A stretch of 64,000 bases of DNA from Cytophagales bacterium (GTDB lineage Bacteria > Bacteroidota > Bacteroidia > Cytophagales > Cyclobacteriaceae): contig JAFLBQ010000006.1 of the NCBI GenBank assembly GCA_017303805.1, positions 186,001 to 250,000 of the forward strand. Reading direction: 5' to 3'. This document shows positions 1-64,000 of the stretch, in pieces. The notes beneath the pieces are model-generated. The model was given only the letters and a program-made list of their open reading frames with translations, searched no databases and was not told the origin of the DNA. Positions within the stretch are counted from its first letter, which is position 1. Each line of letters starts with the position of its first letter. The position numbers were made by a program, and so were the translations under genes.

Positions 1-128
1 AGTTTACTTCCCATCATCATCATGGAAGATTGTGTCATATGCATCCCGGTAACCCCCAAATTATCGAGGCAATTAAAAACCTCTCCCGGCTGAAATGAGT
101 AGATAGCTATACGGGTTAACGTTTTCAT
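1..128 (-). CDS. Partial gene, possible SRPBCC-like protein (5' end only)
   Basis: Only the first 42 codons are visible, from an ATG at 128 to the window edge. The product starts MKTLTRIAIYSF, has no signal peptide, and carries a Met-rich stretch at residues 29-39. The GVTGMHMT-like motif recalls small SRPBCC/START-type proteins, but this is memory of a pattern, not a demonstrated match. It lies 25 bp downstream of the MBL nuclease stop on the same strand, so it probably belongs to the same transcript. Confidence 0.45.
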   Translation of the reverse strand, partial: MKTLTRIAIYSFQPGEVFNCLDNLGVTGMHMTQSSMMMMGSK

Positions 129-153
129 AAGATTTAAACAATGATTGACTTGT

Positions 154-1518
154 TCATAAATCAATAACCTGATTCAAATGAGGTATAGCGGTCTCCCAGT
201 TATACACCTGTCGAATCTTATCTTGCAATGCTTGTGCTGATGCAGGCTCGCCATGGGTAATCAGAATATATTTCGGAGCCTTTGAAATACCACTCATCCA
301 ATTGATAAGTTCTGCCTGATCAGCATGAGCTGACAAGCCGTCAACGTTTATGACGGATGCGCTTACCTTGAAAAACTTTCCTCTTAGTTTTATTTCACGT
401 GCTCCATCCAACAGTTGACGGCCCCTTGTTCCCTCCGCCTGATAACCAACCAGAAGAATCGTTGCAGCTTTGTCATTTAGATAACGTTCAAAATAAGTAA
501 GAATTCGTCCACCGGTTGCCATTCCGCTTCCGGCTATAATTATTTTCGGATGTTGATCCGCGACAAGTTTCATTGTTTCTTCCATGGTTTTTACACGGAT
601 AATGTCATGGCACATTTCTGTGCACTCTTCCTTCGATAACCTGTGCCATTCGGAATGGCGGTGAAAAATTTCCAAAACGTTTCGCCCCATGGGACTATCC
701 ATATAAACAGGTACTTCAGGAATGGCTTTTCTTTTTTTCAGTTTCCATAACAGGAACATCAACAACTGTGTACGCTCAACGGCAAAGCTCGGCACCAGTA
801 TCGTTCCATTTTTGGAATAAGACTCAACAATTGCCCGGGCCAGCTGACCTTCCGCGCCTGGAGGGTGAACCCTGTTTCCATAGGTTGATTCAATCACAAG
901 AACATCGGTTTCCACGGGTAATTCAGGTGGATAAAGTAATGGATCTTTCATTCTACCAATATCACCGGAGAATGTGATTAGCCTTCCATTAACTTTCAAT
1001 TCAATGTACGTTGCCCCTACGATGTGACCATTGTAACAAAACCGAACATGAATAGTGTCTGTCACTTTTATCCACTCCTTAATAGGCTGCGAAACAAAAA
1101 GGGGAATTGTTTTTTGCACATCGTCAAGGTCGTAAAGCGGAAGGGCCTTCTTATGTTTACTGTACCGGAAACGATTGGCATGTTCTGCGGCTTCTTCCTG
1201 GATTTTGGCACTGTCCTCTAAAATCACTTTGGCAATTTCGCAAGTGGGTGCCGTACACCAGATCGGTCCGCTAAAACCTTCTTTTACCAACCTTGGTAAG
1301 TGCCCCACATGATCGAGATGGCCGTGGGTAACTAATACCAGATCAATTGATGAAGGATCAACCGGAAACTTCTCCCAATTCAAAACACGTAATTGCTTGA
1401 GTCCCTGAAACAGACCGCAATCAATCAAGATGGTGATGTCATTTGTCTGGAGTAAATACTTTGACCCTGTTACCGTTCCGGCAGCGCCTAAAAATGTCAA
1501 CTTCATTCCGCTGTTCAT
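154..1518 (-). CDS. MBL-fold beta-CASP ribonuclease (RNA exo/endonuclease family)
   Basis: A 454-residue metallo-beta-lactamase of the beta-CASP RNA-processing type, a cytosolic zinc nuclease. The HxHxDH zinc motif is HGHLDH at residues 65-70. It follows a GAAGTVTGS strand typical of the family. A beta-CASP segment with GSGMATGGR and a C-terminal RMMBL-type SAHAD motif come later. I chose the ATG at 1518 because it overlaps the stop of the upstream ATPase (ATGA), and the conserved fold starts five residues later. A longer in-frame reading would run 177 bases into that gene and adds nothing conserved. Translational coupling to a cation ATPase and an ATP-cone endonuclease suggests a stress operon; the RNA substrate cannot be inferred. 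Confidence 0.88.
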   Translation of the reverse strand: MNSGMKLTFLGAAGTVTGSKYLLQTNDITILIDCGLFQGLKQLRVLNWEKFPVDPSSIDLVLVTHGHLDHVGHLPRLVKEGFSGPIWCTAPTCEIAKVILEDSAKIQEEAAEHANRFRYSKHKKALPLYDLDDVQKTIPLFVSQPIKEWIKVTDTIHVRFCYNGHIVGATYIELKVNGRLITFSGDIGRMKDPLLYPPELPVETDVLVIESTYGNRVHPPGAEGQLARAIVESYSKNGTILVPSFAVERTQLLMFLLWKLKKRKAIPEVPVYMDSPMGRNVLEIFHRHSEWHRLSKEECTEMCHDIIRVKTMEETMKLVADQHPKIIIAGSGMATGGRILTYFERYLNDKAATILLVGYQAEGTRGRQLLDGAREIKLRGKFFKVSASVINVDGLSAHADQAELINWMSGISKAPKYILITHGEPASAQALQDKIRQVYNWETAIPHLNQVIDL

Positions 1519-4178
1519 TGTCTTACCAACTTGAGGCTTTTTACAATCTGAATAACGACCAAGGACAGCAGACTCATTCCCACAGAAATCATCCAGTCCT
1601 CTTTCGACATAGGGAAGATATCCAGTGCTCGTCTTACTACTTCGATCTGATAGGATATGAAAAGCAAAACCAGGCAGGCTAACACAGCATACCACACATA
1701 CCGGTTCTTCATTACCTCACTGGTAAAGAACTTCGACCCAACGGCATTCATATTGAAAACGTGCAGGATTTGTGAGAAGATAAGCGTAAAGAACAAGATG
1801 TTGTTGCAAAGTTCAGGATTCCAGGTTTCAGTCTTATGGACTGTATAATGACTTATGAGTACAGCACCTAACGTAGTCAAGGTGATGATAACGGAATAGA
1901 AAATAATCGCAGTCCATCGTTGTGTATCGATAATTGGTTCCTCAGTGTTGCGGGGAGGTTGTTTCATAATGGAGGCGCCACCGGCCGTTACACCAAGGGC
2001 AAGCGCGGGGAGAACATCGGTGATGATGTTGATATAAAGGATTTGCAAGGGAAATAATTGGAAATGAAGATTCAAAACGGAAGCAACTGCAATCACAAAG
2101 AGTTCGCTGAGATTGCATGATAAAAGGAAGATGACAAACTTCCGGATGTTGTCGAAGATGATGCGGCCCTGACGGATAGCCAGTACAATCGAAGAGAATG
2201 AGTCGTCTTTCAAAACCATGTCGGCTACTTCCTGGGCAACCTGCGTACCGCGTAAGCCCATCGCAATACCGATATCCGACTTTTTAAGAGCGGGGGCGTC
2301 ATTCACGCCATCTCCAGTCATTCCGACAATATGTTTCCGGTCCTGTAGTACGCTTACCAGGTCGAGCTTTTGCTTGGGACTTACGCGCGCGAAGACAGTT
2401 GTCTCCACCCAGTTGTCTTTCTCACTCTCTGAAAGGTGACCATAGTCCCTCATGTCTCTGCCGGTCATGACGGGCCGGTCACCCTGGTCCAAAATCCCAA
2501 GTTGTCGCCCTATATTTTCTGCGGTGGCCGGATGGTCACCGGTTATCATAATCACCTTAATCCCTGCCGATTTACATTCTTTGACGGCATCGAATACATC
2601 GGCCCGGGGTGGATCTATCATTCCTATCAATCCGGCAAATACCAAACCGGACGCCAGCGGATTATCTCCACTGTTAGCCATTCGCGTAGCGGCAGCGATC
2701 ACTCGGTAACCCGATGCTGAAAGTTTTTCGGCCTCCAATAACAGGTTTTTCTTCAGGGCTCCGTGGAGTTCAAATTCTTCTGTTCCATTGATAACATACG
2801 TGCACCGGTCTAACAATTCCTCAGCGGCTCCCTTGGCATAAATCAATGATTTACCTTCGATTGTTTGATGCCGGGTAGCCATGACTTTGGTTTCTGAGGA
2901 AAATGGTTCTTCTTGTACTACCGCGTTTTCCTTCCGCATTGCTTCTATGGAAGTTCCCTGAGCGATGGCAAATTTCAGAAGCCCCACTTCAAGCGGATCA
3001 CCGGTTTCACTTCCATTTATCCCAAGAGCAGCTGTATTGCATAGTACGGAACAAGCCAAAACCCGCTGAAATGCCGGATCTCCGGAATCGATTTTTGTGC
3101 CATTGCTTACATCGTATTTGCCGGAAGGCGTGACAATGACGTGTACTTCGATTTTGTTCTGAGTCAGTGTGCCTGTCTTATCTGTGCAAATCACGTTGGT
3201 ACCGCCAAGTGTTTCCACCGCTGATAATTTCTTTACGATAACGTTGTGCCGGGCCATTTTCATCATGCCTTGCGCAAGGGCAAGTGTTGCTACAATAGGT
3301 AAGCCTTCTGGTACCGCTGCAACAGCCAACGCGATAGCTGTTTCCAGCATTTCGAGAATATGCTGACCGTTCAAAATACCTGCAAAAAAAATGATGACCA
3401 CTAAAGCCACCGTCACTTTGATAAGTTTCTTGCTGAATTGCTCCAATTTCTTTTCAAGCGGTGTGGCGGCTTGTTCGGCTGATTGCACAAGACTTGCGAT
3501 CTTACCCAGTTCGCTCTGCATTCCAGTTCCAGTTGTAATACAATATGTATTCCCCTTCGTTACAAATGTTCCTTTGTAAACCATGTTGGTGCGTTCGGCA
3601 AGCGTGGTTGATTCCGATAAGGTGTCGGTTTTTTTTTCAACGGGAATTGACTCACCTGTAAGCGCGGCTTCATCGACCTGTAATTGTGATGAGCGAACGA
3701 TGCGGCCATCAGCAGGAACCATATCACCCGCTTCCATAAAGATCAGATCACCAGGAACAAGTTCTTCTGCATTGATCTCTTTCATCTCCCCGTTGCGAAT
3801 TACTTTAGCGGGTAGCACGGACAATTTTTTCAGCGCCTCCATCGATCGCTCAGCCTGATATTCCATATAAAATCCGATGATGGAATTAATCAAGATAACG
3901 ACCAGAATGGCTGAACCATCGAGCCACTCCTGAAAGAAGAATGAAAGACCTGCTGCCAGAATCAGGAGGTATACGATCGGGCTGTTGAACTGACGGAGAA
4001 ACATCAGCCAAAGACTTTTCTTTTTCTCACGGGTAATGGAATTGTTTCCAAATTGTTGCAGCCTCTGAGCAACGGCTTCCGGGCCAAGGCCAACAGTTCC
4101 ATCTGCCTCAAGTGACTGCAGAACTTCCTCCGTGGGTCTGCTATGAACCGGTTGTTTTAAGATTTCAGTGTTGATCAT
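1515..4178 (-). CDS. P-type cation ATPase (P2, calcium/sodium/proton-pump-like)
   Basis: An 887-residue P-type ATPase. It has an N-terminal cation-ATPase domain, the actuator TGES at 174-177, the PEGLP helix-4 motif at 290-294, the phosphorylation site CTDKTGT (Asp333) and a hinge TGDGVNDAP. The C-terminal block of about six membrane helices is complete. PEGLP places it in the P2 group (Ca2+, Na+/K+ or Mn2+ pumps), not the heavy-metal P1B group; the ion is not determinable by eye. The ATG at 4178 overlaps the upstream endonuclease gene by 14 bp. The stop overlaps the MBL nuclease start, so all three are probably translated together. Confidence 0.9.
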   Translation of the reverse strand: MINTEILKQPVHSRPTEEVLQSLEADGTVGLGPEAVAQRLQQFGNNSITREKKKSLWLMFLRQFNSPIVYLLILAAGLSFFFQEWLDGSAILVVILINSIIGFYMEYQAERSMEALKKLSVLPAKVIRNGEMKEINAEELVPGDLIFMEAGDMVPADGRIVRSSQLQVDEAALTGESIPVEKKTDTLSESTTLAERTNMVYKGTFVTKGNTYCITTGTGMQSELGKIASLVQSAEQAATPLEKKLEQFSKKLIKVTVALVVIIFFAGILNGQHILEMLETAIALAVAAVPEGLPIVATLALAQGMMKMARHNVIVKKLSAVETLGGTNVICTDKTGTLTQNKIEVHVIVTPSGKYDVSNGTKIDSGDPAFQRVLACSVLCNTAALGINGSETGDPLEVGLLKFAIAQGTSIEAMRKENAVVQEEPFSSETKVMATRHQTIEGKSLIYAKGAAEELLDRCTYVINGTEEFELHGALKKNLLLEAEKLSASGYRVIAAATRMANSGDNPLASGLVFAGLIGMIDPPRADVFDAVKECKSAGIKVIMITGDHPATAENIGRQLGILDQGDRPVMTGRDMRDYGHLSESEKDNWVETTVFARVSPKQKLDLVSVLQDRKHIVGMTGDGVNDAPALKKSDIGIAMGLRGTQVAQEVADMVLKDDSFSSIVLAIRQGRIIFDNIRKFVIFLLSCNLSELFVIAVASVLNLHFQLFPLQILYINIITDVLPALALGVTAGGASIMKQPPRNTEEPIIDTQRWTAIIFYSVIITLTTLGAVLISHYTVHKTETWNPELCNNILFFTLIFSQILHVFNMNAVGSKFFTSEVMKNRYVWYAVLACLVLLFISYQIEVVRRALDIFPMSKEDWMISVGMSLLSLVVIQIVKSLKLVRQ

Positions 4179-5019
4179 GTTGCAAAAGTTTATGACATAG
4201 TTGATGGCCTTCTTCGAGAACTTCCTTTACCCGGGATGCAGGAAGGTTTATCTGCCGGAGATAAGTGGGATTATGACATATATCTCGGCACAAGACAATT
4301 TTCTCGTCCAGTAACAATTTCTTTTCCTGTTGAGTGAGTGTAGTAAGGCATGTAAGGGGGTAAAGGCCAGTTTCCTCAATCATATCACGCAGGCTTCCGG
4401 GTTGGGGGAAATCAAGGCTTACGAGGTTCATCCCTGAGCATGTCCCATATTTAAGTGCGTCTGCAGTGAACCGGGTATTGGTTACCACCCAGCCTTGATG
4501 AAATTTTTCTCCATGACCCGGGATTAATTTCCATCGCGCCTCCACATCTTGAAAACGCGCCTGTATGTAAAGTGGAATCTTAACATCGCAGACCATACCA
4601 GGGCTGTTGTGATACTTGCATTCAATCATGAAATGACGATCATCTTTCTGAGCAATTACATCCACTTCGTGGTTGACACAATGCCCTTCCACTATTTTTC
4701 CCACCTGAGCCTCGAAGCCTATTTGTTTAAGAATCTCTGATACATATAATTCGAAGGGAAAGCCTGACGGGCCAAGTTCCATGATGCCACTTTTGAGATG
4801 GTAACGTCCTGCCACCGGCCGTGCAGCACGCCTCAACAATTCATGGGCCTTCTGATAGATGTGTTTCGTGGACATTCCATTGCGCAGGCCTTTGGCCACG
4901 TCTGACGCTACTTTCTCTGCCAGAATGGACGTGGCACCTGCCCGCATTAGCGATTGCAGCAACTTGTCTTTTTGAAATGCTTCACTCTCACCGGAAGCTT
5001 TAATAATAGTAGCGGTCAT
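4165..5019 (-). CDS. ATP-cone / Mrr-like restriction endonuclease fusion
   Basis: A 284-residue cytosolic protein with two recognisable parts. Residues about 3-85 look like an ATP-cone, the allosteric nucleotide sensor of ribonucleotide reductases and NrdR. Residues about 95-170 look like a PD-(D/E)xK nuclease: HEVDVIAQ with Asp120, then IECKY with Glu133 and Lys135. A C-terminal helical tail of about 100 residues is unassigned. The ATG at 5019 overlaps the stop of the upstream lipoprotein gene. Nuclease activity gated by (d)ATP is an inference from domain order. Coupling to a P-type ATPase and an MBL nuclease is unusual for a restriction enzyme, and no methylase lies beside it. Confidence 0.75.
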   Translation of the reverse strand: MTATIIKASGESEAFQKDKLLQSLMRAGATSILAEKVASDVAKGLRNGMSTKHIYQKAHELLRRAARPVAGRYHLKSGIMELGPSGFPFELYVSEILKQIGFEAQVGKIVEGHCVNHEVDVIAQKDDRHFMIECKYHNSPGMVCDVKIPLYIQARFQDVEARWKLIPGHGEKFHQGWVVTNTRFTADALKYGTCSGMNLVSLDFPQPGSLRDMIEETGLYPLTCLTTLTQQEKKLLLDEKIVLCRDICHNPTYLRQINLPASRVKEVLEEGHQLCHKLLQHDQH

Positions 5020-5651
5020 GGCTGATTGATTTTATCAATATTGAACTGGACTCTTTCAAAGGAACGGATAAGGTCGTGAACGACTCTTGGAATACTTTCC
5101 GCGGCCAATCCCTTCTTTTCATTGGGATAAATTTTAACTGACCAGATCAATTCATTTCGGGTGGCATCTATGGCCTGCATTCTGATGAACAACTCTTTGT
5201 CATAGTAGCGAATTCTGTGAGGAGGGGAAGAATTCCCTTTTAACCCATCGGATGTATTTTCAAAAGGAGAGTAAAAGGGATTCGTAATGCTGTATGCTGA
5301 CCTGGTTTCGTTGCCTGTGGACGATGAAAGCCGTCTCACCAGGTGTTCTTCCCACCGTACAATAAATATGAGTTCTGGTTGGAGAGAATCATTTTTCAAT
5401 CCGATGGTTTTCAAGTGACTGGAAAAGCCGCTCCCAATGGATTGAAGGAGACTCACGTGTTGCTTCCCCGAATCAGGAACTATCATCATGGAGAAGGACG
5501 AGTAAGGGTGTTTTTGTTTTGGAGATACCTGATAGGTATCGATTTGGTAGCTGGATGCACAACTTATAAGAAGACTGCTTGCCAAAGCCAATCCGAGAAA
5601 ACTGTGACGATGTGTGTTGCCGATATGTCCTGATGTTTTGATCATAATCAT
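5016..5651 (-). CDS. Predicted lipoprotein, DUF4136-like
   Basis: A 211-residue protein with a signal peptide ending in a lipobox (LISC, near residues 28-31), so probably a membrane-anchored lipoprotein. The rest is a mixed alpha/beta domain whose charged beta strands (IFIVRWEEHL, IWSVKIYP) recall DUF4136-type lipoproteins; that match is tentative. The start is uncertain: a second Met lies two codons in and the signal sequence proper begins near residue 15. It is first in an overlapping set with the ATP-cone nuclease, P-type ATPase and MBL nuclease. Confidence 0.65.
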   Translation of the reverse strand: MIMIKTSGHIGNTHRHSFLGLALASSLLISCASSYQIDTYQVSPKQKHPYSSFSMMIVPDSGKQHVSLLQSIGSGFSSHLKTIGLKNDSLQPELIFIVRWEEHLVRRLSSSTGNETRSAYSITNPFYSPFENTSDGLKGNSSPPHRIRYYDKELFIRMQAIDATRNELIWSVKIYPNEKKGLAAESIPRVVHDLIRSFERVQFNIDKINQP

Positions 5652-5695
5652 CCGCGCTTATTTTTCAGTCCTCAGAGGTCCCCACAATCGTGCTC

Positions 5696-6256
5696 CTATG
5701 CCTTGATCCGCCCGTAGAGCCAGTTGATCAGGTAGGTCTTTGTCGCTTTATCATACCGAGTCAATTCGGTGTCTCTTGTGAACACCTCGTCAATCTTCTT
5801 TTGAAATTCGGGTTGATCTGAAAAAGCACGTTTGAGGTTTTCTTTCGTGAGCTTATTCACTTGACCTTCTATTCCCCGGCTGAACATATAGTGCAATTCA
5901 CTTTGCTTGTGCGCCCTGATCTCGTGCTTGTATATGAGGATATATTCCGAAGGATTTAGAATGACGTAATTCACCTTATCGATAAAGCGATGAGGCACAC
6001 CTTTACAGTCCTGATACCCAAATACCTCACTCTTTAGAAGGGTTATGACTGAATCGTTGTGAATTACTTTGACAAATTTTTGATCACTAAAGCTCGTTTG
6101 CACGATCTTGTGTTTTTGCGTCTTGCAATTGATCGCATACGCCAATTTCTGTTGCTGAAAATCTGCGATTGTCAGATAAACCCCACTGCTGTCCTGCTGG
6201 GCATAAACCGTATTGAACAGCCCTAATAGACACCATAAAGAAAATACCGTTCTCAT
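5696..6256 (-). CDS. Secreted protein of unknown function, paralogue of the gene at 20291-20860
   Basis: A 186-residue exported protein with a cleavable signal peptide (cleavage near VYAQ, about residue 20). I recognise no family. It is clearly related to the product of 20291-20860. Both have SGVY followed by a tyrosine/glutamine-rich strand, a CKTxKHKI motif, a VFGYQxC motif (a possible disulfide with the first Cys) and an ENLKxAFSD motif. The ATG at 6256 is 2 bp from the stop of the upstream beta-barrel gene. Confidence 0.7.
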   Translation of the reverse strand: MRTVFSLWCLLGLFNTVYAQQDSSGVYLTIADFQQQKLAYAINCKTQKHKIVQTSFSDQKFVKVIHNDSVITLLKSEVFGYQDCKGVPHRFIDKVNYVILNPSEYILIYKHEIRAHKQSELHYMFSRGIEGQVNKLTKENLKRAFSDQPEFQKKIDEVFTRDTELTRYDKATKTYLINWLYGRIKA

Positions 6257-6258
6257 GT

Positions 6259-6933
6259 TTAGTTAAATATGTAGCCGACCTGCAACAAGAAAGCTGCGTT
6301 ATTGGACTGCATCCCACTATCATAGTACATCCCACTGAAGACATTCATAAATCCGTATGTGTAAAGCAGGCGCGTCTGAATAGCTCCTTTCTTTAAACCA
6401 AATTCCAATCCTGGGCCCATCACCATGCCGATGTCAACGCGGTTTACATTGTTCATCATTTCCTGTGTTGTTCCCGAAGGTTCATCTTTTGCAGAAAGCA
6501 GTGTACTTTCTGTCAAGCCAAGTACCGCGGTGAACTTTACAGGCCCCTTCGGCAGGCTGTTATACTGCCCCATCGCCCATAGATCCAGATACGAAAGATT
6601 GTAACTGTCGTTATAAGAAGAGTTCATCTCACCGTAATTTGCACCGCGATTCATGTACCCGAGATTGCCAACAAACGACCATCGTTGGTGTAGTGGTACA
6701 GTGAGGCTCAAACCACCACCCCAGGAAGCCGCATAGTTGTACATGGTCATGTTGTTGTTCATTCCACTATAACCACTGCCGTACATGTTCATATTCATGC
6801 CCATGCCCTGTACTAATGAACTTGTTCCCGCATTGGCATACATGCCAATCCTGATTTTTGAAGTTGGGGTGTCCTGTGCACCTACATGGGTGGTGACAAA
6901 GAAGAGGGCGATGACTCCAATTGCTGTTTTCAT
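6259..6933 (-). CDS. Outer-membrane beta-barrel-like protein with Met-rich N-terminal loop
   Basis: A 224-residue protein with a signal peptide (cleaved after VGAQ, residue 20). Alternating hydrophobic strands and a C-terminal aromatic/Asn end (VGYIFN) fit a small outer-membrane barrel. Residues 44-64 carry seven methionines interleaved with Gly, Asn and Tyr, the composition of Cu(I)/Ag(I)-binding Met motifs. Metal binding is inference, supported only by the copper-type efflux genes a few kilobases upstream. The start follows a 26-bp gap after the DUF3144-like gene. Confidence 0.65.
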   Translation of the reverse strand: MKTAIGVIALFFVTTHVGAQDTPTSKIRIGMYANAGTSSLVQGMGMNMNMYGSGYSGMNNNMTMYNYAASWGGGLSLTVPLHQRWSFVGNLGYMNRGANYGEMNSSYNDSYNLSYLDLWAMGQYNSLPKGPVKFTAVLGLTESTLLSAKDEPSGTTQEMMNNVNRVDIGMVMGPGLEFGLKKGAIQTRLLYTYGFMNVFSGMYYDSGMQSNNAAFLLQVGYIFN

Positions 6934-6959
6934 ATATGTTTTATTTTATGTCTTTCACT

Positions 6960-7367
6960 TTATTTGTTGCTTGTTGCTTTGCCTCCGGCATTCAAAAGGT
7001 CTTCTATGTTTGCCTCAAGCATTCTCTGGTACTCCCGCGTATACCAACTTATGGCGTCATTCTTATCCCTCAAGAGATCGCTGGATTTAGAGAATGCCTC
7101 AAATGCGTTGTATCGTGCTGCTGCAAACATGATGGCAGCGCCCACTCGTTCTTTGGGCTCGCTCTTGGTAAATTCATTGGCGAGGTCAATAAGTTTGTCG
7201 GCCATTGCCGCACGTGATATTTTGGTGGTCTTTTCCATTTGATTGAGTCGTTTATTCAGAGTATCCCAGTCAGTTGGCCTAAATTCAGGACGGTACTCCT
7301 TTGCTGCTCTGCAAAACATGTAGTCGAGATATTTATCTGCATGATCCAGAATGGATATGGTTTTCAT
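6960..7367 (-). CDS. DUF3144-like small cytosolic protein
   Basis: A 135-residue soluble protein with no signal peptide. The order DKLIDLANEF, then AAIMFAAARYNAFEAF, then DKNDAISWYTREYQRMLEANIEDLL matches my recollection of DUF3144, a small helical family of unknown function. No catalytic residues stand out. It sits 10 bp downstream of a cytochrome c gene and 26 bp upstream of the barrel gene, so it is part of the redox train. Confidence 0.6.
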   Translation of the reverse strand: MKTISILDHADKYLDYMFCRAAKEYRPEFRPTDWDTLNKRLNQMEKTTKISRAAMADKLIDLANEFTKSEPKERVGAAIMFAAARYNAFEAFSKSSDLLRDKNDAISWYTREYQRMLEANIEDLLNAGGKATSNK

Positions 7368-7377
7368 AACAAACTGT

Positions 7378-7782
7378 TCATTGTTTTAACGTTCGGATAT
7401 AATTGATAATGAGCCAACGGTCTTCAGCATCCGGAATCTTCTTGTCAAAGGCAGGCATGTCGTCACGGCCAGTAGTTATTTTGTAAAACAACGCGCCATC
7501 CGTTTGGCTCTGAAATTCTGCTGTTGAGAAGTCACCGACTTCTCCTTTCAACTCTTTTGCCTTGGGGCCATCACCGTAGCCCTCCTTACCATGGCAGGAT
7601 TGGCAATGTTTAGCATATAAGGATTTGCCTATGGCAAGATCTTCTTTGCTTGATTTGTCGGTAGGGTTTTTTACTTTTTTGGCAGTTTCAGGCACTACCC
7701 ATTCTTTAGACTGGTATACCAGTGTGAAAGAGTATAATGCAACGGAACAGGCCAGAAGAAGAATAATCGTGTGCTTTTTCAT
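7378..7782 (-). CDS. Monohaem c-type cytochrome
   Basis: A 134-residue exported class I cytochrome c. An N-terminal hydrophobic segment (residues 5-22) is a signal peptide or anchor. The haem site CQSCH is at 60-64 and the likely axial Met109 lies in DDMPAF, with a C-terminal helix ending IINYIRTLKQ. It probably shuttles electrons in the periplasm for the NrfD/Fe-S module encoded just upstream, of which it is the next-but-one gene. Confidence 0.85.
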   Translation of the reverse strand: MKKHTIILLLACSVALYSFTLVYQSKEWVVPETAKKVKNPTDKSSKEDLAIGKSLYAKHCQSCHGKEGYGDGPKAKELKGEVGDFSTAEFQSQTDGALFYKITTGRDDMPAFDKKIPDAEDRWLIINYIRTLKQ

Positions 7783-7799
7783 AGTTATCAGGGTTTGTT

Positions 7800-8651
7800 T
7801 TACGAATCGACTTTAGCTCTTGAAATTCTAAATAGGTTGATGATGAGCATGAGTATGGGTACCCACACACCAAGAATGATAAGGTTTGGAAAGATCAGCA
7901 GGTAGTAAGGTGTTTTTGAAGGTGGTGACCACATGGTTCTTTTATCAAAAGTTGAATGATCAGTAATGGGTATGCCGATTGGTGCATCGATTATGGCTTT
8001 CACTGTTCCGTATTCATCGCTTTCATTCAAGACCACCTCAAAGGTTAGTACTCCGTTTATTCCCGGCATCGGCTCTTCAAGCGGTACGGTGATAGTACCA
8101 TTTTCATCGGTCTCATAACTTTCCTCTCCAATTGAAAGCGGGCCAAACATCCTTTGTAGTTGAACTCGTAGTGGTTGTCCTGCCAAGGGTTGACCTGTTG
8201 CATCGGTGAGTGTGGCCGTAATTTGATTTACGCTATCAACGGTTTCAATACCTGCTACCAGGTTAGCATCCGAAATTGTTAACTCTGTTTCAGCATCTGA
8301 AAACTTAGGATCATTTTCAATTCTGACCAGGAATGTAAAATTACTATCCACCGATGTAATTGAATTTTGATTTTCACTCAAGGGAAATTTTGCAGCACCG
8401 AAAGTATTGGTTGTTACTGTGCCAAGATGAAGCAGAGAATCTTCTGAAATTTTTTGGTATGCATGAAATTCAACATTGGTGGCGGGCTCAAAACCATTTT
8501 CACCTTTGTACTTGGCTGAAATACTGATGAACGATTCCTGGTTCATAATTTTGTTGTACTGCACCGATACCCTTGCCTTTATTTTATCAACTTGACCGAA
8601 TACAGACGTGACCAATAGTAAGAGAGTCGAAATTTTCAGAATTAATTTCAT
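7800..8651 (-). CDS. Exported beta-sandwich protein with C-terminal membrane anchor
   Basis: A 283-residue protein with a signal peptide (cleaved near VFGQ) and two Ig- or carboxypeptidase-regulatory-like beta modules, one containing a TDATGQPLAGQPLRV strand typical of extendable beta folds. A single hydrophobic helix at about 250-275 is followed by a short basic tail, so the body lies outside the membrane. It starts within the ATGA stop overlap of the NrfD-type gene, which points to an accessory subunit of that complex. No enzyme motif is visible. Confidence 0.65.
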   Translation of the reverse strand: MKLILKISTLLLLVTSVFGQVDKIKARVSVQYNKIMNQESFISISAKYKGENGFEPATNVEFHAYQKISEDSLLHLGTVTTNTFGAAKFPLSENQNSITSVDSNFTFLVRIENDPKFSDAETELTISDANLVAGIETVDSVNQITATLTDATGQPLAGQPLRVQLQRMFGPLSIGEESYETDENGTITVPLEEPMPGINGVLTFEVVLNESDEYGTVKAIIDAPIGIPITDHSTFDKRTMWSPPSKTPYYLLIFPNLIILGVWVPILMLIINLFRISRAKVDS

Positions 8652-9967
8652 AGCGATTCGTTTTCGGATTGATTTTCTAGGAGCCCTCTCTCTTCGGCTG
8701 TTTCATATATCGGAACAATGGGAAGAAACCTTACCAAGAGCGTAATGATCAATAAGGCAGTCGCCAATGTTGCCGCTGTAATCGCCCACTCCATCCACGT
8801 GGGTGAATAGTGACGCCACGCCTCTGGTACACCTTCAATAGGCAAGAAAGGATGGCTGAGCGTAGGGATAACAATCAGGTAGCGTTTCCACCAGGCACCC
8901 ATGACCACCGCTAGTGAAACAAGGAATAGTGGCAACGGTTTTCTTCCTTTCGGAAAGAGGAGCACTCCAACTGGTGCAACCAGGCCTCCAAGTATGGCTG
9001 TCCAAAACAACCATGCATACTCTCCGGTGAACAGGCTTCGAAGGTGTACTTCTTCCTCTTCTGTTGATTTATAGATCGGCATGAGATACTCGTTGATGTT
9101 GAAATACAGATAGACCATGCAGAGCATGACCAGTATCTTACCCATCTTATCGAAGTGACTATCGGTGATGTAATCTTCCAACTGATAAACTTTTCGAAGC
9201 ACATACATCACCATCACGACTGCGCCCGATCCGGCCACGAACGCACCGGCCACGAAATAGGGACCAAAGTTAGTGCTGTCCCACCCCGGTCGATAGGTAG
9301 TTTCGAATAGCCATGCAGTAACCGTGTGGATAGCAAAGGCTACGGGAATAATCAATACCGAGATGACTTTTATAGATCTCGAATAAATCTTCGTTTGCTT
9401 TTCATTGCCGCTCCAATTAAGGGAGAGCGCGCGATACCATTTGGTCAGTTTAGAGTTGGTGTCAGAATATTTACTGATGATTGTGAAGTCGGGCAATAGC
9501 GGGAAGTACAAAAATAAAATACTTAGTACCAGGTATGTGCTGATGACAATCACGTCCCAGATAATAGGAGATTGAAGTCTGCCATGAATAAACAAATTCA
9601 ATACTCTATCCGGTCGTCCCATGTCAATGATAATGGCTATACCCGCCATGATGATGGCTGCGACAGCGATGATTTCAGCAATGCGTGTAAGCGGTGTGCT
9701 CCAATGTACATCCGACAATCGCAGGATGGCTGTAATCAACGAACCTACCAGGCTTACGGCAACAAAGAAGACAAAATTGGAAATATAAATTCCCCATAGC
9801 GCATAGTCTCTCATGCCCGTTATAACTAAACCATGCTTTAGTTGTTGAACATAGGAATAGATTCCTGCAAGAATAATGAGCACAAGAAAAGCGACCCAGG
9901 CGTTTCCCTTCCAACTAAATTTTTTTGGAGCCAGGTCATGTATCATTTTTTCGTAGGCAGTGTTCAT
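8648..9967 (-). CDS. NrfD/PsrC-type quinone-interacting membrane protein
   Basis: A 439-residue polytopic protein with about ten hydrophobic helices. The first conserved segments (ALWGIYISNFVFFVAVSLVGS, then an IIDMGRPDR loop) are typical of the NrfD/PsrC/ActC superfamily, which exchanges electrons between quinones and a periplasmic Fe-S protein. The partner is the four-cluster protein encoded immediately upstream, with a 4-bp ATGA overlap. No molybdopterin catalytic subunit lies in the train, so the electron acceptor may be one of the encoded cytochromes. Confidence 0.85.
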   Translation of the reverse strand: MNTAYEKMIHDLAPKKFSWKGNAWVAFLVLIILAGIYSYVQQLKHGLVITGMRDYALWGIYISNFVFFVAVSLVGSLITAILRLSDVHWSTPLTRIAEIIAVAAIIMAGIAIIIDMGRPDRVLNLFIHGRLQSPIIWDVIVISTYLVLSILFLYFPLLPDFTIISKYSDTNSKLTKWYRALSLNWSGNEKQTKIYSRSIKVISVLIIPVAFAIHTVTAWLFETTYRPGWDSTNFGPYFVAGAFVAGSGAVVMVMYVLRKVYQLEDYITDSHFDKMGKILVMLCMVYLYFNINEYLMPIYKSTEEEEVHLRSLFTGEYAWLFWTAILGGLVAPVGVLLFPKGRKPLPLFLVSLAVVMGAWWKRYLIVIPTLSHPFLPIEGVPEAWRHYSPTWMEWAITAATLATALLIITLLVRFLPIVPIYETAEERGLLENQSENESL

Positions 9968-10920
9968 GGCTCTTGTGGCTTATCAACTGATTTAAACTCT
10001 GTGTAATTTTCAAGGCCTTCTTCAAAGTCAACAATGCGGTCGCTTGGCGGCAGGTAGTACACACTTGGTTCTGTTCCTAAACTTTCCATTAACCGGTAGC
10101 CGGCTCTGTCTTTCAAAAGTTTGCTCAGCTTGAAAGATTGACCGCTGCCATTGGTTACTGTATCTTCATACATATCTCCGAAACTAAACACATCATTCGG
10201 GCAGGCGCTCACGCAATGCGGCAGTTCACCTTTGTCAATCATGTGCGGACAGAAATCACATTTATCCACCGTTCCTTTTTGACTGGGGATACCGGCATAG
10301 TCAGGAGTGTATTCTGCTTGCTCTACCGAATCGCCTTGCCAGGGATCGGACCAGTTAAATACTCTCACAGAATATGGACATGCTGCCATGCAAAACCGGC
10401 ATCCGATGCAACGTTCATTGTCGATAAGAACAATACCGTCTCTTCTTTTAAAGGTGGCATCAACGGGGCACACTTTTACGCAGGCCGGTTCATCACAATG
10501 TTGACATAAGGTGGGTTGCCAATAGGGAGCAGATTTTTCAGAGTCCTGCATTTTGTAAATTTTTATCCACGCGTTTTCGCCCGTGATGTAGTGGTTTTTA
10601 TTGCAGGAGCTTTGGCATTTTCTGGCGTTTCGGCACTTCGCCAAATCAACCACCATCACAAATTTCCGATTGGAAAATCCTTCGCGTGGATTGTATCCAG
10701 ATTTCTTTTCGTGCGTATGTTCAACAGCCGATGCAGGCACTTGCATCAACGTTCCGTCCGTTGACATCACCTCGATAGTCGCTTCAGCGTCTGGGCTTTC
10801 TGATTTCCCGAATACTTTTGCGAGTAAGGATCCGCTAGCGGCCGTGAGCAAACCAAACTTAAGACCTTGCTCCACGAAACTGCGTCTCGACTTTTGCTGG
10901 TTATCTTTTTCAGCTTCCAT
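9964..10920 (-). CDS. Tat-exported 4[4Fe-4S]-type ferredoxin subunit with one altered ligand
   Basis: A 318-residue DmsB/NrfC-type electron-transfer protein. The N-terminus has a twin-arginine motif (SRRSF, residues 11-15) and a hydrophobic stretch, so it is probably exported folded by Tat. Cysteine groups are at 96/102/106, 139/142/147/151, 171/174/177/181 and 221/224/236/240: fifteen rather than the usual sixteen. In the first group the second position is Ala99 (CRNARKC). That cluster may therefore be a 3Fe-4S centre or have another ligand. It is translationally coupled to the NrfD-type gene. The catalytic partner expected for the family is absent. Confidence 0.85.
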   Translation of the reverse strand: MEAEKDNQQKSRRSFVEQGLKFGLLTAASGSLLAKVFGKSESPDAEATIEVMSTDGTLMQVPASAVEHTHEKKSGYNPREGFSNRKFVMVVDLAKCRNARKCQSSCNKNHYITGENAWIKIYKMQDSEKSAPYWQPTLCQHCDEPACVKVCPVDATFKRRDGIVLIDNERCIGCRFCMAACPYSVRVFNWSDPWQGDSVEQAEYTPDYAGIPSQKGTVDKCDFCPHMIDKGELPHCVSACPNDVFSFGDMYEDTVTNGSGQSFKLSKLLKDRAGYRLMESLGTEPSVYYLPPSDRIVDFEEGLENYTEFKSVDKPQEP

Positions 10921-10927
10921 AGGTTTC

Positions 10928-11197
10928 CTATTTCGTAAAGCCCTTTGGTTTTAACCAACTTAACAGGGATTGATTTGACATTTTTTTTTCGATGACCTTT
11001 GCATTTTTAACAGCATCCTTTCTCACCTTTACTGCCTTGCCTTCAGCCGTAAGCATGGTGACGAATTCATCGTCTTGCTTTTGTGCGTTTACTGAGCCTG
11101 CTGCCAATGATTTTGTTACTGGTAAAAAAGGCAGAGCAAGACTTACGCGTAAAAACTTTTTTCGTGAAAGTTGATTGTTGACATTTTCTGGTTCCAT
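10928..11197 (-). CDS. Small Tat-like protein resembling the N-terminus of the Fe-S subunit
   Basis: An 89-residue protein with SRKKFLRVSLALPFLP at residues 10-25, a Tat- or Sec-type export signal with one Arg replaced by Lys. It is followed by a short domain EFVTMLTAEGKAVKVRKDAV. The next gene's product has the equivalent order SRRSF, hydrophobic stretch, then EVMSTDGTLMQVPASAV. The two therefore look like a duplication of one N-terminal module, here without Fe-S clusters. The spacing is 7 bp. Function unknown; a chaperone or assembly decoy for the Fe-S subunit is a guess. Confidence 0.65.
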   Translation of the reverse strand: MEPENVNNQLSRKKFLRVSLALPFLPVTKSLAAGSVNAQKQDDEFVTMLTAEGKAVKVRKDAVKNAKVIEKKMSNQSLLSWLKPKGFTK

Positions 11198-11209
11198 AGT
11201 TTATTTCAG

Positions 11210-12052
11210 TTAGAAGTTCCAGAGCCTGTTAATATTGAAGCCAATGAGAAATTGTTTGTCAGACAACTTGTTCTCGTTGAGAAAGTAATTCGCCTGGGGC
11301 AATATGCGATTGTAGTTGCCTACAAACACCTGAAAGATGTGTGAACTGGTGGCCATCTCAATTCCAAGGGCAAGTCCGGGGTTATCTGAAAAATCACCAA
11401 GCGGTTGATTGTAATCAATAATGATGGCTGCTGTTTCGCTGATGTTTGCTTTGCCACCGATGGCAATGGCGAATAAATTGTTTGGCTGATCCGGCTCAAC
11501 GATGTTATAGTGAGAAAAGCTCGGAGCAACTTGAAGAGATATCGACTGATTAAATCTTCTCATGATAAGCAACTGACCGAAATAGGAAAGACGGTCAGAT
11601 GACTTCTCGAAAAATTCACTACTCCTTGCATCAATGGCAGTATTACCATAGAAGGATAAACTCACCGGCACCTTGCCTGAACGAGTCTGCCGGAGCAGGC
11701 CTGCCTTGATATTAAAATCCTGTAAACGATAGTCTTTAGTGGTACCAAAACCAAGCGTGAAGCGATCAGAGATTGAATAGGCCAGCGCCAACCGGATATT
11801 CGATGGCCCCCACAAACCAGCGAGGTCATTGTTGCCGCTGTTGATGACACCGAAGCGATGCTGAATGTCGAATTGTAATGTTTTCTTGGGATTAAGAATG
11901 CCCGTAACATTATCAATGAGCCAGGCACCCTGGAAGGCAGCCCTTTGAGGTTTGTCTTTCTTTTCAGCCAGGGAGTCTGCTTCTTGAGCGAAAAGGTTAG
12001 TTTGCAAAAACAGGACGATAATAAGTAGAGAGTGTGTATTGAAAGTTTTCAT
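11210..12052 (-). CDS. DUF5777-type outer-membrane beta-barrel protein
   Basis: A 280-residue protein with a signal peptide (cleaved after NLFAQ). Repeated amphipathic strands, an early LQFDIQHRFGVI motif and an aromatic C-terminus (RLWNF) match DUF5777, a Bacteroidetes barrel family often encoded with c-type cytochromes. It lies 12 bp upstream of the Tat-like gene and 20 bp downstream of a cytochrome lipoprotein, so it may form an outer-membrane route or anchor for the redox module. Its function is not established. Confidence 0.75.
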   Translation of the reverse strand: MKTFNTHSLLIIVLFLQTNLFAQEADSLAEKKDKPQRAAFQGAWLIDNVTGILNPKKTLQFDIQHRFGVINSGNNDLAGLWGPSNIRLALAYSISDRFTLGFGTTKDYRLQDFNIKAGLLRQTRSGKVPVSLSFYGNTAIDARSSEFFEKSSDRLSYFGQLLIMRRFNQSISLQVAPSFSHYNIVEPDQPNNLFAIAIGGKANISETAAIIIDYNQPLGDFSDNPGLALGIEMATSSHIFQVFVGNYNRILPQANYFLNENKLSDKQFLIGFNINRLWNF

Positions 12053-12072
12053 AATACGTAGATTTTAAATGA

Positions 12073-12462
12073 TTAATTGTCTAACGCGCCTTCGTCAATC
12101 CATTTTTTTATTAGCGCAATCTTAAGCGGAGAAAGCGGTGTGGATGGTGGCATGTTGTTTCCATCCTCGCTTTCTCGTTGTAACATCTCCATTAATTCAC
12201 TGCCCTCTGAATCACCGGGAATGATTCCTTCTTCGTCACCTTCCATTAATGATGCGTAGGCGTAGCCCTTGCGCAGGTCAGGTTCTACGTTAGCGGGATT
12301 GTGGCAACCCGCACACTCCGCACTGAGTATCGGTTGAATATCCAGTGCGAACGAGACATTGTCTTTTACAACAGGAAGATCCTCTTCAAATTTGTCGTTT
12401 TCACATGCCGCAAGCAGTAAAACACTGCCTATGAGCACGGAAACATTCATCAGTTTTTTCAT
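12073..12462 (-). CDS. c-type cytochrome lipoprotein (planctomycete cytochrome-like)
   Basis: A 129-residue lipoprotein with lipobox LLAAC (Cys20). A single haem motif CAGCH at 50-54 follows DIQPILSAEC, the arrangement of planctomycete-type cytochrome C domains. A Met in GNNMPPST may be the sixth ligand, and the C-terminus ends IKKWIDEGALDN as usual for the family. It is the first gene of the train after an 80-bp gap, so a promoter for the redox genes is expected upstream. That gap contains a short ATAGAA/TTCTAT hairpin. Confidence 0.8.
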   Translation of the reverse strand: MKKLMNVSVLIGSVLLLAACENDKFEEDLPVVKDNVSFALDIQPILSAECAGCHNPANVEPDLRKGYAYASLMEGDEEGIIPGDSEGSELMEMLQRESEDGNNMPPSTPLSPLKIALIKKWIDEGALDN

Positions 12463-12541
12463 AACAGTTCATGTTTAGTTGGACGTTTACTTTGTTTTAT
12501 CATAGAATTTTTTTCTATCGTTTTGAAAAAAAGATGGCGGT

Positions 12542-13642
12542 TCACATATCCATCCCCTCCATCGCACCGCCACCTTGTTTTACTTTCCATGCACTATTCA
12601 ATAAATAAGCACCCGTGGTTACCACGCGGTCACCAGCCATTAACCCACTGATTATTTCTACTTCGCGCTTGTTGCTGATGCCAGTTTCAACCATACGTTG
12701 CTCAAACATGCCATCCGGTGTTTCAATCCAAACCGTGATGAAGTTCTCCAATAGCAGCGCAGATTTAGGTATTACCAGTGTCTCTTTTCTGTTGCGTTTT
12801 AAGTAGACATACGCCATCAAACCAGGTTTATAATTACCCCCCTTATTGTCAACCTTGATGCGCACCAGATTGATCTTCGTATTGTCCTCCAGTCGCGGGT
12901 TATCGTACACGATCTCACCATTGATGCGTTTGCCCGGAAAAGCTTCGAACTCCACTTCAAGTGTCGGTGACTGTCTCAGGTAATTGATCTCACTGCTGTA
13001 TAACTGAGCTTCGATCCATAAGTTATTTAAGTCAGCCAGCCGGAACATGGGGCTACCGATCTCAACGTATTCACCCTCACGAACGAGCAATTCGGACAAG
13101 AACCCGCTACGGTTTGAATAGAAGGTAATCAGTGGAGAAATGCTTTTCGTCCTTTCAAGTTCATTGATTTGTTTTTCCGTCAGCGTCCAAAGTTCAAGGC
13201 GTCTCCGGGCTGCTTCGACCATTCGTTGAGTAATCTCTTTTTGTGTGGTTGCTTTTTTATTTTCATTGATCGCCAGCAGGTATTCATTTTCATATGACAA
13301 AAGTTCTTCACTATAGATACTGTATAAGGGATCTCCGGTTTTCACATAGGTGCCGGGGTTGCGCACAAATAGTTTGTCGATACGGCCCTTTACGCGGGAA
13401 CTGACGATATTGATATTTCGTTCATCGACTACAGCGGTGCCAATCAGTGTTGTCTCTTCAAAGATTGTTTTGATTTGTGCAGTGTCGATCTGAATATTAG
13501 CCACTATTCTTTCCTGTTCTGTTAAGGAGAGCATCGCTTCGTGAGCATCGACATGTCCTTCGTGCGACTCGTCAGGTCTCTTGGAACAGGATACCGCCTG
13601 TGCTAGAATTATCAGAATTATATAGATCGTATTTTTTTGCAT
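12542..13642 (-). CDS. cusB: RND efflux periplasmic adaptor, CusB-type
   Basis: A 366-residue membrane-fusion lipoprotein (lipobox with Cys19) that would link an RND pump to an outer-membrane channel. It has a His-rich linker (residues 24-36), a barrel-sandwich lipoyl half GRIDKLFVRNPGTYV, a helical hairpin, the second lipoyl half and a beta-barrel. The C-terminus is Met-rich (AMEGMDM), which suits Cu(I)/Ag(I) capture. It is the last gene of the efflux set, 3 bp after a second adaptor. Two adaptors for one pump are unusual and may form a mixed hexamer. Confidence 0.85.
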   Translation of the reverse strand: MQKNTIYIILIILAQAVSCSKRPDESHEGHVDAHEAMLSLTEQERIVANIQIDTAQIKTIFEETTLIGTAVVDERNINIVSSRVKGRIDKLFVRNPGTYVKTGDPLYSIYSEELLSYENEYLLAINENKKATTQKEITQRMVEAARRRLELWTLTEKQINELERTKSISPLITFYSNRSGFLSELLVREGEYVEIGSPMFRLADLNNLWIEAQLYSSEINYLRQSPTLEVEFEAFPGKRINGEIVYDNPRLEDNTKINLVRIKVDNKGGNYKPGLMAYVYLKRNRKETLVIPKSALLLENFITVWIETPDGMFEQRMVETGISNKREVEIISGLMAGDRVVTTGAYLLNSAWKVKQGGGAMEGMDM

Positions 13643-13645
13643 AAC

Positions 13646-14869
13646 TCACTCTGGTTTAACTAAACTTTCACGATCCATTAAGTACCCGGCATCCCGTGCC
13701 ACTTCATCGTCAGCCTCCAGTCCGTTCAACACCGTTACCCGTCCTTGCGAAACCGGACCCAGTCTCACAAATCTGATTTCCAATATGTGCGTACCTTCTT
13801 CAGTTTGTCCCACTTTCTTCCACACAGCTTGCCTGCCACCCAGATAAAGAATACTGGTTGCTGGCAAGGTCAATGACGCTTTTGCTTTTGGACGGATGGT
13901 GGCTTCTAAGAGCGAATTGATACGGAGGTTTCTATCCGCATTGGGGAGGTAGGCTCTTACCTGAATGAACTTCTGACCTGTGGCATATTGTGGTTCGATG
14001 TATTGCACTACCGTCTCAAACGGTTTATCAGGAATCAACTCACTGACCAATGTTACACTATCGTACACTGCTATTTCATCCTGATGCAGGTTGTCAACGG
14101 AAAGAATACCCCACACTTCGCGAAGATCATTAATCCAAAAGAGTGTTTGACCTGATGAAACGTAGGCACCTTCACGGATTGGTCCGGAGGTTGAAGTCAT
14201 AGAAGATAAGGCTGGCTGTTTTTGCTGTGAACCTGAGCCCATACCACCACCCATTTTACTTCCTCCTGATGAAGAAGCCATAGCCGAACCCGTTGGTGAT
14301 ATTTGAGTTGATGGTGAATAAAAAATATAGCCGTCATAGGCACTGTAGATGGAAAGCGTCAGTGATGCCTTGCCTGATTCTATGATCTGCTTTATCTGAC
14401 CATCGGTTATTCCCAGAAGCTTGAGTTTATGAGCAGCTTGTTTTGGTAGTTCTCCTTCCGGGTCAACTTTGTGCGCGTACAATAGTTCTTCCTGATACGT
14501 ATTCAGATCAGGGCTGTACAGGTCAAGTATCTTATCACCTTTACGCACCAATTGATTTTCATACTTCACATAAAGCTTTTCAATACGGCCACCTATCCGG
14601 GCAGATACCTGGTTGCTCCTGCGTTCGTCAAGAGAAATAAATCCGTATGCATTGACCGGACCTGATTGAAGTTGCGCCACGGGTTTTACCAGCGCCTGGC
14701 TTGAAATAACTTTCCGGTTAGTTGGTTCCGCTGAAATAGAAAGAGCTTTTTGGCTTGCTTCATCTTGCGGATGAGTGGCGTGCTTGCTGTGCTCATCGTA
14801 CGACTCTTTTCCACACTTTGAAAAGAGTAAGGATAAGCCGATTATTATATATAGATTGATTCTTCCCAT
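13646..14869 (-). CDS. cusB: RND efflux periplasmic adaptor, second CusB-type copy
   Basis: A 407-residue membrane-fusion lipoprotein with lipobox Cys19. It has a His-rich region (HSKHATHP), a lipoyl half GGRIEKLYVKYENQLV, an internal Gly/Ser/Met-rich loop (MASSSGGSKMGGGMGSG) and the usual beta-barrel. I prefer the ATG at 14869, which puts the hydrophobic signal directly after the start. A TTG at 14884 overlapping the pump stop is an alternative. The Gly/Met loop in the hairpin region is not standard and might be a metal-carrying tether. It is encoded between the pump and the first adaptor. Confidence 0.85.
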   Translation of the reverse strand: MGRINLYIIIGLSLLFSKCGKESYDEHSKHATHPQDEASQKALSISAEPTNRKVISSQALVKPVAQLQSGPVNAYGFISLDERRSNQVSARIGGRIEKLYVKYENQLVRKGDKILDLYSPDLNTYQEELLYAHKVDPEGELPKQAAHKLKLLGITDGQIKQIIESGKASLTLSIYSAYDGYIFYSPSTQISPTGSAMASSSGGSKMGGGMGSGSQQKQPALSSMTSTSGPIREGAYVSSGQTLFWINDLREVWGILSVDNLHQDEIAVYDSVTLVSELIPDKPFETVVQYIEPQYATGQKFIQVRAYLPNADRNLRINSLLEATIRPKAKASLTLPATSILYLGGRQAVWKKVGQTEEGTHILEIRFVRLGPVSQGRVTVLNGLEADDEVARDAGYLMDRESLVKPE

Positions 14870-14873
14870 AATG

Positions 14874-16817
14874 TTATTCTTCAATGTCTAATACTTTAAG
14901 CGCTCCGGTCTTTTTCAATTCATATTCCCTGACCACTTGGTAGAATACTGGTAACACCACCAGCACGAAAATGGTAGAAGAAACCAGGCCGAACACAAAT
15001 GGTATGGCAATTGGCTTCATCACATCGCTACCGGTACCGGTTGAGATCAGTATCGGGATTAGTCCCAGTATGTTGGCCAGCACGGTCATCAGCAACGGCC
15101 TTACGCGTGGGACGGCCCCTTCAAAAATTGAATCGTGTAGATCTTGTTTTTCGATTGTCTCGTTTGAAGCTTTTTTTCTTTCCACCAATCGCTTAATGGA
15201 GTCATTCATGTAAGCGATCATCAAAACTCCCGTCTCGACAGCCACTCCGAATAATGCGATAAATCCCACAGCTACGGCCACCGAAAAATTTACGTTGTAG
15301 AAGTACAATGAATAGACTCCACCCACTAACGCGACCGGCACGCTTACAAACACAATAATTACTTCACGGAATGTATGGAACGTGATGTATAAGATAATAC
15401 CGATAACCAACAGGGTAATAGGAATGATGATCATCAGTCTTTTTTCTGCACGCACTTGGTTTTCGTATTGCCCGCTCCACTGGATATAGTAGCCCTTAGG
15501 GAGTTTTTTAAATTGCTCATCGATTTTTGCTTTTGCTTCATTAACGACACTCCCCATATCGCGGCCCCGCACATTGAACAACACTGTTCCACGAAGTCTG
15601 GTGTTTTCTGAATTAATCATGGGCGGTCCCTCTACTACTGTGATGTCGGCCAGCGCTGATAAGGGTACAACACCGTACGAAGATGTTTGTACAGGCACGC
15701 GCTTGATCTCATCCAAATCATTCCGGTAATCTTGTGCAAGCCTGACGGTAATAGTGAAACGCTCTCGTCCTTCCACGGTGTTGGTCAGGATCATGCCACC
15801 CAAGGCAGTTTCAATTACCATGTTTACGTCTTCTATGCTGAGCGCATAACGGGCAATAGCTTCGCGATTGATTTTTATGTTCAGGTATTTTCCCCCGGTG
15901 AGTTGCTCCAGGTAGAGGTCGGTTAGTCCGTCAATTCCTCTTAACGCTTTTTCAATTTCGGCTGTAAGGACGAATAACGAGTCAAGGTTTGAACCGAACA
16001 CTTTCACACCAACGTCCGTGCGGATACCGGTTGAAAGCATGTTGATCCGGTTAATGATAGGCTGTGTCCATCCGACAACTACGCCAGGGATACGAACACG
16101 CTCATCCATCTCTGCGATGAGTTTCTCTTTTGTCATCCCTTCTCTCCATTTTGATTTTGGTTTGAGTACGACAATGGTTTCAATCATAGCCATAGGAGAA
16201 TTGTCGGTAGCGGTATAAGCACGTCCTGCCTTGCCCAGTACGTTTTCTACTTCGGGGATGCTCTTCAATATGCGATCCTGTATTTGTATTATTCGTTTAG
16301 CCTCTGCGTTTGAAACATCAGGTAAGGTGACAGGCATCATCAATAGCGAACCTTCATCCAATGGTGGCATGAACTCTGTGCCAAGATTGAGTACAAAAGG
16401 CGTACTGCCAGCAACCAACACAAAGCAGATTGAAAGAGTTACATACTTAAATCGCTGGCAAAGGCGTATAACCGGTGTATAAATTTTAACAAAGAAGTTG
16501 GAAACAGGATTGCGGCTTTCCGGCACCAACCGTCCTTTTACAAATATCCTCGCCAGCATAGGTGATACGGTTATTGCCAACAAGGCGGCACCCAGCAGCG
16601 AAAATGTTTTCGTCAATACTAATGGAGAAAACAATTTGCTTTCCTGGCCTGTGAGAAAAAGAACCGGAGCAAAAGAGACGATCATAATGATCACCGAAAA
16701 GAAGATAGATCGCCCAACTGTTTTGGATGATTCTTCTATAATGGTCACACGTTCTTCATCAGAAATTTCTTTGGTGTGACCTATACGTTGTTTTTCAGTT
16801 GTTTTCATCGCTTGCAT
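14874..16817 (-). CDS. cusA: CusA-type RND pump, C-terminal two-thirds (separated by frameshift)
   Basis: The 647-codon frame holds helices 5-12 and the second large periplasmic loop of a heavy-metal RND pump, up to a normal C-terminus. It lacks the first large loop and helices 1-4, which are in the overlapping frame to the right. Conserved landmarks are FFSVIIMIVSFAPVLFL, TEFMPPLDEGS and VGFIALFGVAVETGVLM. Its apparent ATG at 16817 is only an internal Met. Joined across an A7 run near 16819-16825, the two frames give one protein of about 1,070 residues, a normal CusA length. See the separate finding. Confidence 0.85.
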   Translation of the reverse strand: MQAMKTTEKQRIGHTKEISDEERVTIIEESSKTVGRSIFFSVIIMIVSFAPVLFLTGQESKLFSPLVLTKTFSLLGAALLAITVSPMLARIFVKGRLVPESRNPVSNFFVKIYTPVIRLCQRFKYVTLSICFVLVAGSTPFVLNLGTEFMPPLDEGSLLMMPVTLPDVSNAEAKRIIQIQDRILKSIPEVENVLGKAGRAYTATDNSPMAMIETIVVLKPKSKWREGMTKEKLIAEMDERVRIPGVVVGWTQPIINRINMLSTGIRTDVGVKVFGSNLDSLFVLTAEIEKALRGIDGLTDLYLEQLTGGKYLNIKINREAIARYALSIEDVNMVIETALGGMILTNTVEGRERFTITVRLAQDYRNDLDEIKRVPVQTSSYGVVPLSALADITVVEGPPMINSENTRLRGTVLFNVRGRDMGSVVNEAKAKIDEQFKKLPKGYYIQWSGQYENQVRAEKRLMIIIPITLLVIGIILYITFHTFREVIIVFVSVPVALVGGVYSLYFYNVNFSVAVAVGFIALFGVAVETGVLMIAYMNDSIKRLVERKKASNETIEKQDLHDSIFEGAVPRVRPLLMTVLANILGLIPILISTGTGSDVMKPIAIPFVFGLVSSTIFVLVVLPVFYQVVREYELKKTGALKVLDIEE

Positions 16818-18084
16818 TTTTTTGTAGTACCCGGTTAGTCAGTGAACGGTATGCATTTTCGGCCATAACAATTCCTGGATCAACGACATCGCCTATCGCA
16901 AGGGCTATTCCGCCCAACGACATGATGTTGGACGTGACTCCAAAAACTTTCATCAGGATAAACCCTATCAGCACGGAAAGTAAAATAGAAGCTATGGCCA
17001 CAAGACCACTGCGAACATGGAATAGGAAGAGTACGACAACTACGGATACGATTAATATTTCTTGCCACAACGCTTCGGACAATGTGTTAATGGAATCATC
17101 TATAAGTCCGCTGCGGTCATAGGCAACATGAAACTCAACACCTTCGGGCAGGCCCTTTTTAAATTCCTCTATTCTTACCTTTACGCGTTCAATAACATCT
17201 TTGGCGTTCTCGCCATAGCGCATCACGACAATTCCACCAACGGCTTCACCTTCTCCATTTTCTTCGATGATTCCCAATCTCAACTCGCCACCCATTTGGA
17301 TGTGGGCAACATCCTTCAGCCGGATCGGTATGGAGCGATAGGTTCCAACTGAAATGTTTTCAATATCTTCCGGTGTTTTGATGTAGCCGAGGCCACGGAT
17401 CATGTAGCCCATGTCGTTCATTTCAAATAGGCTGCCTCCCACATCACGGTTATTGTTGACTACGGCTTTTGCTACGTCCATCAAGGGCACACCATAGTAG
17501 ATGAGTTTGTGAGGGTCAATGGCTACCTGATACTGTTTTTGAAATCCTCCATAAGACGCCACTTCGCTTACGCCAGCCACATTTTGAAGGGCAAATTTTA
17601 CATACCAATCCTGTAAGGCGCGCAGTTCTCCGAGATTGTAGCCATCTCCTTTTAAAGTGTACCAGAAAACGTGACCAATACCGGTGCCATCGGGGCCCAG
17701 TGTTGGGGTAATGCCAGGTGGAAGAAACTTTTGTGCATAATTCAATCGCTCTAAAACGCGGGTGCGGGACCAATAAATCTCCGCATCGTCTTCGAAGATT
17801 ACGAAGATGAAACTCATGCCGAACATGGAGGCGGCCCGAATGGTTTTTATTTTTGGAATTCCCTGAAGGTTGGTCACCAACGGATAGGTGATCTGGTCTT
17901 CGATGATTTGCGGATTCCTGCCCATCCATTCCGTGAACACGATCACCTGGTTTTCGGACAAGTCAGGAATGGCATCCACTGGAGTTTCTTTGATTGAATA
18001 AATTCCTCCAATAGTAATCATCACGATCCCGATCAAAACCATGAATCGATTGTGAATTGCCCAACTGATTATTTTTTCTACCAT
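16795..18084 (-). CDS. cusA: CusA-type RND pump, N-terminal third (separated by frameshift)
   Basis: The 429-codon frame begins with a typical HME-RND start (MVEKIISWAIHNRFMV), then PVDAIPDLSENQVIV and the first periplasmic loop. It ends just after GDVVDPGIVMAENAY, which carries the proton-relay Asp of CusA. It then runs into a TGA at 16795 after a poly-A slip site. Everything needed for the rest of the pump follows in the other frame. Upstream, at 91 bp, is the AraC-type regulator. The pump would export Cu(I)/Ag(I) or similar ions if both halves are made as one chain. Confidence 0.85.
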   Translation of the reverse strand: MVEKIISWAIHNRFMVLIGIVMITIGGIYSIKETPVDAIPDLSENQVIVFTEWMGRNPQIIEDQITYPLVTNLQGIPKIKTIRAASMFGMSFIFVIFEDDAEIYWSRTRVLERLNYAQKFLPPGITPTLGPDGTGIGHVFWYTLKGDGYNLGELRALQDWYVKFALQNVAGVSEVASYGGFQKQYQVAIDPHKLIYYGVPLMDVAKAVVNNNRDVGGSLFEMNDMGYMIRGLGYIKTPEDIENISVGTYRSIPIRLKDVAHIQMGGELRLGIIEENGEGEAVGGIVVMRYGENAKDVIERVKVRIEEFKKGLPEGVEFHVAYDRSGLIDDSINTLSEALWQEILIVSVVVVLFLFHVRSGLVAIASILLSVLIGFILMKVFGVTSNIMSLGGIALAIGDVVDPGIVMAENAYRSLTNRVLQKNASDENN

Positions 18085-18175
18085 AGCTTACTTACTTTAA
18101 AAATCGTTTTGTGCGCTTGCCTTGTGGCAAATTATTCTGGTTATTATTTATACTTAATTGCCGGAGCCTTCGCCA

Positions 18176-18958
18176 TTAGTGTTGACAAATCAAATAACCT
18201 TTATTGCCCTTGTCATCCTCAATGGTATACAGGGCATGGTCTCCCAGCGAATTGGGTGTTTCATCAAATCGATAGACTTCTTTTACCGTCACATCTTTTA
18301 CACTCTGTGAATTGCCGGCTACAACTATTTTATTCTTGTGTATGTCGAAGGCATTCACAAATCCTTTGGCGTGAATCTCAGCAAGTACTTCCATCAGTGA
18401 CTTGTGAGAATGGTCGGTGCGTTGCAGCTTTTTATACTCGCGTACCGAAAAACCGGTGACCTTCCTAAATTGCGAGGAAAGATGTTGTACGTTGGTATAG
18501 TGCAGGCGATCCGCTATTTCATTTAGCGTGAGTTGGTCTTCCCGGAGCAGTCCCTTCACACGTTCAATTCGTTGCCTAATCAAATAGGCCTCAATTGTCA
18601 TTTTTTCAGTTCGACTGAATAACTTGCTCAGGTTATAGTAATTCTTCGACAATCGCCTTTCCACAAAGTCTGAAAACTTGCCAGCCTTATCATGCTGTTC
18701 GATCTCATCAAGGTATCGCTTTACTTCCAGTTTAATAGATTCAATAATCTGTTCATCCTTAGAATGAATGATTTGCAGGTTGAATTCATTGAGTCTCTTT
18801 TCCAATAAGGGTATGATATGCTCATTTGCGGATAAGAATGAAACCTGGCCGAGTTCGATTTTTACGCGTACGACATTGAACTGATTTAATATCTGCCGCA
18901 CCACGTAAATGCAGCGATCGCAAAGCATGTTTTTAATATGCAACTTGAATATTTTCAT
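18176..18958 (-). CDS. AraC-family regulator with N-terminal CxxC (HMA-like) domain
   Basis: A 260-residue regulator with three parts. Residues 1-65 resemble a heavy-metal-associated fold with a short MLCDRC motif (Cys13, Cys16). Residues 75-180 are an AraC double helix-turn-helix (LNEIADRLHYTNVQHLSSQFRKVTGFSV split over two helices). Residues 185-260 are a small beta-rich domain ending GNKGYLICQH, of a type also found alone in Bacteroidetes. It lies directly upstream of the cusA-cusB genes on the same strand, so direct sensing of Cu/Ag or another soft metal is the natural inference. AraC proteins usually activate. A palindrome with nearby direct repeats precedes the gene. Confidence 0.8.
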   Translation of the reverse strand: MKIFKLHIKNMLCDRCIYVVRQILNQFNVVRVKIELGQVSFLSANEHIIPLLEKRLNEFNLQIIHSKDEQIIESIKLEVKRYLDEIEQHDKAGKFSDFVERRLSKNYYNLSKLFSRTEKMTIEAYLIRQRIERVKGLLREDQLTLNEIADRLHYTNVQHLSSQFRKVTGFSVREYKKLQRTDHSHKSLMEVLAEIHAKGFVNAFDIHKNKIVVAGNSQSVKDVTVKEVYRFDETPNSLGDHALYTIEDDKGNKGYLICQH

Positions 18959-19051
18959 AGTTCAACCCGATGGGTTTAATGGCTAAAGAAAGACGTAGAA
19001 AGTATTTGCTATCCTCTCAGAAGTTGGGAGAAGGATACAATGCTTGCAGTG

Positions 19052-19071
19052 CTTGCTATCGATTTAGCAAG
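19052..19071. promoter_or_regulatory. Palindrome upstream of the AraC-type regulator
   Basis: CTTGCTA, six bases, then TAGCAAG: a perfect 7-bp inverted repeat about 95 bp upstream of the regulator start. Just to its left TGCTTGCAG and TGCTTGCTA form a direct repeat, the arrangement favoured by AraC-type activators. It lies in the 135-bp gap downstream of the His-rich gene. Operator function is inference. Confidence 0.4.
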
Positions 19072-19093
19072 TAGAGGCAATGAGTCGAATGAC

Positions 19094-19612
19094 TTAAATA
19101 AGGAAAGTGCAGAAAAGAATACAGATACGTTGGCCAATCTTTCCATCAGGTGGGCCATTGGAGTGGTGGTCATAAGTAGAAACAACCTGTAACCCTTTAA
19201 AGGATTCAACCTTGAAGATACCCGGAAGTGTAAATGCGCTGATTAATTTAAATGCCTCGGCTTGAATCAGCGAACCAAGAGATGCGCCTGAGGAACTGAC
19301 CAGCGATGAATAGAACTGCTGGGTGATGTCATCGCAGCAATCTTCTGCTTCATTGCCATGGTCATGCTTATCACCTGTATGACTGTGGGAATTGTGATCA
19401 TGACCTGCTGTTGCTGAACTTTTATTGTGCCCTTGCTCATTTTCATGACTATGATTATGGGAAGTAGTGGTTACAACGGTAGGTGTCGTAGACGAAAATG
19501 AAATAATGCCCAGGTCGCATAAAAGGTCACATCCAAATACTAAAGCAATTGATACGATGACGCAAAGCGCCAGTGGGCATTTGAACTTTCGTATGGCTGA
19601 GAAACGTATCAT
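19094..19612 (-). CDS. His-rich exported protein, HYC_CC_PP-like
   Basis: A 172-residue protein with an N-terminal hydrophobic signal or anchor. Residues about 48-90 are loaded with His (SHNHSHEN, GHDHNSHSH, DKHDHG), followed by a CC pair. The end (GPPDGKIGQRICILFCTFLI) resembles the C-terminus of HYC_CC_PP-type Bacteroidetes proteins. The likely role is periplasmic or envelope metal buffering linked to the efflux genes downstream; the His stretches support divalent or Cu binding. The family match is tentative. Confidence 0.6.
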   Translation of the reverse strand: MIRFSAIRKFKCPLALCVIVSIALVFGCDLLCDLGIISFSSTTPTVVTTTSHNHSHENEQGHNKSSATAGHDHNSHSHTGDKHDHGNEAEDCCDDITQQFYSSLVSSSGASLGSLIQAEAFKLISAFTLPGIFKVESFKGLQVVSTYDHHSNGPPDGKIGQRICILFCTFLI

Positions 19613-19748
19613 TGCTCAATTGTTATAACAAAGTAACTTTTAAGCCTGCCAACACCCTATGACTTAAGTTGTGTCAAGACATGACAGAAATCAGGAATCT
19701 GGCATATCTGATATAAAGTTATAAAATTATGGCGGCTTTAGAAACGAG

Positions 19749-19774
19749 AAAAGCCTGCCAACCGACAGGCTTTT
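19749..19774 (-). terminator. Rho-independent terminator
   Basis: A perfect 9-bp stem, AAAAGCCTG and CAGGCTTTT, with an 8-base loop. On the minus strand it ends in a T run, 18 bp past the stop of the gene at 19793-20254. It should separate that gene from the metal genes to the left. Confidence 0.8.
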
Positions 19775-19792
19775 GCTCCTTTGGTACCAGTT

Positions 19793-20254
19793 TTATTGCT
19801 GGATATTCTCATCGATTTCTTTGGCGTCTTCGCTTTCTGAACTGAAGAAGCAATGAACTGCGCAGCCGTGGTCTTTTCTATATTTATATCCATGTTCTAC
19901 CTTGGCTACTTCCTTTCCTTGCACTTTGAGCACTCCATCTTCATCGGTTACCACGTACCCCTTGCTGGATTTAAAGCTACCGTCCTTTTGTATGGTGCCG
20001 ATGATGCCTTTGCCATTTCCGGTGGTGACGTCACCTGATTTTGAAATAATACCAATTACTTTTCCGGTCACATCACATATTTTGCCCTTCTTGGTAATGT
20101 AACCGAGTTGCTTTCCATTCTCATCGTACACCTTTCCATCTGCTTTTAAGACCGGATGCATTCCTCTGTGCTTGGGTGGAAGTTCCTGAGCTTCTAATTG
20201 TGAAGAAGTTATCGTCAGTAGCATTAGAAATAATAAGATCAAGTTTGTTTTCAT
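19793..20254 (-). CDS. Exported repeat protein of unknown function
   Basis: A 153-residue protein with a signal peptide (cleaved near LEAQ). The body consists of about five short beta repeats of the form GKxxGxIxKxG (for example GKQLGYITKKG, GKVIGIISKSG and GKGIIGTIQKDG), the pattern of 5-fold-type beta modules that coat or bind at surfaces. The tail is acidic, with CAVHC. No enzyme motif. A terminator follows, and the upstream gene is 36 bp away. Confidence 0.65.
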   Translation of the reverse strand: MKTNLILLFLMLLTITSSQLEAQELPPKHRGMHPVLKADGKVYDENGKQLGYITKKGKICDVTGKVIGIISKSGDVTTGNGKGIIGTIQKDGSFKSSKGYVVTDEDGVLKVQGKEVAKVEHGYKYRKDHGCAVHCFFSSESEDAKEIDENIQQ

Positions 20255-20290
20255 TGTTTTCGTAGAGTTTAATGATAATTGAATGTTATG

Positions 20291-20860
20291 TTAGTTTCGG
20301 GACATCTCCAGCAAATGATTGAGCTTCGACTTTTTATGAAAGCTGTCAAACGCAGCTAGTTCCGAATCGTTCTTAAATTGAGCGGTCAGGGCATCGTGAA
20401 ATTTATGATTATCCGAAAAAGCTTTCTTCAGGTTCTCCATTGTGAGCGGAAGGGGTGTTTCTCCACCGACACTAAAGAAATTCAAATTTGGCTCGGGCGA
20501 ACCTTTGGGCGCTTTCATCATCAGTTTCTTGTACAACCAAACATCACCCTTCTCTGTGAGATGGTAATCCGAATTATTGGCAAAGCGAACGAAATTGCCA
20601 TCACAAAGCTGATAACCAAAAACACTGTCTTTGGCCAGTTGATGAGGCTTGCCGTCATGTACTACAGTAATGAAAGGCTTGTTCGGAAATTCGTGCAGTT
20701 TGATTTTGTGTTTTTCGGTTTTGCAATCAATCCCGAATGTGAGTTTTTGGTTAGTATAGTCACTGTAGGTTTTATACACTCCGCTGACAGTGGTTTGCGC
20801 AAGTCCAGAGAGACTTAGCGAGAGGAAGAGTGAAGCAAGCAAGAGGTTTTTCGTTTTCAT
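20291..20860 (-). CDS. Secreted protein of unknown function, paralogue of the gene at 5696-6256
   Basis: A 189-residue exported protein (signal peptide cleaved near GLAQ). It shares with the 5696-6256 product SGVY, CKTxKHKI, VFGYQxC and ENLKxAFSD in the same order and spacing. The two Cys in the shared motifs could pair. The family has no name I recognise. It heads a two-gene unit with the repeat protein to its left, and its ATG faces a 522-bp gene-free stretch where a promoter should lie. Confidence 0.7.
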   Translation of the reverse strand: MKTKNLLLASLFLSLSLSGLAQTTVSGVYKTYSDYTNQKLTFGIDCKTEKHKIKLHEFPNKPFITVVHDGKPHQLAKDSVFGYQLCDGNFVRFANNSDYHLTEKGDVWLYKKLMMKAPKGSPEPNLNFFSVGGETPLPLTMENLKKAFSDNHKFHDALTAQFKNDSELAAFDSFHKKSKLNHLLEMSRN

Positions 20861-21382
20861 AATAGTCGAGGTTTAAGGTTGTTTAAAAAGTTATTTGGTT
20901 ACAGGTAATATGTGATGTTCATGGTTACTTATATAATCTTGGTAATATTTTATACTTAATTGGTATTGGTCACCTTACTTGTTTAAATGAAGTACTCCCT
21001 GAATAAAACAAGGTATCCAACCAACGGTTAAATTCAAGCCACATTGGAATAATAATCTACGAAATCGATTTAGATACGGTTAAAAAACATCCAGTTAGCG
21101 TAAATATTAATGTGATTTTAAAGATTCTAATTAAATATTGACCCTGTTCTTTGTTCCTTCCTGTTCTCAAATATTAGCCTCAGGTTCGAGGCTTCCTGCA
21201 GTTAGATCGAACGCTTTTGGCGGGACTTTGAAAAACTGTTAAGAGTCATCATTCCACTTGACCATTATCATGAAATGTCATTTCTTAAAGTGAAAACTTT
21301 CGAAGGTGTAAACGACTTGTGAATATTTTGAATTTAAGTTGAACCAGCGAGCAACTCATAACGTATTAAAAGTAGATTCAGG
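20861..21382. other. Gene-free divergent intergenic region
   Basis: AT-rich DNA between divergent genes (20860 minus, 21383 plus). It must hold promoters for both. I could not fix a convincing Bacteroidetes TTTG/TAnnTTTG pair and saw no RNA gene, repeat or riboswitch. It is long enough to hide a small RNA. Confidence 0.5.
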
Positions 21383-21754
21383 ATGAACACGTTTCTTTCC
21401 ATATTACTCTTCTTTATATACGTTCCATTCAGTACTGGAATACTTATCAACTATAGGTATTGCAACGGTACACCTGACGATATCGCACTCCTTGAAACCG
21501 GAAACTGTTGCCCGGATGACCTGTTCTCGAATAGCTGCTGCAAGCAATTTACCCGATTAGCAAAAATCAATGCCAGTTACGACTCGTACGTTTCATCATT
21601 TTCCATTCCGCCATTGTCGGATGGATTAAATCAAGACTTCGCCTTAAGAAGCGCTTTACTGAAAACCGGTTTAGCCGGATCAATTATTGATCACCGGTTT
21701 AACTTCATTGACAGGAATCCAATCTACCTCGTCAATCGCGTTTTTATTATTTAG
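21383..21754 (+). CDS. Small Cys-rich exported protein, HYC_CC_PP-like
   Basis: A 123-residue protein with an N-terminal signal (residues 1-19), followed by NYRYC, a CC pair (NCCPDD) and a second CC (NSCC). The order fits the HYC_CC_PP pattern, with Arg replacing His, and the C-terminus IYLVNRVFII ends as usual for that family. The five Cys suggest envelope metal or disulfide chemistry. It is plus-strand, unlike the surrounding metal genes. Confidence 0.6.
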   Translation: MNTFLSILLFFIYVPFSTGILINYRYCNGTPDDIALLETGNCCPDDLFSNSCCKQFTRLAKINASYDSYVSSFSIPPLSDGLNQDFALRSALLKTGLAGSIIDHRFNFIDRNPIYLVNRVFII

Positions 21755-21860
21755 TATCTCGCCCAAGTCTGATCAGTCTTCAGACCACAATTTTTCATTA
21801 AGGCAAACCTGGATGTATAATCAATCGTCCGGGCATTATTAAAATTCAAAATCTAAAATC

Positions 21861-22181
21861 ATGAAAGCATCAAATAGAATTTTTATGGCAGTCGCGTTTT
21901 CACTCGCCAGTATATACGCCTATTCACAAAATCAACCCGCCAATCGCATCGCACAAGGATGGGTAATTTCAAAAGATGTTCAACGGTTCAGCAATAAAGA
22001 TTTGCTAACCCGCAAAACAGGACTTGATATTATGTCGGTCAATCAGCCTGCCTTTGTAATGTCCAAAGGAGTACAAACTGTTGGAAGATATGGGGGTGCA
22101 AAAAAAGGAAACGTAGTACCACAAGGATACCCAACCTGGATCATTTCCAAAGGAGTCCAAAAAATTGGAAAGATAAACTAA
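21861..22181 (+). CDS. Small secreted protein with three W/FxxSKxVQ repeats
   Basis: A 106-residue exported protein (signal peptide cleaved after YSQ). After the signal it has three copies of a short motif: WVISKDVQR (34-42), FVMSKGVQ (65-72) and WIISKGVQK (93-101), spaced about 30 residues apart. I do not recognise the family. It follows the Cys-rich gene by 106 bp and ends at a strong bidirectional terminator. Confidence 0.6.
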   Translation: MKASNRIFMAVAFSLASIYAYSQNQPANRIAQGWVISKDVQRFSNKDLLTRKTGLDIMSVNQPAFVMSKGVQTVGRYGGAKKGNVVPQGYPTWIISKGVQKIGKIN

Positions 22182-22188
22182 ACAGGAA

Positions 22189-22221
22189 GGAAGGCTTTCA
22201 GGAAATACCTGAGAGCCTTCC
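22189..22221. terminator. Bidirectional terminator between convergent genes
   Basis: An almost perfect stem: GGAAGGCT pairs with AGCCTTCC, and TCAGG with CCTGA inside it. It sits between the plus-strand repeat gene (ends 22181) and the minus-strand ATPase (ends 22226), the position expected for a shared terminator. Confidence 0.75.
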
Positions 22222-22225
22222 TCGC

Positions 22226-24226
22226 TTAAAATCTCATCCGCTGAATTCTCACCGCGTTCAGAATCGCCAGCAAGGCAACACCGACATCTGCAAATACTGC
22301 TTCCCACATGGTGGCCAATCCACCTGCACCAAGAATGAGTACAATTGCCTTGACACTGAAAGCAAGGCTTATATTTTGCCACACGATTTGTTTAGTCTTC
22401 TTGCCAATGTTGATGGCCAGAGGGATTTTTGAAGGCTTATCGTCCTGAATCACTACGTCAGCTGTTTCGATAGTGGCATCACTTCCTAATCCGCCCATGG
22501 CAATGCCCACATCACTTAGGGCTACCACTGGCGCATCGTTCACACCATCTCCTGTAAAGGCTACACTTTCGTTTCGTGCTTTTATTTCTTTCACCTTGTT
22601 CACCTTGTCTTCTGGTAGCAAATCACCAAATGCGTTATCGATTCCGAGTTTGCCGGCAACAAATTTCACTACGGAAGTTTTGTCACCACTCAACATCGTA
22701 GTCTTTACACTTAATTTATGCAATGCAGAAATAGCCTGTTGCGCATCTTCCTTGATTTCATCTGCGATGGTTATGTATCCTGCAAACTTGTTGTCGTAGC
22801 AAAGTGCAATTACGGTGTACACGATTGTGGATGGATCAACATCATAACGGATGGAAAACTTATCCATCAACTTAAAATTTCCGGCTAGCAACGTTTTTCC
22901 ATTTACAGTAGCTTTTAAACCATGACCCGCAATTTCTTCTACATCTGAGAGCATCACGTTATTGTCAACTTGACCTACATACTCATGAATAGCAGTTGCT
23001 ACGGGGTGTGTGCTTTTACTTTCCAACGCATTGACCATGCGCAACACCTCGCCTTGATCAAACTCTTTTTGAATCACTACTTCCTGAACTTTAAAAACAC
23101 CTTTAGTCAGTGTTCCCGTTTTATCCATCACCACGTTTTTCACCACAGCCATGATGTCGAGGAAATTGCTACCCTTAAAAAGGATTCCATTTTTGGAAGC
23201 GGCACCAATACCACCGAAATAACCGAGCGGAATAGAAATGACCAAGGCACATGGGCAGGAGATGACCAAAAAAATCAATGCCCGATAGAGCCATTCGTTA
23301 AATTTATAATCACTCATCGCGAAATAAGGTACAATGCAAATCAAGACCGCCAGCGCTACCACAGCAGGCGTATAATATTTAGCAAACTTTCGGATGAATA
23401 GCTCCGTTGGTGCTTTTTGTGCGGTGGCATTCTGAACCATATCCAGTATTTTTGAAAGCTTGCTGTCCGTGTAGGCTGTTGTAACTCTCACTAATGCCAC
23501 GGTGTTCAAATTAATCATTCCGGCCAAAACCAAATCACCTTTCTTCTTGGTGTCTGGTTTGCTTTCACCGGTAAGGGCGGCAGTATTGAATGAAGCATTT
23601 TCTGAAATCAATTCTGCATCGAGACCTAACTTCTCGCCCGGTTTGAGTTGAATGAAAGACCCAATTTGCACGGTCTCTGCCTTAACGACCTTAGTGGAAT
23701 TGCCATCTGCAACTGTTACTTCATCAGGTCGTTGATCAAGTAAACTTTTGATATTCGCTTTGGCACGCTTAACGGCCAGCGTTTGAAACACTTCGCCTAC
23801 CGCATAAAATAACATAACCGCTACACCTTCAGGAAATTCGCCAATGGCAAACGCTCCAAGGGTAGCAATGCTCATTAACAAAAACTCGGTAAAGAATTCA
23901 CCCTTTGCAATTGCTTTGAGTGCATCCTTCAATACGGGTAACCCTACAGGAATGTAAGCTGCCACATACCAAAGGACCCGCAGCCATCCGGTAAAGAATG
24001 GAATAGTAAAATAGTTGTCCATGGCGATGGCCGATAGTAATAGTGCCAAGCTTATGAGTGCCGGCCAAAATAACTTCAGATTGCTTTCGCCCGATGTCTC
24101 GTGTTGATGCCCATCTGCATTACTATGCTTTTCAACATCAGCGTTTATTTTGTCCTCCAGCGTGCAGCAGGTTATATTACCCTGTCCATCGTAAGTGTGT
24201 TTGTGATTGGGGTCGTTAGTTATCAT
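22226..24226 (-). CDS. Heavy-metal P1B-type ATPase, Zn/Cd/Pb type
   Basis: A 666-residue exporter. The membrane metal site SCPCALVISIPLG (CPC), phosphorylation motif DKTGTLTKG, the P1B-specific HP pair (STHPVATA) and hinge TGDGVNDAP are all present. The last helix carries DVG (DxG) before ALLAILNAVR, which points to the Zn2+/Cd2+/Pb2+ class over the copper class. There is no N-terminal HMA domain. Instead residues 1-45 hold His-rich stretches and a CC (DPNHKHTYDG, ITCC, DGHQHE). It is probably regulated by metal; a hairpin lies about 95 bp upstream. Confidence 0.9.
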   Translation of the reverse strand: MITNDPNHKHTYDGQGNITCCTLEDKINADVEKHSNADGHQHETSGESNLKLFWPALISLALLLSAIAMDNYFTIPFFTGWLRVLWYVAAYIPVGLPVLKDALKAIAKGEFFTEFLLMSIATLGAFAIGEFPEGVAVMLFYAVGEVFQTLAVKRAKANIKSLLDQRPDEVTVADGNSTKVVKAETVQIGSFIQLKPGEKLGLDAELISENASFNTAALTGESKPDTKKKGDLVLAGMINLNTVALVRVTTAYTDSKLSKILDMVQNATAQKAPTELFIRKFAKYYTPAVVALAVLICIVPYFAMSDYKFNEWLYRALIFLVISCPCALVISIPLGYFGGIGAASKNGILFKGSNFLDIMAVVKNVVMDKTGTLTKGVFKVQEVVIQKEFDQGEVLRMVNALESKSTHPVATAIHEYVGQVDNNVMLSDVEEIAGHGLKATVNGKTLLAGNFKLMDKFSIRYDVDPSTIVYTVIALCYDNKFAGYITIADEIKEDAQQAISALHKLSVKTTMLSGDKTSVVKFVAGKLGIDNAFGDLLPEDKVNKVKEIKARNESVAFTGDGVNDAPVVALSDVGIAMGGLGSDATIETADVVIQDDKPSKIPLAINIGKKTKQIVWQNISLAFSVKAIVLILGAGGLATMWEAVFADVGVALLAILNAVRIQRMRF

Positions 24227-24320
24227 ACTTATTTGTTTAAAGGTGGTGGGCGAGAGGAACCTGATGAACGACAGTACTTTGTGCCGTATAAAAAATCAAG
24301 ACCTCCGCCCATGTATTGTT

Positions 24321-24343
24321 AAATGCGAACATCATTCGCCTTT
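24321..24343. promoter_or_regulatory. Imperfect palindrome upstream of the Zn/Cd ATPase
   Basis: AAATGCGAA, five bases, then TTCGCCTTT: eight of nine pairs match. It lies in the 156-bp gap between the ATPase start and the MgtC gene, about 95 bp upstream of the ATG. It could be a metal-repressor operator or a weak MgtC terminator. Low certainty. Confidence 0.3.
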
Positions 24344-24382
24344 ATTAATTGCTGTTTGTTAAAATGATCGTGTTACCATTGT

Positions 24383-24853
24383 TTAAGAATCGCTTTTAGG
24401 TTTAGTTGAAAGTTTATCCGCTATTTTTTGTTTCCATCGTATATACCATTTTTGATTTTGCAGTGACAACAAAAAGTATAATGCAAGAGTGCTGGCTATT
24501 GCGATCACAAACATATTTAAACCTATAGCTACGCCAACGCCTGCCGTACACCAAACCGTAGCTGCCGTGGTGAGACCATGAAGGGTGTCGCTGTTATTAT
24601 TGCGATAGATAATACCGGCACACAGGAAACCCACGCCTGTGATAATGTTGGCAATAATCCTTGAAGGGGCGGAGAGATCATTTTGAAGATGTGCGCTGAT
24701 GGAAGTGAAAATGGCTGCTCCGATGCATACTGCTGCATAGGTTCGTATGCCTGCGTCAATGCCGTGCGTTTCCCTGTCTAAACCGATGAGCCCACCCAGT
24801 AGCAGTGAAATCAGGAGCTTGCCAACAATTATTAATTCAAAATTTATATCCAT
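24383..24853 (-). CDS. MgtC/SapB-family membrane protein
   Basis: A 156-residue protein with about four helices and the family signature GGLIGLDRE followed by AGIRTYAAV, including the conserved Asp, Arg and Thr. Full MgtC has a soluble C-terminal domain; here it is short, so this is the SapB-like membrane part. The family is linked to Mg2+ limitation and acid survival through the F-ATPase, though its mechanism is debated. It precedes the Zn/Cd ATPase on the same strand. Confidence 0.85.
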   Translation of the reverse strand: MDINFELIIVGKLLISLLLGGLIGLDRETHGIDAGIRTYAAVCIGAAIFTSISAHLQNDLSAPSRIIANIITGVGFLCAGIIYRNNNSDTLHGLTTAATVWCTAGVGVAIGLNMFVIAIASTLALYFLLSLQNQKWYIRWKQKIADKLSTKPKSDS

Positions 24854-24882
24854 AGGTTATTTTCTCAAATATAATGTAGTAG

Positions 24883-25362
24883 TCATTTTCCACTGGTTTT
24901 TCTTGCACGATCGTCTTTTATAGTAAAATATAGAGCAAGGGAAGATGTAGCGAGGCCACCCAGGGCGAAAGCCCCGGCCAACTCTTTATTGTTTGCCTGA
25001 TTGGCCACCAGAGATGCTGTCACCAGCGGGATTGTAAATCCTACAAAAAGCCTTCGCTTCGCCTGATAATTTTTCTTGGGTTGTTCAAAAGATGTATTTA
25101 AGAAGATTGGCTGATTGAAAGAATTGCCAGGGGGTGAATTAAAAGTGATGTTCTTTCGAAGATATTGCTGCGAGCTGCTGACCTGATAGTTTTTTGCCAA
25201 TATATTAAAATGGGATTCTGGAAAACGCTCCGTCTGGGCAAAACACCCAACCGGGATACACAGGATGAAGTTAATGAATAATGTTGTTTTCAGGATAAGG
25301 CCGCACGCAGGGCTACTGATTTTCGCGCGGGAGGAAATTATCTTTTTAAATGATTGACGCAT
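24883..25362 (-). CDS. Exported protein with two C-terminal hydrophobic segments, unknown
   Basis: A 159-residue protein with a basic start and a signal peptide ending near GCFAQ (residue 43; the long leader suggests a downstream start, such as an alternative codon nearer the hydrophobic stretch). The C-terminal half has two short hydrophobic helices (LFVGFTIPLVTASLVA and AGAFALGGLATSSLALYF). I recognise no family. It lies between MgtC and carbonic anhydrase in a run of closely spaced genes. Confidence 0.5.
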   Translation of the reverse strand: MRQSFKKIISSRAKISSPACGLILKTTLFINFILCIPVGCFAQTERFPESHFNILAKNYQVSSSQQYLRKNITFNSPPGNSFNQPIFLNTSFEQPKKNYQAKRRLFVGFTIPLVTASLVANQANNKELAGAFALGGLATSSLALYFTIKDDRARKTSGK

Positions 25363-25381
25363 ATGTGCTTATGTTTTTGTG

Positions 25382-26026
25382 TTAATCATGTGAATGATCG
25401 CAGTTGTAAATATCAAAATCCTTAAAGTCTCTCTTTATGTTCAGATCGAGGTCGCGGATCAATCCGTTTTCAATTTCATACACCCAGCCGTGCAAATGAA
25501 TTTCCTGATGGCGATCGAGTGCCTCCTGAACAATGGATGTCATCGACAGTCGAAAGACTTGCTCTTGTACGTTCAGTTCAACTAACTTCCGCCATTTCTC
25601 TTCTTCGTTGGTGAGGTGATCCAGTTCCTTCCTGTACTGGCGGTACACGTCTCGTATGCTCCTGAGCCAGTTGTCAATCAAACCATTGTGAGTTTTACTT
25701 AATGCCGCCTTTACCCCACCACATCCGTAATGCCCGCACACCACAATGTGCTTCACTTTTAATATGTCGACCGAGTATTGCAGCACCGCCATCAGGTTCA
25801 TATCGGTAGAGATGACCAAGTTGGAAATATTACGGTGTTCAAAAATTTCTCCGGGTCGGGTACCTGTGATCACGCTGGCGGGCGCACGGCTATCGGAGCA
25901 CCCGATAAATAAATATTCAGGATTTTGACCCAAGGCCATATTGGAAAAATAACTTGGGTCTTTCACCGTTTGCTGCGATGCCCAGGCTTTGTTGTTTTCA
26001 AATAATTGATCGTACGAGAATCTCAT
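25382..26026 (-). CDS. Beta-class carbonic anhydrase
   Basis: A 214-residue enzyme interconverting CO2 and bicarbonate. Zinc ligands are visible: Cys43 with Asp45 and Arg47 (GCSDSR), His99 and Cys102 (CGHYGCGG). The Asp-Arg dyad is intact. It is cytosolic, with no signal. It overlaps nothing but sits one base from the channel-like gene upstream, which is next to a bestrophin gene. A bicarbonate-handling unit is a reasonable inference. Confidence 0.92.
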   Translation of the reverse strand: MRFSYDQLFENNKAWASQQTVKDPSYFSNMALGQNPEYLFIGCSDSRAPASVITGTRPGEIFEHRNISNLVISTDMNLMAVLQYSVDILKVKHIVVCGHYGCGGVKAALSKTHNGLIDNWLRSIRDVYRQYRKELDHLTNEEEKWRKLVELNVQEQVFRLSMTSIVQEALDRHQEIHLHGWVYEIENGLIRDLDLNIKRDFKDFDIYNCDHSHD

Positions 26027-26027
26027 A

Positions 26028-26375
26028 TTAATTTACTTTTTTGTTTATTTCTGAGTTTACTTCTTCATCAAATGGATGACTGATGTTGAGCTTATGGATG
26101 TAGCGATGAAAAATCGGTATTGTCATAATGCCCACCAGCGACAAGAAGATGATGCCGCTATACAAAGCATATACACCGGCAAATACTTTACCGGCATTGG
26201 AAGTGGGTTCATCTACCGGTCCCATGCCCGTGAGCAACATGGCAGCATTTAGAAAAGCATCGTGCCAGGTGATGGGGCAATAGTACTTGAACCCGATCAT
26301 TCCACTGCCCAACGAAAAGATCAGAATGATGAAGCCTAACAAAAGACCTTTGGCTATAGGTGAAAGTTTTATCAT
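26028..26375 (-). CDS. Two-helix channel-like membrane protein
   Basis: A 115-residue protein with helices at about 10-28 and 68-90. Between them, WHDAFLNAAMLLTGMGPV looks like a pore helix and a filter. The layout resembles the 2TM potassium-channel pore, but the TVGYG filter is replaced by TGMGP, so potassium selectivity is doubtful. It may be a non-selective or regulatory membrane protein. It is sandwiched between the carbonic anhydrase (1 bp) and bestrophin (19 bp) genes. Confidence 0.6.
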   Translation of the reverse strand: MIKLSPIAKGLLLGFIILIFSLGSGMIGFKYYCPITWHDAFLNAAMLLTGMGPVDEPTSNAGKVFAGVYALYSGIIFLSLVGIMTIPIFHRYIHKLNISHPFDEEVNSEINKKVN

Positions 26376-26394
26376 CGCAATACGGTATTAATTT

Positions 26395-27300
26395 TTACAA
26401 AACATAGTAGCCATTATTTTCATTTTCGTGCTTAGGTTGGTCGCTATCCCCTATCATTTCTTTCAAGTTTCGCTCGATCGTTTGAGAAAGGGCCGTCATC
26501 GGAGTATCCAGTGGCTGATTTTCAAATGGATCTTGCATCAAAATAGAAGTCTCTTCGATGGCGATAAAAATAGCGGGGATGGCTATGGTAACGGCAATCT
26601 CGACTAATGGGTATTCATCGCTGATGCCAAAAGGCAGCAACGTGGCAAAAACATAAATAAGAAAGTGGATCATTAAACTGTATGATTTGGGGAACACCGT
26701 TTTCTTGATACGTTCGCACCGACCCATGGCATCGCACAAACGCTGCACGGTGCTATCTATTTGCTGTTGCTGCAGTGGGTTGATTTTCCCTTCTTCCAGT
26801 GCTTTTGCCAACGCTGTGGAGTGCGCGGACAGCAACGCATTGGGGATATGATTTGCCTTGATTGCATGACGGGTCAAGAAAGCAGCAACATCGGTCGAGA
26901 ACGGTTGTCTACGCAGAGACTGACTGAGCGCATAGCACCAATAAATTTGCCGATAGACAAAATCCCGGATGATTGCTTGATCACCGTCAGAGGAATTTTT
27001 GTGAAACGATATAACCTGCCTGATCAATGTTCTGGAGTCGTTCACAATAGCCCCCCATACAATTCGGGCTTCCCACCATCGCTCGTACGACTGGCTGACG
27101 CGAAAGGCGAGCAGTAACGAAAGCGCAGTGCCGATAATACCGGTTATCGCAAGTGGAACGAAAATTTTACCCAAGAACGAATACTGGTCGAGTACGCCCA
27201 CCACGATGGCATACGCGGAAATAATGGCGAGATCAATTTTGATTATTTTTAGAAACGGATAAACCGGTATTCGTTTGTCAAGTAGCATAGCCGAGAGCAT
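26395..27300 (-). CDS. Bestrophin-family anion channel
   Basis: A 301-residue membrane protein of the YneE/bestrophin family. The core WWEARIVWGAIVNDSRTL at about 86-103 is the hallmark. Flanking helices and a helical C-terminal region (IFIAIEETSILMQDPF) are normal. Bestrophins form pentameric anion or cation channels; some conduct bicarbonate. Its place next to a beta-carbonic anhydrase is suggestive. No motif here fixes ion choice. Confidence 0.85.
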   Translation of the reverse strand: MLSAMLLDKRIPVYPFLKIIKIDLAIISAYAIVVGVLDQYSFLGKIFVPLAITGIIGTALSLLLAFRVSQSYERWWEARIVWGAIVNDSRTLIRQVISFHKNSSDGDQAIIRDFVYRQIYWCYALSQSLRRQPFSTDVAAFLTRHAIKANHIPNALLSAHSTALAKALEEGKINPLQQQQIDSTVQRLCDAMGRCERIKKTVFPKSYSLMIHFLIYVFATLLPFGISDEYPLVEIAVTIAIPAIFIAIEETSILMQDPFENQPLDTPMTALSQTIERNLKEMIGDSDQPKHENENNGYYVL

Positions 27301-27344
27301 TACAATGTTTTAAATGAGTGGTACCACTATTCACTTTACGCCAA

Positions 27345-27608
27345 TCAGGCATCATTCCCACTTTTTTTCCGCGCTTTGATCATGACAACTAGCATACATA
27401 TCATGATCCCTCCAAGAATGGAGAAAAAAGTATTACCAAAATCCTTGAACGTAAGGATTTCGAGGTAGGAGTTGCCCAGATAATCCAACCAGGAAGTTCC
27501 GGCAGTATGTTCATCAAAAAAATGAGTGAACATCGTTAGCGGCCGGATCACGAGCACACCTAACAGGATACCCACAATAATTGCGATCAAGATCGATTTC
27601 TTTTTCAT
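27345..27608 (-). CDS. Small two-helix membrane protein, unknown
   Basis: An 87-residue protein with hydrophobic helices at both ends (ILIAIIVGILLGVLVI and FFSILGGIMICMLVVMI) and a polar 30-residue centre. I chose the ATG at 27608, immediately before the MKKK stretch, over an in-frame ATG eight codons earlier. No family is recognised. It lies between the czc genes and bestrophin; its relation to either is unknown. Confidence 0.5.
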   Translation of the reverse strand: MKKKSILIAIIVGILLGVLVIRPLTMFTHFFDEHTAGTSWLDYLGNSYLEILTFKDFGNTFFSILGGIMICMLVVMIKARKKSGNDA

Positions 27609-27699
27609 GTTTTTAGGGTTTACGTGTAACACTGTATAAATTATTCAACTATTGATTGATATGAATGCCCTTTAGCTTTTTCATATTACGGTGCTTTCT

Positions 27700-28878
27700 T
27701 TAATGTCCTTCATCTTCTTCACTGTTCTTTATCTTGGATAGAACAGAGTAAGCACCTTTGACAACAACTTCCTGGTTCACATCAAACCCTTCAGGCAGCA
27801 TTATCTCTGTAAACCCTTGCTCATGACTGCCGACTTGAATTTCGATCATTGTAAAATGTTGGGCATCGCCTTGTCTCCCTTCCGCGGGAATAAACAGGTA
27901 TTTCTTTCCCTGAAAGTCAATGATAGCTTCGTCAGGTAATGCATTTACCAAAGTGCCCCCGGTTTCCACAATCGCTTTCAGATACGTTCCGGGCAGTAGA
28001 TTGGAATCCTCCCGATCAATGTGGCAATGTATGCGGATAGTCCTATCCGCACTGATTTCGCGGCCCACCAAATGAACAGTGGCTATTCGTTCCTTAGTCT
28101 CATTGGCCAGCACAAATCGTACCTTCTGCCCGACCTTGATTTTTTGGGCATCCTTTTCAAACACCATGAGTTCGGCATGGAGATGCTCCGTGTCAACGAT
28201 TTCAAAAAGAATATCTGATGGATTAACAAACCTTCCAATGTTCACATTGACTTTGGTGACATATCCACTGATAGGGGAGTATACATTGGCGGTACTTGTA
28301 ATGCTTCCTGTTTCGAGTTTAGCCACGTCAATGTTGATTAGTTTCAATTTTGCCTGTAATCCGTTTTTCCGGATAAGCCAACTTTGGTATGTTGACTTGG
28401 CCTGCTGCAAAGCCTTTTGCGCATTCACATTTTCTTTTGCCAATTCCTGCTGCCGCTCAAAGTCCGCGCTGGCAAATTCAAACTGACTTTTGGCCTCAAG
28501 GTAATCCTGCTGCAATTGGATAAAGTCTGGATTTTCGATTACAGCTATCAATTCGCCCTTCTTTACCCGTGAGCCTTGCAACAGATCGGTACTTTTAAGA
28601 AAACCGCCCAGCGGAATGGAGACACTTACCATTTGCTGCGGTGGAACATCCAGAGCACCGTTTACTTTTATGGTTCCGCTGATTTGCTTGCGCTCTATCT
28701 TCCCAAAAGAAATGCCTGCGGTTTTTATTTGCACGGCAGTCAACTCAACCGAGTTCTTTTCTTCTTCGTGATGCTCTTTGGGTACATCGCCTTCTGAGGC
28801 TTTACTGCCACAGGATACAACAGCTGTTGTGATAAAAAGAACGATGATTATATAGCTTAATTTTAATATGTGTTTCAT
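27700..28878 (-). CDS. czcB: RND efflux periplasmic adaptor, CzcB-type
   Basis: A 392-residue membrane-fusion lipoprotein (lipobox Cys23). After the signal comes a His/Glu-rich linker (PKEHHEEEKN). The lipoyl half VSIPLGGFLKSTDLLQGS, a long coiled-coil hairpin (YLEAKSQFEFASADFERQQE), the second lipoyl half and a beta-barrel follow. The C-terminal region ends with NSEEDEGH. It is last in the czcA-czcC-czcB operon, 17 bp after czcC. It should couple the pump to the channel for divalent-metal or related efflux. Confidence 0.85.
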   Translation of the reverse strand: MKHILKLSYIIIVLFITTAVVSCGSKASEGDVPKEHHEEEKNSVELTAVQIKTAGISFGKIERKQISGTIKVNGALDVPPQQMVSVSIPLGGFLKSTDLLQGSRVKKGELIAVIENPDFIQLQQDYLEAKSQFEFASADFERQQELAKENVNAQKALQQAKSTYQSWLIRKNGLQAKLKLINIDVAKLETGSITSTANVYSPISGYVTKVNVNIGRFVNPSDILFEIVDTEHLHAELMVFEKDAQKIKVGQKVRFVLANETKERIATVHLVGREISADRTIRIHCHIDREDSNLLPGTYLKAIVETGGTLVNALPDEAIIDFQGKKYLFIPAEGRQGDAQHFTMIEIQVGSHEQGFTEIMLPEGFDVNQEVVVKGAYSVLSKIKNSEEDEGH

Positions 28879-28895
28879 GGTTGATATTATTATTA

Positions 28896-30125
28896 TTATT
28901 TATTGCCTGACAAAAGTTGAATGTAAATGATCCCTTGATTGTACTCGTTTAAGGTTTGCAAGAAGCCTTCTTTAATACTAATAGCGTTTCGTACTCCGAT
29001 AAGGTATTCGGCATAGCCAATCTCACCATTGCGAAAAGCTGTTCCAGACTGGCGTAATATCAGTTCTGAATTTGGCAAGGCTGATGAACGATAATATTCA
29101 AGACTGCTCTTGTTTTTTGTGAATTGCTGAATAGCCTGGTTCATCTGGCCATTCAAACTGACCTGATAATACTGATAACTACTTTGTGCTGCCTGCTGAT
29201 TATACGCTGCCGCCTTTACCCTGCCCTGATGGGGAACAAACCACAACGGAATTGAAAGTCCTACCTGGAAACCCGTGAAACGGTCGTTGCCGGAGGAGAT
29301 CGCTCCACTCTCAGGATTGGTTGTTCCGATGAGTGTCTGTGAAAAGAACCCCACTAAAAGGTCAGGGGCAAATTTGGACGACTCTACTTTTTTCTGACTC
29401 TTCGCTACTTCAACTTGTTGTCTCATAAAAGCAAGAGAAGGATTTGAAGTCAGAGCTGCACTGTCGGGTAATTCCTGCAATTTAATTTCAGACAACTCAT
29501 TCTCTTCAATTTCTGGAAGTGTCTCGGTGTTAAGCAGAGTTTTTAACTGCGTTCTCAAAACAAGAATATCGGCTTCTCCTCTTCGAAGTTGATTCTTAAC
29601 TTCATTCCGCTGCGTTTCAGCAGTTGCTTGCTCTAATAAATTTGATTCTCCTGTTTTATAACGTAAAGAGGCGGCCTTCAAAAAGCCTTCGTAGATGCTG
29701 TCTTGCTGCAAGAGCAAATCATACCGTGATTGGACGAAGGCAAGTTGATAATAAACTTGTTTAACCTGATACACCAACTCATTTTCTGTTGCTGCCTTTT
29801 TCAATTCGGTTGATGCGAGGAGTGACCGGTTGAGACTTCCCTGGCTTCCGAGAGCTGCAAACGGAATGGTTTGCAATACTGTTACATTATTATCACTTTT
29901 TGCATAGCTGTTGTACTGGCCTTTCATGAATGTAATATTAGTCTTAGGCAAATCGAAAGATGTTTTCTTCAGTTGCTTCTGGTATTCAACTTCAAAGGAA
30001 GCGGCCTTTATACCTTGATTATTTTTCAACGCCACGTCAATAGCTTGCTGAACGGTGAGTTTGCCAGACTGTGCAATTCCTGTAAGGAAGGAAATGCTAA
30101 ATAAGGCTGTGGTTATTATTCTCAT
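28896..30125 (-). CDS. czcC: TolC-type outer-membrane efflux channel, CzcC-type
   Basis: A 409-residue outer-membrane protein with a signal peptide (cleaved near GIAQ). It has two repeats of long coiled helices with the outer-membrane-factor signature ANNQAI-like segment (AIDVALKNNQGIKAA) and Tyr/Asn-rich turns. The ATG overlaps the pump stop (ATGA). It would form the exit duct for the CzcA pump. The lipobox of some CzcC proteins is absent. Confidence 0.85.
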   Translation of the reverse strand: MRIITTALFSISFLTGIAQSGKLTVQQAIDVALKNNQGIKAASFEVEYQKQLKKTSFDLPKTNITFMKGQYNSYAKSDNNVTVLQTIPFAALGSQGSLNRSLLASTELKKAATENELVYQVKQVYYQLAFVQSRYDLLLQQDSIYEGFLKAASLRYKTGESNLLEQATAETQRNEVKNQLRRGEADILVLRTQLKTLLNTETLPEIEENELSEIKLQELPDSAALTSNPSLAFMRQQVEVAKSQKKVESSKFAPDLLVGFFSQTLIGTTNPESGAISSGNDRFTGFQVGLSIPLWFVPHQGRVKAAAYNQQAAQSSYQYYQVSLNGQMNQAIQQFTKNKSSLEYYRSSALPNSELILRQSGTAFRNGEIGYAEYLIGVRNAISIKEGFLQTLNEYNQGIIYIQLLSGNK

Positions 30126-33100
30126 ATAGAAGAATCTTTTAATTTATTAGAACCAATTTTTTCAAAGTAGATGTAAAGGCACGGCAACACAATCAAAGTA
30201 AGTAGCGTGGAGCTTATCAAACCTCCAATCACTACCGTAGCCAGCGGCTTTTGCACTTCAGCCCCCGCACTTGTTGCCAACGCCATGGGCAGAAAACCAA
30301 GTGATGCAACAGCAGCAGTCATAAGTACCGGGCGTAAACGAACTCTTGTTCCCCGGAGAACAATTTGAATTAGGTCTGTCAACTCTTCTTTCTTCAGGCG
30401 ATTGAATTCACCAACCAGTACTATGCCATTGAGTACAGCTACCCCAAATAATGCAATGAACCCTATACCCGCGGAAACGCTAAAGGGCATCCCTCTTACC
30501 AGTAAAGCGAATATACCGCCAATGGCAGACATAGGAATTGCAGTGAAAATAAGAATGGACTGTTTCATCGACCCAAACGTAAAAAACAAGAGTAGCAATA
30601 TGAGCAGGAGCGCAACCGGTACAGCTACTGATAACCGCGCCTGCGCTTCTTTAAGGTTTTCGAACTGGCCGCCATAGGTTGGAAAATACCCCGGTGGAAA
30701 GTCAACTTGCTTTTCAATTTTAGATTGAAGTTCTTCAACAATGCTGGCTACATCACGTCCTCTCACATTAAAACCTACAATGATTCTTCGCTTTGCATCC
30801 TCGCGCTGAATTTGATTGGGCCCTATTTTAAATTCTATCTCTGCTAATTGCTTCAAAGGTATCTGTTCACCTCGGGGTGAAGAGACAAACAGGTTGCGAA
30901 CATCTTCGATATTCTGACGGCTTTGTGTACTAAGCCTAACCGTGAGATCATATCTTCTCTCACCTTCAAACACCAGCCCTGCTGCTTGTCCTGCGAAGGC
31001 AGTATTGATGGCCTGATTTATATTTTCAATGTTTAAACCATACTTAGCCACTTCATCGCGGTTTATGCTAATCACAATTTGTGGCAGACCAGTTACTTGC
31101 TCAACATACAAATCACGCGCACCTTGAACAGTGCCTGCAATTTTTGCCACCTGTTGAGATAAATCAGCGAGCACATTCAAATCTTCTCCAAAAATCTTCA
31201 CAGCTACATCCTGGCGTACGCCTGTCATCAACTCATTGAAGCGCATTTGTATGGGTTGTTGAAATCCAAACGTTACACCTGGCACTGCTTCGAGAGCCTC
31301 TCCCATTTTTTCCGCAAGTTCTTCCCGGCCACTGGCCTTTTTCCATTCGCTTTTATCTTTCAAGATTACCATCATATCGCACGCCTCAATAGGCATAGGG
31401 TCGGTTGGAATTTCGGATGAACCAATTTTGCCGACCACTTCTTTCACCTCGTCCGGAAACTCGCGCAAAAGAATTTCAGCTCCTTTGGTTGATGCGTCTA
31501 TGGTATAGGACAGACTACTTCCCGTAAGCACCCTGGTTTCAACTGCGAAGTCACCTTCTTCCAGAGTCGGTAAAAATTCTCCACCCATGCCCATAAAGAC
31601 AACAAGGCTGACTACAAATAATGCAACTGAAGAAACTACTACGATAAACTTGCGCTTCAATGCCCCATTGATTATCGGATCATAAATTCGATGAAAGAAA
31701 TCCATCATCCTGTCTGAGAAATTACGCTTATGTTCTGTGTTCTTGCTTAGGAACAAGGCTGACATCATGGGTACATAGGTAAGCGAGAGCAGGAATGCAC
31801 CCAGAATAGCGAAGCTCACGGTTTGCGCCATGGGCTTGAACATTTTTCCTTCAATGCCTACCAGTGCCAGTATAGGCAGGTATACAATCAGGATGATGAT
31901 TTCACCGAAGGCTGCTGAATTTCTGATTTTGGAAGCCGAGTGGTAGACCTCTTCATCCATTTGTTGTTGGGATAATCGAAATGAGCCTGTCCTGCCGTGC
32001 ATGGATTTATCGGTGATATGATGAAGGGTAGCTTCCACAATAATCACAGCTCCATCTACAATCAACCCGAAATCTATTGCACCGAGGCTCATCAAGTTGC
32101 CCGATACACCGAAGACATGCATGAGCGAGATGGCAAAAAGCATGGCCAGGGGGATAACCGAAGCCACGATCAGCCCGGCCCTGAAATTTCCAAGAAACAA
32201 CACCAGAACAAAAATGACAATGAGTGCCCCCTCGAGCAAGTTTTTTTCGACCGTGCCGACTGCCCTTGAAACTAAAGCACTGCGGTCAAGAAATGCTTCG
32301 ATGGTTACTCCTTCGGGAAGATTTTTCTTGATTTGCTCCATGCGTTTCTTTACACGGTTTACCACAGCGTTTGAGTTTTCCCCCTTTAGCATCAGAACAA
32401 TTGCACCTACTACTTCGCCTTCATTATTGTAGGTCATGGCTCCATAACGATTAGCAAAACCAAACCGAACATCTGCCACATTGCGGATAAGAATGGGAAT
32501 TCCGGCTTCCGTATTTTTAACTACAATCTTACCGATGTCATCAACTGAATTGATTAACCCTTCACTGCGAATGAACCACGCATTTGGTTTTTTATCAATA
32601 TATGCGCCACCTGTATTCTGATTATTTTTTTCCAATGCCGTAAATACATCAGCAATGCCAAGATTATAACTGCGAAGTTTGTCAGGGTCAAGTGCTATTT
32701 CATATTGTTTTAAAAAACCTCCGAAGCTTGCTACGTCAGCCACACCGGGCGTACCAAGCAGTTGTCTTCGCACAATCCAATCCTGAATAGAACGAAGTTC
32801 CATCGCATCGAACTTGTCTTCATATCCTTTCTCTGCGCGAACTATGTATTGATAAATTTCACCGAGGCCGGTGGTTATCGGAGCCATTTCGGGTGTGCCC
32901 ACACCCGGTGGAATTTGATTTGCTGCCACAGTTAACCGCTCGTTTACTTGTTGACGTGCCCAGTACACATCCACATTGTCGTGAAAAACAATAGTAACAA
33001 CCGAAAGACCAAAGCGCGAAAAACTTCTTATTTCCCTTATGTCAGGAATGGTAGCCATGGTTTGCTCTACCGGAAATGTAACGAGGCGTTCGATGTCTAA

Positions 33101-33274
33101 AGCAGATTGCGAAGGTGCAATGGTAAGAATCTGAACCTGATTATTGGTGATGTCAGGCACGGCATCAATGGGAAGTTGCGAGAGCGAGTAACTTCCCCAT
33201 GCAATCAAGCCGAGCGTTAACAGCCCGATGATTAGTTTATTTTTTATGGAGTAATGAATGATTTTATCGAGCAT
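30122..33274 (-). CDS. czcA: Heavy-metal RND efflux pump, CzcA/CusA family, intact
   Basis: A 1,050-residue proton-driven pump, full length. It starts MLDKIIHYSIKNKLI, with PIDAVPDITNNQVQI in the first loop. The proton-relay helix is DFGLIVDGAVIIVEA, with Asp in place. The second half (GEFLPTLEEGDFAVE, GFIALFGVAVLNGIVL) is complete. VDGAVIIVE and the loop sequence are nearer to CzcA/divalent-type pumps than to CusA, but specificity is not provable. It leads the operon, preceded by a 49-codon membrane-protein gene. Confidence 0.9.
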   Translation of the reverse strand: MLDKIIHYSIKNKLIIGLLTLGLIAWGSYSLSQLPIDAVPDITNNQVQILTIAPSQSALDIERLVTFPVEQTMATIPDIREIRSFSRFGLSVVTIVFHDNVDVYWARQQVNERLTVAANQIPPGVGTPEMAPITTGLGEIYQYIVRAEKGYEDKFDAMELRSIQDWIVRRQLLGTPGVADVASFGGFLKQYEIALDPDKLRSYNLGIADVFTALEKNNQNTGGAYIDKKPNAWFIRSEGLINSVDDIGKIVVKNTEAGIPILIRNVADVRFGFANRYGAMTYNNEGEVVGAIVLMLKGENSNAVVNRVKKRMEQIKKNLPEGVTIEAFLDRSALVSRAVGTVEKNLLEGALIVIFVLVLFLGNFRAGLIVASVIPLAMLFAISLMHVFGVSGNLMSLGAIDFGLIVDGAVIIVEATLHHITDKSMHGRTGSFRLSQQQMDEEVYHSASKIRNSAAFGEIIILIVYLPILALVGIEGKMFKPMAQTVSFAILGAFLLSLTYVPMMSALFLSKNTEHKRNFSDRMMDFFHRIYDPIINGALKRKFIVVVSSVALFVVSLVVFMGMGGEFLPTLEEGDFAVETRVLTGSSLSYTIDASTKGAEILLREFPDEVKEVVGKIGSSEIPTDPMPIEACDMMVILKDKSEWKKASGREELAEKMGEALEAVPGVTFGFQQPIQMRFNELMTGVRQDVAVKIFGEDLNVLADLSQQVAKIAGTVQGARDLYVEQVTGLPQIVISINRDEVAKYGLNIENINQAINTAFAGQAAGLVFEGERRYDLTVRLSTQSRQNIEDVRNLFVSSPRGEQIPLKQLAEIEFKIGPNQIQREDAKRRIIVGFNVRGRDVASIVEELQSKIEKQVDFPPGYFPTYGGQFENLKEAQARLSVAVPVALLLILLLLFFTFGSMKQSILIFTAIPMSAIGGIFALLVRGMPFSVSAGIGFIALFGVAVLNGIVLVGEFNRLKKEELTDLIQIVLRGTRVRLRPVLMTAAVASLGFLPMALATSAGAEVQKPLATVVIGGLISSTLLTLIVLPCLYIYFEKIGSNKLKDSSI

Positions 33275-33278
33275 GGTA

Positions 33279-33428
33279 TTATTTGTGGTTAATGTTTAGA
33301 TGAGGGAGCAACATCGTTGTCAGCAACAAAAGCAAGAGTAATAAGCATGCTACTACTACAAGTGCATATTGAATGATTGACCAAATGATGCCTTTCTTCT
33401 TGGGCTTTTTGCTTTTAGCGCGTCCCAT
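33279..33428 (-). CDS. Small single-helix membrane protein at the head of the czc operon
   Basis: A 49-codon ORF, basic at the start (KSKKPKKK) and then one hydrophobic helix (about residues 14-40, with a run of eight Leu) ending TTMLLPH. It stops 4 bp before the czcA start. Small single-helix proteins are often attached to efflux pumps (the AcrZ type is a precedent), but no match was tested. No strong ribosome site is visible. Confidence 0.5.
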   Translation of the reverse strand: MGRAKSKKPKKKGIIWSIIQYALVVVACLLLLLLLLTTMLLPHLNINHK

Positions 33429-33458
33429 TATTAAAACCGTTAAATGAAGTACAAGTCA

Positions 33459-33477
33459 ATGACAATCAAATTGTCAT
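33459..33477. promoter_or_regulatory. Perfect 19-bp palindrome, candidate operator of the czc operon
   Basis: ATGACAAT, three bases, ATTGTCAT: two perfect 8-bp arms, 31 bp upstream of the small-protein start and about 185 bp upstream of czcA. It is in the 89-bp gap downstream of the DUF6660-like gene, where the operon promoter should be. Arm length and spacing suit a dimeric repressor. Which regulator binds is unknown. Confidence 0.55.
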
Positions 33478-33517
33478 GACAAAAGGAATTCCCGAAGCAA
33501 CGGAAATGTGTGAGGTA

Positions 33518-33838
33518 CTAAATTTTAGGAGGTTGCCAGATGGAGTGGCCGATGTTTGAAACGGATCTTTCGAAATACGAAGAGCGTTGCTTTGTATTGT
33601 GTGCAAAAATTGAAAACTCTTGATTGGCTCGTGAGGTGAGTTGCACATGGGCTGCACAACAGGCACAAATGCAAAAGGGCGTACATTGATCTATTTCCCT
33701 ACTGGTATGGTCATGATCGGTAACAGAAATGAATGCCATACCGGCTTTGCGCTCATCCATACACGTTTCCTTGTCGCTGCACGGGTAAGCCGACAACGCA
33801 AGCACGTACAAGGCAAAAAGAAAGCGAATCACTCTCAT
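33518..33838 (-). CDS. Small Cys/His-rich exported protein, DUF6660-like
   Basis: A 106-residue protein starting at the ATG at 33838 (MRVIRFLFALYVL); longer in-frame readings only add a shadow. After the signal come SDKETCMDE, HDHTS and CTPFCICACCAAH, the last a dense Cys/His cluster. This matches my recollection of DUF6660, a family found beside Czc/Cus genes in Bacteroidetes. It probably binds metal in the periplasm. Position: directly upstream of the czc promoter region. Confidence 0.7.
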   Translation of the reverse strand: MRVIRFLFALYVLALSAYPCSDKETCMDERKAGMAFISVTDHDHTSREIDQCTPFCICACCAAHVQLTSRANQEFSIFAHNTKQRSSYFERSVSNIGHSIWQPPKI

Positions 33839-33890
33839 AGCACAAAAATAAGCAAAAAACAGTGCAATAGGGTTGCAACATACTAAATCG

Positions 33891-35114
33891 CTAAAAATAG
33901 CTTGAAAAACCAAACTGAAATCCGGATGTTTTGGAAGGTGGGTTGCCTAACAGATCAGTCTGCCAGTTATAACGGTAGTTTAAACGAATAACGGTCTGTG
34001 CATTTGGCCGCCAACTAATTCCGGGAACAACAGATACGATGTCCTCACGAATATTGTCACCGGTTTCAATAAAATCGCCCGCATTCCAATCCACATACTC
34101 AAACCGGCAAACGGCATTTAACACCGAACGTTCAAAACCAAATATGTTTTTTCTGAGTACAGGTTGAACCACGTCAAAGAACCCTCCCCATTGTTTATTG
34201 CCATATTGCTGGATATAGGTGGAAGGAACATCTACACGTGTGACGGTCCATTCAGTAGTCATGTAAGTGCCACTTGGTAAGATGGTGTTAAAATCAATTG
34301 CCCAAGTGCGATGCCTGCGCTTTTCGTCCAGTACCAGTCCGTCTTCCAGAAATTTATTGTAGACACCACCCATATATGACAAACCTACCTCACCGAATTT
34401 TTTATTTCGTATGGCAACCTTCGCAGTTAACAAAGGCACACCATTAAAGCTTTCTTCAAATCGATCTTGATTTAGTTTTGAGGCCGGGAGGAATGTCTTA
34501 TTCTCGCTGTTGCTGATGATCTGATCATCGAACCCGTTGGTAAGGTAGGTCTCATACGCATATACCCAATTGTTTTTATACAGTTTGCCATACAAGCCAA
34601 AGCCTACATTGCTCCAGGTAGCAGGCAGCAACTGAGTAGCCGAAATCGGGCGATCAATAAACTCCCACTTAGGCCCATCGTGGTTTTGATTGAACGCACC
34701 AATCGGGTTCATCACAATGCCTCCCCTGAAATTCAGTAAGGGGTGAAATTCAAAATCAATAGAGGCAAATTCAATATTTATCTCTTTGGTACCGTCTTCA
34801 AATTCTAGTTCTGAAAGGAATTTTATTCGCCTTGAAATGGTAGAAGCAATAAACAGGGTAAGGCGTTTCATCTGAAACTGATGTCCTTCGCTTACCCCAT
34901 CAGTACCGAGGTGTTGCCAATTAGCTTCTACATAGCCACCCACGGCAACCGGGAGTTTACTTACCGACAGAAAAGGCCGGTTATACACCGCATCCATATT
35001 GAGTAACAGTTTGGAAGTGTCCTGCTGTGTTCTCTTGAACAACGTAGAATCTACTTGCGCAGTCGTTGGTGAGCACATGACCAGGGTAACCACTATCAGT
35101 AAACTTATTTTCAT
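33891..35114 (-). CDS. Phosphate-selective-porin-like outer-membrane protein
   Basis: A 407-residue barrel protein with a signal peptide (cleaved near TTAQ). Repeated beta strands with GGIVMNPIGAFNQNHDGP and WELEFEDG-like loops resemble OprO/OprP-type porins of Bacteroidetes. The C-terminus FQFGFSSYF ends in Phe, as needed for barrel insertion. The ATG overlaps the stop of the Rieske gene. Substrate unknown; a metal-linked or oxyanion porin is possible from context. Confidence 0.75.
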   Translation of the reverse strand: MKISLLIVVTLVMCSPTTAQVDSTLFKRTQQDTSKLLLNMDAVYNRPFLSVSKLPVAVGGYVEANWQHLGTDGVSEGHQFQMKRLTLFIASTISRRIKFLSELEFEDGTKEINIEFASIDFEFHPLLNFRGGIVMNPIGAFNQNHDGPKWEFIDRPISATQLLPATWSNVGFGLYGKLYKNNWVYAYETYLTNGFDDQIISNSENKTFLPASKLNQDRFEESFNGVPLLTAKVAIRNKKFGEVGLSYMGGVYNKFLEDGLVLDEKRRHRTWAIDFNTILPSGTYMTTEWTVTRVDVPSTYIQQYGNKQWGGFFDVVQPVLRKNIFGFERSVLNAVCRFEYVDWNAGDFIETGDNIREDIVSVVPGISWRPNAQTVIRLNYRYNWQTDLLGNPPSKTSGFQFGFSSYF

Positions 35115-35557
35115 GATTGTCGCAAGTCTATGGTGATGGTCTCGGTTTGCACGATGACGGGAAATGAGCGAAGATTTTTTTCTGCTGGCCCGTTCGTCAC
35201 TGCCCCTTTATTGGTGAATTCACTTCCATGCCCTGGGCAATGGAGCGTGTCACCCAATGCCTGAAGTTCTGCACCCTGGTGTGTACATTTCATCCAAAGG
35301 GCACTGTATTCTGAATCAGAAAATCGGTACACATAAATTGGAAACTCTAATTTGTTGTTTTGCACGATGATATATTGACGGGTGAGCATCTGATCTTTTT
35401 TCATGTATATGAACTCCGACTTCGGAACATTGATGCCTGTAGAATTGATTATACCACTTGCATAATGTGTAGTCTGGCAACCGGAAATTAGCAACGGAAT
35501 CAATCCGCCACTTACACAGGTGATACACGTTTGCTTAACAAAGGCGCGTCTGTTCAT
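35111..35557 (-). CDS. Rieske [2Fe-2S] protein
   Basis: A 148-residue protein with a twin-arginine start (MNRRAFVKQ) and a Cys27 lipobox-like site. The Rieske pair is complete: CTHQG (Cys91, His93) and CPGHGS (Cys107, His110). A disulfide-forming Cys pair of high-potential bc1-type Rieske proteins is not obvious. Without an accompanying cytochrome b, it may deliver electrons to the di-haem protein encoded just upstream (2-bp gap) rather than belong to a bc1 complex. Confidence 0.85.
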   Translation of the reverse strand: MNRRAFVKQTCITCVSGGLIPLLISGCQTTHYASGIINSTGINVPKSEFIYMKKDQMLTRQYIIVQNNKLEFPIYVYRFSDSEYSALWMKCTHQGAELQALGDTLHCPGHGSEFTNKGAVTNGPAEKNLRSFPVIVQTETITIDLRQS

Positions 35558-35559
35558 GG

Positions 35560-36744
35560 CTATAAACTTTCGAGAAATTGAATGAGTTTTGTTTTTTCGT
35601 CAGCCGTTAATACCTGATAATTATTTCTTATTTGATTAGCCTCTCCACCGTGAAGTAAAATAGCTTCGTCAATACTTCTGGCTCTTCCATCATGCATCAA
35701 AAAGTACTGGCCACCTTGTGAATTCTTAGAAAGTCCTAACCCCCATAATGGTGGTGTTCGCCATTCATAAGACTTAGCAGAGCCTTCGGTATATCCATCA
35801 TCAAGCGCTGGGCCCATGTCATGTAACAATAAGTCGCTGTATGGATAAAAAACTTTATTGTCAATGGCGGCAATCGGTGAATTACCTGTTTTCATTTCAG
35901 GGCGATGACATTTTGAGCAACCAATTGTGTTAAACAATTGCTTTCCTTCAAGAATTGAATTGCTTTCAGATCGCGGTTCGGGTGCCTTAAGTGTCTTCAA
36001 ATAGAAAACCACATCGTTAATGGTTTGATTGGAAACTTCCGGATCAAGCACCAATCCCGAGTGCGTGTCAACGGATTCGAAACTGGATGTAATTCCAATG
36101 TCTTGATTGTAGGCGGTTGCCGTTTGTTGGAGGAGATCATAGGTAGCAGCTTTCTTGCCGAAGCGGCCAATATATCTACCGTTTTGTGGTACACTGTTTG
36201 GCCGTTCCTTTACATATTCTTTCAGATTAATCCAGTTGGGTACACCGCTGATACCATCTCCATCAGTATCATCAGGGTCAATCCATGTTAAGATTTCGGT
36301 ATCGCTTGCGGCATCGATAAAACCGAGTCCTGTATTGGCAGGCGGAGTGAATCGCGAAAAGGTTGCATTAGGTGGGATGTCTTCTGGTGTAAAACCCGGC
36401 ACTGCACGATGTTGTAGTTGCGGACCCCCGAGGTTCAGATATTGATTCCCGCTTTCATCGATTTGCCCAAATCGTGTTAAAGTGGTGAATGGATGACCTT
36501 TGCCATCGCCCGGATGGCAGCTGCCACAAGAAGTTGCTACGAACAACGGGCCCAATCCGTTAGCGGCAGTGAATACTTCATCGTTAAATGCCACATCACC
36601 CCGGAGAAATTGGAGGTTCTCGGCTTCTGTTAACCCGGATACAGGACCATCCAGCAGCTCAAATGCTTGAGGTGCCTTTGGTTGGAATTCCTCGCAAGCC
36701 ACAACAAGGATAATCAAGCCCGCGAATATCGTTTTTCTGTTCAT
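35560..36744 (-). CDS. Di-haem oxidoreductase-family lipoprotein (DUF1111-like)
   Basis: A 394-residue lipoprotein (VVAC, Cys17) with two c-type haem sites, TSCGSCHPGDGKGHPF and GCSKCHRPEM. The layout, with WTPPLWGLG-like (WRTPPLWGLG) and LMHDGRARSIDEAILLHGGE near the C-terminus, matches DUF1111 di-haem oxidoreductases, relatives of thiol oxidoreductases and peroxidases. It heads a unit with Rieske and porin genes and is divergent from the DtxR regulator. A metal-linked periplasmic oxidation is conceivable but unproven. Confidence 0.85.
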   Translation of the reverse strand: MNRKTIFAGLIILVVACEEFQPKAPQAFELLDGPVSGLTEAENLQFLRGDVAFNDEVFTAANGLGPLFVATSCGSCHPGDGKGHPFTTLTRFGQIDESGNQYLNLGGPQLQHRAVPGFTPEDIPPNATFSRFTPPANTGLGFIDAASDTEILTWIDPDDTDGDGISGVPNWINLKEYVKERPNSVPQNGRYIGRFGKKAATYDLLQQTATAYNQDIGITSSFESVDTHSGLVLDPEVSNQTINDVVFYLKTLKAPEPRSESNSILEGKQLFNTIGCSKCHRPEMKTGNSPIAAIDNKVFYPYSDLLLHDMGPALDDGYTEGSAKSYEWRTPPLWGLGLSKNSQGGQYFLMHDGRARSIDEAILLHGGEANQIRNNYQVLTADEKTKLIQFLESL

Positions 36745-36777
36745 GCGTCTAAAAGTACGATTAGTTTAAATAAATTG

Positions 36778-36791
36778 TTAGACGACTCTAA
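36778..36791. promoter_or_regulatory. Candidate DtxR/MntR-type operator
   Basis: TTAGACGACTCTAA: TTAGA, four bases, TCTAA. It lies in the 100-bp gap between the divergent DtxR-type regulator (starts 36845) and the di-haem operon (starts 36744), with AT-rich flanks. MntR/IdeR-type boxes have a related form, so autoregulation is plausible. Only five bases pair on each side, so it is a weak call. Confidence 0.4.
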
Positions 36792-36844
36792 TATTTTAAT
36801 TTCACGATATTAACAAAAAGCCTTATTTTTCTGAAAAGCTGCAA

Positions 36845-37498
36845 ATGGGATCACTGACGGAAGAAAATTATATCAAGTCGATTTATGCACTTTCAGAGGC
36901 AACAGGAGAAGTCTACGTATCCGAATTGGCCAAAAAACTGGAAGTAAAGCTTCCCAGCGTAAATAGCATGGTGAAACGCCTGGCGACCAAGAAGTTGGTA
37001 GCCTATGCGCCCTACAAGGGCATTAAACTGACCGAAAAAGGAAAAAAAGAAGCTTTGGCAATTATTCGAAAACACCGCCTGGCGGAATTGTTTTTAGTAA
37101 AGGTGATGGGTCTTGGATGGGAAGAAGTGCATGACATCGCTGAACAGTTGGAGCACGTGAACTCATCACGCTTTTACGAACGCATTGATGAATTACTCAA
37201 TCGCCCAAAGTTCGACCCGCATGGAGAGCCCATCCCGGACAGCAACGGAAAAATTCATAACCAACAACGCACTTCCCTGATACACCTCGAAGAAGGATTA
37301 ACTGCGACCATTACTGCCGTTACAGAAGATGAAAAATCATTCCTCGACCACCTGAACGCGAAGGGCCTGCAGATCGGAGATGCCGTGACCATTAAGAAAA
37401 GAGAACTGTTCGATGGTTCCATTACCCTTCTCCATAAATCGAAAAAGGAAATACTGCTGACGCATCAGGTCGCGGAAAGGATTTGGGTGGAAGTGTAG
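36845..37498 (+). CDS. DtxR/MntR-family metal-dependent repressor
   Basis: A 217-residue regulator with an N-terminal winged helix (EENYIKSIYALSEA, then SVNSMVKRLATKKLVAY), a dimerisation and metal domain (HRLAELFLVKVMG, EQLEHV, FDPHGEPIPD), and a C-terminal FeoA/SH3-like domain. FDPHG carries Asp where DtxR has Cys102, as in MntR-like Mn2+ sensors. It is plus-strand and divergent from the di-haem/Rieske/porin genes, so it probably controls them and itself, and perhaps the czc operon beyond. Confidence 0.85.
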   Translation: MGSLTEENYIKSIYALSEATGEVYVSELAKKLEVKLPSVNSMVKRLATKKLVAYAPYKGIKLTEKGKKEALAIIRKHRLAELFLVKVMGLGWEEVHDIAEQLEHVNSSRFYERIDELLNRPKFDPHGEPIPDSNGKIHNQQRTSLIHLEEGLTATITAVTEDEKSFLDHLNAKGLQIGDAVTIKKRELFDGSITLLHKSKKEILLTHQVAERIWVEV

Positions 37499-37716
37499 AA
37501 CGCTCGTACGAGTTTGGCATTTTTGATGTTATCCAAGGTCAAAACAATACATCACCATACTGACCTCACCTAACCATTACTGCCGACAAGCCGGCCAAAT
37601 GAGCTTGTTGCAGAACTTTGGCTTGGCGGTGAAATGGTCTCATCATTTTTGCTTGATCTGTGAAATGCGCAGAATTTTTTGAAGACTCAGTCCTTTTGAA
37701 ATTTCTTGGTAAAGCT

Positions 37717-37772
37717 CTTGTCAAAACATGGATTCCATAAAGAATCCAAGCTGCCATTCGGGTTTTGACAAG
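37717..37772. repeat. Compound inverted repeat
   Basis: Perfect 11-bp outer arms CTTGTCAAAAC (37717-37727) and GTTTTGACAAG (37762-37772) enclose a second stem, GGATTC (37730-37735) and GAATCC (37742-37747). This lies in gene-free DNA. It could be a terminator for the DtxR gene, a REP-type element or part of a recombination scar. No T-run follows on either strand. Confidence 0.55.
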
Positions 37773-37815
37773 TGCTTTGCAGGTTGAGTTAGAAATGTTT
37801 CGTCTTTGAAGATTG

Positions 37816-37881
37816 GATTGGCTGTCCACAAAAGAGTTGGTCCTTCACAATAACAACACAACCTTTTGAGGACTGCCAATC
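37816..37881. repeat. Long imperfect hairpin beside the broken gene copy
   Basis: Arms 37816-37840 and 37858-37881 are inverted copies of about 24 bp with two or three mismatches and one unpaired base (GATTGGC, GTCC, CAAAAG and GTTG blocks match in order). It abuts the stop of the pseudogene at 37898. With the compound repeat to its left it makes the 37499-37897 gene-free stretch unusually structured. Confidence 0.5.
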
Positions 37882-37897
37882 AATGAACGAAACGAGG

Positions 37898-38125
37898 CTA
37901 AACCCCGACACCTTTCTTCTTCGATTTCCTTTTCCCCTCACTTTCTTCTTCGGAATCCTGCTTCACGGTTTCCTTTTTCTCTTTGGATTTGTCAGTATCC
38001 TGTTTTGCTTCTTCTCGATTCCCTGATATTTTTTCTCCATTTTAGAATCGGTACATGTCGAGGGTTTTGTATTGCGGATTGGCAGCAATGAACATTTTTT
38101 CTTCCTTGCCTTCCCTAATGAAAGG
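37898..38125 (-). pseudogene. Broken second copy of the 3' end of the gene at 39330-40121
   Basis: The minus-strand reading REGKEEKMFIAANPQYKTLDMY matches the intact product (REGGEDKMYVAANPQYKNLDLY), then meets a TAA at 38042-38044 caused by a small insertion. After compensating indels the same frame resumes (KSKEKKETVKQD, then EEESEGKRKSKKKGVGV) and ends at the same place as the intact gene. Only the last third is present; homology stops near 38125. It is therefore a duplicated, decayed gene end. Confidence 0.8.
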
Positions 38126-38298
38126 GATGTGTCTCAGCATTTCATGAACCGCTGTATACAAGGCCCGCTCGTGCGTAAGAGGTGAATCTTTTTTTCTGCC
38201 GTTGTCCGCTGCGAGTGTCGTTGTGTGTCTTGCCCATAACGTTTGACTTTTTGTTGGCAGTTGCACCCCACCCCGTCCGCACTAATCTTCACTAAGAA

Positions 38299-39096
38299 TT
38301 AATATTTTTCGTCAACAAAGGTCACCCAGCCTTTCTCAAAGTCAGATTCACTTACGCCTAAAACGGTTTTAATGTCAACGTAGGATGTAATTAAAATGGG
38401 TAATTTGTCTTTGCCCCATTTCTCAACTATATATTCGATAATAGTGAAACCAACATTATAAATTTGATTGCTATTGTTCAAATCTTTCAGGGTAAGATTC
38501 TTTTTCATTCCATACTTCACACTGATACTATTTACGATACGTGCTTCGTAGTCACAGATAGCTTCCCAAAACCATTGAGGATATTCCTTGATAAACTTCT
38601 CCTCAAACATTTTGTCAAAATCTCCGTTGTCCGCATCTCTCCATTTTTTATATTCTTCTTTTATAAGAATGTTCAACTGAACGCAATGAGTAAATTCGTG
38701 AATTGCTGTCTTTACGGGGTCATTGGGAAAAATACTGTTAAACCAGTTTGTCCAAAGTAAATGAAACTCGTTGGGTCCTCGGCTTACCCCATTTGCATTA
38801 CTGTTCAAAAGTCCTGTTCCTTTATTAAAGGCAGCCTGTACCGGATGAACAAATACCCGAATTGTATCATGGTCTGGGTCATTTAAATTGGTTCTAATCC
38901 TGTCGTAATTTTCTTCTAAGTTATCAGCAATGTCTTGTGCCTCCTCTTTGTAAATTCCTTGATACGAAATAACAAAATGGTCTGTTCTTAATTCCGTTAA
39001 TTTGTCCACGACCGAAATACCTCTAAATGTCTTTACTCCGAAGTAGGTAATAATCAGTCCGCCAAATACTAAAAGAATAACCTTTAATTTCTTCAT
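38299..39096 (-). CDS. HExxH metallopeptidase-like protein (gluzincin type)
   Basis: A 265-residue protein with an N-terminal hydrophobic segment (residues 4-22), a signal or anchor. The zinc motif is HEFTH (His133, Glu134, His137), followed after about 40 residues by WEAICDYEA, where Glu178 or Glu184 would be the third ligand; that is the gluzincin pattern. It resembles peptidase-MA-like proteins. It is the sole gene of a putative cassette; target unknown. Confidence 0.65.
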   Translation of the reverse strand: MKKLKVILLVFGGLIITYFGVKTFRGISVVDKLTELRTDHFVISYQGIYKEEAQDIADNLEENYDRIRTNLNDPDHDTIRVFVHPVQAAFNKGTGLLNSNANGVSRGPNEFHLLWTNWFNSIFPNDPVKTAIHEFTHCVQLNILIKEEYKKWRDADNGDFDKMFEEKFIKEYPQWFWEAICDYEARIVNSISVKYGMKKNLTLKDLNNSNQIYNVGFTIIEYIVEKWGKDKLPILITSYVDIKTVLGVSESDFEKGWVTFVDEKY

Positions 39097-39117
39097 TGTC
39101 CAATGTTAGCTATCTTA

Positions 39118-39155
39118 TTAATTGTTAGTACATCTCTTAATTGTTAGTACATCTC
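39118..39155. repeat. Two-copy 19-bp tandem repeat
   Basis: TTAATTGTTAGTACATCTC occurs twice, head to tail and exact (39118-39136, 39137-39155). It lies 22-59 bp upstream of the metallopeptidase start, where it could carry promoter or regulator sites, or it may be a slippage product. Confidence 0.7.
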
Positions 39156-39282
39156 TGTCCAAGGGGTGTTGCTGCCAACACCGAATATATGGAATTGCAC
39201 TTATTTCTTCTATGTTGGCAGAGTAAAATCTCCGATTCGCAGTAGTTTCAGGGATATTTCTCCAATAGTTCACTATAAATAA

Positions 39283-39311
39283 AAAGACCTGCCTTATCCA
39301 GACAGGTCTTT
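39283..39311 (-). terminator. Rho-independent terminator
   Basis: AAAGACCTG pairs perfectly with CAGGTCTTT across an 11-base loop. It is 19 bp beyond the stop at 39330 on the minus strand and has a T-rich tail in that direction. It would end the tra transcript. Confidence 0.8.
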
Positions 39312-39329
39312 GAATCGGATGAAAGAAAT

Positions 39330-40121
39330 TTATACCCCAACACCCTTCTTCTTCGACTTCCTTTTCCCCTCACTTTCTTCTTCGGCATCCTGCTTCACCG
39401 TTTCCTTTTTCTCTTTGGATTTATCCTCGCCTGACTTCTCTTTCTTCTCAATGCCCTGGAATTGCTTTTCCATTTTGGCATTGTAGAGATCCAGGTTCTT
39501 GTATTGCGGGTTGGCGGCAACATACATTTTGTCTTCTCCGCCTTCTCGTGCAAAGGTGACCTGAGTGAGGTTCCCTTTTTCCAGAGACTTCATCAGCTTG
39601 GTTTTCTCCTCGGCATTCAGTTGCTCCTTGATGGGGTATTTGGCCATGACCATTTCAAGATCGTACCCATAACCGGCATGGTATTGTTTTACTTTATAAT
39701 TATCGTTCTTGTCCTTCTCCTGGAAGTCAAGTTGCAGCCATGCGTTATAGGGTTGACCTTCTTTATTGCTTAGGTCTTTATTGACTGCGCGACCGCTCAA
39801 AAGGTTGTAAGCCTCTTTAGCGGTGATCCCCGCGTTTTTCGTGATATAAAATGTCTGAGTTACATCCTTTGCAGGGTCGTCATTTTTAAGGGTAGCCTGA
39901 TACCGGTTGAAAAAATACATATCGGTCTGATCAGACTTTCTAAAATCAAGGGAATAATTCACTTTCTCTTTAGTGTCACCCTTATTGAATTCTCCAACCA
40001 TACTCAGCTTAAACTCTGCAGGTTGCTCCTTGATCTTGTTCTCAAGATCAGCATTCAGTTTCTCGCCAAAGCCCAAATATTTCAGGCCCTCTTTCAGAAA
40101 TTCCAGATTCTTGACATTCAT
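39330..40121 (-). CDS. Conjugative-element-associated protein with Lys/Glu-rich tail, unknown
   Basis: A 263-residue soluble protein from the ATG at 40121 (MNVKNLEFLKEG); a longer reading adds 16 residues without support. Conserved stretches LKYLGFGEKLN, FRKSDQTDMYFFNRYQA, AGITAKEAYNLLSGRAV and AANPQYKNLDLY recur in proteins near Bacteroidetes tra genes, but the function is not known to me. The last 50 residues are a charged, disordered tail (KEKKETVKQD, KRKSKKK). It ends the tra train, and part of it is duplicated at 37898-38125. Confidence 0.7.
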   Translation of the reverse strand: MNVKNLEFLKEGLKYLGFGEKLNADLENKIKEQPAEFKLSMVGEFNKGDTKEKVNYSLDFRKSDQTDMYFFNRYQATLKNDDPAKDVTQTFYITKNAGITAKEAYNLLSGRAVNKDLSNKEGQPYNAWLQLDFQEKDKNDNYKVKQYHAGYGYDLEMVMAKYPIKEQLNAEEKTKLMKSLEKGNLTQVTFAREGGEDKMYVAANPQYKNLDLYNAKMEKQFQGIEKKEKSGEDKSKEKKETVKQDAEEESEGKRKSKKKGVGV

Positions 40122-40183
40122 AAATGTGTTGTTTAATAGTTTGTAATATTCATGTTGATCGGAAAGCACCGTTTACGCATTGA

Positions 40184-41026
40184 CTATTTGATCAGCTTTG
40201 CATTCACGATGGTCTTGTTCCGGATGGAAAGCTCCTGGTTTCTTCCACCGTTCTTTTCAAACATTTCAATGTGGAGCCGTTTGGCATCCGGGATGGTAAA
40301 CTTTTCCAAGGCATAAACAATGTCCTGCACAGTGTTGGCGGGTATTTGTTGATCGTCACCGTACACATACACAGGCTTCATATCCACTTCCTGCGAAGCA
40401 GTACGTTTTACCTTCGCCTTGTCCTGAATATAAAATCTCAGGAAGTCAATGTCGTAGTTGATGTTCGATGAGTTCCTGATCCGGAAATGATAAAAGATAA
40501 TATTGTCCCGGATGTAGATCCCGTTCAATGAAAGGCCGATCTTATGTTTGCTTTCCCCGATAAACCGGATGCTTCGCTTGGCATTCACAATTTGTGAAGC
40601 ATACTTCTCCAGGTCGGATTCTGTTATCATGGACTGGAAGATCAGCTTTTGGAGATCATCAGATGTACGCTCATCGTCACCGATATTCACCACCTGCATA
40701 TTGGGTTCCTTTGAATAGTTCACCATAAAATGGTGTATCCTTCCATCGGCTGTGATTACCGTCAGGTTAGTCTCTGTAAATCCGGGCCTGGCTGCCTTGA
40801 GTTGAAGTACATTTTCAACGCCTTTGGCCTTCTGCGCCAGCAGATCCCTGCTTCCCCGGTCAACCGATTTGATGATTGCAGGGAATACGAGAGAGGATGT
40901 TTTATTAAATGTCACCTCTATTGATTGCACATGATTATCTGGTTGTGCTTCGACTTCAATGGTGCATAGTGCAAGTATGCTTCCCATGAGCCATTCGAAA
41001 CCGCCATGTCTTAAAAAGTAAAACAT
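40184..41026 (-). CDS. traN: Conjugative transposon protein TraN
   Basis: A 280-residue exported protein. The signature NKTSSLVFPAIIKSVDRGSRD, then ENVLQLKAA, TETNLTVITADGRIHHF and VNYS fits TraN (DUF4138), an outer part of the Bacteroidetes type IV secretion channel. The signal peptide is long; an internal ATG 13 codons in is an alternative start. It follows traM across a 456-bp stretch containing two tiny ORFs and a hairpin. Confidence 0.88.
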   Translation of the reverse strand: MFYFLRHGGFEWLMGSILALCTIEVEAQPDNHVQSIEVTFNKTSSLVFPAIIKSVDRGSRDLLAQKAKGVENVLQLKAARPGFTETNLTVITADGRIHHFMVNYSKEPNMQVVNIGDDERTSDDLQKLIFQSMITESDLEKYASQIVNAKRSIRFIGESKHKIGLSLNGIYIRDNIIFYHFRIRNSSNINYDIDFLRFYIQDKAKVKRTASQEVDMKPVYVYGDDQQIPANTVQDIVYALEKFTIPDAKRLHIEMFEKNGGRNQELSIRNKTIVNAKLIK

Positions 41027-41074
41027 ATGTGAATTTTGTTTTGATTATAATGATTGATTTAAATAGTTAAAGGT

Positions 41075-41093
41075 GGGGCGACTTAATCGCCCC
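41075..41093. terminator. GC-rich hairpin in the traM-traN gap
   Basis: GGGGCGA, five bases, TCGCCCC, followed by TTTAAC in the minus direction, about 50 bp upstream of traN. It could attenuate traN expression. Just upstream (41106-41180 region) a 24-codon hydrophobic ORF starting MGLLFGAIAA is readable but cannot be supported as a gene. Confidence 0.45.
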
Positions 41094-41315
41094 GACCTTC
41101 GCCTTTGTCAGAGCAATAGCAGGAGTAATACCGGCCATGCGTGTGTCACAAAGGCAGCAATAGCGCCAAACAGTAAACCCATAACTTTGGTGTTTAATCG
41201 TTGAAAAAAATTTCCAGTACTCCCTATCGAGGGATCAAAAAATCACCTATGTGATAAGTAGCTACAGTCATCAACAGGCGCATGGGTTCCGGAACCCTGT
41301 ATGTCGTTGCAAATC

Positions 41316-41465
41316 TTAATGAGAGGTCACGACAACGACCTTCTCATCACTTATTCCAGTTCGGGATTGTGCATCTGCCTTTTCCCTGCCTACGCCAAGG
41401 CTTCGGTAGACAGGAAGCATTAGCAAAAGCAATCCCCATAAAATGATTCTTACAAAAAGGTTCAT
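41316..41465 (-). CDS. Possible small exported peptide between traM and traN
   Basis: A 49-codon ORF: a hydrophobic start (NLFVRIILWGLLLLMLPVY) then a polar tail ending VVVVTSH. It begins 18 bp after the traM stop, consistent with translation in the tra operon. However, its centre is a 30-bp palindrome (41385-41414), so it may be only DNA hosting a repeat. Moderate to low support. Confidence 0.35.
   Translation of the reverse strand: MNLFVRIILWGLLLLMLPVYRSLGVGREKADAQSRTGISDEKVVVVTSH
41385..41414. repeat. REP-like 30-bp palindrome
   Basis: CCTGCCTACGCCAAGG is followed by CTTCGGTAGACAGG: an imperfect palindrome with CCTGCCTAC/GTAGACAGG arms. Short palindromes of this sequence family are interspersed in some Bacteroidetes genomes; I cannot test copy number. 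It lies inside the possible 49-codon ORF. Confidence 0.5.
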
Positions 41466-41482
41466 GATTGAATTAATTATGT

Positions 41483-42823
41483 TTAATAAGTAGTGTTGCT
41501 TGTTGGATTGGTGTCCATCAGGAAAACCTGGTAACCGGCTTTCACCGTTACTTTGATCATCTTAGCTTTTTTACTGAACAATCCTTTGGCAGCTTCCACA
41601 CCGGCCGCTGCAGCTTGTGCCCCGATGGACGGATCAAGTGACATCAATTGAATATTCTGCAAGGCATCATCCGAGGCCTGCTTGGCAGCATCACGCGCTA
41701 TTGCTCCGGGAATGTAAATCCCCGGGAGTCCGTCCAGGTCATAAACTTCCAATGAGACGGGTAATAGCGAAGTTCCTGTTCTGATTGAGCTGATCTCGAT
41801 GGTTAATCTTTCACCGTTGATGGCGCATACACCGTGAATAAATTGATCCTTCGGAACGAGTCTCCCTTTGATATTAATATCATTAAGGAGTCGCATTTTA
41901 ACGGTTGATCCCGCAACTAACTCCTGTGTATCGTGAACGACTGCTTCAATTGCATTACCCACCTCGTTTGTCTGTTGTGTTTCATCGTCCAATCCAAAGA
42001 AACCATTCTGAGCTAGCCTAGGTGTTGATAATAATTCAAATACGGAAGCACTGTCAATGGATTCGTGTGAATCAGTCACCTTAGAATCAATCAATGAAAT
42101 GTTCTCATCATCTTTTGCGAGTTCAACAGGAAGGGAATTTGACTTGACTTTTATATTTACCGCTTCCAGTTTTTGCTTCATCCGGTCTGGATGCTGGATG
42201 TCCAGTATCTTTTCCAGAACGCCTTCAATCTGCTCCATTTCAGGATCAGATCCCTGACCGTCTTGCATAAGTTGCATCATCTTCTCCAACCTGTCTACAT
42301 CTGCCGTAAACTGTGGGTCAGATGATTGTTCGGGAAGTAGAGTCGGATTATTTTTTATATCAGCCGGTGTTTCTGTGCTACGGTTTATTTCTTTATACAA
42401 TTCATTCAGCTTTTGTGTAACACGTTCTTCATTGGGATCAGTTACTTGTCTTTCCTTTTGCCGAAAAGAATTGATCAGTTTGCTTTCTTTTTCTGCGGGC
42501 GACTTCTTTTGCGGTTGTTGTTCCTGTGTCTGGAATGCGATCAGGTCAAAATACGGATCGCTCTCTCGCGCTTCTTCGTATTTAGCTGAATCTCTTTCGG
42601 CCATTTCATACAGGGCGAGTTTGTCCCAGATCTCCATCTCTCCGAAATACGCATCGGGCAATGACAAATTAAGCCCTGTGTGGGATACGGTGTGAGCTTG
42701 TGCAGAAGTACCTTGTCCTCCACCCAAGGCCCAAAAGATCATCGTAACGAAGGGAAGCACCAACAGTGGCAGTACCATGAAGAATCTTCTCTTCTGCAGG
42801 AATTTTTCTGAATGTGGTTTCAT
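41483..42823 (-). CDS. traM: Conjugative transposon protein TraM
   Basis: A 446-residue protein with a cytosolic start and one helix (residues 15-32, MVLPLLVLPFVTMIFWALG). A long charged periplasmic linker follows, then a C-terminal domain (VKMRLLNDINIKGRLVPKDQFIHGV, IPGAIARDAAKQASDDALQN). This is the TraM/VirB10-like layout that spans the periplasm. It lies between traL-like and traN genes in standard order. Confidence 0.88.
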   Translation of the reverse strand: MKPHSEKFLQKRRFFMVLPLLVLPFVTMIFWALGGGQGTSAQAHTVSHTGLNLSLPDAYFGEMEIWDKLALYEMAERDSAKYEEARESDPYFDLIAFQTQEQQPQKKSPAEKESKLINSFRQKERQVTDPNEERVTQKLNELYKEINRSTETPADIKNNPTLLPEQSSDPQFTADVDRLEKMMQLMQDGQGSDPEMEQIEGVLEKILDIQHPDRMKQKLEAVNIKVKSNSLPVELAKDDENISLIDSKVTDSHESIDSASVFELLSTPRLAQNGFFGLDDETQQTNEVGNAIEAVVHDTQELVAGSTVKMRLLNDINIKGRLVPKDQFIHGVCAINGERLTIEISSIRTGTSLLPVSLEVYDLDGLPGIYIPGAIARDAAKQASDDALQNIQLMSLDPSIGAQAAAAGVEAAKGLFSKKAKMIKVTVKAGYQVFLMDTNPTSNTTY

Positions 42824-42859
42824 ACTCTTTATTGTTTTAAGTTTTATGTAGTTAAATTT

Positions 42860-43354
42860 TTATGGTTTCAAACTTTTCCTTTGGTGTGGAATGAAATGAA
42901 GTTCTTTCTCATAGACCGCAAGTTGTTCATGTGTTACTAACTCCCAGCCCCTGGATTTATCATATCGATTTTCCGAATAATCCGGATCACGATTGAGGTA
43001 CACCTGGCCATCTTTATCGACCGCGAGATAGAAGGACTCAAAGTCCCCATCAATCTCACCTTTCATTTTGCCTATTGGCGTTAAGGTTGTTGTATCGGTT
43101 TGTTGCATCTGGATATCGTGAGGTAAAGTGATCTTGTCGAATGTCAGCGGATTTGCCGGAACGCCATAAATAGCATTGAGTACCATTGCGCTACTAAGGC
43201 AGGCGATCATTACGCCAGTCACCGCCAGAATTATTTTCTTTTTGCCATGTGGGAATGCGTTGAACGTTGTGTTCAAGTTATCGATACGCTGCATAACCAG
43301 CAGTTGCATGGGTGAAAGTGATTCTTTGATTTTCTTTTTCATGGTCGACTTCAT
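42860..43354 (-). CDS. TraL-position membrane protein
   Basis: A 164-residue protein with a basic start and one helix at about 41-62 (IILAVTGVMIACLSSAMVL), then a soluble region. It occupies the traL place between traK and traM, and its ATG overlaps the traK stop. It is longer than typical TraL, and I see no clear family motif, so the name is by position only. Confidence 0.6.
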   Translation of the reverse strand: MKSTMKKKIKESLSPMQLLVMQRIDNLNTTFNAFPHGKKKIILAVTGVMIACLSSAMVLNAIYGVPANPLTFDKITLPHDIQMQQTDTTTLTPIGKMKGEIDGDFESFYLAVDKDGQVYLNRDPDYSENRYDKSRGWELVTHEQLAVYEKELHFIPHQRKSLKP

Positions 43355-43977
43355 CGGTTCTCTGTTTTAATGTCTTGGTTCTCCAGCGTGTTCCATTTTT
43401 CGATCAGGAATCCGTGCGGATTGTTGTCAGAGCGCGAAACGTTGCGCAGGTATCCTTCTGTGACAAGGCTTCTCGTCACAATGGAAGTAGTGCGGATAAG
43501 ACGCTGCCGTGCGAAGCAGCGGAAGTAGAATGGATATTGGTTTATATCAATGCGAATACTGTCAATATCAATCTCCTGCGAAATGTTTCCTGAGATCACA
43601 TTGGAATAGTATCGGTTCTCTTTCAGGTTATCGTACTGCTTCTTAGCCGAAGCATCGGCCAAATACAATGCTTTGGCAATGTTCGCCTGAATGACTTTGT
43701 CATCCGGGTCTAGGGTAAAGAAGTGATGATGGAAGGTCCGCACGTGATCGCGTGCTTCCACAGGAATATTGTCCTTGCGTTCGGCCGACCAAGCCTCCAG
43801 CGCTTTTCCGTTGGAGAGAATGTATATCCGCTCTTGCGATTCACTGATCAGTTGAAAGCTCTTATAGAGTGTAAAGCAAACCGCAAAAACACAACCCGCA
43901 ATGAGCACCAGCGAGAACAACCGGATGTGTTTGAATGCCGTGTCGATATTTCTTAATTGTTGAAACATATTCATCAT
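43351..43977 (-). CDS. traK: Conjugative transposon protein TraK
   Basis: A 208-residue VirB8-like protein: one helix at about 20-40 (LFSLVLIAGCVFAVCFTLY), then a periplasmic domain with VEARDHVRTFHHHFFTLDPDD, which is characteristic of TraK. The start overlaps the traJ stop (ATGA), and its stop overlaps the next gene. Confidence 0.88.
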   Translation of the reverse strand: MMNMFQQLRNIDTAFKHIRLFSLVLIAGCVFAVCFTLYKSFQLISESQERIYILSNGKALEAWSAERKDNIPVEARDHVRTFHHHFFTLDPDDKVIQANIAKALYLADASAKKQYDNLKENRYYSNVISGNISQEIDIDSIRIDINQYPFYFRCFARQRLIRTTSIVTRSLVTEGYLRNVSRSDNNPHGFLIEKWNTLENQDIKTENR

Positions 43978-45152
43978 GATTTACCCGAAAGTTTATCGTG
44001 CATATAGCCTTCGTTGGTTTTCATAGCTGCACTGCTTTGAGAAGAACCAGCTTGACTTAAGTGAGATGATTGACTTATCGAACTGACTACTGCTCCAGCG
44101 CCAGCGGTGGCCGCTGAAACGGTTGTTCGCGCTCCTCCCGTAAAGACATTGGAAGCTTTGTGAAGCAGTGTATATCCGCCTCCGGCATGAACGATGTAGT
44201 TAGCGACACTAGGCACGGTAAAGTATCCCACAATGCCAATGACCAGGAAGATGAGATAAGCTGTGTCCGTTGTGCTGAAGAATGTGTCCCCGTATCGGAT
44301 CACCTGCTGGATATCGACTTTCAGCATGTTCTCCTGTATTTTACCAATGATTGCTCCGAATATATTAGCAACTGGTAGCCAGAGAAACACACTAATGTAA
44401 CGAGCCATCCAAACGGTGAGTGTGTGTTGAAAGCCATCGAAGACTGCAAAACCAAAAACCAACGGTCCAAGGATGGCGAGCACGATCAGGTAAAACGTCC
44501 GGAGCGTGTTGATGCAAAGAGCTGCGGCTTCATACAGAATATGTAAAATTTCCGACATCCATTGTTTAATGGAATTGCGAAAGTTATAGGCAGCTTTGGC
44601 CATCCCGAATTTGATATCATTGCCGATGCCATCGAGCACGCCTTCGCCCGTTCCATTGGGATGGGTGTAACGATACCACTTGTCATAATCTCCTTCTCCT
44701 CCGGGCCCTACATACATTTGCCAGGAAGGAGTTTTCTTAATTGCTTCTTCTTTCAGCTTCAGCAAGTAGGCAATAGCATTGTTTGATCCGGTGACCATCG
44801 CTGCTGTACCCGTAACGGTGGGCTTCAACACGCCATTCATCAAGGCAATTACCCAGGGAAATATCATAATACAGAAGCCGAGCGCAAATGGACGAAGCAA
44901 TGGATAGAAGTCGATAGGCTCAGCATTGGCCAAATGTCTCCACACCCTCGATGCGATATACCACAGCGCTGCAAAGGCGGCCAGCCCTCGTCCAACCCCG
45001 ATCAGTTTACTGCACAGAGGCAGCATTTCCGCATATAGCTGATCCAGCACACTTTGCAGGCTGTGGATTTCTCCTGCGAAACCCTGGGCGTACATGACTC
45101 CCGGAAAAAATGCCGCAGGAAGAAATATCAATATGATCTTAATGTTTTTCAT
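43974..45152 (-). CDS. traJ: Conjugative transposon protein TraJ (VirB6/TrbL-like)
   Basis: A 392-residue polytopic membrane protein with a signal-like start (cleaved near YAQ). It has several helices (LAAFAALWYIASRVWRHL, TFYLIVLAILGPLVFGF, YLIFLVIGIVGYFTVPSV) and a Gly/Ala/Ser-rich C-terminal tail. It forms the inner-membrane pore part of the mating channel. Confidence 0.87.
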   Translation of the reverse strand: MKNIKIILIFLPAAFFPGVMYAQGFAGEIHSLQSVLDQLYAEMLPLCSKLIGVGRGLAAFAALWYIASRVWRHLANAEPIDFYPLLRPFALGFCIMIFPWVIALMNGVLKPTVTGTAAMVTGSNNAIAYLLKLKEEAIKKTPSWQMYVGPGGEGDYDKWYRYTHPNGTGEGVLDGIGNDIKFGMAKAAYNFRNSIKQWMSEILHILYEAAALCINTLRTFYLIVLAILGPLVFGFAVFDGFQHTLTVWMARYISVFLWLPVANIFGAIIGKIQENMLKVDIQQVIRYGDTFFSTTDTAYLIFLVIGIVGYFTVPSVANYIVHAGGGYTLLHKASNVFTGGARTTVSAATAGAGAVVSSISQSSHLSQAGSSQSSAAMKTNEGYMHDKLSGKS

Positions 45153-45161
45153 TGTTTTACT

Positions 45162-45797
45162 TTAGTTGACGCCATAGAGCTTTCGCATGGTTTCCACGTC
45201 ACTGCGCGAGTGTGCCCGTTGGATGGCCAACAGTTGCGTGTTGTTGTTGAAGGTTCTCAAAAAGATGAGTTTGTCCTCCATGTCAAAGAATATTCTGTCG
45301 ATGGCCTGCATCCGCTCATCGTCACTCATGCTTAGTTTGGTAGCCGTGATGATCATCATCAGTTCATCGATATTTCGAAGGGAAGCATCGAACAGGAACT
45401 TGTAGACGTTAGCCAGGTATTCGATCTCCTCCAATTTGAAGTTGGGATCTTGACGAAAACGATTATAGGCGCGCTGATATTCCTTTAGCAACAACTTTTG
45501 GTATTCGATGATAAAGGGAATGCGCTTGTAATTTCGTATGGATGGATTAACGGCCATCAATCCGTCAATGAATAACTGGTGGATCGTGTAGTTTCCCTTT
45601 GCAATGTTCTTGATCGTGGTATAGCCCTTGTCGAGTATCTTGTAACCGCGATACATGTTGTCCAATATCTCTTCGAGTTGGCGAAGTTTTTCCCAATTCA
45701 GTAATAGTTGTTGAGCTTCTTGTGACTGCGCGCAGACCGGCCTCAGACCCAACACAACAAAAAGTAACCCGGTAAGCAAAATTCGTTTCATAGCCAT
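45162..45797 (-). CDS. TraI/DUF4141-position exported helical protein, copy A
   Basis: A 211-residue exported protein, started at the ATG at 45797, five bases after the upstream stop. It has a signal (LTGLLFVVLGLRPVCAQ) and then long helices. GYTTIKNIAKGNYTIHQLF, DDERMQAIDRIFFDMEDKL and a terminal RKLYG are shared with its two relatives at 45802-46443 and 46870-47568. It occupies the traI position between traG and traJ. A VirB5-like pilus-tip or channel role is inferred from position. Confidence 0.72.
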   Translation of the reverse strand: MAMKRILLTGLLFVVLGLRPVCAQSQEAQQLLLNWEKLRQLEEILDNMYRGYKILDKGYTTIKNIAKGNYTIHQLFIDGLMAVNPSIRNYKRIPFIIEYQKLLLKEYQRAYNRFRQDPNFKLEEIEYLANVYKFLFDASLRNIDELMMIITATKLSMSDDERMQAIDRIFFDMEDKLIFLRTFNNNTQLLAIQRAHSRSDVETMRKLYGVN

Positions 45798-45801
45798 TTC
45801 G

Positions 45802-46443
45802 TCAAATTGTTTCGTATTGTTTGTGCATCCTTTCAACAGAACGTGTTTCGCGTTCTCGCTCCCGGGCAATCAATCTCACATCGCTATCGAACGACTGCAC
45901 GAAAGCATGTTTGTCCAGCATGTCGTCATATAACCTGTCGATGCGCGCTAACCGCTCATCATCTTTCATCTCCGTCTCGTTCGACCGGATAATTGTCAGC
46001 AGTTCGGAGATTGAAGCATCACACAGAAATAGCATGTTGGAATACACAGCTGCCACATACCGGATTTCTTCGGGCGTAAAGTATTCGTTGTTCTTGCAGA
46101 AATTATTCACCCGTTTTATATTCTGGATGATGTAAACCTGGAAGGCTATGATATCGGCCACCTTCGCTGTATTCTTAATGTGTGGGTTGACATTCTTGAG
46201 AGATCCAAAGAAGTCACGGTGTAAATTGAAATCACCGTTCTTGATGTTGTGAATGGTGGTGAGTCCTTTGTCTGCTATCTCGTAGCCTTTTTTCAGGTAA
46301 CCGAGATAGACCCTTAGCAAAGCAATCTGCTTAACGAGGTATTTCTTCTGCGTCTTCTTTTGCTTGAACCATTCGTCCCAGTTTTGCGCTGGTGAGGTTG
46401 TACTTAATAATAATCCTGTTACCATGATGAATAAAAATTTCAT
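45802..46443 (-). CDS. TraI/DUF4141-position exported helical protein, copy B
   Basis: A 213-residue exported protein (signal cleaved near PAQ). It aligns along its length with copy A: GYEIADKGLTTIHNIKNGDFNLHRD-like, split here as GYEIADKGLTTIHN, then DDERLARIDRLYDDMLDKH and a C-terminal HKQYETI. The 4-bp gap between the two suggests a tandem duplication followed by divergence. Confidence 0.72.
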   Translation of the reverse strand: MKFLFIMVTGLLLSTTSPAQNWDEWFKQKKTQKKYLVKQIALLRVYLGYLKKGYEIADKGLTTIHNIKNGDFNLHRDFFGSLKNVNPHIKNTAKVADIIAFQVYIIQNIKRVNNFCKNNEYFTPEEIRYVAAVYSNMLFLCDASISELLTIIRSNETEMKDDERLARIDRLYDDMLDKHAFVQSFDSDVRLIARERERETRSVERMHKQYETI

Positions 46444-46453
46444 AATTCAGTAT

Positions 46454-46861
46454 TTAAAGTTTCAGACTTCTTTTTCGCGGGCCGACCAGTGAATTAATGT
46501 TCTCCCGAGTTGGCATATCTTCGTTACTTTTCAGGCGGGTTTCGAAAGTTCTGACAGGATTAAAGGAACGGTCGACCACATACTTTGCGTCCACTTTATC
46601 AATTCCAAAACCATGACCTTTATCGTATCGCACCTTGAAATCACATTGCACATACGGACTATCTTCATCTCTCCAGAGTGAATACGTTGTGAGATAAAAT
46701 GAAGGAATGTGAGTTTCGCCCTGAAGCATTTCCATGAGATGCTGATGCAGCGACTCTCTCAACTTACCGGGAAACGAGGAATTACAAAGGAAGTGACCGT
46801 CAAACCCCTTCTCATTCAATAGCTTTTCCAGTTCATCGATATGTAAACCAAGTCTTCGCAT
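46454..46861 (-). CDS. Small soluble protein in tra region, unknown
   Basis: A 135-residue protein without signal or helix; I recognise no family. Features seen are a helical start (GLHIDELEKLLNEKGFDG), a strand WRDEDSPYVQCDFKVRYDKGHG and a basic end (GPRKRSLKL). It lies between paralogue copies B and C and is likely part of the tra transcript. Confidence 0.55.
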   Translation of the reverse strand: MRRLGLHIDELEKLLNEKGFDGHFLCNSSFPGKLRESLHQHLMEMLQGETHIPSFYLTTYSLWRDEDSPYVQCDFKVRYDKGHGFGIDKVDAKYVVDRSFNPVRTFETRLKSNEDMPTRENINSLVGPRKRSLKL

Positions 46862-46869
46862 ACTTTACT

Positions 46870-47568
46870 TTATTCCAGCCCGTATAATTTTTTTACTACC
46901 AATACTTCGTGTTCATCCTTGGCCCGGTTCATACTCAGTTGAATATTCTGGTTGTTGAACTGTTTGAGATCAGCATAGTTTTGTTCAATCTGGTCACCGG
47001 CTTTGTTGATGATCTCCAGACGCTTAGCATCGGTCATCTGCGTTTTGAATGAATTGATCACTAAAAGAATTTGATCGAGGTTGTACACACTCTCATTCAG
47101 TATCCCGGTGTACACACGATACATGTAGTCGATCTCTGATCTGGTGAAGTGCTTGTCCTGGTTGATCATGTGCCAGGTGAACCTATACTCTTCAATGATC
47201 TGCTGTTGACGTTGAAGGATCATTTTGATCCTCTTATAAGTGGCAATAGTGTTCCTAACCTTCCAAAGTTCATCGTAATACTTTTTGTATAACTGCCGTT
47301 GGCGTTCGGTCCATTGAGCAATCTCATTGAGCTTTAGTTTGGAAAGTTTGTTTTCCAACACCTTAGCTGCGTTCTGCAACGCAATGGTTTTATTCTGAAG
47401 CCGCTGGATCATCAGATCAACGGCTTTGATTACTTTCTTTACACCTTCCTGAATGATCTTGGCAATAGGAATAGCGGCATGGCTATCCTGAATGGGGGTG
47501 ACTGTTAATGTCAGCATTCCGATAAGAAGGGTAAAAATTGTTTTTCTTATTCGATTCATAGAAATCAT
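46870..47568 (-). CDS. TraI/DUF4141-position exported helical protein, copy C
   Basis: A 232-residue protein; I take the start at 47568 (MISMNRIRK), 5 bp after the traG stop. A much longer in-frame reading overlaps traG and is rejected. It has a signal peptide (cleaved near SHAA), long helical coils (VLENKLSKLKLNEIAQWTER) and the C-terminal pattern TMDAKRLEIINK-like, then VVKKLYGLE, shared with copies A and B. The function is inferred only from its place. Confidence 0.72.
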   Translation of the reverse strand: MISMNRIRKTIFTLLIGMLTLTVTPIQDSHAAIPIAKIIQEGVKKVIKAVDLMIQRLQNKTIALQNAAKVLENKLSKLKLNEIAQWTERQRQLYKKYYDELWKVRNTIATYKRIKMILQRQQQIIEEYRFTWHMINQDKHFTRSEIDYMYRVYTGILNESVYNLDQILLVINSFKTQMTDAKRLEIINKAGDQIEQNYADLKQFNNQNIQLSMNRAKDEHEVLVVKKLYGLE

Positions 47569-47572
47569 CGGT

Positions 47573-50050
47573 TTAAGCTTTTCCGTTGCGCATGTCATTG
47601 GCCAGTTGAGCGATTCCTTTTTTGATATCACCGTTCCATTTTTTGGCATACGCCTGCACTTTAATTTTTTCTGATTCTTCCGTAGTGTATGCCAGGTATT
47701 CTTCGAGAGAAACTTCGGTGGCATACACTTTAGACAGCATTCCCCCCAGGCTGATGAAGACCTCTTTGTATTTCCGGGAAGGATCGTTGGCCTTGTTAAT
47801 GGAGAGCACAAGGGCTTTCTCTTTCTCAGTGAGCCCGAGCAGTTGTTGTATCAGGTCGAACTTGTTCTGGTACTTGCTCTGGTCAAGCAAAATCTTGCAG
47901 TCGGAGTTGTTGATGATGGCTTGCTTGACAATGGGCGAACTAATGATGTCTTCAACTTCCTGTGTCACCACAATGGCTTCCCCGTAAAACTTTCGCACAG
48001 TCTTGAACAGATACTTGATATACTCTGCCATACCTTCCTTTGCGATAGCTTTCCAGGCTTCTTCGATGAGTATCATCTTGCGCATACCCTTCAGTTTGCG
48101 CATCTTGGAAATGAACACCTCCATGATGATGATCGTAACCACGGGGAACAGGATCGGATGATCCTTGATATTGTCCAATTCGAAGACAATGAAACGTTCT
48201 TTAAGCAGTTCCAGATTTTCCGTAGCGTTCAGCAGATAGTCAAATTCACCGCCTTTGTAATATGGGCGCAACACGTAGAGGAAGTTTTCCACATCGAAGT
48301 CTTTCTCTTTCACCCGATCTTCCTTCAGGATGCCGACAAATTCATCACGGAGGAAGTCATAAAAAGTATTAAAACAAGGGAAGAGTTTTTTATCTGTCTC
48401 CAACTTCTCATAGTACAACTTCAGCGCTATGGACAAGGCCACATATTCTGAACGGTTGAAGGTTTCATCATCCTTCTTCCACAAAGCCAGCAACAGGGTC
48501 TTTATGCTTTCCTTTTTCTCGGTATCCAACACGTCTCCTTGTCCGATGTAGAATGGATTAAACCGAATGGGGTTAGCCTCATCATAGGTGAAGTAATATC
48601 CATTTACCAAATCACATAGTCCTTTGTAGGAATGACCTACATCCACCAGCACGATATGTGTGCCCTGCTCGTAGTAAGATCGTACCATGTGATTAGTGAA
48701 AAATGACTTCCCGCTGCCGGAAGGACCGAGAATGAATTTATTTCGATTGGTGCAGATGCCTTTTTTGACAGGCTCGTCCGAAATGTCGACATGAACAGGC
48801 TTGCCAGTCAGCCTGTCGCCAAGTCGTATGCCTACAGGACTAACAGAAGACTGATAGCTCGTTTCCAGGTTCAGAAAACAAGTAGCCTGTTCTGCGAACG
48901 TATCAAAAGTATCATTCATGGGGAAGTCGGCTTCATTGCCGGGCAGGCCGGCCCAGAATATTTGTGGTGCTCCATCGGTTTCCTGTCTTGCAATGGCGTC
49001 CATCTGGGCAAGTGCCGATGAAACTTGTGTTTTAAGTTCTTTCAGTTCTGTTTTATTGTCTGTCCAAAGTAAGATGTTGTAATGGGCTTTGACAGGCAGG
49101 CGTTGTGATGAAATGGCTTCATTCAGAAAATCATTCGTTGCATCACGACTGATAGCATTTTCGCGGGAATATGTAGCCAGCGATTGTAACCTGAGTCGTT
49201 TACTTTCAAGCTGTTTAATAGTCTTGTGTGCGTCCTCGATGAAGATGTATTGGTTATAGATATGATCACAAGACAACAATTGGCCTAAGGGTGAGGCAAA
49301 ACCAACACTGAACTTGGTCTTGTCAGTGGAGTATTTGTCATAGTTGATCCTTGAGCCGCATAATGCGGGAAGGTCTTCGACATCCGACAACGAATACAGT
49401 TGACAGTGCAGATCGCCAACTTTCAGATCATCCTTGAAGTGGATGTCCTTGATCATGGGTTGATCTGTTTCAGAAAGCAAATAGCAGTAGCGCTCCAATA
49501 AACCTGGTTTCCTGTTATTACCTACTAATTCATCGTCCGTTATCCTTGTCAGTTTTACAAATCCACTGTCTTTGAGTATCCGTTCAAACTGTCCTGCACC
49601 ATCCAGGAACTCCTGCATGCGCTGTGGATTTAGCGGGCCTTCAGGTACAATGCTCCTGCGGATCAGGTTGGAGAAAACAGAGTTGGATGGTTTTCGATTT
49701 GCTGGTTTTCGAGTGAGCATGATATAGCACTTGTGATCCAGGTAAGGGCGTTCATTAAAAAACTGTTCGCTTGATCGCGATAGGAACGAATTCTCCTTTC
49801 CTTCAAATTGGGGTTGATGTTTCCTCGAAAGAAACCAATCCTGCTTATGGAACACTGTATTGTTGGGAAGCACTTTGATGGCTTTAACCAACACCTGATG
49901 AAAGGCTTCGTACTCCTGATCAGATAAGGTGAAAATCTCCGGAAGAGTCACGTCAAAAGCCAGCGTTACATCGCCCTGCTTCGACAGGATGCAGTCGTGT
50001 TCTACCTTGTAGATCGGGAATACTTTATGAAATTCAATCTCCTGTGCCAT
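47573..50050 (-). CDS. traG: Conjugation ATPase TraG (VirB4-type)
   Basis: An 825-residue cytosolic ATPase powering the mating channel. Walker A is GPSGSGKS at 442-449. The Walker B and relay region MILIEEAWKAIAKEG and TQEVEDIISSP are present. The N-terminal domain with the HKVFPIYKVEHDC start is typical of the Bacteroidetes VirB4/TraG. It is full length. Confidence 0.92.
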   Translation of the reverse strand: MAQEIEFHKVFPIYKVEHDCILSKQGDVTLAFDVTLPEIFTLSDQEYEAFHQVLVKAIKVLPNNTVFHKQDWFLSRKHQPQFEGKENSFLSRSSEQFFNERPYLDHKCYIMLTRKPANRKPSNSVFSNLIRRSIVPEGPLNPQRMQEFLDGAGQFERILKDSGFVKLTRITDDELVGNNRKPGLLERYCYLLSETDQPMIKDIHFKDDLKVGDLHCQLYSLSDVEDLPALCGSRINYDKYSTDKTKFSVGFASPLGQLLSCDHIYNQYIFIEDAHKTIKQLESKRLRLQSLATYSRENAISRDATNDFLNEAISSQRLPVKAHYNILLWTDNKTELKELKTQVSSALAQMDAIARQETDGAPQIFWAGLPGNEADFPMNDTFDTFAEQATCFLNLETSYQSSVSPVGIRLGDRLTGKPVHVDISDEPVKKGICTNRNKFILGPSGSGKSFFTNHMVRSYYEQGTHIVLVDVGHSYKGLCDLVNGYYFTYDEANPIRFNPFYIGQGDVLDTEKKESIKTLLLALWKKDDETFNRSEYVALSIALKLYYEKLETDKKLFPCFNTFYDFLRDEFVGILKEDRVKEKDFDVENFLYVLRPYYKGGEFDYLLNATENLELLKERFIVFELDNIKDHPILFPVVTIIIMEVFISKMRKLKGMRKMILIEEAWKAIAKEGMAEYIKYLFKTVRKFYGEAIVVTQEVEDIISSPIVKQAIINNSDCKILLDQSKYQNKFDLIQQLLGLTEKEKALVLSINKANDPSRKYKEVFISLGGMLSKVYATEVSLEEYLAYTTEESEKIKVQAYAKKWNGDIKKGIAQLANDMRNGKA

Positions 50051-50053
50051 AAG

Positions 50054-50374
50054 TTAGTTTTTGAGTTGAATGCAAACTTTTCGGGAGGTTGACTTGATAA
50101 AATCCGGGAGGCTTCGCTTTGCCATTTTCTTCAAGAGGCCGTACTGACCATACTTGTCGCTCATCCGGTAAACAGTCATGAACAAGAGCACACCAAGCGT
50201 CAGCGTAAGTGCGAGACAAACAAACATGTTCACCCCGATGATGTAGAGCGCTGCAAACAGGATTAACAGGCCGATGAGTCCGATCGCGAGGTATGCGATA
50301 TACTGCGCCTTGAGGCCTTTGAACTCAATCGGCTTGTTAATACCCTTGTTGATTTTGTAAACGCTTGATGCCAT
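50054..50374 (-). CDS. traF: Conjugation protein TraF (DUF4133, VirB3-like)
   Basis: A 106-residue membrane protein from the ATG at 50374, which shares its A with the traE stop (TGATG). It starts MASSVYKINKGINKPIEFKGL, has two helices (IAYLAIGLIGLLILFAALYI, VCLALTLTLGVLLFMTV) and a basic C-terminus. The pattern is that of DUF4133/TraF. Confidence 0.87.
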   Translation of the reverse strand: MASSVYKINKGINKPIEFKGLKAQYIAYLAIGLIGLLILFAALYIIGVNMFVCLALTLTLGVLLFMTVYRMSDKYGQYGLLKKMAKRSLPDFIKSTSRKVCIQLKN

Positions 50375-50703
50375 CAGATTCCAAAGAATGATCGTAACAC
50401 GGTGGCCACAATGACCAGGAACACACAACTGCCAAACCATGCGGCTGCGACTTTCCCTGTATCGGGATCACCGCTGTTCCACTTCTGGTAAACTTTCACG
50501 GCTCCTACGAGCCCAAGGATGGCTCCGATGGCATACATTAGGTTAGTGCCTGTAGCGAAATAGCTCCGCACACGCATGGTAGCTTCGTTGATACCGGCAT
50601 TGCCGTCTTGGGCAATGGCAAGCGCATAGGTGATGAGGTACACAATCAGGGCAAGTCCGAAAGCCTTGCCTTTTTGAATAGTGAATTGAACTGCTCTTTT
50701 CAT
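50374..50703 (-). CDS. traE: Conjugation protein TraE (DUF4134, VirB2-like)
   Basis: A 109-residue protein: a signal (LALIVYLITYALAIAQ), then NEATMRVRSYFATGTNLMYAI, and a last helix with VYQKWNSGDPDTGKVAAAWFGS, the DUF4134 signature. It is the likely pilin-like or channel-core subunit, with the usual gene order traE-traF-traG. Confidence 0.88.
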   Translation of the reverse strand: MKRAVQFTIQKGKAFGLALIVYLITYALAIAQDGNAGINEATMRVRSYFATGTNLMYAIGAILGLVGAVKVYQKWNSGDPDTGKVAAAWFGSCVFLVIVATVLRSFFGI

Positions 50704-50725
50704 AGGACTTAAATTTGTTTGATGA

Positions 50726-51319
50726 TTATTGATTATTTACTCCGGTGTTTTCCTGCTGTGGCCACCACGTTTTGACTTCATTTAGTTCGATTAGAAATTC
50801 ACAATGCTCCTTGCAGGAATTGTAAATGAATGCTGTGATCTCAGGCTCATGCGTAGTTTGAAACAGGTCAGGATAATTCGATAGTAGCGTGCGAAAGAGT
50901 TCAGCACACTCAGCCTTGCTGCCGACAGCGACAACTTCTGTGAGCGTATTGATTTCTTCGAGAAGGGTTGAAACAGATTTAAGTATGGCTTCATCCGCTT
51001 CGCTTGGTGCCGCTTCCGTAATCGGCTCTTCCGGTTCCAGTGCAGTAACTACGCTCAAACTTTCTGTTTCACTTTTTTCTTCACGTGGAACATTTTCTGA
51101 TTGACGTCCACCATATTTCACTGAGCCCATGAGTTCAATAGATTCATTTGAATCAAGTTGATTCTCTCTCACATTAGCGTTCGTGAGATTTGGCTTCTTT
51201 TGTTTGAAAATGTTAGTGATCTCGCTGCTGTAAAGTAGCAGCAGGGTGATAACATAATAGCCACCGATAAGAAAGGCGATGGTTGAAATGAACTCCTGCC
51301 AGGAAATGGATTCGAGCAT
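50726..51319 (-). CDS. Membrane-anchored protein upstream of traE, unknown
   Basis: A 197-residue protein with one helix (TIAFLIGGYYVITLLLLY, about 11-28), an acidic disordered middle (REEKSETESLS, EPEEPITEAAPSEADEA) and a helical C-terminus ending WWPQQENTGVNNQ. I recognise no family. It is 22 bp upstream of traE and probably opens the tra transcript. Confidence 0.6.
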   Translation of the reverse strand: MLESISWQEFISTIAFLIGGYYVITLLLLYSSEITNIFKQKKPNLTNANVRENQLDSNESIELMGSVKYGGRQSENVPREEKSETESLSVVTALEPEEPITEAAPSEADEAILKSVSTLLEEINTLTEVVAVGSKAECAELFRTLLSNYPDLFQTTHEPEITAFIYNSCKEHCEFLIELNEVKTWWPQQENTGVNNQ

Positions 51320-51499
51320 TAGCTTCCGTGATTGATTACGGAAGCGAAGGTGCGTGTCAGAAAAATCTAATATTCACAAGTTGGTACCAAGGTGGGTGAT
51401 ATATTTTCTATTTCCTCTTGGACCGATCGTCAGGCTGCTTGGTTCGTTTCCTTATTAATCAATTTACTTCACGGGCATGAGCATCTTAAACTGAATGAA

Positions 51500-51547
51500 A
51501 AGCAAAGGGTAATTTGACCGGATCACCAGCTCTTCTACCCTTTGCTT
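51500..51547. promoter_or_regulatory. Perfect 12-bp inverted repeat in the recombinase-tra gap
   Basis: AAGCAAAGGGTA (51500-51511) and TACCCTTTGCTT (51536-51547) pair exactly with a 24-base loop. It is between the recombinase stop (51578) and the first tra gene (51319), on the downstream side of the recombinase. It may be a terminator, a tra operator or a recombinase-related site; no T-run follows. Confidence 0.45.
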
Positions 51548-51577
51548 GTGGTCGTGATAGTAGTAACGTTTTTCAAA

Positions 51578-52198
51578 TTAATTCTCTACTAAGCAATTAT
51601 TAAACTGTTCATGATTCTTTACAAACCCAGAAACTGTAAGTCGATGAACACCTAGTATTCGTGCTATTGCACTATAGGATACCTTTTTATCCAACAACTC
51701 TTTAATTTTCTTTTCTTGCCCTGTCAATTTTGTCTTAGCAGACTTCCTACCTACAGGTCGACCCAGAATGACCCCCTCTGCTTTTTTTCTTGCCAGCGCT
51801 TCCTTCGTTCTTTGCGAAATTAGATTTCGTTCAATCTCCGCTGAAAGTCCGAATGCAAAAGCAAGAACTTTTGAGTTGATGTCACTGCCTAAACGATAGT
51901 TGTCTTTTATAGTCCAAACCTGAATATCTCTATTCATACATTCGTTAAGGATTGCCATTATCATCAATAAGTTTCTTCCCAGTCTCGACAATTCTGAACA
52001 AATAAGTACATCATCCTTTCGCATTTTTTTTAAAAGCTTGCCTAATTTTCTTTCCTGAATGTGCTTCGAACCGGAGATAGTTTCTTCAATCCATTTGTCA
52101 ACTACCAACACACTTTTTTCGCAAAATCGGTTGACTTCGTAGCGTTGATTTTCAACTGTTTGTTTGTCGGTGCTGACGCGAATGTAGCCGTAGATCAT
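51578..52198 (-). CDS. Serine recombinase, invertase type (Mpi/Hin-like)
   Basis: A 206-residue small serine recombinase. The catalytic Ser9 lies in GYIRVSTDKQ. SRLGRNLLMIM and the helix-E region ISQRTKEALARKKAEGVILGR-like (read as QRTKEALARKKAEG then GRPVGRKS) are conserved. The C-terminal helix-turn-helix is YSAIARILGVHRLTVSGFV. It is of the Bacteroides Mpi-type DNA-invertase length, not a large transposon recombinase. Its start is 97 bp from a 23-bp inverted repeat whose partner is inside a methyltransferase gene, so inversion of that segment is the obvious job. Confidence 0.9.
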   Translation of the reverse strand: MIYGYIRVSTDKQTVENQRYEVNRFCEKSVLVVDKWIEETISGSKHIQERKLGKLLKKMRKDDVLICSELSRLGRNLLMIMAILNECMNRDIQVWTIKDNYRLGSDINSKVLAFAFGLSAEIERNLISQRTKEALARKKAEGVILGRPVGRKSAKTKLTGQEKKIKELLDKKVSYSAIARILGVHRLTVSGFVKNHEQFNNCLVEN

Positions 52199-52294
52199 AG
52201 TGTTTTAAGGTTTAAGTTTATTAGTGGAGAAAGTGTATAAATTAAACCAAAACAGACGATAGAAAACCTGAGCATTTTTTTATGCAGTTAAACC

Positions 52295-52317
52295 AGCGTT
52301 TTTGTTAGACAGCATGG
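52295..52317 (+). repeat. Left inverted repeat of the invertible segment
   Basis: A 23-bp sequence beginning AGCGTTTTTG and ending AGACAGCATGG; its exact reverse complement is at 54030-54052. It lies directly upstream of the silent specificity cassette and continues its reading frame (SVFVRQHG). The bases on either side differ from those at the other copy, so the match is limited to 23 bp, as expected of a recombination site. Confidence 0.9.
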
Positions 52318-54029
52318 GGTGGCTAACGAATTTCATACTTCAGATACCTGGGCCATATTGTCCCCAATAGAACAGCGAATCAAGCGGAAAATTGAGCTGA
52401 TCGGAACACCACTTAAAGAATGGGAAATAGCTATCAACTATGGGATCAAGACCGGCTTCAATGATGCCTTTATAATTACTGGAAAGGAGCGAGCCGAATT
52501 AATAAAGCTTGATCCAAAATCAGACGAAATTATACGACCTATTTTGCGTGGCAGGGACATAAAGAGATACGCCAATAGCTTTGCGGATCTGTGGTTGATC
52601 AACACACACAATGGTATCAAGGAAAAGGGGTTAAAACCCATTCAGATAGAGGATTATCCTGCCATTAAAAAGCATCTGGATAAGTACTATACCGAGCTTG
52701 AGAAACGTGCAGACAAGGGTGACACTCCATATAATTTGAGGAACTGTGCTTATATGGACGATTTTTCTAAACAGAAAATTGCTTGGGGAAATCTGAACCT
52801 TCGGGCATCCTATACATTGGCAGAGGGTGGTATGTTTGTCAATGCGCCATGCCCAATGATAGTACCAGGCAATCCATACCTTCTGGCTGTTCTAAATTCA
52901 AAACTAGGCGACTACTATGTACGAAGCCTCGGAGTTATTAGGAACGGAGGCTATTTTGAGTACAAACCAATGTTCATTGAACAATTGCCTGTTCCAGTTA
53001 TTGATCAAACAAAACAGAAACCCTTTGCAGATTTGGCACTTCAAATTCTTGAGGCAAAAAAGTCTAAGTCAAAAACCGACAAGCTTGAGAGCCAACTCGA
53101 TCAAATGATTTTCGACCTTTACAAATTATCAGATGTCGAAATTGACTATCTCCTTTCAGATCTCGACCAAATCGAAGTTACAAATGAAGTTGACTTCGTC
53201 AGTTGAGAGGTTAAATAATGAAAAGATTACATCATCAACTTGATTCTCAAGATCAGAGGTATCCAATCCATTTTTTTTGCGCTTTTGAATGTCCATCACT
53301 AGTTCCCCCAATACTTTTTCATCACGGCTGGAAGGAGTCTGAGGAATGCAAATTTGCTCTATGTACTGCTTTATCCATCTCCTTGTACCCACTCCAGACG
53401 TGGCAGCTATTTTTCCGAAATACCATTCGCACAATTTGGAGTCAAGAAAGGAAAGAATATAAGGCAGTCTGTCACCAATGAGAAAGAAAACCGTGTTGTT
53501 TAAGTAATAGCCCTCGGTATCCAGACAAAAATTTGCGTGATCAGTTAATTCAATCCATATGATTTTCTGTTTAGAAAAATCGTCCCAATAGCTTATGCTA
53601 TCTTGGGTTTCAAACCACTGATTATTAGTCTTTTTTCTAGCTCCGGCTTCGCCAGTTTGCTTCAATCTATCGTACCCAAAACTAAGAAGGTGCTGTTTTA
53701 CCGAGGGATAGTCATCAATGTTCAATTTGAGGCTGGGGAACGTGGCGATAAGCCAAAGGTCTGCAAATTGATGGCTATAGCGTTTAATATCACGCCCCCG
53801 CAATATCGGTCGTATAATTTCGGCTGATTTTGGGTCAGCCTTGATTAGCTCTTCCTTTTTTTCTCGATTAATGATAAATGCGTCATTGTATCCGGTTAGT
53901 ACGCCACGGAAGATGTCAATATCCCAATCCTTTAATGGCACTCCGGCTAGCTCAATTTTATCCTTTATTCGCTGCTCAATGCCTGATAAAATAGCCCAGC
54001 TTTGGTTCGAACTGAATCCACAAAAACTT
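52318..54029. mobile_element. Predicted invertible DNA segment exchanging methyltransferase specificity ends
   Basis: A 1,712-bp segment bounded by the 23-bp inverted repeats. It holds the active 3' end of the methyltransferase gene (minus strand) and the silent alternative end (plus strand), convergent with a 51-bp overlap. Inversion would join the alternative end in frame to residues 1-834 and give a protein of about 1,129 residues. The recombinase lies just outside. Confidence 0.85.
52319..53206 (+). CDS. Silent alternative target-recognition domain cassette
   Basis: Encodes 295 residues homologous to residues 840-1124 of the methyltransferase at 53156-56530 but on the other strand. The first about 120 residues are similar (WAILSPIEQRIKRKIEL versus WAILSGIEQRIKDKIEL, then IRPILRGRDIKRY), after which the two diverge, as expected of different recognition domains. 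It has a GTG but no good start region, and reading upstream passes straight through the inverted repeat in frame. It has no catalytic motifs. It is a donor, not an independent enzyme. Confidence 0.85.
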   Translation: MANEFHTSDTWAILSPIEQRIKRKIELIGTPLKEWEIAINYGIKTGFNDAFIITGKERAELIKLDPKSDEIIRPILRGRDIKRYANSFADLWLINTHNGIKEKGLKPIQIEDYPAIKKHLDKYYTELEKRADKGDTPYNLRNCAYMDDFSKQKIAWGNLNLRASYTLAEGGMFVNAPCPMIVPGNPYLLAVLNSKLGDYYVRSLGVIRNGGYFEYKPMFIEQLPVPVIDQTKQKPFADLALQILEAKKSKSKTDKLESQLDQMIFDLYKLSDVEIDYLLSDLDQIEVTNEVDFVS

Positions 54030-56530
54030 CCATGCTGTCTAACAAAAACGCTCAAATTATTTAACACCTTTTCGGTAACTGTACAGACAAATGTATTCCC
54101 CTTGTTTTTACCCTTAGAAAAAAGCAAAATATTGGTGACAACAGTTGCAGACTCAAATATTTTCTGCTCCGGAAAATCAATTAGCAGAACTGGGTTAGTC
54201 TTTTCGGCAAGGAAACCCCGAGTACTTTTACCGTAGCCAGCCCGCATCCATTTATTTGAAGTGATGTAACAAAGGTTCCCATTCGGCTTCAATAATTGCC
54301 ATCCCCTTTCATAGAACAGGGAATAAATGTCACCCATTCCTTCAAAGGTTTGATAGTTGGCCTTCTCATATAGTTTGGCTAAATCTCCGCCATCTTTTTG
54401 TAATTGTATGTACGGTGGATTACCAATCACAATATCAAAACCTCCATGTTCAAAGATTTCATAAAACCACAAATGCCAAAGGAAGTACGGATAAATCTTA
54501 CTCTTCTGAATTTGACTCAATTCTTTCTCCAATCCTTTTAACCGTTGAGCTTCCTTCGTATTTTTTTCTAGTAAAGTATTTAATTTTTTTAAACTGTCTT
54601 CTTTCTTCTTTTTGTCAGCGTTTGTTTTTGGAGTCTGTTTATTTACGGTTGCCAGCTTCAGTTTTGTGTCATTAAGGGTTTCGGTGTTGCGTCTTATTTT
54701 GTCTTGAACTTGCCCGGTTATGAACTTATCCACTACGTCATCAATACTGTGTTGCAATTCTTTTTTGATCTCACTGTTATCAGCAGCAAAGTATTTTTTT
54801 ACTAGGGTCTTCAATCGATCAATGTCCACTTTACTAAACTTATTCTCATCACGAAAAAGAGTAGTTTCTTCTTCTAGGCGAACACATAAATCAAGGTCTT
54901 CATAAGACTCCAATAGGCTGTTGCCTTGCATGATTTTATAATCAAGATTTGGCAAGGGTCTTGGCTTGTCCTCGTCAACGACCAGGCTTAACCAAAACCG
55001 TAAACGTGCAATATCTACGGCACCTTTTTCAATATCCACTCCATAGATAGAACCCTGGATAATATTCTCCTTTACTTTTGCTGGATTCCAGACTAAGCCA
55101 CTTTCGTAGGCAATTGCTTCTTTAATTGAAAATATTTCAAGCAGAAGCCCCATTGGAAACGCTCCCGATCCAATAGCTGGGTCACAGATTTTAACCTTGT
55201 CAAGGACGTTGTCAATTTTCTTTAATACTGAATTATTAATTTTTTCAACCTCCTTGTATCTAACAAGCTTCTCAACTATTTCTTTTTGAAGTCCAGACTC
55301 TGTTACTATGTATTCCATCAAGCTCTCCTGGCACATATAGTGAACAATTTCCTTCGGAGTATAGAAAGTACCTCTATCCTTATTGTCCTCCAGAAGATTT
55401 TCGAATATATGTCCAAGCATCTCAGGGTCAACCGCAATCGTATGATCGTCTGGACTATCTTCATGGACTGTAAAATTGAAAGCCTGTAAGAAATCGAGGA
55501 ATCCCCTTTGCTTTGGATCCTCATTGCTATCAGGATTATGGAAAAGCCTTGGTTCTAAAGTGAGTGTCTTCTGATCAATGTCTTCCTTATCAAACAATCC
55601 TCCATTCAAAAATGGAATCTTGACCTTTGCCTTATTGGGCAGCACAAAATCGTCTTGAGGCCGTCCCTTATGATTGTTTAATGTGTCGAAAAATAAAACC
55701 TTAAGCCATTTCTCATAAAACACTTCATTGGCTCCGCTACCCAAGTATAGATTCATTAAAAAATCCGGATCGCCATCTTTGTAGTCGGTGGAGGAAGCCC
55801 CAAGCCATCCCTTCTTTTGAACAAAAGAGAGAAACACTAATCGCCCAAGAAGCTTTTTGACGAAATCGCGGATTAGTTTCTCATTGGCATTAAATGCAGA
55901 TTTCTTGAAATTAGATTGGCTTAGGTATTGTAAAAATTTTTCATAGTGCAACTTATATTCATCAAAGAATGCCTTACTCAGTCTTTCAACCGAGAATGCT
56001 TTAACGAGGGCTTTTATGTTAATTTCTTTCTCGATCGAAAGAGCTTCAAATCTTTCTGCTGCCGTCTTACAACTTTCGCCTGGCCCCAGAAGGAAGGTAT
56101 ATCGTTTCGCGTTCGTTGACTTCTCTTTGACACCTTCTGATGTAAGCTCACTATCTTTTGCCACGAGAGTAAGCCTCCATACCTTCTTATTGTCAGAGGA
56201 GACAAAATTGACCAAGGCTGCCTGCCCTGAAGTGAGAAGCTTCCGGGCATAATGTTGAATTGCTACTTTACTCTGCTCAATTCGTACTTTGGATTGAAGT
56301 ATGATTTCATAGCATGTTATTTCTGCACCATCTTCTAATATTATTGTAGCATAGACTGAAACAGAATTTATTACCTTTTTTTCAGATGCAGTTGGCTGTA
56401 TGGATGCCGGTGCTGCGGATTGGAGAAGTTTAAGGTTGCTATTGAATAACTTACTTAGTACATCTTTTGAAAACAATAACCTATCATAAGGCCTTTGTAA
56501 TGATTGTTGAAGTTGTATTCTACTTGCCAT
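53156..56530 (-). CDS. Eco57I-type DNA adenine methyltransferase/restriction enzyme, phase-variable C-terminus
   Basis: A 1,124-residue protein. The N-terminal about 400 residues include a YEIILQSKV segment that could be a decayed or cryptic nuclease and a LLGPGESCKTAAERF stretch. The SAM motif is DPAIGSGAF (450-458), and the catalytic NPPYI (704-708) marks N6-adenine methylation. A coiled linker lies at about 600-675. Residues 835-1124 are the target-recognition region. The 23-bp inverted repeat encodes residues 827-834 (SVFVRQHG). It is 3 bp downstream of the helicase gene. Whether it cuts DNA itself or only methylates is unsettled. Confidence 0.88.
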   Translation of the reverse strand: MASRIQLQQSLQRPYDRLLFSKDVLSKLFNSNLKLLQSAAPASIQPTASEKKVINSVSVYATIILEDGAEITCYEIILQSKVRIEQSKVAIQHYARKLLTSGQAALVNFVSSDNKKVWRLTLVAKDSELTSEGVKEKSTNAKRYTFLLGPGESCKTAAERFEALSIEKEINIKALVKAFSVERLSKAFFDEYKLHYEKFLQYLSQSNFKKSAFNANEKLIRDFVKKLLGRLVFLSFVQKKGWLGASSTDYKDGDPDFLMNLYLGSGANEVFYEKWLKVLFFDTLNNHKGRPQDDFVLPNKAKVKIPFLNGGLFDKEDIDQKTLTLEPRLFHNPDSNEDPKQRGFLDFLQAFNFTVHEDSPDDHTIAVDPEMLGHIFENLLEDNKDRGTFYTPKEIVHYMCQESLMEYIVTESGLQKEIVEKLVRYKEVEKINNSVLKKIDNVLDKVKICDPAIGSGAFPMGLLLEIFSIKEAIAYESGLVWNPAKVKENIIQGSIYGVDIEKGAVDIARLRFWLSLVVDEDKPRPLPNLDYKIMQGNSLLESYEDLDLCVRLEEETTLFRDENKFSKVDIDRLKTLVKKYFAADNSEIKKELQHSIDDVVDKFITGQVQDKIRRNTETLNDTKLKLATVNKQTPKTNADKKKKEDSLKKLNTLLEKNTKEAQRLKGLEKELSQIQKSKIYPYFLWHLWFYEIFEHGGFDIVIGNPPYIQLQKDGGDLAKLYEKANYQTFEGMGDIYSLFYERGWQLLKPNGNLCYITSNKWMRAGYGKSTRGFLAEKTNPVLLIDFPEQKIFESATVVTNILLFSKGKNKGNTFVCTVTEKVLNNLSVFVRQHGSFCGFSSNQSWAILSGIEQRIKDKIELAGVPLKDWDIDIFRGVLTGYNDAFIINREKKEELIKADPKSAEIIRPILRGRDIKRYSHQFADLWLIATFPSLKLNIDDYPSVKQHLLSFGYDRLKQTGEAGARKKTNNQWFETQDSISYWDDFSKQKIIWIELTDHANFCLDTEGYYLNNTVFFLIGDRLPYILSFLDSKLCEWYFGKIAATSGVGTRRWIKQYIEQICIPQTPSSRDEKVLGELVMDIQKRKKNGLDTSDLENQVDDVIFSLFNLSTDEVNFICNFDLVEI
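54030..54052 (-). repeat. Right inverted repeat, inside the methyltransferase gene
   Basis: Exact reverse complement of 52295-52317. In the methyltransferase frame it encodes SVFVRQHG (residues 827-834), at the boundary between the catalytic core and the target-recognition region, so crossing over here keeps the frame. Confidence 0.9.
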
Positions 56531-56533
56531 ATC

Positions 56534-59500
56534 TTAAGAGAAGCTTTGAGTAAGAACAATCTTTGGATTTATTATTCCCCTCGGTTTGGGTTCCTGCACC
56601 GTAGGCTCAGTTGCCCTTGTTGATAGATCGTAACGATCAAGCACTTGCGTGAATAAAAGTTCAATAAATTTTTCTGGAGTGCTCATTACCCTTTCATTAG
56701 TTGTAAAAAAATCGTTTATCTCCTTTGGGAATCCCTTTGAAGCGAATGTTCCTTGCTTGATTAATTCTAGGGTTCTTTGAAGCACCTTTCTTTTTTGCTC
56801 AGTAGGAGCAATTTTGACAATTGCATTTATGTTGGTGATTGCTTTATTTTCAGCGGGGCTTAAATTCTTTCTTGAAACTGTCTGAATATTTTCCTGATTC
56901 TTTTCAGTTTTAAAAAACTCCATAGCCGCAAGTGCTTGCTCGTGGTGCAGATCATGAAGTTTTATTGATTTTTCGTTTTGAGTTGCCCTGAAGATTTTAA
57001 CTGCCTGTAAAAAGTTGAGTTCAATATTTGTAAAGTCTGGGGTGACTAAGCAGAAAACGCCAGGGTGGTTTTCACTTTTAAGGTAAGCTAGCGAAGTGTT
57101 AACCATTGGATAATTAAAATCGCCAGTATCCGTGTTCAAAATTGTCAGTTGGCCTTCTAAGGCTTCACGTCCGCACCGTGCTTTATTTGGGATTGAGAAA
57201 ATTTCAGCGAATCTTTTTGGTTCTTTTTTCTTGAAGTCCCTCAGCTCATTTAGATATTTAAGAATTTCGCTCTCCTCCTTTTGAATTTTATTCCCAAACA
57301 GCGCACCCTCACCTTTTTCTTCAAGCAGTGAAAAAATCTTATTATCTTCTCCAAATGCTGTATGGAAAGCTTGGAGTTTTCTGAGAGCCGTATTTACTAA
57401 TTGAATCTGTGCATCACCGTGTGCTGAGGGATAGAAATTATAAACGAAAATCTGTTTTGCTCTTGAACCAATTCGATTAACTCTTCCAATGCGTTGCATT
57501 AGCCTTGTTGAATTCCAAGGAACATCATAGTTAATGATCACATTACTTCTATGGAGATTAATTCCTTCAGCCAGAACCTCCGTGGTAATGACAATATCAA
57601 ATTCGTTTTTCCACTTCTCCTCTTCCAAATTAGCATCAAAATTTTCCCGAAGTTTTTCTTCAACCGACTTACGATTTTCTGCACTTACAGTTAGAATTTT
57701 ATAGTCACCTAATTTTTTAAATTGTGCAGTAAGTTCTTCAGCAGTTTCCTTTGATTCAGAGAATATGACGAGCTTACCGCTCTGATTCTTCTTAGGATCG
57801 AAAAAATTCTTGCTTACTTGATTTGCAAACTCAATAAGTTTAGGATCAATGGTAACCTTACTCCATCGATCGATCAAATCATCTACCTTGTCTTTGTCCT
57901 TTAGTAGTAGGATGTAAAATTTCTTTTCAAAATCCGTTGCCTTAAACTCCCGATTATTTCCACCAGCCTTGTTAATCTTACTTTCAATTTCTTCATAACT
58001 CAATCCTTCTTCAAGAAGCTTATTAATATCCAAGTCAGGTGCTATGAAGATCCGATCATCATCAAACATTGTAAGCATGTTGTTAATGGCCTTCTGAAAG
58101 CGACTTAATGATTGCCTAAAGGCAAAAAAGCTACTCTCCAAACGCTTCACCAAAAGCACCCTCATAATGGCTGATAGCCGTGTGGATATTGAACTTACGT
58201 CACCGTATATCTTTCTATCCTCATCTTTCGATAGGAATTCTATTGCCCGATACCTGTAATATCCAAGACCTTCTATCTTCGCCCCACTTTCATCAATGCC
58301 AGTTATTAAGCTTACCGTGTCAAGAAACAATGTGGTTAGGTCATCTTCTAAATAATAATAAAGGGCAATAGGATCATCAACCCTGGGGAACACTATTCCT
58401 TGGCTATCTAAATCCTCTAAGTAAGCAGTGTTGTTCTCAATGTCTGTCCTTGTTCGTCTAATTACCAATGGCTCTATAACATCGTCTCTAAGTTTCTGAA
58501 AGAGACTTTTGAGTTTTTTAATATTTAAATTCTGTTCGGATGAGAGTTTTTTGTATTGCTCATTGATTGGTTTAAAGTAGTCTTGCAGGTTCTTAATGCT
58601 TTCAAGAGTGCTGTTCCTTTTATCTTGGAATAGGTACAGTTGATTCTCAATGTCCTGCGGTCTGTTATTTAAAGGTGTTGCTGAGATGAGAATTACTTTC
58701 TTTCGCGTATCACCATCCTCCGAGGGGCGCGACCTTGGCATTTTACAGATTTCCTGGAGTTTCAGGTACATATCCGTGTAGTCATTCCTAAACTTATGAG
58801 ATTCATCGACAATGATAAGGTCAAACTTATCAGCGCGGGAATGAGTGTAATTAGTTTCATCTAAAACTTGATGAAGACTTCCGATAGTAATGAACTCGAA
58901 ATGATTCTTTACTTGAAATTCTTCTGTCGTTCGTCTCCAGTTTGCTTCAAGTGCTGGTGGGACTACCACCAGCACTTTAGAATGCGTTCCGTTTTCATAG
59001 ATGAATTTTTTAATAACCATGCAGGCTATGATAGTCTTCCCTAAGCCAACTACATCTGCTAGGATAAATCCGTTGTGCTTCATCATTATGGCATAACCTT
59101 GATTTGCAGCATCCGACTGATATTTTAATCGCATGAATTTGTCGGGCAATAACAAATCAATATTATAGGGATCATACTCTACTCTCTTTCCAAAATATTC
59201 TATCAACATTTTGATGTAGAGTTCAAACGGAGTGAAGTCATCCTTTAAATATGTTTTTCTCTTAATCTCTTTTGCTTCCGCATGAAGAATGGGTACAGAC
59301 TCATCCCAAAGTTTATTGAATTCAGTTGTCGAGAATTTAACATCTTCAAAATCTCTTAGGCTAACATTGAATTCATAATTGGACTCAGGATTTGAACCAA
59401 GTCCGGAATCTGTAAGGTTTGATGAGCCGGTTATTACTTCACATGGCGCGTGCTCATTAAAATTAATCGGCCTGAAAATGTAGACCTTCGCATGTATTTT

Positions 59501-59890
59501 CTGCTTTGGGTGCGCTCTTAATTCTATTTTGTCATTGATCAGGTCGTCTATAAACTGGATAATCCCTTTCTCAGTGACTTCAGCATATTCGGCATCTTGA
59601 ATATTTTGAATGACATCTTTTAAAAAAGTATCTTTCGTTTCGTGCGGATTCTCAATAAAGTACTGTCCTCTGTCATGATATTTTTTTGTCAATGCATCAA
59701 CATTTATCCCTAAAAGAATCCTAACCTTAGGAATGCGGTCAAGGAATGGACGAACTTTGAAATACCCAGAAGCACGGAAATACCCTACCAGAGCATCGAA
59801 GAACTGAATGCTCTCTACATGCGTAAAAACTCCTTCGAATTTTTTAAGAAGGCTATTACCGTCCCTATTAGTAAAAAATTTGGTAGACAT
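56534..59890 (-). CDS. PLD-nuclease / SNF2-type helicase fusion
   Basis: A 1,118-residue protein. Residues about 1-200 are a phospholipase-D-type nuclease half-site: IHAKVYIF (His133, Lys135) and TGSSNLTDSG. Residues about 255-860 are a superfamily-2 helicase with GLGKT (282-286), DESH (362-365), SATPLNNRPQDIENQL, and the C-terminal motifs EGINLHRSN and QRIGRVNRIGS. The tail of about 250 residues is unassigned. It is translated just before the methyltransferase, so the pair probably forms a translocase-nuclease/methylase defence unit reminiscent of DISARM or type I-like restriction. Confidence 0.88.
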   Translation of the reverse strand: MSTKFFTNRDGNSLLKKFEGVFTHVESIQFFDALVGYFRASGYFKVRPFLDRIPKVRILLGINVDALTKKYHDRGQYFIENPHETKDTFLKDVIQNIQDAEYAEVTEKGIIQFIDDLINDKIELRAHPKQKIHAKVYIFRPINFNEHAPCEVITGSSNLTDSGLGSNPESNYEFNVSLRDFEDVKFSTTEFNKLWDESVPILHAEAKEIKRKTYLKDDFTPFELYIKMLIEYFGKRVEYDPYNIDLLLPDKFMRLKYQSDAANQGYAIMMKHNGFILADVVGLGKTIIACMVIKKFIYENGTHSKVLVVVPPALEANWRRTTEEFQVKNHFEFITIGSLHQVLDETNYTHSRADKFDLIIVDESHKFRNDYTDMYLKLQEICKMPRSRPSEDGDTRKKVILISATPLNNRPQDIENQLYLFQDKRNSTLESIKNLQDYFKPINEQYKKLSSEQNLNIKKLKSLFQKLRDDVIEPLVIRRTRTDIENNTAYLEDLDSQGIVFPRVDDPIALYYYLEDDLTTLFLDTVSLITGIDESGAKIEGLGYYRYRAIEFLSKDEDRKIYGDVSSISTRLSAIMRVLLVKRLESSFFAFRQSLSRFQKAINNMLTMFDDDRIFIAPDLDINKLLEEGLSYEEIESKINKAGGNNREFKATDFEKKFYILLLKDKDKVDDLIDRWSKVTIDPKLIEFANQVSKNFFDPKKNQSGKLVIFSESKETAEELTAQFKKLGDYKILTVSAENRKSVEEKLRENFDANLEEEKWKNEFDIVITTEVLAEGINLHRSNVIINYDVPWNSTRLMQRIGRVNRIGSRAKQIFVYNFYPSAHGDAQIQLVNTALRKLQAFHTAFGEDNKIFSLLEEKGEGALFGNKIQKEESEILKYLNELRDFKKKEPKRFAEIFSIPNKARCGREALEGQLTILNTDTGDFNYPMVNTSLAYLKSENHPGVFCLVTPDFTNIELNFLQAVKIFRATQNEKSIKLHDLHHEQALAAMEFFKTEKNQENIQTVSRKNLSPAENKAITNINAIVKIAPTEQKRKVLQRTLELIKQGTFASKGFPKEINDFFTTNERVMSTPEKFIELLFTQVLDRYDLSTRATEPTVQEPKPRGIINPKIVLTQSFS

Positions 59891-60279
59891 TTAGCTGACA
59901 ATAAGGGGTTTGTAGTTAAAAAAATATGAATTCAGCTAAATTAGCCCATTTTTGGCAGAATTTTAGGGCTTTTATTGGTTTCTGGAAATATAAATGTCAA
60001 ATTAATCTTGATCTTGGCCTGAAATGATTGGACAACGTAACACATAAAGTCTAAAGCACTTTGACAGCGCTTTGCAAAGAAACATTCAAATTGAAAGAAA
60101 ATAACTTAGCCCCAAAATGAAGGCAACGAAGTATCGTCAATCAGTTCCTTATCACAAAACGAAACTGTCTGCCAGCGCAATTGCAAATTGTCAGCCGAAA
60201 GTTCGTTTTTGTAGGGCTTTAATCTTCTTCTGGAAGTTGTAGGTTCAAGTCTTTAGTGTTGCCAATTTTGGAATCTGTT
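59891..60279. other. Gene-free region between ubiquitin-like operon and helicase
   Basis: 389 bp of AT-rich DNA with no supported ORF. AAAACGAAACT (60156-60166) and AGTTCGTTTT (60200-60209) can pair with one bulge, and GCAATTGC lies in the loop; this may be a weak terminator for the operon to the right. The helicase promoter should also be here. Confidence 0.5.
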
Positions 60280-60639
60280 TTACCGAGTCCTATCGAATAA
60301 CGATTGGCTCCAGCGCACTTTTCCTTTTCGGATATGGAAATGGCTTTTACAGCCAACCGTTCTCCAGATAGAAGGACAAATGCTTATCCGTCTCCATCTG
60401 GTTGAAAACCTCCAACGCGGGCTGGCCTTTTTTAAAGTGTTGAGATTAATTGTCTGGCCACAGCCGCATGGGCATGCAAAAGTTATCATCCAATAGTTAG
60501 GCTTCTCACCCACGATATAGATAATCCCATCGGAAACTTCTTCAGGCACATCGTTACAGAATTTGTATCTATAAAAAGTCCGATCCTTGTGACGGATTTC
60601 AGATAAGATATGGCCTATATAATTAAACACGTTTTTCAT
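60280..60639 (-). CDS. DUF6527-family zinc-binding-like protein
   Basis: A 119-residue protein from the ATG at 60639, which overlaps the E1/JAB stop by 17 bp. It has ACPCGCGQ (Cys56, 58, 60) and GCKSHFHIRKGKVRW (Cys97, His100), a likely zinc site, and PSIWRTVGC, typical of DUF6527. This family is encoded with bacterial ubiquitin-like E1/E2 genes. A RING-like or substrate-adaptor role has been suggested for treble-clef partners; not shown here. Confidence 0.8.
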   Translation of the reverse strand: MKNVFNYIGHILSEIRHKDRTFYRYKFCNDVPEEVSDGIIYIVGEKPNYWMITFACPCGCGQTINLNTLKKASPRWRFSTRWRRISICPSIWRTVGCKSHFHIRKGKVRWSQSLFDRTR

Positions 60640-62050
60640 TTTCAAAACCCGATAGTTCCACCAAGTCCAAGAATATTTTTCTATCGCCATATCCGACTTT
60701 GGATTTAAGAAATGCATCTTCTTTTAATCTGTCTTCAGACAGATGAATGAAACAGCCTTCAGTTATGTCAATTGTTGTTTGAGCGAATTCTTTAGGGTGA
60801 TCAACTTTGTAAGGATGAATTCGGTTAAGAAACTCATTGACCGCATAGCTTGCGATCATCATATTAACACTGATAACGGCAGGCCTATTAACATTGAGAT
60901 TCTTGATGTAGGAGTTCTTGACCAAATCTGGAAATTGGTCAGGATACATTCTGTATAAACCGGCTGCTTTCAAGTCTTCTGAATCATATAACCCTCTCGA
61001 CATTAATGAGGACTTTCCCGGCTGGATGTAGTTTACTGTTCCCACAATCTTCGAAATACCGCCCATCCCATCGGCTTCGAGTTTAATTCCTAAATCAAAA
61101 TATGGTATAAGATAGTAGGTAGAAATTCGATTGATTAAATCTCTGCCATCAACAGAGTCGACACAACCAAACAGAATGTCACACTCAGCCAGCTTTTTCA
61201 GACATACAATATCATCGTAGATATTTTTTGAGAAAGGTTCTACTCGCGTTCCTAGGTCAAAACCGGTAATTACTTCAGTTAAAACATCAACTTTATACCG
61301 TTGTTGTTTTGCATCCGACCGCTTTGTATTTAAAATCCTGTTCAGATTCTTTAGCTCAACTTTATCCGGATCAACCAGAACCAATTCACCAACGCCAAGC
61401 CGAACCAATTGTTCAACAACGGGGCTTCCGGTACCTGAACACCCCACAACTCCGATTCTCAATTTCTTTAATAGGTTAAATGTTCCTTCACCAAAAGCCT
61501 GAACTGTTCTTTTGCCGATCTCCAACTCAGCGGATTCATTGCCTGAGTAACGCCAGATTTTTATAGCATCACCTGCGATACATACTTTGGCAAATGCATC
61601 TGTTTCTAAGCCAGGGTAAAATACTCTGCCTAAAATCCTTCCATCAGGAAGCATAATTGAACTGGCATGAGGAAAGTCTGTATCGAACCACCCAAAAATG
61701 GATGAAAAGAGTCGGTTGTCAGAATCATCATCGAGCGATGAAAATTGTTCGTAGCCTCCTGGATGACTATGAATTTTCAGTACAGCATAATTATATTTTA
61801 TGGCCTTCTCTAACAATGAGGTTAACCGTTCGGTTTTCCACAACACATAATCCGGTGTTCGATGGCATTCCTCATAAGGGATGAAAATCACTTCGTTTAC
61901 AACGAGTTTATGAACCTCATCATTTATAAGGCGGCCACATAAAGCAACTGCAACTGCTTCCAAGCCGTCACCGGGATACAAATGACCCCTGATTTGTTCA
62001 TAATGAAAACCTGAAATGTTAAGCTGGTACTGCATTGGGCTTTTTCTCAA
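60623..62050 (-). CDS. JAMM deubiquitinase-like / E1 activating enzyme fusion
   Basis: A 475-residue protein with two enzymes. N-terminal JAMM protease: Glu53, then HSHP (His94, His96) and Ser105/Asp108 at exact JAMM spacing. C-terminal E1/ThiF: GVVGCSGTGSP nucleotide loop (200-210), VDPDKVEL (Asp227) and KNLNR with Arg238. Candidate catalytic Cys residues follow (such as Cys296 in FGCVDSVDGR). It overlaps the E2-type gene by 32 bp. It could adenylate a ubiquitin-like tail and also cleave it. Confidence 0.88.
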   Translation of the reverse strand: MRKSPMQYQLNISGFHYEQIRGHLYPGDGLEAVAVALCGRLINDEVHKLVVNEVIFIPYEECHRTPDYVLWKTERLTSLLEKAIKYNYAVLKIHSHPGGYEQFSSLDDDSDNRLFSSIFGWFDTDFPHASSIMLPDGRILGRVFYPGLETDAFAKVCIAGDAIKIWRYSGNESAELEIGKRTVQAFGEGTFNLLKKLRIGVVGCSGTGSPVVEQLVRLGVGELVLVDPDKVELKNLNRILNTKRSDAKQQRYKVDVLTEVITGFDLGTRVEPFSKNIYDDIVCLKKLAECDILFGCVDSVDGRDLINRISTYYLIPYFDLGIKLEADGMGGISKIVGTVNYIQPGKSSLMSRGLYDSEDLKAAGLYRMYPDQFPDLVKNSYIKNLNVNRPAVISVNMMIASYAVNEFLNRIHPYKVDHPKEFAQTTIDITEGCFIHLSEDRLKEDAFLKSKVGYGDRKIFLDLVELSGFENEKRV

Positions 62051-62738
62051 ATTCCTGTCTGAACCAATAACTTACCAAACTCATGTGCGTACCAAAATTA
62101 TCGACTCCCTCTCGCCATGGATTTTGGCCGGTACGATGGCGTGACCAACGCTGAAATTGTTTTCCATCAATTTGCTGAATGGATGTCGCACCTATTTGCT
62201 TTCCATCTTTCCTTGATAGGGCTGGCAGGAAATAGGCCATGTCCAATTGAGTTCTTGGGTAACCAGGCTCGACCTTTATTGCCACAGTCACCCTGTCCAC
62301 ATTATAACCGGGGCAGACTGGGTAATCATATATGACAACCCATTGGCCTGTAGATTCAGAAAGGGTCTCCCACTGGAGACCCAAACTCTTAAGAAATTCA
62401 ATATCCTCATCCAAAAGTGCAAATTGCCTTCGCTGCTCTTGACCTTCAGTCTGATCAAGTGGAAGCGTCATGAATTTCTCGATGCCCGGCTTTGTAAAAC
62501 AGACCTGTTCATCCAAACTTATTGGTTCCACTTTTCCTCCTCTCAATTTCAAGTTGAGCTGATATTTTTCAGGTGGAGTCTTCTTAGCCAAGACGAGTAA
62601 CTCCCGACCGGTCATGCACTCATTGTCCACCACATAAAAATCCCGGTCGATTTTGATGCGGTACTTCTTTTCTTTCGGCACTGGTCTGCCTTCCCTTGAG
62701 AAAGCTTCCAGATCGATAATTTCGGTTTCTTGCGACAT
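62019..62738 (-). CDS. Ubiquitin-like domain / E2-like fusion (multi-ubiquitin family)
   Basis: A 239-residue protein. Residues about 24-95 form a ubiquitin-like beta-grasp domain of the multi-ubiquitin type (YRIKIDRDFYVVDNECMTGREL, split as YRIKIDRDFYVV and TGRELLVLAKK; then KPGIEKFMTLP). Residues about 110-230 are an E2-like fold of the prokaryotic E2 family E: YDYPVCPGYN, VEPGYPRTQLDMAYF, RWSRHR and FGTHMSLVSYW. Cys142 is the only Cys in the E2 part. LRGG occurs inside the beta-grasp (65-68), not at its end. Domain fusion means no free diglycine tail. Confidence 0.82.
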   Translation of the reverse strand: MSQETEIIDLEAFSREGRPVPKEKKYRIKIDRDFYVVDNECMTGRELLVLAKKTPPEKYQLNLKLRGGKVEPISLDEQVCFTKPGIEKFMTLPLDQTEGQEQRRQFALLDEDIEFLKSLGLQWETLSESTGQWVVIYDYPVCPGYNVDRVTVAIKVEPGYPRTQLDMAYFLPALSRKDGKQIGATSIQQIDGKQFQRWSRHRTGQNPWREGVDNFGTHMSLVSYWFRQEFEKKPNAVPA

Positions 62739-62770
62739 ATTATTATCTTTTGGTTTGCCCTTAAATGCTT

Positions 62771-62800
62771 AAGCGTGACGCGCTAGACTATGTCACGCTT
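62771..62800. promoter_or_regulatory. Palindromic candidate operator between divergent genes
   Basis: AAGCGTGAC (62771-62779) and GTCACGCTT (62792-62800) are perfect arms with a 12-base spacer. GCTTAAGC, an 8-bp palindrome, overlaps its left edge. The 105-bp gap separates the ubiquitin-like operon (minus, starts 62738) from the sigma-like gene (plus, 62844), so one protein could govern both. Confidence 0.55.
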
Positions 62801-62843
62801 TGGTATTAGTTATCAATAAATATCACATATCATCGAGGCTTAA

Positions 62844-63647
62844 ATGGAAGTACCGGAAGAGCAGAGACTAAGTAATGGTGAGGGGCCACTGATTTCTTTG
62901 GTCCGATCCCTTATTAATTGTACTGAGGACCGGGAAGCGCAGCGGCTTCAAACAGCGTTTTATGATTGTCTTGCTCCAAAGTTCTTTGATAGGTTAAAAA
63001 AAGCAGCCTCCTTATTATATAGCGGTATTACGGATTGGGAGGCTAGAACGGAAGAGGTCTTTAACGATACATTTCGAATCGCCTTTGAAAAATTTAAGAC
63101 TTTTAAAGTTGGAGAAAATTGGGATGATGAGGAATGTCGAAAAGTGACTCTTAACTGGATGTCTGAAATAGCAAACAATCTTCTCCTTAAGTTGGCTCGC
63201 TCTGACAAAAAAGATAAGAAACACTTTAACCGTTATCTTGCATCTCGAATGTATGACGACCAGTCTGGGGATGATCTCACGAGAAATAGTTACAAACCGA
63301 CTTATGATAAGGTTAAATTCGACAAGTTTTGGAAATCACTGAATCCAATGGCAAAAGATATTTTGTTCGTCTGTTTGGAAAATGGGACGCTCAATGAAGA
63401 GGTCGGTGATTATATTTCAGAAAAGGAAATTGAGGTGCTTAAACTGAAAAATGATATAGGTACATGCGCGGCCCCAAAAGAAGTAAAAAAATATTTGAAG
63501 CAACCAAATAAAGAACAACGCAATACGGACCATTTGCCTCACGAGGCATTGGAGGCTTTAAAAGCAAAACATAAACATGTAACCTCTGCGGCTATTCGGA
63601 AAGCTAAACAGAGAGCTCTTGAAGGCTTGAGAAACTGTAAAATTTAA
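62844..63647 (+). CDS. ECF-type RNA polymerase sigma factor-like protein
   Basis: A 267-residue soluble protein. A region-2-like helical part (EEVFNDTFRIAFEKFKTF, then WMSEIANNLLLKLAR) and a region-4-like end (LNPMAKDILFVCLENG, VTSAAIRKAKQRALEGL) resemble an ECF sigma factor. A long acidic insert separates them. The order of the two helical modules and the final helix-turn-helix support the call. It is plus-strand, divergent from the ubiquitin-like operon, and 3 bp upstream of the next gene, so it may be the operon regulator. Confidence 0.6.
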   Translation: MEVPEEQRLSNGEGPLISLVRSLINCTEDREAQRLQTAFYDCLAPKFFDRLKKAASLLYSGITDWEARTEEVFNDTFRIAFEKFKTFKVGENWDDEECRKVTLNWMSEIANNLLLKLARSDKKDKKHFNRYLASRMYDDQSGDDLTRNSYKPTYDKVKFDKFWKSLNPMAKDILFVCLENGTLNEEVGDYISEKEIEVLKLKNDIGTCAAPKEVKKYLKQPNKEQRNTDHLPHEALEALKAKHKHVTSAAIRKAKQRALEGLRNCKI

Positions 63648-63650
63648 AGC

Positions 63651-64000
63651 ATGGCTAAAGCAAAAGGCAAACCTAACAAAGAGGATTTGACCATTAATAA
63701 AAAGGATCTTCAGGCGGATATGAGGAGATTCGGATATCTGTTGCCTACAAATGATGAAGAGCTTGAAGAGTTTGAGAAAATCTTTGGCAAAACACAGGTG
63801 ATGTTCCCTCAGCACCTGAAAAGACCTGCATTTCTGAACGAGAATGTGCAAAGCATAGATCAACCCAATGAATTGCATGTAAAGAAGAAAACTCAATTGG
63901 CTAGTTCGGAGGCTTCTAAAAAATTCACTGCAAAACCAACGAAGAAAAACGACTATTTTAAAAAGCTGGTGCTCGCTGCTGAGATAGCTTACCAATTGTA
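63651..64000 (+). CDS. Partial gene, unknown (5' end only)
   Basis: 116 codons run off the right edge from an ATG at 63651, 3 bp after the sigma-like stop, so the two are coupled. The visible part is charged with a helical end (DYFKKLVLAAEIAYQL). I recognise no family. The KLVLAAEIAYQL stretch recalls the start of helical modules in restriction or toxin proteins, but that is weak. Confidence 0.6.
   Translation, partial: MAKAKGKPNKEDLTINKKDLQADMRRFGYLLPTNDEELEEFEKIFGKTQVMFPQHLKRPAFLNENVQSIDQPNELHVKKKTQLASSEASKKFTAKPTKKNDYFKKLVLAAEIAYQL

Follow-up and report, generated by a model that had tools for sequence, protein, structure and literature searches.

The locus raises the question of why a methyltransferase gene should be faced by a second, oppositely oriented specificity domain homologous to its own C-terminal end, with a recombinase gene adjoining the pair. 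The window, i.e., the whole 64,000-nucleotide stretch of Cytophagales DNA that was analyzed, was examined together with related loci, and a two-state ON/ON specificity switch operated by an Mpi-family invertase acting on 23-bp repeats is proposed, with a probability of roughly 0.87. In the proposed mechanism, the invertase would recombine the two 23-bp repeats and flip the segment between positions 52295 and 54052, by which one methyltransferase body of 826 residues could be fused in frame with either of two TaqI_C domains while the other domain would be left without a body. Each state would methylate a different DNA sequence and, with a PLD-SNF2 helicase, would probably restrict too.

All genes of the locus (51578–59890) lie on the minus strand, and the silent domain alone lies on the plus strand. 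The recombinase (206 aa, 51578–52198, minus strand) matches NCBIfam NF009949 and Pfam Resolvase, and its score against NF009949 (346.4 bits) is above the cut-off of 272, with the invertases of the related loci L127, L046, L120, and L104 scoring 316.4–333.0 bits; the serine recombinase of the preliminary description can be specified as a serine invertase of the Mpi family. The invertase start codon reaches to 52198, which leaves 97 bp to the nearer repeat, the distance originally given, and the predicted catalytic serine is residue 9, in the YIRVS motif. The silent specificity domain comprises 303 aa counted from the repeat (52295–53206, plus strand; own ORF 52319–53206), and the expressed specificity domain comprises the last 298 aa (53156–54052, minus strand) of an Eco57I-type adenine-specific methyltransferase of 1124 aa (53156–56530, minus strand) bearing DPAIGSGAF and NPPY motifs. 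Both domains match TaqI_C above the cut-off, and they are 42% identical to each other by tblastn. Next to the methyltransferase gene is that of the helicase partner (1118 aa, 56534–59890, minus strand), which matches Pfam PLDc_2, SNF2-rel_dom, and Helicase_C and carries HAK, GSSN, and Walker A motifs. The linkage to this PLD-SNF2 partner recurred in the relatives, where simple and strict patterns, in a set of 31 proteins of which two may be unrelated, detected HAK/HSK and GSSN in 29/31, Walker A in 31/31, the DExH box in 18/31, and motif VI in 23/31.

The exact 23-bp inverted repeat reported earlier was confirmed at 52295–52317 (plus strand, head of the silent domain) and 54030–54052 (minus strand, within the methyltransferase gene), and both arms code for SVFVRQHG in matching frame, as residues 827–834 of the methyltransferase and at the head of the 303-aa open frame. 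A chance origin was ruled out by 200 dinucleotide shuffles of 49000–56500, in which the longest exact inverted repeat reached at most 16 bp (mean 12.25) compared with the 23 bp found. When the 1,758-bp segment 52295–54052 was flipped in silico, a methyltransferase of 1129 residues was obtained instead of 1124, and the former methyltransferase end was left as a 298-residue open frame; a full-length enzyme is obtained from each orientation, with which the ON/ON reading fits. The search for further copies of the site that had been suggested at the outset covered 4,285,222 bases on 13 contigs and, with up to three mismatches allowed, returned just the two known places. The pattern read backwards had no match in the same genome, nor was a second such invertase gene detected there at E 1e-5. 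The count of two places for the site and the single invertase gene, at those thresholds, led to rejection of a genome-wide master invertase. By-eye inspection of the 23-bp site for palindromic structure found nothing convincing, and a promoter scan of 51300–54300 gave 8 sites versus an average of 6.7 in shuffles, from which no conclusion was drawn.

By family, the TaqI_C domains would be target recognition domains. In the AlphaFold model of the full methyltransferase (pLDDT 72), a helix at residues 823–833 lies at the repeat, and those TaqI alignments that cover the catalytic part alone stop at model residues 851–857. The recognition domain is poorly modelled (residues 843–889 and 899–930 are under 50), and the model was therefore used solely to place the repeat where the catalytic part ends; a model of the silent domain alone (pLDDT 61.7) was set aside. 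Since the repeat falls at the end of the catalytic part and TaqI_C domains would recognize targets, a swap at this point should change the methylated sequence, and the two domains, judged from their families, would read different DNA sequences. The presence of Eco57I and TaqI_C in one chain, both above the Pfam cut-off, agrees with the Type IIG plan of an adenine methyltransferase and a C-terminal recognition domain in a single chain, and the best PADLOC model of the methyltransferase is REase_MTase_IIG (606 bits). No nuclease domain was matched by Pfam within the methyltransferase chain, and the PLD domain sits in the partner protein. A restriction role for the system is presumed, with the PLD-SNF2 partner as the likely restriction effector.

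Comparison of two Cyclobacteriaceae relatives provided a natural counterpart of the in silico flip. The nearest named relative is the metagenome-assembled genome (MAG) SSA6 (CP058703.1, locus L046); G023, assigned to the window's own genus, very probably represents that genome too. The SSA6 locus has the layout and state seen in the window; both arms of the SSA6 repeat differ from those of the window at the same two positions, and the repeat is still perfect. The silent domain, used as query against 390 genomes of the order, retrieved the one-contig genome G431, from another genus of the same family, in which the locus (L166) shares with SSA6 an identical perfect 23-bp repeat. In L166, the methyltransferase body carries the silent-type domain of the window (91.7% identical to that of the window), and the expressed-type domain (72.9%) is silent beside the invertase. 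Across the 1,863-bp segment, SSA6 and L166 agree at 1851/1860 positions (99.52%) in inverted alignment versus 948/1703 (55.67%) in direct alignment, whereas the flanks are collinear on both the invertase side (697/697) and the methyltransferase side (393/399), and identity in 60-bp steps changes over at the repeats. The difference between SSA6 and G431 is a recent inversion between these repeats. Catalysis of inversion by the invertase of the window is implied by the reversed segment beside its counterparts in L046 and L166, and the adjacency of the gene to the 23-bp site strongly implies that this enzyme would make the flip. In L166, a Mutator-family transposase gene (10254–11543) is inserted in the methyltransferase gene upstream of the switch, so the flipped copy in G431 may be inactive.

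A similar pair was encountered on the Lactococcus plasmids pJM1F and pUCCL629A, which carry the helicase, the methyltransferase, a specificity domain in opposed orientation, and an Mpi-family invertase whose protein is the same in both. The two plasmids agree at 2793/3000 positions (93.1%) in the upstream 3 kb and at 720/720 on the invertase side, while the segment between is 75.9% identical when reversed and 55.0% when compared directly, with the first five 100-bp steps being 97–100% identical in the reversed comparison. This pair is, by the same kind of alignment, taken as a second, independent case of reversal. Two further plasmids, pUCCL635A and pLLUC147A, have the methyltransferase and helicase, the stretch shown has no invertase annotation, and the switch appears to have been lost. 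Eight of 15 plasmid invertase records were examined, comprising two with the full layout, one variant, four without an annotated methyltransferase in the stretch shown, and one with the helicase and methyltransferase downstream and a transposase on the other side. The genome of the window is known in one orientation; the segment was found in both orientations, with breakpoints at the repeats, in close relatives and Lactococcus plasmids, and for the window's own strain we infer switching. The switch reading of the preliminary description is nevertheless supported by an inversion at exactly the homologous repeat between two close relatives, by the in-frame state of both domains, and by selection on the silent one.

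The arrangement is not confined to this genome. Wider occurrence was found in Bacteroidota and on the Lactococcus plasmids and, by contig titles, also in Ruminococcus bromii, an alphaproteobacterium, and other groups, although some of these are MAGs, which can be misbinned. Among the 80 closest invertase loci listed (species genomes), 26 have both opposed domains, 19 have only the opposed silent one, and 35 have none. In 17 of the 19 silent-only loci, the contig extends no more than 1.3 kb upstream of the invertase. Two of the 19 (L056 and L094) have a silent domain that is recognizable just over its first 81 and 98 residues, respectively. Where no domain was found in the place searched, less than 400 bp of contig is available there in 15 loci and there is room in 20, which indicates that not every relative of this invertase serves switching. 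In one of these 20 (L108, 6340–8704), a silent-type domain begins after the invertase gene, i.e., on the other side. Contig ends in these 80 closest listed loci are distributed unevenly: within 500 bp of the invertase they occur on the switch side in 28/80 and on the other side in 5/80 (Fisher p = 8.8e-06), and within 130 bp in 12 and 0, respectively. Contigs end 20–25 bases into the site in L057, L068, L088, and L114 and 9–15 bases into it in L076, L093, and L053, roughly the point at which branching of an assembly graph would be expected with both orientations among the reads; the evidence is indirect, as repeats inside the domains can also break assemblies.

An alternative explanation is that the opposed domain is a dead relic, i.e., a duplicated specificity domain left in place and now unused. 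The single orientation seen in the window's genome is what such a relic would give, and decay of the second domain in a relative, which the preliminary description had named as evidence against a switch, was indeed found: in L034 (G095) an IS4/5-type transposase (8910–9698) interrupts the silent domain while the invertase is still 88% identical, and L035 has a truncated second domain, with no matching outer repeat detected. These are, however, single lineages beside many intact ones. Between the window and SSA6, the silent domain gave dN 0.047 and dS 0.754 (ratio 0.062) and the expressed domain gave dN 0.134 and dS 1.173 (ratio 0.115), and the silent domain is thus, on this one pair of genomes, estimated to be under purifying selection. 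A domain without a body of its own that is kept as a working protein fits regular use. The perfect repeat, both arms of which changed together between the window and SSA6, and the reversed state in L166 also argue against decay, and on the grounds of selection and the reversed relatives the relic explanation was rejected as very improbable. For the helicase, methyltransferase body, and invertase, dS between the window and SSA6 is saturated. The silent domain dS (0.75) lies below that of these flanking genes, as if the domain had been exchanged more recently.

A further alternative accepts the flip as real and ascribes it to general homologous recombination between the similar domains rather than to the invertase. 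Such a process would be favoured by the uninterrupted identity over 249, 256, and 284 bp within the domains of some loci. In total, 32 loci were taken as full, namely 26 of the 80 closest listed together with the window, L033, L034, L035, L127, and L128; L033 was left out of the repeat statistics as very probably the same genome as L046, L115 had no anchor, and ten more, whose domain start lay beyond the contig or could not be located, were dropped, leaving 20 loci. Locus L168 is very probably the Rufibacter locus L120 again. Agreement between the two arms averaged 21.1/24 within a locus versus 16.7 when arms were re-paired, with 0 of 10,000 permutations as high, the permutations taking no account of relatedness among the loci. 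In contrast, the 30 bases outside the arms agree at only 7–16 of 30 in the same 20 loci, and in the window and in SSA6/G431 the outer repeat is a mere 23 bp, with identity beginning abruptly there, which counts against this alternative. Domains of at least 250 aa are obtained from both orientations in 17/20 loci; anchored on the site, the frame after inversion gives 231 aa in L034 and 299 aa in L083. In an 18-locus profile, from which L086 and L121 were left out, the excess of within-locus over between-locus similarity is greatest at SVFVRQHG (z 11.5) and has faded out some 40 codons further on, so the strongest peak is at the outer site, while the weaker peaks inside the domain at NDAFII, ADPKSAEIIR, and DFSKQKI (z about 4) count on the side of homologous recombination. 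The invertase adjoins the site in every full locus, although the loci were chosen by invertase. Taken together, recombination without the invertase is considered hardly probable. It is also conceivable that the switch is real and has its main role in gene regulation, as a phasevarion, and not in warding off phages or foreign DNA. Inverting Type I systems are reported, in the part of PMC7394358 that is available, to alter gene expression; in the present case, a PLD-SNF2 protein with nuclease-type motifs is co-conserved, and carriage on a conjugative element and on plasmids suggests defence cargo, with which a mainly regulatory role appears unlikely.

For the invertase-operated ON/ON switch, the number of crossover points also requires consideration. 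The single repeat pair of the preliminary description holds for the outer, non-homologous boundary and does not hold inside the domains, which contain further exact inverted repeats. The longest exact inverted repeat of the region is in fact an inner one of 24 bp, with one arm in the silent domain (52756–52779, plus strand) and the other in the expressed domain (53562–53585, minus strand), coding for the conserved motif DDFSKQKI, and a further 15-bp inverted pair is located at 52525–52539 and 53808–53822. The identical stretches of 249–284 bp mentioned above, in L034, L167, and L170, are bounded by inner motifs or by the outer site. On the Prevotella nigrescens plasmid locus L133 (8001–16131), a related invertase (60%) is accompanied by a full methyltransferase and, in the opposite orientation to it, two partial genes of Eco57I type, and exact inverted repeats of 34 bp and 18 bp both land at about 13988–14023, near the NPPY region of the full methyltransferase; L133 resembles a switch that has two silent cassettes and crosses over at another point. 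Because of the inner 24- and 15-bp repeats, the 249–284-bp stretches, the secondary similarity peaks, and the L133 plasmid, it is tentatively suggested, as a possible but rather doubtful extension, that the module is a multi-state specificity generator and not just a two-way switch, in which inner repeats at EIIRPILRGRDIKRY and DDFSKQKI may act as extra crossovers to reassort halves of the recognition domains, with more than one silent cassette in some relatives.

Among known systems, membership in BREX was rejected because the best PglX model (NCBIfam BREX-1 PglX) scored 91.9 bits against a cut-off of 500, and no other BREX proteins were detected among the 14 window proteins scanned. Membership in DISARM was likewise rejected, with the helicase scoring 141.2 bits against DrmD (cut-off 610). 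The pglX gene of BREX is reportedly varied by inversion. The accessible portion of PMC6326788 names a homopolymer tract for BREX PglX instead of inversion. Mpi of Bacteroides fragilis, a master DNA invertase, belongs to the same NCBIfam family (NF009949) as the invertase described here, which by comparison has one local coding target and no further site in its genome within three mismatches. In Type I hsdS loci, inverted repeats and recombination exchange target recognition domains, according to the excerpts available of PMC7394358 and PMC12456177, and the present locus resembles inverting systems such as SpnIII/cod of pneumococcus and hsd of Mycoplasma pulmonis, which in those excerpts change specificity with no ON/OFF state. 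Those systems possess a separate S subunit with two recognition domains, whereas a single domain is fused to the methyltransferase here and a PLD-SNF2 protein is its partner. PsrA, the pneumococcal invertase, is a tyrosine recombinase, in contrast to the serine invertase of this locus. Methylase_S had no Pfam match in the four proteins of the locus. Given the fused domain, the lack of a match to the S-type model, and the serine invertase, the locus is not a member of the inverting Type I restriction-modification systems.

Varying Type IIG enzymes are also known. Cj0031 of Campylobacter jejuni switches ON/OFF via a C/G repeat tract in the available part of PMC12456177, unlike the ON/ON inversion proposed here. 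In DOMO, described for Type IIG/Type I systems of Helicobacter pylori, recognition domains likewise move between positions at repeats, but this movement is between two S-subunit positions, by a recombination route left unnamed and with no invertase, in the portion of PMC3077401 available. The same 2025 review (PMC12456177) assigns, in its available sections, inverted repeats to Type I and simple repeats to Type II systems, and the inversion surveys PMC5903667 and PMC11892184, as far as their accessible text extends, name Type I hsdS genes. No serine-invertase inversion switch of a single-chain Type IIG-like methyltransferase was found in the partial texts of the literature searched, a collection that has subscription journals mostly outside it and leaves room for an earlier description. 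The known principle is inversion-driven specificity switching in Type I HsdS, and the new element is its single-chain, helicase-linked, serine-invertase form. The same invertase clade may serve hsdS genes too, as in L080 of Capnocytophaga leadbetteri (9335–9952), where a related invertase adjoins an opposed Type I Methylase_S domain.

Under the proposed mechanism, inversion as a means of switching methylation specificity would reach beyond Type I HsdS subunits to single-chain, helicase-linked enzymes, and a switch packaged with its serine invertase would constitute a portable unit. With opposite orientations present on two dairy Lactococcus plasmids, the switch can be tested using a harmless laboratory host, as can the rate of switching and the consequences for phages. 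The proposed mechanism also raises the question of how a cell survives a change of target when the marks on its genome are still the old ones. With respect to genomic setting, CTnDOT-type conjugation genes (TraM, TraJ, TraG P-loop, DUF4133, and DUF4134) occupy 41483–50703 on the minus strand, and since they lie on one side, the switch is located within or next to a conjugative element. The SSA6 invertase is followed by an apparent response regulator and sensor kinase, judged from their translations, and with such different surroundings in the window and SSA6 the module looks mobile. On the opposite side in the window, adjoining the helicase, the minus-strand genes at 60280–62738 encode a DUF6527 protein, a protein combining JAB and ThiF (E1-like), and an E2-like protein that contains a multiubiquitin domain, which together are a bacterial ubiquitin-like conjugation set.
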